Shown here: positions 1 to 30,827 of the stretch, piece by piece
Numbering within the stretch: position 1 is the stretch's first letter
Layout of the letters: every line of letters begins with the position of its first letter
Source of the DNA: a virus
DNA: 30,827 nt
IMG/VR virus record: IMGVR_UViG_3300023103_000011
Span: 1 to 30,827 of that record
Reading direction: 5' to 3' (one strand)
The notes under the pieces: generated by a model
Seen by the model: only the letters and a program-made list of their open reading frames with translations
Told to the model about the DNA's origin: nothing
The model's database searches: none
Position numbers and translations under genes: made by a program

Positions 1-1
1 T

Positions 2-298
2 TATATATACGCATCACAAGTTTATACAGCACAATGGTTAAAATTGGATGATTTTACAGGTTTGAGGCGAGAAGATACAATTATATCTGAAGGAACTAAT
101 TGGACTTTTGGAGAGCAAAGTCCAGATAGTTCTAATCCTTATATATGGAATGGGTTTCCATTAAACGATAATGAATCTCAACCATTTAATGAGAATACTA
201 TAATTCATTGGGAAGATGCTAATATAATCCGAACGGGAATTCCTTATAAAATAATTTACAACCCTGTTAGTACGCGTTATCTAAAAGGAATCGAATAA
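2..298 (+). CDS. 3'-terminal fragment of an unidentified gene
   Basis: The reading frame is open from the first complete codon of the window to a TAA at 296-298, so this is the last ~98 codons of a gene that starts outside. The TTG at 44 is an internal codon and not a start. The fragment is polar and rich in Asn, Trp and Ile, with no membrane segment or motif I recognise. Its AT-rich composition resembles the cargo genes rather than the phage structural genes. It converges on the minus-strand gene ending at 333, with only 34 bases between them and no clear terminator. Function unknown. Confidence 0.5.
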   Translation, partial: YIYASQVYTAQWLKLDDFTGLRREDTIISEGTNWTFGEQSPDSSNPYIWNGFPLNDNESQPFNENTIIHWEDANIIRTGIPYKIIYNPVSTRYLKGIE

Positions 299-332
299 GT
301 GCATTTTATTCCTAAATCTAACTGGAATTATT

Positions 333-1388
333 TTACTCGATTATTTCAATTCTAATAAACTTCTTCACACTTTTAACTTTTTCGGCAGATAGATTCACTT
401 CAATCTCAATGGTTCCCCGAAAATCTTGTTGGAAATCTACTGGTATAGATGCATTCAATCTATCGAAAGTTGTTCTGTGTATATTTAATGTCTGCTTTCC
501 TACTCCTCCATTTACTTCTGTATTTGATTTAGCTTTGAATTGTAATTTTACATATTCGGCAATTGCACTTCCAGTGTTTATAGTACCTAAAAGAACATTA
601 AAATATCTACGATCTGTCCGACCTAAAATCTGTAATGAAGTAGAATCATGATTAAGTCTTCTTGCAAGAAAATTCCTTGGTATTTTTGCTAATGTATATC
701 TGTTAGGATTCCCCCAAATTTCAGACACCTGATTGGTCTCGTCATTATTTAACTCTCTAACAAAAAATCCAGTTTCGTTAATTGAGATTGTATAAGTTGG
801 GAGAGAACTTTTCATAAAGGACTTTTCAGGCAGTGTAATATAAGAATAAGGTGGATAAATTCCTCTTTCATCGGGCTTTCCTTCCTTAATTTTCTGTACT
901 GAAACAAGAATTTCCAATATTGGTTTTTTTGACTTTTCAATTAAATAATCTTCAAATTGGCTTTGAGACATATTCAGATTTTTCTTTGCCAGTAAAACAG
1001 TCTCATTTAATAATTGAGCTTGGTTCTTTGCTTCAGAAAGCATTTGTTGAAATGTTTCTTGACTTTCAAGTCGTTGTTTCTCACTTTGTTTAACCATTTG
1101 CTCTAATGATATTCGACTGGCATCTAACGTCTTTTGTTGTTTTTCTAAAAAAAACTGTTGTTCCTTGGCTCCGTCTCTTGCTTCTTTTAATTGTCTTACG
1201 GCTACAAACCAGGAACCAACCCCTGCTGCTAAGGAAACTATTGTAATTGCTACAGTAGCAATTTTACTGATAGTTGAGAGATTGGCTAGAATAAATTGGA
1301 ATATTCTGACGAATGAAATGTATGGAAGTAAGTTGTAAACAAAAAAGATTGCGATAACAGCAATTATAATTTTGGGGACAAAGTGCAT
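333..1388 (-). CDS. Membrane-anchored coiled-coil protein, cargo (moron) candidate
   Basis: The 351-residue product has two hydrophobic segments (about residues 6-25 and 42-66). A long Gln/Glu/Lys-rich stretch with coiled-coil character follows (about 66-150). The rest is a beta-rich domain ending near an 'NTG...V' strand pattern at 271-280. It is transcribed against the late genes, is markedly more AT-rich than they are, and lies just upstream of the terminase genes. That is the usual picture of a moron expressed from the lysogen. The same architecture recurs in the minus-strand gene at 10257-11027. I do not recognise a named family. Superinfection exclusion or another defence role at the inner membrane is inference only. 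Confidence 0.6.
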   Translation of the reverse strand: MHFVPKIIIAVIAIFFVYNLLPYISFVRIFQFILANLSTISKIATVAITIVSLAAGVGSWFVAVRQLKEARDGAKEQQFFLEKQQKTLDASRISLEQMVKQSEKQRLESQETFQQMLSEAKNQAQLLNETVLLAKKNLNMSQSQFEDYLIEKSKKPILEILVSVQKIKEGKPDERGIYPPYSYITLPEKSFMKSSLPTYTISINETGFFVRELNNDETNQVSEIWGNPNRYTLAKIPRNFLARRLNHDSTSLQILGRTDRRYFNVLLGTINTGSAIAEYVKLQFKAKSNTEVNGGVGKQTLNIHRTTFDRLNASIPVDFQQDFRGTIEIEVNLSAEKVKSVKKFIRIEIIE

Positions 1389-1418
1389 CTAAGAATTATT
1401 ATGGTTTACGATCTTGCA

Positions 1419-1431
1419 ATTTGCAAATATT
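1419..1431 (-). promoter_or_regulatory. Possible promoter -7 box with overlapping palindrome
   Basis: Read on the minus strand, AATATTTG sits about 36 bases upstream of the cargo gene's ATG. It matches 7 of 8 positions of the Bacteroidota -7 element TAnnTTTG. It overlaps a 10-bp perfect palindrome ATTTGCAAAT (1419-1428) that could be an operator. I see no convincing -33 TTTG at the right spacing, so this is weak. Confidence 0.25.
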
Positions 1432-1485
1432 ATGTCTTTTACTTAACTAAAATTATTCCACATCCTTGCAGAAAGATATTGAATA

Positions 1486-2154
1486 ATGCAGCTAATCGTA
1501 AAGGAAGATAAACTTCAAAAATACCGGGACCATGTTCAGAATGGTCTTGACCTGACTGGCAAGGATAAGGAGATGTTCGACCGGTTCTTTTTTGCTTTCA
1601 CAAACTTATTGGATGGACTAAGCGAGCGCAAAGTTGTTGAGCTGCTTATGTTCTGTCCTGCTCCACTTGGCCAGCTCGGACAAAGCCAGGCTTATAATAT
1701 CGTTAATGGCGCTCAGGAAATCTTCGGAGCGTTGGATTTTGGCAACACTAAAAAGGTTGCACAACGATACATCTATGCTACACGGTTGGAAGAAATGTCA
1801 GAAACAATAAAGGAATTGGCCCGTAGCATGATCGAAAAATCTACAAAAAAAACCCTTGACGAAAATGGCAATGAGCAGTATGTCTGCGGTATTGAGGCCG
1901 AAAAAGAAGCCGGGGTACTTCTGGAAAAATCAGCCAACGTATTAATGAAAGCCGCCAAAATCAAAAGCCTTCTGGATAAAGACAAGGTGGAAAGCCCTAA
2001 CAAGTTCGTTGTGGCGCCTAATATCATTTTTACAGATGATATGGCTGCATTGGACTTAATTAAAGAAATTAACGATATCGAATTCGAAGATGTTACAGGA
2101 AACGGAGCAGAGACTGAGGAAGGGGAAACTGAAACAACTGGCTCAGAAAGCTAA
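1486..2154 (+). CDS. Terminase small subunit candidate
   Basis: This 222-residue, mostly helical protein lies directly upstream of, and overlaps by 65 bases, the terminase large-subunit gene. That is where the DNA-recognition small subunit normally sits. The N-terminal half is amphipathic and helix-rich. The region around residues 85-150 could oligomerise. The last 25 residues are strongly acidic and Gly/Thr/Ser-rich, as in a flexible tail. No helix-turn-helix can be assigned with confidence, so the function comes mainly from position and size. The ATG at 1486 starts right after the divergent intergenic gap (1389-1485), which must also hold the promoter of the late unit. Confidence 0.6.
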   Translation: MQLIVKEDKLQKYRDHVQNGLDLTGKDKEMFDRFFFAFTNLLDGLSERKVVELLMFCPAPLGQLGQSQAYNIVNGAQEIFGALDFGNTKKVAQRYIYATRLEEMSETIKELARSMIEKSTKKTLDENGNEQYVCGIEAEKEAGVLLEKSANVLMKAAKIKSLLDKDKVESPNKFVVAPNIIFTDDMAALDLIKEINDIEFEDVTGNGAETEEGETETTGSES

Positions 2155-3625
2155 TATTGTTTTTCTTGCCACTAAGCAGAAAATATTTTTAAACAGTCGG
2201 GCCAAAAGAAAAACGCTTTTAGCCGGCCGTGCATTTGGGAAAACTTACCTGATGCTTGTTTGTGCAGGATATATGGCAAAGCTATTGCCCAGGGCCAGGT
2301 TCTTTTTAGCGGGTCTTACATTCAAACAGGTATTGGATATCGTGCTGAACGATTCAACTGATGCTTGGGGATCAATGGGCTGGTATGAATATCATGAAAA
2401 GGTGAACCCATTTGGTAATTACGTATTATTCCGGGAACCACCGGCTGATTGGCCACGTGCCTATAAATCGCCAAAATCTTTTGAAAGATGTGTTTCCTTT
2501 AACTCCGGATTTTGTTTGCAGCTTCTTTCTTTTGAGAAGCCAGATAGTAATAGAGGCCATAATTTTGATGGGGGCCTAATTGATGAGAGCGCAATTTTTA
2601 AGTCGGAGTGGGTTTCAAAGATCTTGATGCCTACTCTCTATCGCGCAAACACCTGGCGTTTCAAAGACAATTACCTTCATAATTCCTTTTATGACTTCAC
2701 TTCTAATCCTTGGTTCCAAGCTGGTAAATGGGTTTTTGAAACGGAGGAATTGATGAAAAGGAATCCTGAGAAGTATCTTTTTATTGAGGGAACTGCTCAT
2801 GATAACCCAACTCTTCATGAAGATTATATAAGCAATCTGGAAGAAACAACCGAGCCACTTATTTTTAGAGTAGAAGTTCTAAACGAACGTCTGGCTAAAT
2901 TACCGAACTGCTACTATCCATCCTTCCAAATTGAAAAGCACTGCACCAGCAATACGTTCACGTATGAACAGAATGCTGATGGTATTTGGCTACCTTCTTT
3001 TTCAGACTATGATCCTAACAAAGCGCTTGAAGTAAGCCTGGACTTTAACAATTACATCTGCTCCTCCATTGTGTGCCAGGAAGTACCTAACAAGTTCAAG
3101 GTATTGAATGTGATCTATGTCAAGCAGGCAAAAGAGAACAAGACATTGGCTGAGAGCCTGGCTCTGGCCATTGTCGCTGCATATCCTGACCAGATCCGTA
3201 AAGACCTGATCATCTATGGTGATGCGTCGGCTAACAGTAAGAGTGCAGGATCTAACACAACATTCTTTGCCCAGGTATTTGCAGAGCTGCGGGCTGCTGG
3301 ATGGAAGGTCATACCGCGGGTACTGAAATCCAATCCGGAACACAAGGATAGATTTGCACTGATAGATCGGATCCTGGCAGAAGGTGGTACGGTGTTCCCA
3401 AGGCTGCGGATCAACCAGAATACTTGCAAAGCTCTGATCATATCCATGCAGAACAGTCCGATCAGTAGCAACATGAAGAAAGATAAGTCAAGCGAAGGAA
3501 CAAGTATTCAACAGGAATACGCAACTCACTTGTCCGATTGCCTTGACTACATTCTGTACTACAAGTATGCAAGCAGCAAACCGAAGTCTTCCGGAACGAA
3601 TCGCATCCGTTGGATCGGCCACTGA
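2090..3625 (+). CDS. terL: Terminase large subunit (packaging ATPase-nuclease)
   Basis: This motor protein translocates and cuts phage DNA into the prohead. The ATPase half shows a Walker A-like GRAFGKT at residues 46-52, a Walker B 'GGLIDES' with Asp165/Glu166, and a coupling motif 'TSNP' near 204. The RNase H-like nuclease half shows 'SLDFN' (Asp318), 'YGDAS' (Asp378) and 'LSDCLDY' (Asp483/Asp486), a plausible metal-binding acidic set. The length of 511 aa is normal. The start at 2090 lies inside the preceding gene in another frame. No other ATG, GTG or TTG occurs before the Walker A motif, so this start is strongly favoured and implies translational coupling to the small subunit. Confidence 0.93.
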   Translation: MLQETEQRLRKGKLKQLAQKANIVFLATKQKIFLNSRAKRKTLLAGRAFGKTYLMLVCAGYMAKLLPRARFFLAGLTFKQVLDIVLNDSTDAWGSMGWYEYHEKVNPFGNYVLFREPPADWPRAYKSPKSFERCVSFNSGFCLQLLSFEKPDSNRGHNFDGGLIDESAIFKSEWVSKILMPTLYRANTWRFKDNYLHNSFYDFTSNPWFQAGKWVFETEELMKRNPEKYLFIEGTAHDNPTLHEDYISNLEETTEPLIFRVEVLNERLAKLPNCYYPSFQIEKHCTSNTFTYEQNADGIWLPSFSDYDPNKALEVSLDFNNYICSSIVCQEVPNKFKVLNVIYVKQAKENKTLAESLALAIVAAYPDQIRKDLIIYGDASANSKSAGSNTTFFAQVFAELRAAGWKVIPRVLKSNPEHKDRFALIDRILAEGGTVFPRLRINQNTCKALIISMQNSPISSNMKKDKSSEGTSIQQEYATHLSDCLDYILYYKYASSKPKSSGTNRIRWIGH

Positions 3626-3880
3626 TGCCGTACCGATCGGTGGAGTAGCGGCGAGTGACTGGATGTAGTCACCGCCTTTAAGATATCCCGAATTTTTGCT
3701 TTCGGTAATTACCGAAAATGGAAAGGGTGCCGCCTACCCCAAAGGACCTTTGGAAAAAAAAACCTCCGTATCGAATGTTTTTGAATTTAAGTCATTGAAG
3801 ATCAATCCAAAGCTGAAAATGAAAATTGGAAGGAATTTTCTGTCTTTTCAGCCGGTAACATCGGAGGTTAGTTTTGATTT
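3626..3880 (+). other. Palindrome-rich intergenic stretch, possible structured RNA
   Basis: Right after the terL stop there are about 250 bases without a convincing gene. They contain four dyads. A hairpin at 3650-3676 pairs GGCG plus GTGACT with AGTCAC plus CGCC, with one bulged A and a 6-base loop. An 18-bp perfect palindrome, TTTCGGTAATTACCGAAA, lies at 3700-3717. CCAAAGG/CCTTTGG arms around one base lie at 3739-3753. A long-range pair AACCTCCG (3761-3768) with CGGAGGTT (3862-3869) would mask the GGAGG just before the next gene. A 65-codon TTG-started frame (3696-3893) overlaps all of this. Regulatory leader, packaging signal or RNA element are all possible. Confidence 0.45.
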
Positions 3881-4189
3881 ATGGATGCAATAAGTATTGA
3901 CACTTTTTTCAAGTTACTGCACGATCCTGCTAACCGTGGCTTCGATTTGAAGTACAGGAAAGTAAATGGCGTGTTTGGAATGAAAAGGAATCTGGGCAAA
4001 AGTGGGAAACGATTTGAGAATAAAAGCACCAAAGGGAAACTTCGGTATGATCTGATCCAGACCGGAGCTGTCTTGCTGGAAGATATCGATGGACTTGGGA
4101 CACCGTTCACGCTCCGGAACCGGTTGCTGATTGCCATCAGGTTGCCGGGAGCAGCTACCTGGCTCAGAATAATTCACAAAAACTACTGA
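3881..4189 (+). CDS. Small basic protein of unknown function before the portal
   Basis: The 102-residue product is rich in Lys and Arg, with no membrane segment. It starts at the ATG at 3881, preceded at 3863-3867 by GGAGG, a plausible though distant ribosome-binding site. It ends four bases before the portal gene start, so the two are probably co-translated. Position between terminase and portal suggests a packaging or head accessory role, but I do not recognise the family. Its ribosome-binding region can pair with AACCTCCG at 3761-3768, which may hold back translation. Confidence 0.6.
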   Translation: MDAISIDTFFKLLHDPANRGFDLKYRKVNGVFGMKRNLGKSGKRFENKSTKGKLRYDLIQTGAVLLEDIDGLGTPFTLRNRLLIAIRLPGAATWLRIIHKNY

Positions 4190-4193
4190 AGTA

Positions 4194-5507
4194 ATGATCA
4201 AAAGAATTGAGAATAACCTTTATCACCTTTCCGGAGCAAATGCGATGGCAAAAGTGATCAGCACACCAACGATTGATGTTGTTACGGATAAGTCAACTAA
4301 CAGCGGTGGGCAAAAGCCAAAAGGTGACGTGGACTATATTCCCTGGGGAGAAAAAGACGATATGGCCATTGAGCTACTCCGGATGTGCTGGAATTCGCCA
4401 ACTAAACCGCGCCTGATGGACCAGGCAAAAGAATTTATCCTTGGAGCTGGTGTGAAATTAATGTCTGTGGACATTGATAAGGATGGAAAAGAGATTCGCA
4501 AACTCGTAAAAAATTCAGAGTTGAGTCAATGGCTAAGACGTAAACAGGTGTATTCCAGATATCTGGAACTGGCAGCACTGAGTCTTACTTTTGCCGAAAT
4601 GGCTTTTATCCGTTTTTCTATCCTGGACGACGGATTTGTTGAGCTGGAAACTATTCAGCCTACCAAGGTAAGGTTTCAGAAACCAACAAAAGGCAGGCCG
4701 CTGGACAGGGTTTTAATTAATCCTTACTTCGGTACCGGCAAAACAATTAGAAAGGAAGATACTGTTTCTGTTCCAATTTTTGATCAGGAATATCCGGAGA
4801 AATGGCCTGAAAGTATTATTGTTTTGAAGAAAGCTCAGATAGGAGCAGACTTCTATAATCAAGGTTTATGGTGGGGAACAAAAACCTGGACGCTTGTAGA
4901 TAACATGGCTCCGGAATACCATCTTTCAGGTCTTACTAATGGTTATAACTTCAAATTGTTAATAGAAATTGATGAAAGTTATTTCATAATAGCAGACGAA
5001 GACCGTGAAGATGAAAAGGTAAAAGAAGCCATTGAAAAGCGCAAAGATGATTTCATGGCCCAAATGGATGACTATTTATCTGGTGTAAAAAATACCGACA
5101 AGGCATTGGTTCTCATTGGAGATATCATGGGAGAAGCAGGTAAGGATAAGAAGCTGATCCGGATTACAACTGTCGACAATAAAATGACAGATGACGCTTA
5201 TATGAATATCATCAAACAAGCCGGTGTAAAGCAAGCGCAGGGACATGGTATTTTACCATCATTGGCTGGGATCAGTGAAGGTGATAAACTTGGTGGATCC
5301 GGATCTGAACTGATGCATTCGGTAATGTTTCAGGTCCGGTATATGACGCCATCGTACCGACGCCTTTTAAAAGGTCCGCTCGATAGTGCTCTGGAAGTGA
5401 TGGGGCATAATCTGGAAGAATTACAATATCATTTTAGTGATATTGAGATGACAACATTAGACGCTAACCCTACCGGCCAGCAGGCTGCAACCGCTAATAC
5501 ACAATGA
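4194..5507 (+). CDS. Phage portal protein
   Basis: The 437-residue product follows terminase. It has the layout of a portal subunit, which forms the dodecameric ring at the head vertex through which DNA is pumped. Seen in the sequence: an N-terminal 'DVDYIPWGEKDDMA' segment, a helical middle, a glycine-rich 'LPSLAGISEGDKLGGSGSEL' stretch at about residues 353-373 that resembles the tunnel-loop region of Bacteroidota portals, and a C-terminal helix ending in a low-complexity tail. Length and place are as expected. The stop overlaps the next ATG (ATGA), so the downstream gene is coupled. Confidence 0.85.
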   Translation: MIKRIENNLYHLSGANAMAKVISTPTIDVVTDKSTNSGGQKPKGDVDYIPWGEKDDMAIELLRMCWNSPTKPRLMDQAKEFILGAGVKLMSVDIDKDGKEIRKLVKNSELSQWLRRKQVYSRYLELAALSLTFAEMAFIRFSILDDGFVELETIQPTKVRFQKPTKGRPLDRVLINPYFGTGKTIRKEDTVSVPIFDQEYPEKWPESIIVLKKAQIGADFYNQGLWWGTKTWTLVDNMAPEYHLSGLTNGYNFKLLIEIDESYFIIADEDREDEKVKEAIEKRKDDFMAQMDDYLSGVKNTDKALVLIGDIMGEAGKDKKLIRITTVDNKMTDDAYMNIIKQAGVKQAQGHGILPSLAGISEGDKLGGSGSELMHSVMFQVRYMTPSYRRLLKGPLDSALEVMGHNLEELQYHFSDIEMTTLDANPTGQQAATANTQ

Positions 5508-5701
5508 GATTTTTAAGAGCGCTATCTGAATTCTTAACACAATTATTTTTTGTAATTGTCAAGTTCCTGGTGTTCCTGACAATTTCTCCAATCACCATAT
5601 TTAGGTGTTTACCCAGGATCTGGAAGTACAGATCCTTTCGTGCCGGCTATGAAAAGTTTCTGTGGATATGGGGTGCTTACTGGAATAAATTTAAAATGTA
5701 A
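5504..5701 (+). CDS. Small membrane protein coupled to the portal gene
   Basis: The 65-residue product has one long hydrophobic segment (about residues 8-33) and then a basic, aromatic C-terminus. Its ATG overlaps the portal stop by four bases. A membrane-spanning protein in the portal operon is unusual; it could be involved in DNA entry, exclusion or lysis timing, but nothing in the sequence decides. Function unknown. Confidence 0.55.
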   Translation: MRFLRALSEFLTQLFFVIVKFLVFLTISPITIFRCLPRIWKYRSFRAGYEKFLWIWGAYWNKFKM

Positions 5702-5704
5702 ATT

Positions 5705-6187
5705 ATGGCTCAGCTACTTCAATCCGATATTATTAGCCTGGAAGAATATATTCATTCCTTGGTAACTGCGGATCCGGAAATAAATTCTTTTGTATTGGAA
5801 ACGGGATCTAATCCATTCGAGATGACCCGATTCGACTCGGAAGCAAAAACAAATAATTTTAGTTATCCGGCGCTGGCTATGCTAATGCCTGTTATAACTG
5901 GTGACGATAATGAAATGCACAACTTCGAAGCTAAGCAGGAAGTTGCTATTGCCATTTTGTATCCTGCTGACGATACTCACCAGAAAAAATTGGAAGCATA
6001 TAAGAAAGCTCAGCTCGCAGCCTGGCGTATTCTTAAATGTTTGAGACGTGATGCAAAAACCGGCAGCTTCCGAATGGATAAAATGAGTTATAAAATGGCT
6101 CCATTTGAATATGGAAGTGACGGCAGCGTTGGGCAGTATCTGGTTTTAGTACTTATTACCAGCACAAATGCATTGATTGGATCATGA
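5705..6187 (+). CDS. Neck or tail-terminator candidate
   Basis: This 160-residue soluble alpha/beta protein is encoded just before a gp10-like protein. The sequence has the feel of the tail-terminator/completion family, with an N-terminal helix, 'YPALAMLMPVI' strands, a mid helix with Lys and Arg, and a hydrophobic C-terminal strand. No diagnostic motif is visible. The assignment rests on size, place and overall pattern. The stop overlaps the next ATG (ATGA). It would act at the head-tail junction if the call is right. Confidence 0.45.
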   Translation: MAQLLQSDIISLEEYIHSLVTADPEINSFVLETGSNPFEMTRFDSEAKTNNFSYPALAMLMPVITGDDNEMHNFEAKQEVAIAILYPADDTHQKKLEAYKKAQLAAWRILKCLRRDAKTGSFRMDKMSYKMAPFEYGSDGSVGQYLVLVLITSTNALIGS

Positions 6188-6777
6188 GTGAATTAGTACA
6201 ATGGCCTTATGATATTGATTACGACACCATTTGGTTTGTTGTTGGTCAAATATCCAATCAAATCTCCGGACGTGGACTAAAAGAGCTGGAAGATAAACTG
6301 GAAGAAGAAGGTTTGGTGATGACAGGCGAACTTAAGGGTTCACTTTTTAGAGAGGTCCGCCAGAATAATCAAGCCTGGATGACAGAAGTTGCTCTTCAAT
6401 TTGAAGCGTATGGGCGCTTTAAAGACATGAAGGAACTTCATTATTCCAAACAGGCTCCGGTTGATGAAATTATGAAGTTCGTCAGGAACGTAATGGATGG
6501 TACTGGCACAAACAAAAAAGACCATAAACCATTCACTTATATCTCAGGACGTAAGGATGGCACATTTCCAATTGACAAGGAAGTTGCAATCCGACAGATT
6601 GCCTGGGCAATTGCACGTTCACGGATTTACCAACCAATTGTCTTACGAAAAGGTAAAGGCTGGTATATCCGGAATTACATGAAAGAAATTTATGGTGAGA
6701 TTGAAGTAAACATTCAGGCAGCAGCAGCGCAGGCCGTCATGAACACAGTCGCCAAAGCTTTAAAGGATAGAAAATAA
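6184..6777 (+). CDS. HK97 gp10-like head-tail joining protein candidate
   Basis: The 197-residue product follows a tail-terminator candidate and overlaps it by four bases. An N-terminal helix with 'LKELEDKLEEEGLVMTGELKGSL' character, where a helix is followed by 'TGxLxxS', is typical of gp10-like neck proteins. The C-terminus is an Ala-rich helix ending in Lys/Arg. Such proteins help seal the head-tail connection. A 54-base gap without a clear signal separates it from the next gene. Confidence 0.5.
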   Translation: MSELVQWPYDIDYDTIWFVVGQISNQISGRGLKELEDKLEEEGLVMTGELKGSLFREVRQNNQAWMTEVALQFEAYGRFKDMKELHYSKQAPVDEIMKFVRNVMDGTGTNKKDHKPFTYISGRKDGTFPIDKEVAIRQIAWAIARSRIYQPIVLRKGKGWYIRNYMKEIYGEIEVNIQAAAAQAVMNTVAKALKDRK

Positions 6778-6831
6778 TATTTGGTGTACCTGGTTGATAT
6801 CAGCTGCCGGTGCAAAATTTAATTCTGAAAA

Positions 6832-8835
6832 ATGATCGATTTCATAAAAGAAGGCTTAACCTGGTACGATGTTGACCTGGTGAGAAATGAGATACAGCAC
6901 ATAGTTCCGGCGATGGATCCGGAATTATTCCCTGACAGAACGGGCTTGAAATACTTTCTGGATCTTGATATCCCGGAATTCCCAATGAGCAGCTCATTTC
7001 AAACCATGATTACTCTGGAAGGAAGAGAGAAACCGCCTATTCTTTCTGCAGGCGCACTGATTTATGAAGGTTGTTCTTTCCGTCTTGAAGAACTGCTTGC
7101 TGGTCAGCTGGATATTGCATTACCACTGAAAAATGATAAGCGGCTGAGTGCCATTGCCAGTCTCACAACTAAATACAGAATCAGGGAAGTAATTGAACCT
7201 GCTTTGCTGGATAAGACATTGCCAAGCAGGGTTGCGATGCGCGCAGGATTGGCAATGCGTGATTTTGTTGGCTACGAACATTCCTTCTTTTCTCGTTACC
7301 AGGCTGAGAAAAAGCAGTTTCTTACCTGGCATCCAAATAATAAGCTTGTAAGCCAAAACCAGAGAGAGTATTTATATTTTCTTCTTAACCTTTCGCCGCT
7401 TCCACAGGAAATTCAGCTAAGAGTAAGAGTGACCAAGGCAGACGGATCTCGTAATGTATTAACCAAGGAGGCTATTTCCGGACTACGTGCATTTCAGGTT
7501 ATATGTTGTCAGGTGGGTGCTTCCATTTTGGAACTGGATTCGGACGTTGTACGGTATGATGTTTGGTTGTCTGACGGTAATAATGAGCGATTTACCGAAG
7601 TTCGGTCTTATAATATTGATCGTAGGGCACAGCCGTTTGAGCGTTTCTTGTTATTCTCCAACTCTTTTGGATGCTTTGATACTATAAGGCTGATTGGAAT
7701 GGCTAGTGAAGAAACGGACATTTCAAGAAACACTTCCAGGAAAGAAAGAGAAGCGGGCAAAGGCCTGGATTTTTCAGAGCTGCAAATAATTTCTGTCACT
7801 GAAAATAGCGGAATTAAGGTTTCAACCGGACTATTTGAAAAGGATGCGACTGTATATCTTGATTATTTAAGGGAATTGCTGTTGTCAGAAATTATCCTGC
7901 AGGATACTCCTTTTGGATTCGAAGCAATGAATCTGATCACTTCAAATATGGAATATAGTAAGGACCGGCCAGGCTTAATAGAAAGAAGCTTCGAACTGGA
8001 AAGAACATATTCGGACAAAAATTACAGCCGGATGCCTGCCGTAGCAAAACTTCCCGGGCGGGCGACAAAATGGGTTGGTATTTCTGCCAAAGCCGTCCTG
8101 GATGATTTTGGTAAGCGTACAGGTAAACTAGTCTACGAGCGCCTGCAAAAAGTGTATGTAGATGATTCCACAAAAGTCATTCCTTATGCCATTAAACCTA
8201 ACATTCCCGGGGATCCCGACTATTTGGAACCCATGACCGAAGCTTCCATTATTCCAGGAAGTACACCTTATCCAAGTATTTTGATTTCTCGTGCCATCAG
8301 TTTTAAGAGAAATAATTGTGCGGCTGATTATTTGGGCACGGCTCCGGTTATTGTTATTGCTGCTGGGGCTTATGGTGGAGAAATACCAGGTGATGCTGAC
8401 GAGCTTGCCGAAGCGAAGTTTACCAGCCAGAATACTCAGGATTATGCGAATTCAATAGGGACTTGTGAACTGAATAATGTACCAATTCACTATGCTTTGT
8501 TTCACAAAATGCCAATGGACGGATCTCTTAAAGTGATCGGTACCGACTTGTATGGCCCTGTTGTGGATTTGCGTCTGAATGGCGAGCTGATCATTTCAAA
8601 TACGGTCGGACAGTCACCGTCAATAAACAGAACGTCAGATCATACTTATATGCCTGGTTTAAAAACATTGGTATTTGAAGTAGAATATGCAAGCGCTCCT
8701 TTTCATCCGTTCAAAATTAAAATTATTGGAGAAGGCGTAGAAACGTATGTCAATAAACCCGGCTTTTACATTTTTGAAAATGTATCTGTTCAAAGTTCCG
8801 ACGAACCTCTTATTACTGAAATTATAGCAGCCTAA
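6832..8835 (+). CDS. Large tail-associated protein with DUF5977-like domain
   Basis: The 667-residue product is probably a virion tail protein. Residues 1-480 are mixed alpha/beta without a motif I can name. Residues about 488-546 match the pattern of DUF5977: 'FKRNNCAADYLG', then 'AGAYGGEIPGDADELA', then 'QDYANSIGTC', with a Cys at each end of the domain. This module is known from Bacteroidota extracellular and phage proteins. The C-terminal ~110 residues are beta-rich and look like a carbohydrate-binding or fibre-type fold. It is followed after three bases by the next tail gene. Baseplate or distal-tail role is inferred from context. Confidence 0.65.
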   Translation: MIDFIKEGLTWYDVDLVRNEIQHIVPAMDPELFPDRTGLKYFLDLDIPEFPMSSSFQTMITLEGREKPPILSAGALIYEGCSFRLEELLAGQLDIALPLKNDKRLSAIASLTTKYRIREVIEPALLDKTLPSRVAMRAGLAMRDFVGYEHSFFSRYQAEKKQFLTWHPNNKLVSQNQREYLYFLLNLSPLPQEIQLRVRVTKADGSRNVLTKEAISGLRAFQVICCQVGASILELDSDVVRYDVWLSDGNNERFTEVRSYNIDRRAQPFERFLLFSNSFGCFDTIRLIGMASEETDISRNTSRKEREAGKGLDFSELQIISVTENSGIKVSTGLFEKDATVYLDYLRELLLSEIILQDTPFGFEAMNLITSNMEYSKDRPGLIERSFELERTYSDKNYSRMPAVAKLPGRATKWVGISAKAVLDDFGKRTGKLVYERLQKVYVDDSTKVIPYAIKPNIPGDPDYLEPMTEASIIPGSTPYPSILISRAISFKRNNCAADYLGTAPVIVIAAGAYGGEIPGDADELAEAKFTSQNTQDYANSIGTCELNNVPIHYALFHKMPMDGSLKVIGTDLYGPVVDLRLNGELIISNTVGQSPSINRTSDHTYMPGLKTLVFEVEYASAPFHPFKIKIIGEGVETYVNKPGFYIFENVSVQSSDEPLITEIIAA

Positions 8836-8838
8836 CTG

Positions 8839-10260
8839 ATGTACACAGATATCCGAATTGACGGCGAAAGCCTTGACCTGAGCGATAATGTTAGGATCCC
8901 GATTGATTTATTCAATCCGCACCTGAGCTATGAAACCATACCTAACTCTCGGGCAAACATTCCCAATATTCCTTTTTCCGTTCGTAATCAGCGTATTTTC
9001 GAATATGCAGAGATGCCACAGGCAGGAAATGACTTGTACTCTTACGATTGTGAAATAATTTATAACGGCGCTCTTGTTTACCATGGCAAAGCGTATGTTA
9101 AGTCAGCTAATCCGCTCACTGGTTACCAGCTTGAAGCAGGTGATGATCTGGGCAGATTCTTTGGAGTTTACCAGGATACTGTTTTGACAGAACTTGATCT
9201 TGGAACATTGCCCCGGCCGGAGACGCTTCCTACTGTGATTGATTCTGATGGTGAATCGGCATTTTGTTTTCCTACCATTCTCAATCTGGATTACTATGGA
9301 ACAAATGGCGCGATGCTTGATTATTCAGGTTATGTAAACGATTATGAAGCTGAAACCGGTTATACAGCATCCGGTCCCAAAGTGCCTGTGATTTTTGTAA
9401 AATTCTTATTGCAGCAAATAGCAGCTTTGACCGGGATCCAATTATCGGGAAACTTTTTGACTCATCCGACTTGGAGCAAATTGCTCTTAACCAACTGGCG
9501 TGCAATGGATACAGATACTGAGATCACAGTTAATAAGCACGTGCCAGCGTGGACAATTCCATTTTTATTGTTGGAACTACGTAAGGTTCCCAATCTTGAA
9601 TTGGTGTTTGATACGGTTCAAAAAAAGCTTTCTTTAAATTTTTGGGAGGAGAAACTAAATGCGTCAGCAGTTCAGGACTGGACATTGAAGGCAACTCCAG
9701 GCCATGAGAAGTACCCGGAATTTAATCGCCGCTTACAGCTCGCATTTGAATTGGATGGTGGTGATAGTTTAATGAAGGACAAGCCTGAAATTATGGGAGA
9801 CTACATAACGTCAGCTGGTACAACTTTGGGCGGTGACGCGATCGGTTTGGTAAAGGTTCCTTTCAGGCTGACAACGTTTATGTCAGATTTGGATATTCCC
9901 AGAGCTAAACAAACTGGTGTAACAAAGGAATTTAATCAGCTGAGTGTAACTACTGCTCCCAGATTACTATTCTGGCATGGTGTAATTGGCGATTTCCCTA
10001 CTGCACTTCCAGAATTGGATAATATAGGCTTGTATCTAAACGGGCCAAATGGTATCGCTGCCAAAAGTTGGAAACGTACTGAGCAGCTTAGAAAGGAAAT
10101 GTTTTATCTTAAGAAAGGATTTGTGCTTACTGAGACGGATCTGGCATTGTTGGATTTTACTAAGCCAATTCATTATAATGGGTTGAATTATTTGGTAGCG
10201 CATATTAGTGGAGAACTTCCATTTAATAAGGAATTCATTTGCTTACTTGTTAAAGTTTAA
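8839..10260 (+). CDS. Tail or baseplate structural protein candidate
   Basis: The 473-residue product is encoded 3 bases after the DUF5977 protein and is likely its structural partner. The N-terminus (about 1-110) is beta-rich: 'DIRIDGESLDLSDNVRIPID', later 'YDCEIIYNGALVYHGKAYV'. This pattern of repeated strands and turns is reminiscent of distal-tail or hub proteins. No enzymatic motif is seen. Its TAA overlaps by four bases the stop of the minus-strand gene ending at 10257, so the cargo cassette begins exactly where this gene ends and leaves no room for a terminator. Confidence 0.6.
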   Translation: MYTDIRIDGESLDLSDNVRIPIDLFNPHLSYETIPNSRANIPNIPFSVRNQRIFEYAEMPQAGNDLYSYDCEIIYNGALVYHGKAYVKSANPLTGYQLEAGDDLGRFFGVYQDTVLTELDLGTLPRPETLPTVIDSDGESAFCFPTILNLDYYGTNGAMLDYSGYVNDYEAETGYTASGPKVPVIFVKFLLQQIAALTGIQLSGNFLTHPTWSKLLLTNWRAMDTDTEITVNKHVPAWTIPFLLLELRKVPNLELVFDTVQKKLSLNFWEEKLNASAVQDWTLKATPGHEKYPEFNRRLQLAFELDGGDSLMKDKPEIMGDYITSAGTTLGGDAIGLVKVPFRLTTFMSDLDIPRAKQTGVTKEFNQLSVTTAPRLLFWHGVIGDFPTALPELDNIGLYLNGPNGIAAKSWKRTEQLRKEMFYLKKGFVLTETDLALLDFTKPIHYNGLNYLVAHISGELPFNKEFICLLVKV

Positions 10261-11027
10261 TACTCTTTTGAATTAATAAAATCAGTTTCATTATTATATG
10301 TTTTTTTTCCAACTATATACTTAACAATTTTATTTTGTAAAGGTGCAAATGGCAGGGGATATTCATATTCGATAAACATTGTATACTGACCATTATCCCA
10401 GATCACATTTATTGTATGAGCGAAATGTGAATATTTTGCTTCATATTTTCCATGATGGAATTGCAATACTTGACCATTGTGAATAGATGTGTACTTTTCG
10501 GTTAAAGTGTAAATTTCATTTTTTTCATCTATAGCACCCTCAGATGTAATATTTGTCCCCAACATGCCTGATATTGTAATTTCAACGTCATGTAAGGGAT
10601 ATTTGCCATTATTAGTAATTTGGAAGGAAACGCCTCGATACTTCGTTCCATAATACCCAAAATCTCTTTCATTAGAGTCTTTTAATCGTTGTAACGGCGT
10701 AGCGTAAAGTGATATTAAGGGTTTGTTATTATCACCAATAACATAATTATGGACATCCTTAAGGGTTCTAATAACCTCCGATTGCTTCGCTATTATATCC
10801 TCGTACTTTAAGTTTAATTTATCCTGTGTTCTACTTAAAGTGTCCTGTTTGCCCTGTAAATTTTTGCTTTCCTGAATGGCGTCCTGTTGTAATCCAATTA
10901 TTTTATCTGTATCCTTCTTGTTGTCGGCTTCGTCACTTTGTTGTTTCCAAAGTTGTAAAAGAATTGTCGCTATTGAACTAATAACAATAAAAGTTAATAT
11001 CATGTTTTTTTTAAAATTAATGTTCAT
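10257..11027 (-). CDS. Membrane-anchored coiled-coil protein, cargo cassette gene 3
   Basis: The 256-residue product has one hydrophobic N-terminal segment (about 9-26), a polar coiled-coil region (about 35-95) and a beta-rich C-terminal domain. That domain contains an 'NNG...V' strand pattern at 139-148 like the 'NTG...V' of the gene at 333-1388. It is the last gene of a three-gene minus-strand unit and overlaps the gene before it by four bases. The region is strongly AT-rich against its neighbours, pointing to recent acquisition. Function unknown; a membrane-located exclusion or defence protein is inference. Confidence 0.6.
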   Translation of the reverse strand: MNINFKKNMILTFIVISSIATILLQLWKQQSDEADNKKDTDKIIGLQQDAIQESKNLQGKQDTLSRTQDKLNLKYEDIIAKQSEVIRTLKDVHNYVIGDNNKPLISLYATPLQRLKDSNERDFGYYGTKYRGVSFQITNNGKYPLHDVEITISGMLGTNITSEGAIDEKNEIYTLTEKYTSIHNGQVLQFHHGKYEAKYSHFAHTINVIWDNGQYTMFIEYEYPLPFAPLQNKIVKYIVGKKTYNNETDFINSKEY

Positions 11028-11305
11028 TGAGATTGAGATTTAATAAACGAGAAATAATACCATTCAGCCATCCTTTCAAGGTTCAACCAAATTAAGTCTT
11101 GTTCATTGGATTCTACTTCAATCAATTCTAAAATTATTGGAAGTTGTCGCCTGATTTGAACGGTCAAATTTTCAGTTTTATATTCATCCATTGCCTTATG
11201 ACTTCGAAATTCAATAATTTTCGCTTTCATAACTGGATTGTAATCACAAAAAATAAAGGCCGCTTCGGATTCCGAAGCGGCCTCATACCTAAATTTTTTC
11301 TTCAT
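11024..11305 (-). CDS. Small hypothetical protein, cargo cassette gene 2
   Basis: The 93-residue helical protein is not recognised. Its ATG overlaps the previous gene's stop by one base (TAATG) and its stop overlaps the next gene, so it fits tightly into the operon. Codons 8-20 coincide with a perfect 11-bp GC-rich hairpin plus T-run, a rho-independent terminator in the direction of transcription. Either translation of this ORF is coupled to suppressing that terminator, or the true start is downstream (for example Met26) and the extension is chance. Which it is cannot be decided by eye. Confidence 0.5.
   Translation of the reverse strand: MKKKFRYEAASESEAAFIFCDYNPVMKAKIIEFRSHKAMDEYKTENLTVQIRRQLPIILELIEVESNEQDLIWLNLERMAEWYYFSFIKSQSQ
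11248..11282 (-). terminator. Rho-independent terminator inside a coding region
   Basis: On the minus strand GGCCGCTTCGG, loop AAT, CCGAAGCGGCC forms a perfect 11-bp stem (11258-11282), followed immediately by TTTATTTTTT (11248-11257). It lies 22 bases after the stop of the 73-codon gene. On the plus strand the hairpin is not followed by T's, so it acts in one direction only. It would normally end the 73-codon transcript, yet the 93-codon frame reads straight through it. Confidence 0.85.
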
Positions 11306-11526
11306 TAAGAATATTCTCTAAAATGAACTTTTGGGTTATGTGGGTCTGGTGGTCGTATAATAAATAACCTTTCTACACCCTGTATTTCAGTAATGTAATA
11401 AGGAATCCATAAGTTCTCCCGCACGTAAACTGGTACGTTGCGGTTTCTCCATTTTTTACCTCGAGCATTAAGAGTTTCAAAAAACTCCTTAGCGAGGACG
11501 ATACCGTCATCGAATGTATTTGCCAT
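11305..11526 (-). CDS. Small hypothetical protein, cargo cassette gene 1
   Basis: The 73-residue basic protein is the first gene of the minus-strand cassette. It has an N-terminal helix and a short beta-rich core ('YYITEIQGVERLFIIRPP'). I do not recognise the family. It is divergent from the methyltransferase gene, with about 120 bases between the two starts. Its proximity to a strong terminator suggests it may be expressed at a higher level than the two genes after it. Confidence 0.5.
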   Translation of the reverse strand: MANTFDDGIVLAKEFFETLNARGKKWRNRNVPVYVRENLWIPYYITEIQGVERLFIIRPPDPHNPKVHFREYS

Positions 11527-11547
11527 GATGTAATGCCAGTTTTTAAA

Positions 11548-11563
11548 CCAGTGGCGCTGCTGG
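11548..11563. promoter_or_regulatory. Imperfect dyad in the divergent intergenic region
   Basis: CCAGTGGCGCTGCTGG is a 16-base inverted repeat with two G-T type mismatches, lying between the divergent cargo cassette and the methyltransferase gene. It could be an operator serving both directions. No matching repressor gene is visible in the window. Confidence 0.25.
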
Positions 11564-11589
11564 TGTTTGAATTGTTGAAAGGTACAAAT

Positions 11590-11600
11590 TTTTGTCCTTT
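11590..11600 (+). promoter_or_regulatory. Late-box copy A (TTTTGTCCTTT)
   Basis: This is one of four copies of a T-run followed by KTCCTTT, each in a gap before a plus-strand unit (others near 13055, 17728 and 20134). Here it lies about 50 bases upstream of the methyltransferase ATG. It may be a phage-specific promoter element. The next base is G, not the C found in the other three copies. Confidence 0.35.
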
Positions 11601-11615
11601 GAAGATTTCGGGCTG

Positions 11616-11649
11616 TGGCTAATTTTTGTCTTAAATCAAATATTAGCCA
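11616..11649 (+). promoter_or_regulatory. Inverted repeat ending on the methyltransferase start codon
   Basis: TGGCTAAT (11616-11623) is the exact reverse complement of ATTAGCCA (11642-11649), whose last A is the A of the ATG at 11649. As RNA it would form an 8-bp hairpin that holds the start region; as DNA it could be an operator. Either would allow control of the methyltransferase, and it supports 11649 as the true start. Confidence 0.4.
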
Positions 11650-12440
11650 TGAAAAGAGAAATGAAAACGCCGATTAGCTATTACGGCGGTAAACAGAATA
11701 TGCTTTCAGAAATACTTCCCAAAATTCCACCACACACGATTTACGGTGAACCATTCTTTGGTGGTGGTGCGGTGTTTTGGGGAAAGAAACCTAGCCGGGT
11801 TGAAGTCGTTAATGATATTAACAACCGTCTTATCACCTTTTATAAGGTTTTGAAATACGATTTTGAGGATCTTCTAAAACTGGCCGATGAAACATTTCAT
11901 TCCCGTTCGCAGCACAAAGATTCTGGAACGGTTTATTTGTCCCAGGCTGATGAAGTGACAGATCCATTAGCTTGTGCCTGGGCCGTGTGGGTACAGACTA
12001 ATATGTCGTTTGCAACCAGGATCGGTGGCACATTCGGATATGATCGTTCCGGAAGCAGTGCTTTAAAGCTTTATAACAAGAAAAAAAGCTTCATTGATGC
12101 GTACCAGGAAAGAATGAAGCGTGTAACAATTGAAAGCTATGACGCTTTGAAGGTGATTAAAACGTACGATTCCGTGGACACATTCTTTTATCTGGATCCT
12201 CCTTATGTTTCCAGTGACCAAGGACATTATTCCGGATACAAATTGGAAGATTTTAAAGCGCTCCTGGAAGTATGTGCCAACATGAAAGGAAAATTTCTTT
12301 TGAGCAGTTATCCGGAAACACTTTTGACAGATTACCGAATTTCACGAGGTTGGAAATCAGAGGATCATGTAAAGACGCTGGCTGTTGGTCCACGAAAAGA
12401 GCCAAAAAAGAAGACTGAATGTTTGACGTGGAATTATTAG
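11649..12440 (+). CDS. dam: Dam-family DNA adenine N6-methyltransferase
   Basis: This D12-class methyltransferase transfers a methyl group from S-adenosylmethionine to adenine N6, most likely in GATC. From the ATG at 11649 the protein is 263 aa. It shows 'PISYYGGK' (8-15), the SAM-binding 'EPFFGGGAVF' (34-43) and the catalytic 'DPPY' (183-186) in the alpha-class order. An upstream TTG (11592) would add 19 hydrophobic residues not typical of the family, and the inverted repeat at 11616-11649 argues against it. In a prophage it may protect phage DNA from restriction or affect packaging and gene control. It sits between two cargo segments and is preceded by a late-box copy. Confidence 0.88.
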   Translation: MKREMKTPISYYGGKQNMLSEILPKIPPHTIYGEPFFGGGAVFWGKKPSRVEVVNDINNRLITFYKVLKYDFEDLLKLADETFHSRSQHKDSGTVYLSQADEVTDPLACAWAVWVQTNMSFATRIGGTFGYDRSGSSALKLYNKKKSFIDAYQERMKRVTIESYDALKVIKTYDSVDTFFYLDPPYVSSDQGHYSGYKLEDFKALLEVCANMKGKFLLSSYPETLLTDYRISRGWKSEDHVKTLAVGPRKEPKKKTECLTWNY

Positions 12441-12586
12441 TTAGAGTCTTCTTAGGGATATTGTTGAAAATTATAACATGTCTTAAAATATAAACATCCA
12501 AATAATTTGTGTTGTAATTTGTGAACGATTTTGAAGAGAATAGTATTATTTGAAAGGCAATAGTGCTGTAAACTCAAATTTATAAT

Positions 12587-12997
12587 ATGGAAGAGCAATT
12601 TAATAAAATGATTAAGGCAATGGAAGAGGCAGCTAAAAATCTGAATAGTGTTTTGACAATGGATCAGTTTAAAGTAAACCTTATGGCAGCAGGAAACCCT
12701 GATTCATTACTCAAACAAGCGGATCGAACCCTTGCCCTTACTGATATAGTCAATGGGTTGAATCATTTAAACCAATTTATAGGTTGTGATAAACTTCCCG
12801 AAGACAGGTTGCAAAAAGAAAGCATTTTAAAAAGTCTGGAAACATTAAAAAATGGACAGGCTGGTTTCGTTACGAAATTAGATGCTGTTGTGAAGAACAA
12901 GGTTGCTGTCTCTATGAATGGTAAACCTATAAATCTAGGTGAAGTAGTTCCTAAGATTTTAGTGGATATTACAACTGCAGCGATTAGGTTGATATAA
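12587..12997 (+). CDS. Helical hypothetical protein, cargo candidate
   Basis: The 136-residue, mostly helical soluble protein is not recognised. It is preceded by a 146-base AT-rich gap (12441-12586). That gap holds a possible promoter, TATTATTTG, about 50 bases before the ATG with a TTTG roughly 22 bases upstream. The gene is followed by its own terminator at 13030-13052. This self-contained unit with AT-rich flanks looks like an inserted cargo gene between the methyltransferase and the tape measure. No toxin, repressor or enzyme motif is visible. Confidence 0.5.
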   Translation: MEEQFNKMIKAMEEAAKNLNSVLTMDQFKVNLMAAGNPDSLLKQADRTLALTDIVNGLNHLNQFIGCDKLPEDRLQKESILKSLETLKNGQAGFVTKLDAVVKNKVAVSMNGKPINLGEVVPKILVDITTAAIRLI

Positions 12998-13029
12998 AAT
13001 CATAACAAAGTAGACCAAGTTTAATTTAG

Positions 13030-13052
13030 GCCCCCTATTTGGGGGCTTTTTT
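13030..13052 (+). terminator. Rho-independent terminator
   Basis: GCCCCC (13030-13035), loop TATTT, GGGGGC (13041-13046), then six T's. It closes the 12587-12997 unit and insulates it from the tape-measure unit that follows. Confidence 0.85.
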
Positions 13053-13074
13053 GTGTCCTTTCTGCTTGCTGCCA
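13047..13074 (+). promoter_or_regulatory. Late-box copy B with TGCTGCCA
   Basis: The T-run of the terminator runs into GTGTCCTTTCTG (13053-13064), followed by TGCTGCCA (13067-13074). Copy C at 17721-17750 has the same two parts (GTCCTTTCTG and TGCTGCCA) with a slightly longer spacer. It lies about 80 bases upstream of the tape-measure ATG. A promoter or activator site for late genes is inferred. Confidence 0.4.
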
Positions 13075-13141
13075 CGCCAATTCCTTTGCATTCGGTAAAG
13101 TTCGGAGACTGTCTCTGGACATGTAGAATGACTGAGGAGAA

Positions 13142-16100
13142 ATGGCTTTACAACAGAATGAGACCGTTAGCATCACGCTTAAAATTGAAGGTGATGAAGC
13201 CAGGAATAAACTGGCTCTACTGGAAAAGGAATCCCGGAATCTTGAAAAAGCGCTTAAAGATGTTCCCAAAGGTTCCGCGGAATGGCAGGACCTAAATAAG
13301 CAGCTCAATCAAAATACCATGGAGCAGGCTAAGCTCCGGAGCGAAGTCGGTTTAACTGGCCTGACATACAAGCAGCTTCAAACCGAAGTCAAAAACCTGA
13401 CGAAAGAAATCAGCAAAATGACTCCGGGCACCGCTGATTTTATAGCGAAATCCAAACAACTTAATGAAGTAACAGCCAGGGCAAAAGAAGTCCGAACCGA
13501 AATGAACGGTCTTGGCGAAGCAATTGATGCACCCAATAAACAAGGATTGTGGTCTAAAATGGTCTCGGGAGTCAATACCGTCAAAGGTGCTTTCAATGCC
13601 TTTCTTGCACTTGCTGTTGTTCAATACATTTTTGAATTAGGCAAAGCGATTTTTGAGACATCTTCGAAATTCGAAAAGTACGAAAGTGTACTTACCACTG
13701 CACTGGGAAGCCAAAAAGAAGCCAGGGAAAGTATGGAAGCCATTAAGAAAATGGCAACGAATACAACTTTTGGTGTGGACGAGCTGACAGAAGGCTATGT
13801 AAAGATGGTCAACCGTGGACTGCGCCCGAGTCAAAAAGAAATGATGTCTCTGGCAGACTTGGCATCGTCACAAGGAAAAACTTTTGATCAGTTGATTGAA
13901 GCAGCTTTGGATGCTGCAACCGGAGAAAATGAACGACTTAAAGAGTTTGGTATAAGCGCAACTAAGTCCGGAGACCAGGTGACATACTCATTCAAGGGTA
14001 TGCAAAAAACGGTTGCCAACACTCCGGAAGCTATTAATGCAGCAATTCTGGCATTTGGTGAAATGGAAGGTGTAGCCGGATCCAATGCAACTCAAATGGA
14101 AACCTTGGGCGGTAAAGCGTCCAATCTGGGAGATAGTTTTGATGGCCTGATGGTAGAAATGGGAACAGGTCTGCGACCCGTTTTTATTGCTGTTTTAGAT
14201 CTGATCAGTGCTTCCATTCCAGTACTAAGCTTCCTGGGTAAAGCTCTGGGAACTGTTTCTCTGATTTGTAAAAGTTTCGTAATGGGAATTATAGATACCG
14301 TCGCAAATGCCGGAAAATCTATTTATACCCTGGGTGCTGCTGCTGCTGAGCTTGCAAATGGAAATCTTGCCGGAGCTAAAAAAATGCTGGATACCGCCCT
14401 GGATTATGGCAAGGCATCTTTGAATTCTTTCAGCGAATCCGGAAAAAAAACCAATGCCGAAATTATAGCAGTATGGAAAAATCCTGCTGCCGAAGTAGAA
14501 GCAAAATTTGCAGGAAAAAAACAGGGTGAGGCTCATCAAACGGAGTTAACAGCAGCCCAGGTAAAAGAAGCTGCAAAACGGGTCAAAGAAAAGGAAAAGG
14601 AACTTGCTGAATTTAAAGCTGCTGAAGACAAGTATGATGAAAAGGTAAAAGCGGATCGTGCAAAAACGCTCGAGTTAATTGCCCAGCTTGAAAGTGAACA
14701 CGATGCTACGGTTGCAAAAAATAGCTTAGCTTCTGATACTGCCAAAATTGAAGAAAAGCGTAGAAAGCGGTTGAAGGAAGTGGCCGATTCATTGGCCGAT
14801 GAAACGACTAAGGAAACTGCCAGGGCTGCAATTAACCGGAATGCGGATGCCGATATAGAAAAAACCAAGGAAGAATACCGCAAAAAAACACTGGCTGCTG
14901 ATCAGGAAGCTGCTCAAAAAAGAATTGAAAATACTCGTTTTATAACAGAAACTGAGCGGCAGGCTGAGTTGGCCCTGCTGGATTGGAAGGAACTGAATGC
15001 AAAAGGCAGTGCATCAAAACTTGCTGCCATTGCCAAAGAGCGCCTGGCCACTGAGCTGAGATATCTTAAAGAAAAACTGGCTCAGGAAGAAGCAGCTGAA
15101 AAAGAAAGAATTAATGCTGATATCACTGATCAGGATCAACGTGCAGCTGCTATTTTGGCTGTGGAAGGCCGGTATCACAATGAATCTATTGCAGCTGACA
15201 AGAAAGCTGCAGTAGATAAAAAGGCTATTGACGATGATCTCAAAGAGAAAAAGCAGGCAAATCTGAAATCTTATTCAGACATGTTTGCATCCCTCCTTAA
15301 AGGGGACATTTCCGGTTTTCTGGATGGTGCAAGTAAAATAGTATCTGGGCATAAAGCTGCCTGGCAAGAGCGGATTGCAGCTGACACGAAAAATTTTGAA
15401 ATGGGCGCTCAGGCAGCCCAGGCAGCAGTAAACTTCCTAAACAATCTCGCACAGGCAAAAGCGGACAAAGCCATTGCCACAGCCAATCGGGAACGGGATG
15501 AAAAAGTGGCGATCCTACAAAATGAATTGTCCGTCACTGAGGTGCTTATCACGGCAAGTTCCAACTATGTAACTGCGCTTAAAGAGGCAGAAACTAACAG
15601 GCTTGCCGAACTCCAGCGTATACTCACTTCCGAAACGAGCACAGAAGAACGAAAACGGGACGCTCTGAAAAAATATTATTCTGAGCAACTGCAGCAAATG
15701 AAGGCTGCTGAAGAGCAGAAAATTCAGGACTTGCAGCGCCTGGCAAATTTGGCTAAAACGGATGACGAAAAACGGGCAATTGAGGCTAAGATCGCACTTG
15801 CCGTAAAAGAGTCTGAGGAAAAAATACGCCTGGCAGAAGAAGAATCCCAGGCTAAAACAGAAATGCTGGATACTTTGCAGGAATTTACTGTCGAAAGTTC
15901 GGCCACTTTATTGACTGATGCCCAGCAGTCAAGTGAGAAGCAAATAAATCTTGCGTCTGATGAAGCTGAACAAAAGGCAGATTTCAAGGCAGATTTGGAA
16001 GAAACGATCGCATCGGAAAACCGCAAAGCCCGTGCGACTGAAATGGCCGAAAAAACAAAAGCTTTCAAGGCTCAAAAGAAAGCTGATATCGCCACTGCAT

Positions 16101-17026
16101 TGATAACGGGCGCATTGGCCGTTTTAAAAGCGCTTGCTAACTTTTTCCCTTTAAATATAATTCTTGCAGCGACGGCAGCGGTCGTCACTGGTGTGCAGAT
16201 CGCAAAAATTAAGAATCAACCGGATCCGACCTTTGCCCATGGTGGATTCATTGCCCGTGGTGGAAAACATGGTGCTCAGTACAGTGATGGTGGAATTGCA
16301 TTAATCGACCGCGCGTCCGGACGTGAAGTAGGTGAAATGGAAGGAGATGAAGCAATTATTTCAGCTGATCAGACAGCTGCTAACCTTCCGATGATCCATG
16401 AAATGTTTAAAAATGCGCGTACTCCTGGCATGCGGAATAAGGCCGTATCTTCTGAAAAAGGATTGCAGAGCAGCTTTCGGGATGGTGGTATGTTTGAATC
16501 TCCTTACTGGAAAAAGGAAATGTATTTGTTTGGATCCAAAAAAAGAAAAGCAGCAGCCGCGGCCGCTGCTGCCGAAGAAGAAGCGGCTGCAGCGCAGGCC
16601 GAAGCAAATGCTTATACCGCAGATCTGCCAAGTGCTGACACATCTGCTTATGATGGCTTAGACGGCTCCGAACCAAATCCAAGTACTGCCGAATCTTCTG
16701 CTGCATTTGAAGCTTCGCAGGCTCAGGCAAAACAACAATTAAAATTACTGCAGGAAATAATTGATACGATTGAGGCAGGCACGGAAGATACCGCTTACGC
16801 GCTGGACCTGGTAGCGAAAGCGGTTGGAAATAGTGCAGTGAGCACATCCGACGCGCTGGTGAAAATGGGTGGTGAGGTTAATTCTTTGAAAGGTAGTATT
16901 GACGGTGTCAGGGGTGCAGTTTTGGAAAATGTAGGTGCAACCCGGGGTGTAGAAAACGCTGTAAACAACAGTAATGCGAACGGCGTTTTATATGGTATTT
17001 TGGATAGAATAAGTAACCTAAAATGA
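13142..17026 (+). CDS. Tail tape measure protein
   Basis: The 1294-residue product is the longest gene here. It has the tape-measure layout: N-terminal coiled coil (about 15-120), a PhageMin_Tail-type core (about 150-330, 'FGVDELTEGYVKMVNRGL' included), hydrophobic stretches near 150-170, 350-400 and 980-1020, and long charged helical repeats between. A Gly-rich segment 'HGGFIARGGKHGAQ' follows the last hydrophobic stretch. The C-terminus is Ala/Glu-rich, with a run of eight Ala near 1140. At roughly 0.15 nm per residue the tail could be up to about 190 nm. A GAGGAGA just before the ATG at 13142 supports the start. Confidence 0.92.
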   Translation: MALQQNETVSITLKIEGDEARNKLALLEKESRNLEKALKDVPKGSAEWQDLNKQLNQNTMEQAKLRSEVGLTGLTYKQLQTEVKNLTKEISKMTPGTADFIAKSKQLNEVTARAKEVRTEMNGLGEAIDAPNKQGLWSKMVSGVNTVKGAFNAFLALAVVQYIFELGKAIFETSSKFEKYESVLTTALGSQKEARESMEAIKKMATNTTFGVDELTEGYVKMVNRGLRPSQKEMMSLADLASSQGKTFDQLIEAALDAATGENERLKEFGISATKSGDQVTYSFKGMQKTVANTPEAINAAILAFGEMEGVAGSNATQMETLGGKASNLGDSFDGLMVEMGTGLRPVFIAVLDLISASIPVLSFLGKALGTVSLICKSFVMGIIDTVANAGKSIYTLGAAAAELANGNLAGAKKMLDTALDYGKASLNSFSESGKKTNAEIIAVWKNPAAEVEAKFAGKKQGEAHQTELTAAQVKEAAKRVKEKEKELAEFKAAEDKYDEKVKADRAKTLELIAQLESEHDATVAKNSLASDTAKIEEKRRKRLKEVADSLADETTKETARAAINRNADADIEKTKEEYRKKTLAADQEAAQKRIENTRFITETERQAELALLDWKELNAKGSASKLAAIAKERLATELRYLKEKLAQEEAAEKERINADITDQDQRAAAILAVEGRYHNESIAADKKAAVDKKAIDDDLKEKKQANLKSYSDMFASLLKGDISGFLDGASKIVSGHKAAWQERIAADTKNFEMGAQAAQAAVNFLNNLAQAKADKAIATANRERDEKVAILQNELSVTEVLITASSNYVTALKEAETNRLAELQRILTSETSTEERKRDALKKYYSEQLQQMKAAEEQKIQDLQRLANLAKTDDEKRAIEAKIALAVKESEEKIRLAEEESQAKTEMLDTLQEFTVESSATLLTDAQQSSEKQINLASDEAEQKADFKADLEETIASENRKARATEMAEKTKAFKAQKKADIATALITGALAVLKALANFFPLNIILAATAAVVTGVQIAKIKNQPDPTFAHGGFIARGGKHGAQYSDGGIALIDRASGREVGEMEGDEAIISADQTAANLPMIHEMFKNARTPGMRNKAVSSEKGLQSSFRDGGMFESPYWKKEMYLFGSKKRKAAAAAAAAEEEAAAAQAEANAYTADLPSADTSAYDGLDGSEPNPSTAESSAAFEASQAQAKQQLKLLQEIIDTIEAGTEDTAYALDLVAKAVGNSAVSTSDALVKMGGEVNSLKGSIDGVRGAVLENVGATRGVENAVNNSNANGVLYGILDRISNLK

Positions 17027-17086
17027 GGAAAAATATGCCGAAATTGGTTATATTTACAACAGGAACTAAAAACACTACTCAGCAAA

Positions 17087-17629
17087 ATGATTAAGGAAAT
17101 AACGTTATGCGTACCTAAATACGTTAAGAAGTTTATTTTATCCGAACCAGATTACGAATGTATTTCCGACAATGTTATTAAGGTTCCAAGGCTGTCAGAA
17201 TTAGGACATTTAATTAACGGTTTCTCCCGGACAATTCCTTACACGCAGCCAATTCAGGAACATTCGCTAACCAAGTCAACCGAACTGCTTACTTTTAAGT
17301 ACAATTGTAAAAAGAAAGCTTTTGACATACCGGTTCAGCGATACTCAGTTCTGGTGGCTTTCCTGAATGAGCAGTTCCGTGCTTCATTGATACGTGAAGT
17401 AACTGTTATCCATTCGCTTCATAATGATGACGACTATGGATGGATGGTACGTTTTTTTCTTAAGCAGCGTGGTGTGATTGTAGACGATGCCCAGGAGAAA
17501 GATATGGAATGGGAAACGGCAAAAAAGATTTATCGTGATCATTTAAGCCGTATTAATGAGAAAAACGCTAAAAATCGCAAACTTTCGAAGCCTGTTTTGT
17601 CAGGGTTAGAGCTAGTTTGTAGGGTTTAA
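17087..17629 (+). CDS. Unidentified protein after the tape measure
   Basis: The 180-residue mixed alpha/beta protein, with a strongly basic C-terminal helix (about 145-172), is not recognised. It lies between tape measure and distal-tail genes and is followed by a terminator. It may be a tail assembly or regulatory protein. A weak TATATTTA promoter-like sequence in the 60-base gap before it resembles the Bacteroidota -7 element, so it could also be transcribed on its own. Confidence 0.55.
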   Translation: MIKEITLCVPKYVKKFILSEPDYECISDNVIKVPRLSELGHLINGFSRTIPYTQPIQEHSLTKSTELLTFKYNCKKKAFDIPVQRYSVLVAFLNEQFRASLIREVTVIHSLHNDDDYGWMVRFFLKQRGVIVDDAQEKDMEWETAKKIYRDHLSRINEKNAKNRKLSKPVLSGLELVCRV

Positions 17630-17665
17630 CTCACCGTCGTCAGGGCTACAACTACTTTGTAGGGG
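17598..17665 (+). repeat. Imperfect 27-base direct repeat pair
   Basis: GTCAGGG...TTTGTAGGG occurs at 17598-17624, at the end of the 180-codon gene, and again at 17639-17665 just after its stop. The copies match at 22 of 27 positions with a 41-base period. The second copy contains a small hairpin CTACAA/TTGTAG. This looks like a local duplication immediately upstream of the terminator; no function is apparent. Confidence 0.5.
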
Positions 17666-17668
17666 CCA

Positions 17669-17703
17669 AAAACCGCGTTTCTTTCCAAGAGACGTGGTTT
17701 TTT
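17669..17703 (+). terminator. Rho-independent terminator
   Basis: AAAACCGCGTTTC (17669-17681) pairs with GAGACGTGGTTTT (17689-17701) through 13 base pairs including two G-U pairs, loop TTTCCAA, with the T-run ending at 17703. It ends the tape-measure unit. Confidence 0.8.
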
Positions 17704-17720
17704 AGTTATTTGAATACCTC

Positions 17721-17750
17721 TTTTTTCGTCCTTTCTGTTGGGTGCTGCCA
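17721..17750 (+). promoter_or_regulatory. Late-box copy C with TGCTGCCA
   Basis: TTTTTTCGTCCTTTCTG (17721-17737) and TGCTGCCA (17743-17750) lie just after a terminator and 17 bases before the next ATG. The two-part match to copy B, at a similar post-terminator position, is the best evidence that this is a real element. Confidence 0.45.
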
Positions 17751-17766
17751 GCTTTAATTTTGAGTT

Positions 17767-18306
17767 ATGGCAACAGTTACATCCAGTCAACCATGGGAGC
17801 AAAAACAGCTCAATCAATCGGGGATCCGGCGTCTCAAAATCGTAGACGCTGATATGCTTCTGGTTTTGAACAATTGGTTGATACCACAAAACGATTTTAT
17901 CTTTTATGAATTCATCTTTCCATCAGACCTTTCCTGTATTGCCTCATTCGGCAGGCAGCTAAAAGAAAGCGGATCCCCATTTTGGAACCAAAACATAAGT
18001 TATGCATTGCCACACGTCTCTGATATGCTGGTAATGTGGGCGGCTGAAAATGCTTATAAACTTTGGATAGTAATTGCAGAAGATTACAATGGTATTACCC
18101 GGGCGTTCGGTGGATCCTGTGAAGGTTTAAAGATGAGCTTTCAGGCAACAACCGGAAACGGACCGCGGGATACCAACCCGATGAGTTTTGCTTTTTCAGC
18201 TGAGCAGCTGGCTCCATATATCATACTTCCGGATTATGAGGATAATATCCTTTTCCCAAACGGAGCTGGTTTTTCTTACGGTTTTTCAACAGGTTTTAAT
18301 TCTTAA
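17767..18306 (+). CDS. Tail-associated structural protein candidate
   Basis: The 179-residue product is aromatic-rich and beta-rich, with a Gly/Phe-rich C-terminus ('GAGFSYGFSTGFNS') common in tail-tip or fibre-linked proteins. It is the first gene after late-box C, in a unit with the short protein and esterase genes that follow. No enzymatic motif is seen. Position after the tape measure suggests a distal-tail role, but the family is not recognised. Confidence 0.5.
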   Translation: MATVTSSQPWEQKQLNQSGIRRLKIVDADMLLVLNNWLIPQNDFIFYEFIFPSDLSCIASFGRQLKESGSPFWNQNISYALPHVSDMLVMWAAENAYKLWIVIAEDYNGITRAFGGSCEGLKMSFQATTGNGPRDTNPMSFAFSAEQLAPYIILPDYEDNILFPNGAGFSYGFSTGFNS

Positions 18307-18308
18307 TA

Positions 18309-18626
18309 ATGACAAGAGAACAATTTAAAGCGTGGGTAAATGAAACCTTCCCCGACAATGTGACCAGGGCCATCTCAGAAAACGATCTCCGGGATGGCCT
18401 TGATAGGATGGCTGATCATGTTTTTGATACACTCGAAAATATGGATACAAAGGTAAATTCAATCAATAGCCTGGTCTTTCCAATGAAAAAGGGATTCGTT
18501 TATGCTGCATTGGATACGAATTTCAGTGCAACTCCGAAAATGCAGGTTTATTATAATGATGGTACGGCACAAACCAAAGGTGATTTATACACTTGGCCAA
18601 TTGAACAGTTAAAAAATCTTATTTAA
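18309..18626 (+). CDS. Short tail-fibre-associated protein candidate
   Basis: The 105-residue product has an N-terminal helix ('REQFKAWVNETFP') followed by 'ISENDLRDGLDRMADHVFDTLEN'. This resembles the short adaptor segment at the start of many Bacteroidota tail-fibre proteins. The rest is a short beta region. It lies 2 bases after one gene and 1 base before the esterase gene, so all three are co-translated. It may link the secreted esterase or a fibre to the tail; that is inference. Confidence 0.45.
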   Translation: MTREQFKAWVNETFPDNVTRAISENDLRDGLDRMADHVFDTLENMDTKVNSINSLVFPMKKGFVYAALDTNFSATPKMQVYYNDGTAQTKGDLYTWPIEQLKNLI

Positions 18627-18627
18627 A

Positions 18628-20124
18628 ATGAAAAATCTATTTAAATTCTTAATCCCGTTCCTTTTTGTAGTTCCTGTTTTTGGCCAGGCCGGATTCCCTG
18701 TTAAAGTCGATGCAACCTTTTTTGATGGCGTAAAATTATCTTTCAATAATTCTACTGCACTTAAAGAAGGAGGGAAAGTAATAACCCAGGAAGAATTAAG
18801 GTCCAGAATAATTAGAGAAGGGTCGCCTTGGGCCACCGGCGGCGGTGCTTACCTAAAATGGAATGGTCAATCGGCGTCAGGGGGGTTAAACGTCGGAGGA
18901 TTAAGTTCCGGATCGAGCGTGAAATCTATTTATGCGGAAAGTATCGTAATTTCTGCATCAAAAACTTGTATAATGCAGCCTGTCGGGTGGTATTTAAAAT
19001 CGCCAATAAGTGGCTTGCCAGTTGGTAGCACTCAGGTACTTTCCAATCAAATTGTCGTAAGTGCTGGATCCTCAGTAACAATTCCTTTAAATCAATTAAT
19101 TACACCTGACAGGGCAATGATCTCTGTCGCTGTCACATCCGTCATTGATCAGGATCCACGTGTCATATTCCCGCAAATATCTGGAGGCTCGGTCGCTTTG
19201 AAAACTGATGTGAATGATGGTACCCTCTTAGGGCCGTCTACGCCAATAAGTGACGGAACCTTCTCTTACTTACTAAATGCCAGAAACGCGTCTGGTTCTG
19301 CATCTTCCGGCACAATCACGCTAACGCATCAATTGCCAAGTGATGTGAATTACATTTCTTCGTCCGGAGCAGGTTGGACTGTTAATGTTGTAAATGGATT
19401 ACTGACTGCTACCACTTCTGATGTGATCACAAATGCCGGTGTAAAAAGCCTAACCGTAATCCTATCGCCAAAAACGGCGATATATGCAGGTATTGCTGGA
19501 TTCGGTTATCAGGCAGATATTGATGTAAATTATGATGCCCCTCCTATTGTCTGGAATGGAACAAGCATTACAGCGGGGACAGGTGTTACAAATTACACGG
19601 CATCTTATCCTTATTTGATCAGGAACTGGATCAGGGATGTTAAAAATGTTAAAACCCGTGTTGTCAACAAGGCCATATCGGGAACATCGTCGGTTACACA
19701 CGAAAGCTTAAGAGCTTTTTCTAACAGGTATGACTTTGCTGATGCACCTTTTGCGGCGGTGATGGAGCACGGTATTAATAACAGTGCGCAGGCTGTAGCT
19801 ACCTCGGTTTCTGTGGATAACATGAAGGCTTATGTAAAGCAAATGAAAGCACAGGGGGCAAAATGGGTCTTTATCTTCGCGCCCTATCCAACCGGAAACG
19901 CACCATTAGAAGCATTAAATGCGACACTTTCCACAGCACTATCTGCCGGCGTTGCGTCGCTCAATGACCCCAAAGTTAGGTATGTGATAGAGACACGCAG
20001 TATGTGGAATCCTGTTACGCAGGACGCAACTTATACCACAGATCAAATTCACTTAACCGATGCTGGAAATGCAAAGGTCTTTGAAGCATTTGTGAGTCAT
20101 ATAACAACTAATAGCCTATTTTAA
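18628..20124 (+). CDS. Secreted SGNH-family esterase, tail module
   Basis: The 498-residue product begins with a signal peptide (about 1-20) ending 'VFG' before Gln21. The middle is beta-rich with repeats (about 60-300). The C-terminal ~190 residues form an SGNH/GDSL hydrolase: Ser313 in 'NGTSIT' (block I), Gly352 in 'SGTSS' (block II), 'GINN' at 382-385 (block III) and Asp472-His475 in 'DQIHLTD' (block V). Such enzymes remove acetyl groups from carbohydrates. A tail-spike-like depolymerising role is natural from the neighbours, but a Sec signal peptide is odd for a virion protein and suggests export to the periplasm or cell surface. Confidence 0.75.
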   Translation: MKNLFKFLIPFLFVVPVFGQAGFPVKVDATFFDGVKLSFNNSTALKEGGKVITQEELRSRIIREGSPWATGGGAYLKWNGQSASGGLNVGGLSSGSSVKSIYAESIVISASKTCIMQPVGWYLKSPISGLPVGSTQVLSNQIVVSAGSSVTIPLNQLITPDRAMISVAVTSVIDQDPRVIFPQISGGSVALKTDVNDGTLLGPSTPISDGTFSYLLNARNASGSASSGTITLTHQLPSDVNYISSSGAGWTVNVVNGLLTATTSDVITNAGVKSLTVILSPKTAIYAGIAGFGYQADIDVNYDAPPIVWNGTSITAGTGVTNYTASYPYLIRNWIRDVKNVKTRVVNKAISGTSSVTHESLRAFSNRYDFADAPFAAVMEHGINNSAQAVATSVSVDNMKAYVKQMKAQGAKWVFIFAPYPTGNAPLEALNATLSTALSAGVASLNDPKVRYVIETRSMWNPVTQDATYTTDQIHLTDAGNAKVFEAFVSHITTNSLF

Positions 20125-20131
20125 GCCGTTT

Positions 20132-20206
20132 TCTTGTCCTTTCACCCCCGTTATAATCATTATAATCTTGTAACCACTTAATAATCGAACTGATTAACCA
20201 GGTTAC
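20132..20206 (+). promoter_or_regulatory. Late-box copy D and short repeats before the head module
   Basis: TCTTGTCCTTTC (20132-20143) follows the esterase stop closely. A tandem TTATAATCA/TTATAATCT lies at 20151-20168. GTAACC and GGTTAC arms then flank a short segment before the ATG at 20207. The box matches copies B and C up to the C after TCCTTT but lacks the TGCTGCCA part. This probably contains the promoter of the protease-scaffold-capsid unit. Confidence 0.4.
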
Positions 20207-21046
20207 ATGAATCCGCTTTTAACACAATTCTTATGGTACATATCTGAGGCGCATCTGCCTGAGCTGCAATTCAAATTAAGGAACCCTCAAAGGGCTCCTT
20301 TTTCTGCTATACTTCCTAAAAGTTTTGATGCTCAAATACAGGCTTCGGGAATGGCGAAAGCTTATAATGATTTTCTAACTCAAGTTTATTCTACCGATAA
20401 AAGTGTGCTGGTACTTCCGGTACAAGGCGAAATGAGCCGTTCCAGTTATTATAATTACGGAAATGACTTCTTCATTCGGCAGCTAAATGCAGCTGCAAAA
20501 GATAGTGATTATAAAGGAGCTGTTTTGCAGATGAATACGCCAGGCGGAACTGCTGACTCGACGCCGGCTTTCGCTGATGCTGTTGCGGCTTTTAAAAAAG
20601 TAAAGCCCATTGTAACGCAGACTGCTTATTGTGCAAGTGCCGGATACTATGTGGCCAGCCAGGGAGATGAGATTATCATTGAAGACCAGGCTGCGAGCTC
20701 CATTGGATCCATTGGAACGCTGCTCATACTTGAAAATTATGCTGAGAACCTTAAACAACAGGGAATCAGCATGGAAATCATGCGTGCGAAAGGTAGTGAA
20801 GACAAAGCCCGGGTAAACTGGATTGAGGAAATTACTCCGGAAGCAAAAGCGGGATTGCAAAGTATGCTTGATGCCTGCCAGAAAGAGTTTGCAGGAGCCG
20901 TAAAACGTGGCAGAGCTGGAAAAATTACAGCAGCGGCCATGACAGGTAAGATGTTCAATGCTTCTGATGCCTTGAAAGAAGGCCTGGCAGATAGCAAAGG
21001 TGATCTTGCTTTTGCAGTACGCCGGGTGATTGAGCTAAGTAAGTAA
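20207..21046 (+). CDS. S49-family head maturation protease
   Basis: The 279-residue product is a phage SppA/S49-type serine peptidase that processes scaffold and capsid proteins during prohead maturation. The fold markers are 'QMNTPGGTADST' (108-119), the nucleophile Ser144 in 'AYCASAGYYVAS' and 'SSIGSIGTLL' (164-173). Lys195 or Lys200 in 'RAKGSEDK' is a candidate for the catalytic Lys of the dyad. The length is typical of the phage type. It is followed by the scaffold candidate and the major capsid gene, the usual order inside a head module. Confidence 0.85.
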   Translation: MNPLLTQFLWYISEAHLPELQFKLRNPQRAPFSAILPKSFDAQIQASGMAKAYNDFLTQVYSTDKSVLVLPVQGEMSRSSYYNYGNDFFIRQLNAAAKDSDYKGAVLQMNTPGGTADSTPAFADAVAAFKKVKPIVTQTAYCASAGYYVASQGDEIIIEDQAASSIGSIGTLLILENYAENLKQQGISMEIMRAKGSEDKARVNWIEEITPEAKAGLQSMLDACQKEFAGAVKRGRAGKITAAAMTGKMFNASDALKEGLADSKGDLAFAVRRVIELSK

Positions 21047-21071
21047 GTTTTCAAACTATAATTATTATAAA

Positions 21072-21590
21072 ATGAGTAAGTCAAAAAAGAGTGTTGGGGC
21101 GTGGCTGAGTGATGTTTTTGGAACTTCTCACAAAGCGATATCAGAAAATTTAAGCACGGAGCAATACAACCAGCTGGTAATTGATGCAGGAAAGTTCCGT
21201 GAGTCGGAAGAATCAAAGCAGCAAGATGATGAAGCTGATGAAACCGATGAAGAAGAAACTACGGATAGTGAGCAAACGGATCCTAAAAATTCAAGTTTTG
21301 AATCCCGCCTTAAAGCGCTGGAAACCGGCCTTGTAGCTGCCCAGAATGCTTTGAAAGCTGAGAAGAAAGTAAGTAAGGGATTGACTACCAAACTGTCAGA
21401 AGCTGAAATAAAACTGACTGAAACGCAGACCAAACTTGCTACTTCCGAAGAACAGAAAACGAAATTACGCCAGGCTGTTAATCCACTTGGCGATGAAGAT
21501 CTTACAAATAAGGAAGATTCAACAGCAGGATTAACTCAGGCAGATATTGAGGCTCGTAAGAGCTATAAGGCAAACCGCTCAGAGGATTAG
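21072..21590 (+). CDS. Scaffolding protein candidate
   Basis: The 172-residue, highly charged protein has an acidic stretch (about 45-75, rich in Asp, Glu and Thr), then a Lys/Glu-rich coiled coil (about 75-140), and a basic C-terminal end. This is the usual build of a phage scaffold that templates the prohead and is then cleaved by the adjacent protease. It lies between protease and capsid. The call rests on composition and position. Confidence 0.7.
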   Translation: MSKSKKSVGAWLSDVFGTSHKAISENLSTEQYNQLVIDAGKFRESEESKQQDDEADETDEEETTDSEQTDPKNSSFESRLKALETGLVAAQNALKAEKKVSKGLTTKLSEAEIKLTETQTKLATSEEQKTKLRQAVNPLGDEDLTNKEDSTAGLTQADIEARKSYKANRSED

Positions 21591-21612
21591 ATCCGTGAAA
21601 ATGAACGAGCGT

Positions 21613-21678
21613 CGGTGCAGTCATCCCGAAACGATTGAGGTGATAGACTAGTGAGCAGGGATCGGCTGCACCGTTTTT
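21613..21678 (+). ncRNA. Candidate structured RNA upstream of the capsid gene
   Basis: The 127-base gap before the capsid gene contains an 8-bp outer stem CGGTGCAG (21613-21620)/CTGCACCG (21666-21673). Inside it is ATCCC (21623-21627)/GGGAT (21658-21662), with a 30-base apical region and TTTTT directly after the outer stem. It could be a terminator or attenuator with a large head, an RNA processing site, or an unnamed RNA motif that sets capsid expression. It is not a tRNA: no T-arm or anticodon arm can be drawn. Confidence 0.5.
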
Positions 21679-21717
21679 AAACGAATCAATTTTTTACAAT
21701 TTAAATAGGGAGAGGAA

Positions 21718-22719
21718 ATGGCAAGTGTGGATTTAAGTGCCCTGGATACATCATTGAAACACCGTAAGGCAAAAGGAGAAGGCCTGATGGTTAAGAAAAT
21801 GACAGCCGGGTGGGGAAAAGTTGGTGGATTTAAAAAGTTGAGAGTTATTGATCAGATCGTACTTGGATCAATGGCCTTTAAGAGCCTGGCTCAGCCTGGT
21901 GGAAAAGGAACTTTCAATCCGAAAGCAAATGCGCTTAAAGTACAAGCAAGAATTGGCCAGGTGAGACCAGCCAAAATTGACTTGTTGATTACCGAAATTG
22001 AACGCCTTGAGCTGGAAGCAACATACTTTGCAGAAGTCGAAGGTACGGATGGACGTGATCCTGAGAAATTCATGTTTGCAGATCACATCTGGGAACATGT
22101 AGTGGAAATTGCAGGTGTAGATACTTTAAGAGCTGTCTGGGTTGGAGAGCTAAATTCTGCGGGTACAAATGCTGTTGATGTATGTAATGGTATTGTTACA
22201 TTAATTGACTCAGCCATTGAAACAGATGAACTTCCGGAAACGCTTATTCTAACTCACTCGGATGCGAATTTTGTTATTACAGAGGCAAACATCATATCTG
22301 AGATCAAAAAGCTGGTTAAGATTTACCGTACAAAATTACCAGCCTATGGTGATACGCCTTCTGTGTTTTACCTGGCGCCAGAACGTCTGGCTGAATACCA
22401 GTTTGCACTGGAAGCGGCATTGGGTATGGTGAATACGTACAATTCCTTTAACCAGGTTGTTGTGTACTTTCAGAAAAACATTCGTTTCGAGCCGGTTCTG
22501 GATCTTGCAGGAACTGACTTTATGGCCATCATTCCAGAAAATAACCTGGTATACCTTACTGACCGTAAGGATGCAAAAACAGAACTTGACAGCGATTACA
22601 ATAAACGCGACCGTTCGATTGCCTTGATGGCTGACTGGTGGTTTGCACCGGAAGTATACCGTATGGACATTATCGCAACTAACGATTTGCGTACACGTCC
22701 TACGCTTTCCGGGGAATAG
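21718..22719 (+). CDS. Major capsid protein
   Basis: The 333-residue product follows protease and scaffold. It has a basic N-terminal arm (1-40), a central alpha/beta region, and C-terminal 'IIPENNLVYLTDRKD' and 'RSIALMADWWFAPEVYRMDIIATNDL' segments like those of HK97-fold capsid proteins in Bacteroidota phages. No separate delta domain is evident; the scaffold is a separate gene. GGGAGAGG 3 bases before the ATG is one of the best ribosome-binding sites in the window, in keeping with high expression. Confidence 0.85.
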   Translation: MASVDLSALDTSLKHRKAKGEGLMVKKMTAGWGKVGGFKKLRVIDQIVLGSMAFKSLAQPGGKGTFNPKANALKVQARIGQVRPAKIDLLITEIERLELEATYFAEVEGTDGRDPEKFMFADHIWEHVVEIAGVDTLRAVWVGELNSAGTNAVDVCNGIVTLIDSAIETDELPETLILTHSDANFVITEANIISEIKKLVKIYRTKLPAYGDTPSVFYLAPERLAEYQFALEAALGMVNTYNSFNQVVVYFQKNIRFEPVLDLAGTDFMAIIPENNLVYLTDRKDAKTELDSDYNKRDRSIALMADWWFAPEVYRMDIIATNDLRTRPTLSGE

Positions 22720-22758
22720 TTTCAAAGTGAGGTAGGAAAGAAAAGTAGTTAAAATTAT

Positions 22759-22784
22759 GAATTGCCGGTTTCTGCCGGCAATTC
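22759..22784 (+). promoter_or_regulatory. Perfect hairpin between capsid and tail-tube candidate
   Basis: GAATTGCCGG (22759-22768), loop TTTCTG, CCGGCAATTC (22775-22784): ten perfect base pairs, with no T-run after it. It is more likely an mRNA stability, processing or attenuation element than a terminator. It may set the ratio of capsid to downstream products. Confidence 0.5.
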
Positions 22785-22803
22785 TTCCATCCAAAATTTA
22801 AAA

Positions 22804-23496
22804 ATGAATAAATATCTTAAGTTCTTATTTGTGGCTGTCGTAGCCATTGTTGCAGCACATTTGGTACCGTTGTTTTCTGATGGTGATGCAGTGGATATGG
22901 TTTTTGCCATTGGTCCCGCATTCGCTTCGTTTACCAATCTTAGAAACATTGCAGAACAAACCTCAAATGCCCCGGGTATTCGTCGAATTGGCGTCATTGC
23001 AGTAAGAGATTTGTTGCCCACAGTAATTGATTGGCCAAAGGCTGTCGGACCAACTTTGGACGTGAACCTTGAAACTATGGAAATTACAACTGCTCTTCCA
23101 GTGGCAGTAGGTAAAACAGTAGCAGTAATTGAACCAGCAGATAACTCAGCGTTTGCAGACTTCGAAAATCAAGGTGAGCGGTACTATCAGTCTTACAAGC
23201 ACATGATGGGTTTTGATATCGCAGGCTTGACAAAAGCTCAAGCGGTTGAAATGAGGAAATACATTAATACAGGGTGCATTTTCTTTGTTGAATCGCATGA
23301 CGGCGAAATTCGTGTCTATGGATCAAAGCTGGCTCCAATTGTACTTAAAAGCAAAGGATCTTCCGGTAAAAAAGGTGGTGACAAACGAGGATATTCCAAC
23401 ACTGGAGACAATGATTCTTTTGTGATCGAACCTCCATTTTACCCAGCAACATTGGCGCTGCCTGGTATGACATCAGTTGTAGACGACGGAGAATGA
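22804..23496 (+). CDS. Major tail tube protein candidate
   Basis: The start is the ATG at 22804, just after a hairpin. The upstream TTG (22762) lies within the hairpin and is rejected. The product is 230 aa. Residues 4-22 are hydrophobic, an unusual feature for a tail tube protein. The middle ('ALPVAVGKTVAVIEPADNS') and the 'GKKGGDKRGYSNTGDN' segment near residues 190-210 fit the beta-rich tube protein pattern in Bacteroidota phages. Context (after the capsid, before a possible chaperone pair) agrees. An alternative is a head decoration protein. The stop overlaps the next ATG. Confidence 0.5.
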   Translation: MNKYLKFLFVAVVAIVAAHLVPLFSDGDAVDMVFAIGPAFASFTNLRNIAEQTSNAPGIRRIGVIAVRDLLPTVIDWPKAVGPTLDVNLETMEITTALPVAVGKTVAVIEPADNSAFADFENQGERYYQSYKHMMGFDIAGLTKAQAVEMRKYINTGCIFFVESHDGEIRVYGSKLAPIVLKSKGSSGKKGGDKRGYSNTGDNDSFVIEPPFYPATLALPGMTSVVDDGE

Positions 23497-23699
23497 AAGC
23501 CGTAAAAGTTAAACTGGCTTTTCCATCCGAAAAGCCAGTTAATTTCAAAATTGGCGAGGTTAACGTCAGAATAGGCAAAATCCCGACCAGTATTGAGCAG
23601 CAATGGGCTGACATTATTATAGAGCAGTACCCGGGATGGATCGAACTTGTAGTAAAGAAAAAGGCTGCAAAATTGAGTTTAACCACAAAGGAGGCCTGA
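23493..23699 (+). CDS. Small basic protein after the tail-tube candidate
   Basis: The 68-residue, Lys-rich, mainly beta protein overlaps the preceding gene by four bases (ATGA). Its last codons and stop lie inside the left arm of the terminator at 23687-23718, so this gene ends the capsid-tube transcript. No family recognised. Confidence 0.5.
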   Translation: MKAVKVKLAFPSEKPVNFKIGEVNVRIGKIPTSIEQQWADIIIEQYPGWIELVVKKKAAKLSLTTKEA

Positions 23700-23718
23700 C
23701 ATAAACCAGGCCTCCTTT
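23687..23718 (+). terminator. Rho-independent terminator overlapping a stop codon
   Basis: AAAGGAGGCCTG (23687-23698), loop ACATAAAC, CAGGCCTCCTTT (23707-23718): 12 perfect pairs, followed by TA and six T's. The TGA of the 68-codon gene is at its upper left, so a translating ribosome would disrupt the hairpin; this makes readthrough dependent on translation. Confidence 0.85.
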
Positions 23719-23746
23719 TATTTTTTAATTTCTATTCTTATAAATC

Positions 23747-24064
23747 ATGACTACAAAGGAAAAAATTGCTCTGCATTCTCTTAGGCAAAAGGTAGAGCGC
23801 GGAATTTACACTGAGGAAAAAGCTAAGGCAGAATTTGAAAGAATAACCGGCCGTATTGCTGACGAAGTGCCAGCTAAAAATGATGAAGATGGGCAAGTCA
23901 TGGGGGAGTACCTGGACAGCTTAAACGCAGCGCTGGAAAAAGCAGCTCAGGTGAAAGAGGAAGAACAGCAGGAGGGATCAACCGTGGATCTAAATCCGCT
24001 GACAGACAAAATGGTGCAAAAGCGGCCGGCAGCCAAAGTGGTAAAAGTGAAGAAAGCAAGCTAA
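23747..24064 (+). CDS. Possible tail assembly chaperone, upstream partner
   Basis: The 105-residue, charged, helical protein has a Lys-rich C-terminus. It follows a terminator. The next coding segment is in the -1 frame directly after its stop with no normal start codon, as in the G/GT tail chaperone pairs of siphoviruses, where a fraction of ribosomes shift frame. No canonical X-XXY-YYZ slippery site is visible near the end (the best is GTA-AAA-G), so the frameshift idea is open. Alternatively this is a stand-alone protein. Confidence 0.5.
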   Translation: MTTKEKIALHSLRQKVERGIYTEEKAKAEFERITGRIADEVPAKNDEDGQVMGEYLDSLNAALEKAAQVKEEEQQEGSTVDLNPLTDKMVQKRPAAKVVKVKKAS

Positions 24065-24546
24065 TTCAGTTAGGTAAGCCGCTTACTCCGGATCAATACA
24101 AAGTCGAATTCGCCAAGTCTTGTGCCCTGGTTGATGAATACAATCGAAAGTCTGCTGACCTGGCTGATCGTCTGTTTGACATTCCGGAAGAAATGGCCTG
24201 TGAAAAAGAAGTAGCTGAGATACTGCACTATGACGAGCTATACCGCAAGGAACTGGCAAAAAGAAAGTTCTTGCAGGAAAACAGAATGCTGCCAGATGAT
24301 CAGCCAGTTAAAGAGTTCCGTAAGGATTACCACATTCCAACAGCCGGCGTCGATTTAGGTCTGGCCATTCGGAATCTGTCAAAAAATGTGTCAGTTTGGA
24401 AGGCTCGGCTTGACAATCCCCGATATCCGGAAGCTGCACAAAAACATGGAATGTATGTGGCCTTATATGAAGAAGCAAAAACAAATGCGGCCGCTGAGCG
24501 TGCCCGAATCCAAAGTTTAGCAAATGAGTCTGATAACGACAATTGA
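24064..24546 (+). CDS. Gene without a normal start codon, possible -1 frameshift extension
   Basis: The frame is open from 23884 to the TGA ending at 24546. From about 24067 on it reads as typical protein ('LGKPLTPDQYKVEFAKSC' and onward). No ATG, GTG or TTG occurs in this frame before the ATG at 24193, so starting at 24193 would leave ~43 residues of protein-like sequence unexplained. Options: a -1 frameshift out of the 23747-24064 gene; an ATT start at 24064 overlapping its TAA (TAATT); or a start lost since the ancestor. The 24193 start gives 117 aa, the ATT start 160 aa. Function unknown; tail chaperone extension is inferred. Confidence 0.5.
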   Translation: MQLGKPLTPDQYKVEFAKSCALVDEYNRKSADLADRLFDIPEEMACEKEVAEILHYDELYRKELAKRKFLQENRMLPDDQPVKEFRKDYHIPTAGVDLGLAIRNLSKNVSVWKARLDNPRYPEAAQKHGMYVALYEEAKTNAAAERARIQSLANESDNDN

Positions 24547-25507
24547 ACAGGTAAGAGATCATATTGGCAATGCCATCCGGAAGGAACACAGCCTTGAAAT
24601 ACTTACACCTTATTTGAAAAAAACAGAGGAAAATCTGATCACGGATTTGATTGGCCAGCAGCAGCTCACTGCTTTGTATGCTTCGGTGTCTGGATCTTTG
24701 GAAACACTTAAGAACCTGGTTGTTGCTGCCATTGTCTGGAATGGATATCAGGAAGCCTGGTATCAGGCATTTTATCAGTTTGGCATTACCGGTGTAAACC
24801 GTACGGCTGTGAAAGAAACTGACAACTTGTTCCGGTACCAGGAAGATGCCATTTTAAAAGATATTGTTCGGAAAGCTGATGATGCAATCGAGCGGTTGAT
24901 GCTATTTCTAGAGAGGAATCTTGAAACATTCCCTTTATACAAGCAATCTGCTCAATTTTCCAGGAATTTCGCTTACCTGGTGTCAACGCCCGGTTCGTTG
25001 CAACGATCTCTTCCCGAAGTTTCCAAAAGCTACCGGATGTATTCTGTTCTGAGACTATACATGGATCGGGTAGAACTTAATACTGTTCGATCAACGGTTG
25101 GAAGTGATTTGTATAATGATCTAAAATTGAAAGTTTCAACAAGTGCTGCGCTTGACTCTAATTATAAAAAGCTACTTATTCTTACTCAGGATTATGTAGC
25201 TCCGGCCACACTATTGGAAGCAATGCCCTGGATCAGTATACAGTTTAGTCCATCAGGTATCCGGATCATGAAGGTATTTAATAACCTGCAGGATGAAAAT
25301 CCGCTGTCCGACATTCAGGCTCAAAGCCTGATGGATAATCTCCGGAGCCGGATTGCGTCAGCAAAATCAGCATTGAGGGTTTTTCTTAATTCAGTAGCTT
25401 CTGAAACTGTTTTTCCGGATTATTTTCATTCGGATTTGTACCAGGCAGTTGGGTCAAAAAAATGGATCATACCTGATAATTCAGGTCGTAAACATTTCAG
25501 AATGTGA
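24524..25507 (+). CDS. DUF6712-like head-tail adaptor candidate
   Basis: The 327-residue helical protein is built from two similar halves. Each opens with a 'Y(L/M)xxxExNxxxxxxG' type helix ('YLKKTEENLITDLIG' near 29-43 and 'YMDRVELNTVRSTVG' near 178-192). Each ends in a Leu-rich helix before 'FP.Y' ('RLMLFLERNLETFPLY' near 125-140 and 'ALRVFLNSVASETVFPDY' near 284-301). This matches what I know of DUF6712 in Bacteroidota phages, thought to be a neck or adaptor protein. It overlaps the preceding gene by 23 bases and the next by four. Confidence 0.6.
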   Translation: MSLITTIEQVRDHIGNAIRKEHSLEILTPYLKKTEENLITDLIGQQQLTALYASVSGSLETLKNLVVAAIVWNGYQEAWYQAFYQFGITGVNRTAVKETDNLFRYQEDAILKDIVRKADDAIERLMLFLERNLETFPLYKQSAQFSRNFAYLVSTPGSLQRSLPEVSKSYRMYSVLRLYMDRVELNTVRSTVGSDLYNDLKLKVSTSAALDSNYKKLLILTQDYVAPATLLEAMPWISIQFSPSGIRIMKVFNNLQDENPLSDIQAQSLMDNLRSRIASAKSALRVFLNSVASETVFPDYFHSDLYQAVGSKKWIIPDNSGRKHFRM

Positions 25508-26334
25508 AAAAGGTAACAATTCCAGAACTTAATGCAGAATGCCAGCTGGTAAGTAGTTATGAGGATCTTAGAAAAAAAGATCTTCTTAAGCTTGTTCGAC
25601 TGGCTTACTTGAACCCTTCCAGTTTTGTCGTAAAGGTTGCACTGCTTAGAGATTTATTTCATGCTTCGGAGACGGTTTGGGAACAGTTGGTGAAACCAGG
25701 TAATCATGACCAGGTTTGGCGTCTGATTAAAATGCTTGATTGGGTGTGGAAAGGTCCTGAATTTCGGCCTGTAATTTTTCTGCGGATCCGTGGTAAATCA
25801 TATCTGCTTCCTGATGAGAATCTGTTTCAGTTAGGAACAGCAGAATTCGTAATTGCAACTGCTCACCTGATTGGTTTTCATACAGCTAAGGATGACGCAG
25901 CTGCTATCAGTTGCCTGGCAAAATTTACAGCTACAATTATCAGACCCAAGCCGGAAGTAATGGAAAGGATCCGCGGTGGCCAACAGAACGGAGATCCGCG
26001 TGAATCATTCAATTCCATAAAATCAGAACGCAGGGAAAAGCTATTCAGTAAAGTGGATCTGGTCACTCAAATCATGATTGCGCAATGGTTCAACAATGCT
26101 GCCAATAAGCTTTTGACACAATACGGCATGAGAGGTGGTGATCCGGATGCAGCTCCGATTAGTCAGGGGATTTTTGTCCAGGATTGGGAACGTCAGGTGG
26201 TTAGAGTTGCAGAAAGCCAGGTTTATGGTGGCTATGATAAAGTAATGGAGCGGCCATTAACCGATGTGCTGGCCTTTATCGAATTGAAAAACGATGAAAT
26301 CCGGAGACAAATAGCAGCGAATAAAAAGAAGTGA
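25504..26334 (+). CDS. Phage protein of unknown function
   Basis: The 276-residue protein starts at a GTG that overlaps the previous stop (ATGTGA). The first ~100 residues are helical, then beta ('PVIFLRIRGKSYLLP'), followed by a helical C-terminal half ending in a basic tail. It follows the adaptor candidate and belongs to the same operon. No family is recognised; a late assembly or tail protein role is inferred. Confidence 0.5.
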   Translation: MKKVTIPELNAECQLVSSYEDLRKKDLLKLVRLAYLNPSSFVVKVALLRDLFHASETVWEQLVKPGNHDQVWRLIKMLDWVWKGPEFRPVIFLRIRGKSYLLPDENLFQLGTAEFVIATAHLIGFHTAKDDAAAISCLAKFTATIIRPKPEVMERIRGGQQNGDPRESFNSIKSERREKLFSKVDLVTQIMIAQWFNNAANKLLTQYGMRGGDPDAAPISQGIFVQDWERQVVRVAESQVYGGYDKVMERPLTDVLAFIELKNDEIRRQIAANKKK

Positions 26335-26377
26335 CGGGCTGAAAAGCAATTCAATAACAGTGTAAAAGATAGAAGGG

Positions 26378-28729
26378 ATGAAAAAGTTATTAATGATTAT
26401 GCTCCTGCTCTCATCGCAGTTGAGCACTATTGCACAAATGAAAATCACCATCACTTTGCCTGATAGCATCATTGGCAAAGGATCAATGCAAAATATGATC
26501 AAGCAGGCGCTGAAAGACGCCGGTGCTGTACCGCCTGTTACAATCTCCAAATGCAAGGAAGGACCTGTGTTGCGGGCGATCACCAATGTTTCTGCAACTT
26601 ATCTCAATGCACAGTTCCATGGAGACGGCGTTATAATATTCTCATGGTCTATTAAAAATAGTGCCGGTGAAATATTGCGGAGTGGAGATGTTACACCCAC
26701 AAATAATACTCCTGGTATCACATACAGTACATTATCACCCGGGGATTATACTTTAACCATAACCGGTAAAAGCTGTTCATCTGAGGCAAGTGCAAAACCT
26801 TTCACTGTACCTGGTAAAGATGTGGGAGTTATTGTTCCGCCTAATACGACGAATTCCGGTTCACTCGGCACTTATAAAACCAGAATTGGAGGCCGGAATT
26901 ACACTTTTAATAAAACTCCGGAACTTTCCCTGGCTTTCAACCAGGACGGGACAATTTCAGATAACACTGCTGCTCTTAACAAGAGTGGCAGTATTCATAA
27001 ATTAGGGGATCAAAATGTATTTTACGCGATCGGCAATTATCCTTTGGAAACTTCATCTGGATCCGGCCAGAATCTTCAAAATATATATTTGCCTGATGGG
27101 ATTTACACCATCACACAATATGTTTGCAAGGCTGATAAAGTTCCGGATTTTGCGCGTTTTAAGTCCGGCTTTGAAGGATGGAATGGTATTGGCGTCAACG
27201 CAGACAACGCCCGGCGAAGCCAAATCTTTTTATCAATCAATTCTGATTCCAAACAGGGAAATGGAACGGTACCTGCTTATCTGAAAGTTTCCAGGACTTT
27301 AGTTTATCCGGAGATTGCCACATTAAAGGATTGGCGCAAGTACAAGAAATTTAATGCTATTGGCGCCTCCAACGGCGCTGGATCCAGATTGGTTTACCAC
27401 AGGTCGGGAATAAATACCTATTTCAGATCTGAGGACGAAGGCCTGTCTTCAATGTGGCGAACTGACAGAATCCCCGAAAGATGGATTCCATCCAATGATG
27501 ATTTATATGGTGCAGGCCGCGCCAATGCGCGTTTCATGGGAAACGACATCAATGCAGCCATTACCGATGAGTACGAGGAAAATACACAAGGAACAGGCGG
27601 AGATATCAATTTCCGTATGTCTCATTATTACAGAGGATTTTACGATCAGATCAACGAGGTTACAGGTGAAACCGATGCTGCTAAAATGGGTGCATTCGGC
27701 ACTTATGGCGGGGATCAGTGGTATGGCGCATTCGGCGCAGGGATGGATCGGAGCTACAAATTATATGTTGAATCGCTCACTGATCATTTGTACGACGCCT
27801 ATAACGGCAATACCGATACCTGGTTTAAGGAAGCGAATTATTACAAATCCGGAGCGGTCAATTTCAGGAACTTGAACTACAAGTTGTATTACTACAACAA
27901 AACTTTTCAAACTCCGTACGAGCTGATCTATATCAACGAGCGTATCAAGCTCGGTACAAAAACGTATGAAGGAAAGGACAGAGAACGTAACGTTATTCTG
28001 TTTACATCCCCAAAAAGTGAATCTTTTGTTGCAGATTTTGCAGGTGGGGTAGAAAAAAGGAACTGGATCGAAATGAACGATACGGGCGAGCTGATCCCAT
28101 TTGCAGGTGGCGAAATGCTAAGCCAAGTAAACGGCCAGGTTCCTGCTCCCTGGGACCAGATGTACACTGATGCACTTTGGTCGAACCTGATCTGTGGCGG
28201 CGTGTTCAATTGGGATGCAGGAAGTACATTTGGTTCAGACACGACAAAATTCATGTTTTGGGGCGCAGATTGGCAAGCAAGATGGAAAGCTACAGGATCT
28301 GCAAATTTTGAGAATTATGTTCCTGATCAGCATGGCGCTCCTGCCAATGACGGATCCGGAATGATGCACCGGCTCTATTCTTCCCCACTGGATGCACACC
28401 TGGCAGCTCAGGAGGTTATTTGGAGCGTTAGGGATAAGATTCAAAAAATCAGCCACGTTGCCTATCAAAGCGCAATAGGCAATTTTACCCCGATCCCTGG
28501 TGATACTGGTCTGCACCTGAATGGCTTTGGTGAAGTCAACCGGAACCAGTTCAATATCTACAACATCTACAAAAAACAGCTTGGTATTGCGCTTCTATCA
28601 GAAGGTTCAGGCGGCAGTCTGATCTGGTATTATAACGGATTTCTCAGCCCACAGCTCTATGAAGACGTGACCATAAAAGGCAAAACTTTCCGCGCTTATG
28701 GCCGCCAAACCGTAATCATAGAGTTATGA
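26378..28729 (+). CDS. Large secreted protein with Ig-like N-terminal region
   Basis: The 783-residue product has a clear signal peptide (1-19, ending 'TIA' before Gln20). Then come a short helical segment (about 22-50), an Ig or fibronectin-like beta domain (about 60-150: 'VSATYLNAQFHGDGVIIFSWSI', then 'SPGDYTLTITG'), a linker, and a ~600-residue aromatic-rich domain whose pattern suggests a glycoside-hydrolase-like barrel. No catalytic pair can be fixed by eye. AGAAGGG just before the ATG is a good ribosome-binding site. It precedes the lysis genes and its stop overlaps the next ATG. Secretion is odd for a tail fibre; surface remodelling is another possibility. Confidence 0.6.
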   Translation: MKKLLMIMLLLSSQLSTIAQMKITITLPDSIIGKGSMQNMIKQALKDAGAVPPVTISKCKEGPVLRAITNVSATYLNAQFHGDGVIIFSWSIKNSAGEILRSGDVTPTNNTPGITYSTLSPGDYTLTITGKSCSSEASAKPFTVPGKDVGVIVPPNTTNSGSLGTYKTRIGGRNYTFNKTPELSLAFNQDGTISDNTAALNKSGSIHKLGDQNVFYAIGNYPLETSSGSGQNLQNIYLPDGIYTITQYVCKADKVPDFARFKSGFEGWNGIGVNADNARRSQIFLSINSDSKQGNGTVPAYLKVSRTLVYPEIATLKDWRKYKKFNAIGASNGAGSRLVYHRSGINTYFRSEDEGLSSMWRTDRIPERWIPSNDDLYGAGRANARFMGNDINAAITDEYEENTQGTGGDINFRMSHYYRGFYDQINEVTGETDAAKMGAFGTYGGDQWYGAFGAGMDRSYKLYVESLTDHLYDAYNGNTDTWFKEANYYKSGAVNFRNLNYKLYYYNKTFQTPYELIYINERIKLGTKTYEGKDRERNVILFTSPKSESFVADFAGGVEKRNWIEMNDTGELIPFAGGEMLSQVNGQVPAPWDQMYTDALWSNLICGGVFNWDAGSTFGSDTTKFMFWGADWQARWKATGSANFENYVPDQHGAPANDGSGMMHRLYSSPLDAHLAAQEVIWSVRDKIQKISHVAYQSAIGNFTPIPGDTGLHLNGFGEVNRNQFNIYNIYKKQLGIALLSEGSGGSLIWYYNGFLSPQLYEDVTIKGKTFRAYGRQTVIIEL

Positions 28730-29046
28730 AGAAATACGTCATCATTATAATTGCTGCAGTATTAATATTAACTGTGGCCACAATCTTCTTTGTCCGGAAC
28801 ATTCTGCATAAACAAGAACCTGGTTACAGTGAAATGATTCGGGATAGCCTGGTGATTATCGAAAAAAAATTACAAATACATCACGATTCAACTGTTTTTT
28901 GGGATGAACAACATACCATTTTTGAGGCGAAAAACGATTCTGTTAATCGCCTTGACAGCATTGGCCGTGCTGCACTTCGAAACTTCTATCGCGCAAAAGT
29001 TGAAGCCGATATCGCCGGAGAAATTCGAACAGGCGCTGCTCGATAG
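28726..29046 (+). CDS. Inner-membrane spanin (Rz-like) candidate
   Basis: The 106-residue product has one N-terminal membrane helix (about 5-25) and a soluble helical periplasmic part, the usual shape of an i-spanin that helps fuse inner and outer membrane at lysis. A second gene overlaps its 3' 143 bases in another frame, as in Rz/Rz1. The ATG overlaps the stop of the 783-codon gene. The call rests on topology, overlap and lysis-cassette position. Confidence 0.55.
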   Translation: MKKYVIIIIAAVLILTVATIFFVRNILHKQEPGYSEMIRDSLVIIEKKLQIHHDSTVFWDEQHTIFEAKNDSVNRLDSIGRAALRNFYRAKVEADIAGEIRTGAAR

Positions 29047-29278
29047 CCTGATTGGTTACGAATATCTGAAACCCAGGTATCATACGCTTCTAAAAACAAA
29101 TGAATACCTGATGAAAGAGAACCAGGACTACAAAATCAAACTGCATTTAATGTCTTTGCAATGTGAAGCTGAACGTGCTTCCTTCGCTGATCAGCTGGCT
29201 AAGGAGAAGAAAAAAAGGAAGAAATTGATATTGCTGTATGTGATAGTGGGAATGGTAGGTGGTGCAATAATTAATTAA
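28904..29278 (+). CDS. Overlapping spanin partner with signal peptide and C-terminal membrane helix
   Basis: The 124-residue product starts inside the i-spanin candidate, in the +1 frame. It has a signal peptide (about 1-30, ending 'SIA' before Gln31), then a helical charged region (31-105), then a C-terminal hydrophobic helix (about 107-122). There is no lipobox Cys, unlike ordinary o-spanins and u-spanins, so the outer-membrane link would have to be different. The overlap and topology argue for a spanin-type lysis role. Confidence 0.5.
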   Translation: MNNIPFLRRKTILLIALTALAVLHFETSIAQKLKPISPEKFEQALLDSLIGYEYLKPRYHTLLKTNEYLMKENQDYKIKLHLMSLQCEAERASFADQLAKEKKKRKKLILLYVIVGMVGGAIIN

Positions 29279-29279
29279 A

Positions 29280-29600
29280 ATGGAAGAATTACTAAAGAAG
29301 CTGGGTCTTACGCCAGAGGGTTGGATTATCTCTTTTTTTGCTGCGATCCTGTTTGCGATCTACCGAATCTATGAGCAGGACGAGCCGACGTCACAAAGGA
29401 AGCGTGTCCGGATCATTATCATGGCACTTACCAGTGCATTGTTGGTACCAGGCCTGGTGGTTTACTGGTTGGGTGTTCAAAATGCATTTTTATCTGGAGC
29501 AATTACCGGGCTATCAGTGTACTGTTTTGAGCTCATCATTAACCTGGCAAAGAAAAAAGTAACAGAGAAATTAAATAAATCAGAAGATGGAAATTCTTGA
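29280..29600 (+). CDS. Holin candidate
   Basis: The 106-residue product has three hydrophobic segments (about 15-29, 43-63 and 66-88), then a Lys-rich C-terminal tail, the usual layout of a class I holin that opens the inner membrane at lysis. It lies one base after the spanin-like gene and overlaps the next by 14 bases. Holins differ greatly in sequence, so the call comes from topology and position. Confidence 0.55.
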   Translation: MEELLKKLGLTPEGWIISFFAAILFAIYRIYEQDEPTSQRKRVRIIIMALTSALLVPGLVVYWLGVQNAFLSGAITGLSVYCFELIINLAKKKVTEKLNKSEDGNS

Positions 29601-29907
29601 AAACATAGCAGTTATACTGCTTAGCGTGTTTATCCTGGTAATTACACTTATGGCGCATGTCGAAATTAAGAAAAACGACCGCTCCATTTTGAAAGCTCAA
29701 ATCCGGTCGTTAGGTGACGATACGACCGGAAGGATCGTTTACCGTTGGCTGCTGATCCTGGTTGCCGTGTGTGGATTTTTGTGGGGGCCATCAGGCGGAA
29801 CATATATCTTAATGCTTTTCGCTCTGATCAGCGAACGTTTGATCATTTATCGCGTGTGCCGGCCGAACGATTTCTTAGGTAGAACACTTCAAAAATTTAA
29901 CTGGTAA
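29587..29907 (+). CDS. Second small membrane protein of the lysis cassette
   Basis: The 106-residue product has an N-terminal hydrophobic segment (about 4-25), a basic polar loop (27-52) and two closely spaced hydrophobic segments (about 52-64 and 70-86). It could be a holin partner, antiholin or second holin. It overlaps the holin candidate by 14 bases and precedes the lysis-enzyme gene by two. Not recognised by family. Confidence 0.5.
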   Translation: MEILENIAVILLSVFILVITLMAHVEIKKNDRSILKAQIRSLGDDTTGRIVYRWLLILVAVCGFLWGPSGGTYILMLFALISERLIIYRVCRPNDFLGRTLQKFNW

Positions 29908-29909
29908 TT

Positions 29910-30371
29910 ATGGAAATTGTAGTTACAAGGCTGTTTCGTGGTGTTAATAGTACGCTAAGCATATTTGAAATAGATGGGAAATTTGTTGGTGGGCAGTTTA
30001 TCCTGGAAGATCGAGACCGTGGTTTAACATCCTCCATGAGTCTGGAAGATATTAAACAGGAAAAGGTTTATGGCAAAACGGCGATACCCACAGGACGATA
30101 TCGGGTTAAGCTTACTTATTCGCCCAGGTTTAAAAGGATACTACCAATACTTATTAGCGTGCCTGGCTTTGCCGGAATCAGGATCCACTCTGGAAACAGC
30201 CATGAAGATACCGAAGGATGCTTACTACCAGGCTCAAATTATCGAAAATCAGACTTGGATTATTTCGTAGGTGCCAGCCGAATTGCAAGTGGTGATTTGC
30301 GAACAAAAATAGAATGGGCATTTTATCGGAATGAAGAAGTATGGATTGAAATCAAACAAGGTTATAAATAA
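29910..30371 (+). CDS. DUF5675-like lysis enzyme candidate
   Basis: The 153-residue product matches the DUF5675 pattern: 'TAIPTGRYRV' (58-66), then 'PGFAGIRIHSGNSHEDTEGC' (85-104) with His93, Asp100 and Cys104. The His...GC arrangement recalls the active site of L,D-transpeptidase-like enzymes. Since it directly follows two holin candidates and is last in the lysis cassette, the best guess is a peptidoglycan-active endolysin. No signal peptide is present, so it would depend on the holin for access. A terminator follows. Confidence 0.65.
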   Translation: MEIVVTRLFRGVNSTLSIFEIDGKFVGGQFILEDRDRGLTSSMSLEDIKQEKVYGKTAIPTGRYRVKLTYSPRFKRILPILISVPGFAGIRIHSGNSHEDTEGCLLPGSNYRKSDLDYFVGASRIASGDLRTKIEWAFYRNEEVWIEIKQGYK

Positions 30372-30403
30372 CAGAGGGACATTACTGCCCCTCTGTTGTT
30401 TTT
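30370..30403 (+). terminator. Terminator between converging lysis and integrase genes
   Basis: AACAGAGGG (30370-30378), loop of 10 bases, CCCTCTGTT (30389-30397), then G and five T's. It ends the late transcript; the reverse strand has only ATTTAT after the hairpin and would be a weaker terminator for the integrase gene. Confidence 0.85.
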
Positions 30404-30827
30404 AAAGGTCTGTCCCTGGATCTGGGAACAAGTCAAATGCATTTTCATCAAGAAATAGCCCTAATGATCGAAGGTAAATATCTGTGGTATTAATATCCTT
30501 GTGACGGTTTTGGAGCTGGATAAGCTTAATGTCTTTTGTCGCTAAGTATAATGCAATATTACCTGTGTGTTTCCAACTGTAAAGATCATAGTCCTGATCA
30601 GTTAACCCGGCCAGGTCGAGTATTTTTTTATTTCGTTCATAGAAGTGATTTATACCAACTGCAACCGGACCCGGTTGCTTTTCGATAGAAAATACGTAAT
30701 AATTTGAAGGGTATTCTCTGATTTTATAGTGTTCAATCAAAGCTTCTAATCCTTTTGGAATACGTACGTGCTCACTCTCATTGTTTTTCGCAATATCACC
30801 CGGTACGATAATGGTGCGTTTCAGAAT
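30402..30827 (-). CDS. int: Tyrosine-family integrase, C-terminal part (truncated by the window)
   Basis: The frame is open to the right edge of the window, so the N-terminus is missing; the TTG at 30740 is internal. The ~140 residues visible are the catalytic domain end: 'YSWKHTGNIALYL' (box II His), 'LQNRHKDINTTDIYLRSLG' with Arg, His and the Tyr nucleophile. This is the form of Bacteroidota phage and transposon site-specific recombinases. It catalyses prophage integration and excision and is transcribed toward the lysis cassette. The attachment site is not visible here and may lie beyond the window. Confidence 0.88.
   Translation of the reverse strand: MLKRTIIVPGDIAKNNESEHVRIPKGLEALIEHYKIREYPSNYYVFSIEKQPGPVAVGINHFYERNKKILDLAGLTDQDYDLYSWKHTGNIALYLATKDIKLIQLQNRHKDINTTDIYLRSLGLFLDENAFDLFPDPGTDL

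Follow-up and report, generated by a model that had tools for sequence, protein, structure and literature searches.

Late proteins of a Dyadobacter phage with signal peptides and conserved +1 glutamine, and their possible export before lysis

This work finds that three late proteins, of 498, 783 and 124 residues, encoded by a 30,827-base IMG/VR virus record (the window, analysed over its whole length), carry predicted signal peptides followed by glutamine at the +1 site, and that this glutamine is retained across their homologues. Based on these findings, we propose, with a probability of about 0.5, that these proteins are exported late to the periplasm and released at lysis, with a possible docking of fibre-type products on the tail. 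The virions of tailed phages are regarded as built in the cytoplasm; related phages may export parts of their attachment machinery from it before the cell bursts.

The Q-rule, by which signal peptidase I (SPI) substrates bear a +1 Gln that is cyclised to pyroglutamate, has been described for host proteins (PMC5837995, PMC10653852), and the 2018 paper of the two makes no mention of phage in its text. Among phages, Q-rule signal-peptide proteins have already been reported for the Nixviridae phages of Porphyromonas gingivalis, as five genes of unknown function (PMC10367356).

The window is read as a temperate Dyadobacter phage. Its nearest relatives are two IMG/VR prophages (G001 and G002) and prophages in Dyadobacter sp. 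CY323 and D. crusticola, whose TerL proteins are 75-79% identical to that of the window and whose gene order is almost fully syntenic; the host lineage is therefore Bacteroidota, where the Q-rule applies (PMC5837995). Relatives were recovered from viral contigs by a TerL scan; the 783-, 498- and 124-aa proteins and the product of 21718-22719, each scanned singly against viral contigs, gave zero relatives, and the phage collection searched held no relative of the 783-aa protein or of its homologue in L134.

Table 1. Positions of the window features considered in this work
Feature	Coordinates	Strand	Description
Membrane protein gene	10257-11027	-	in a low-GC patch
Region with head protease and capsid-region genes	13142-22719		downstream of tape measure and fibre genes
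Tail-fibre locus	17767..20206	+	conserved 179-aa tail gene to head protease; holds fibres with or without a signal peptide in relatives
105-aa adaptor	18309..18626	+	no signal peptide; tail-fibre N-terminal anchor (1-52) and C-terminal domain of ~55 aa
498-aa SGNH/GDSL esterase, predicted exported	18628..20124	+	signal peptide 1-19 (VFG/Q), N-terminus MKNLFKFLIPFLFVVPVFG/Q; in the tail-fibre locus
Likely capsid gene	21718-22719		downstream of head protease
232-aa protein	22798-23493		hydrophobic N-terminus
783-aa protein, predicted exported	26378..28729	+	signal peptide 1-19 (TIA/Q), N-terminus MKKLLMIMLLLSSQLSTIA/Q; Ig-like domain ~52-147, putative glycoside-hydrolase-like barrel within ~160-783
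106-aa protein	28726..29046	+	N-terminally membrane-anchored, inner-membrane spanin-like; MKKYVIIIIAAVLILTVATIFF
124-aa protein	28904..29278	+	SIA/Q, N-terminus MNNIPFLRRKTILLIALTALAVLHFETSIA/Q; charged coil-like middle, C-terminal hydrophobic glycine-rich segment
Remaining part of lysis cassette	29280..30371	+	the three genes below
Two small membrane proteins	29280-29600, 29587-29907	+	holin candidates
DUF5675 protein	29910-30371	+	lysis cassette

Signal peptides and the +1 glutamine

The three ORFs and their Gln sites, as given by the sequence-only reading, were confirmed. A rule-based signal-peptide detector, which is blind to the +1 residue, flagged five of the 36 window ORFs (18628, 22798, 26378, 28726 and 28904) and placed Gln at an allowed site for 18628 and 26378 only, while a Glu in the c-region kept it from detecting the SIA/Q site of 28904. 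Stronger support for Q-rule export through Sec and SPI came from the homologues, which were chosen by mature protein sequence: the +1 Gln is retained in 10/10 homologues of the 783-aa protein, 6/6 of the 498-aa protein and 5/5 of the 124-aa protein, against means of 1.7, 1.0 and 1.0 in shuffled c-regions, and none of 2000 shuffles reached the observed counts in these families. Gln20 is invariant in the 783-family alignment, and a seventh 498-type esterase (L151) reads VFA/Q. A separate set of fibres has the +1 Gln in 12/12 cases, a count that is not independent, as the set was selected for having a signal.

The earlier list of signal-type N-termini stands for its three named members and had left out the 232-aa protein, whose hydrophobic N-terminus is conserved in the four phages aligned and lacks a Gln site. 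Its gene adjoins the likely capsid gene, and its N-terminus may be compared with the capsid 'signal peptides' of the P. gingivalis phages (PMC10367356).

The tail-fibre locus with and without a signal peptide

Two of the three proteins had been taken to be encoded with tail genes, which holds for the 498-aa protein, located between the conserved 179-aa tail gene and the head protease, but not for the 783-aa protein, located directly before the lysis cassette. The 498-aa protein matches Pfam Lipase_GDSL_2 (1.9e-12), and Q20 and the catalytic S313, N384, D472 and H475 are all invariant in six aligned esterases of this type, so that it combines a GDSL-type domain with the catalytic Ser, Asn and Asp-His expected of an SGNH/GDSL esterase. 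At the same locus, the relatives hold a 701-aa signal-less fibre with SGNH at its end (G002), a 1205-aa signal-bearing fibre with an SGNH-like stretch (L060), a 1043-aa signal-bearing fibre (L024) or other signal-less fibres (G001, L059 and L061-L063), and the window holds a signal-less anchor stub, the 105-aa adaptor, followed by the signal-bearing esterase. In a five-gene tree the signal peptide is scattered over the clades, and the signal-bearing proteins match PHROG tail-fibre, tail-spike, tail and EPS-depolymerase families.

The clearest case is a pair of prophages, found as L143 and L144 by a profile of the signal peptide plus anchor module and followed over longer stretches as L176 and L177, which are collinear over twelve genes. 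Their shared proteins are 83-98% identical, except for the tape measure (35%) and the fibre, which is 42% identical over the first ~145 residues. The L176 fibre starts with a signal, MTAKRLKNLLSVSFLTISVLISHLSVA/Q, whose codons share 74 nt with the gene upstream, whereas the L177 fibre starts with MPNTSQYRQ directly at the anchor and matches phrog_5240 tail fiber (3.6e-11). The predicted mature N-termini of the signal-bearing fibres lie 14-15 residues before a shared motif, and the starts of signal-less fibres (L177, L061, L063 and G002) are in the same register, with 13-17 residues before the motif across the signal-less set; cleavage at the predicted Gln would therefore put the mature N-terminus where the Met of a signal-less fibre sits. 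Using an anchor profile built from signal-less fibres only, with 1000 shuffles per test, the signal-bearing fibres of L176, L060 and L178 scored above all 1000 shuffles, so that these fibre-locus proteins carry the anchor as found in signal-less fibres; L024 is weak on this profile, scoring above 998 of 1000 shuffles with two reaching it. As judged from these sequences, signal-bearing and signal-less fibre alleles alternate at an equivalent locus. With both forms in one phage type and their N-termini in register, the conflict with ordinary virion assembly suggested by the sequence-only reading need not hold.

Because the mature N-terminus of the 498-aa protein has no fibre-anchor profile match, its docking via the 105-aa protein can only be inferred. 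An anchor within that mature N-terminus was not supported, as 36 of 1000 shuffles scored as high on the profile, and the fibre anchor at the window locus is a separate ORF outside the 498-aa protein. This 105-aa adaptor shares 62% identity with the N-terminal part of the 701-aa fibre of G002, and its C-terminal domain shares 60% with a membrane protein of 113 aa in L112, the gene of which stands before that of an SGNH protein with a signal peptide and Gln. We suggest that the esterase would be the exported form of an enzyme borne in the tail fibre by other phages of the group, that the cytoplasmic adaptor would be its probable dock on the tail side, and that the esterase may join virions at lysis.

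The locus, the N-terminal anchor, the PHROG matches and the modular C-termini resemble those of phage tail fibres and spikes with SGNH or depolymerase domains, which differ from the proteins here in that a Sec signal peptide with +1 Gln stands before or beside the anchor in the latter. A tentative extension, to which we give somewhat less than even odds, is that in some Cytophagales phages the fibre is Sec-secreted to the periplasm, cleaved by the Q-rule to its native N-terminus and attached to the virion outside the cytoplasm at lysis, such signals having been gained repeatedly on fibres and once, in L176, through a signal overprinted on the 3′ end of the tail gene that precedes the fibre. 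Since fibres of one phage type come in both forms, bearing a Sec signal or lacking it, and their mature N-termini agree, the assembly of fibres outside the cytoplasm can be put to a direct test. No report of exported tail fibres in Bacteroidota phages was found in the literature searched. The trait is not general, as a scan for signal peptides with Gln found no such protein in the Flavobacteriia isolates Leef_1, 11b and part of phi38:1, and in laban6-1 only gp12, which is not annotated as a tail protein.

Genes before and within the lysis cassette

The 783-aa gene comes after the head-tail connector genes and shares 4 nt with the lysis gene that follows it; genes of this type immediately precede lysis genes in the window, G001, G002, L024, L025, L132, L133 and L134. 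An AF2 model of the whole protein from six sequences (pLDDT 37) was usable only for the Ig-like domain, which it models with confidence and which is repeated in host proteins ending in a T9SS sorting domain. The model of the C-terminal 624 residues was better (pLDDT 69, pTM 0.76), and all 50 of the VIA rows listed for it are carbohydrate-active TIM-barrel enzymes, with a best Z of 8.3, although such a match of Z 8 at 8% identity is no proof of activity. Foldseek alone gave nothing significant (best E 0.033), and the C-terminus has no sequence match in Pfam or PDB. Its modelled fold arrangement may resemble that of the TIM-barrel glycoside hydrolases GH164, GH140, GH39 and GH42 (Z 6 to 8.3), from which it differs by an identity of only ~8%; we infer from the model that the C-terminus may be glycoside-hydrolase-like.

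This C-terminal domain recurs under different N-termini, namely in signal-bearing proteins beside lysis genes (L132-L134), at the end of signal-less proteins of 1851 and 1848 aa in tail modules (L135 and L136), following a membrane anchor in small elements that are integrated (L112, L130 and L131), and in a host chromosomal protein (L129). Elements of the anchored type, to which L140 and L141 also belong, encode a lysozyme and a tyrosine integrase besides numerous small membrane proteins. In L178, a 780-aa protein with a signal peptide and Gln (L178:15750-18092) lies directly before the lysis genes and had no match to the 783 family among the searches made, which suggests a general slot for exported proteins at this position. 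For Bacteroidota phages, these results define a slot beside the lysis genes that takes exported, enzyme-like proteins.

The 124-aa ORF overlaps the 28726 ORF by 143 nt in another frame, and the 106-aa product of the latter has homologues in G001, G002, L024 and L133. With overlapping genes, an inner-membrane anchored subunit and a position in the lysis cassette, the pair resembles the Rz/Rz1 type, and, as in Rz/Rz1 spanins, one partner is anchored in the inner membrane and the other has a signal peptide. However, the signal peptide of the 124-aa partner carries an SPI site, its C-terminus bears a hydrophobic segment, and its ORF shows no lipobox Cys of an outer-membrane lipoprotein subunit. 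The 124-aa protein is thus predicted to be half of a spanin-like pair without a lipoprotein, a kind of pair defined here. Phage-encoded Q-rule proteins and spanins with signal peptides are shared with the P. gingivalis Nixviridae phages (PMC10367356), from which the present phages differ by the SGNH esterase encoded in the fibre locus, the enzyme-like protein linked to lysis and the signal-bearing tail fibres of relatives.

Compartment, timing and competing explanations

No match to the T9SS sorting domain TIGR04183 was found in the 498-, 783- or 124-aa proteins or in the exported fibres tested, while two host surface proteins with the shared Ig domain, used as controls, scored 3e-9 and 5e-8. 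T9SS secretion of the exported phage proteins is thus not supported, and without this domain Sec export would end in the periplasm as the likely site. Therefore, the suggestion that two of the products act at the cell surface before lysis was not borne out. The other suggestion, of expression in the lysogen, likewise found no backing, since the genes are collinear with late genes, the 783-aa gene is joined to the lysis cassette by its overlap, and scans gave promoter-like sites at chance level. The missing T9SS domain and the chance-level promoter sites both favour an expression late in the cycle, with the products set free at lysis.

We propose that the three proteins would be Sec/SPI substrates in the Dyadobacter host, expressed along with the late genes, cut ahead of the Gln with a probable pyroglutamate cap, and presumably retained in the periplasm up to lysis. 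The 124-aa protein and the overlapping 106-aa membrane protein would then act as a spanin-like factor, and the 783-aa protein may be a lysis-time surface-glycan enzyme freed as the envelope breaks.

A serious competitor, to which we give roughly one chance in three, is that the exported proteins stay off the virions and serve as free exit enzymes or decoys, degrading or occupying host glycans so that the progeny escape debris and re-adsorption. The link of the 783-aa gene to the lysis cassette fits it, as do the separation that export normally makes between a protein and cytoplasmic virion assembly and a host chromosomal relative in L129, 57% identical over residues 47-781 and outside any phage gene cluster seen; but it does not readily account for the interchange of signal-bearing and signal-less fibres at one locus with an anchor shared in register, nor for L024, L060 and L176, in which no second fibre was recognised at the fibre locus. 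That the proteins are lysogenic-conversion products of a resident prophage, altering the host surface or excluding other phages, seems unlikely: the export signals and the Ig domain common to host surface proteins would agree with it, but the position of the genes, collinear with and close to late genes, the promoter signal not above chance and the lack of a T9SS domain speak against it. The 783-aa gene as a conversion gene was accordingly dropped on the promoter scans. Still less probable is that the N-terminal segments are unused for export, the true starts lying downstream or the segments being virion-processing sequences. An ATG does immediately follow the Gln codon in the 783-aa ORF, TTG/GTG codons occur further into the 124-aa ORF, and prohead-protease cleavage has been suggested for the capsid 'signal peptides' of P. 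gingivalis phages (PMC10367356); however, the Gln and the signal-peptide form are conserved across divergent homologues, and there is no alternative start codon within the first 60 codons of the 498-aa ORF or between residues 12 and 58 of the L176 fibre. Late periplasmic export with release at lysis remains the reading we prefer.

Some minor observations accompany these results. The host relative in L129 is a 1032-aa protein (L129:9674-12772), and the genes flanking it are not phage-like in look. The membrane protein in the low-GC patch of the window has weak relatives in L012 (25%) and L130 (29%), and the placement of the head protease and capsid-region genes in the window is unusual for a siphophage.
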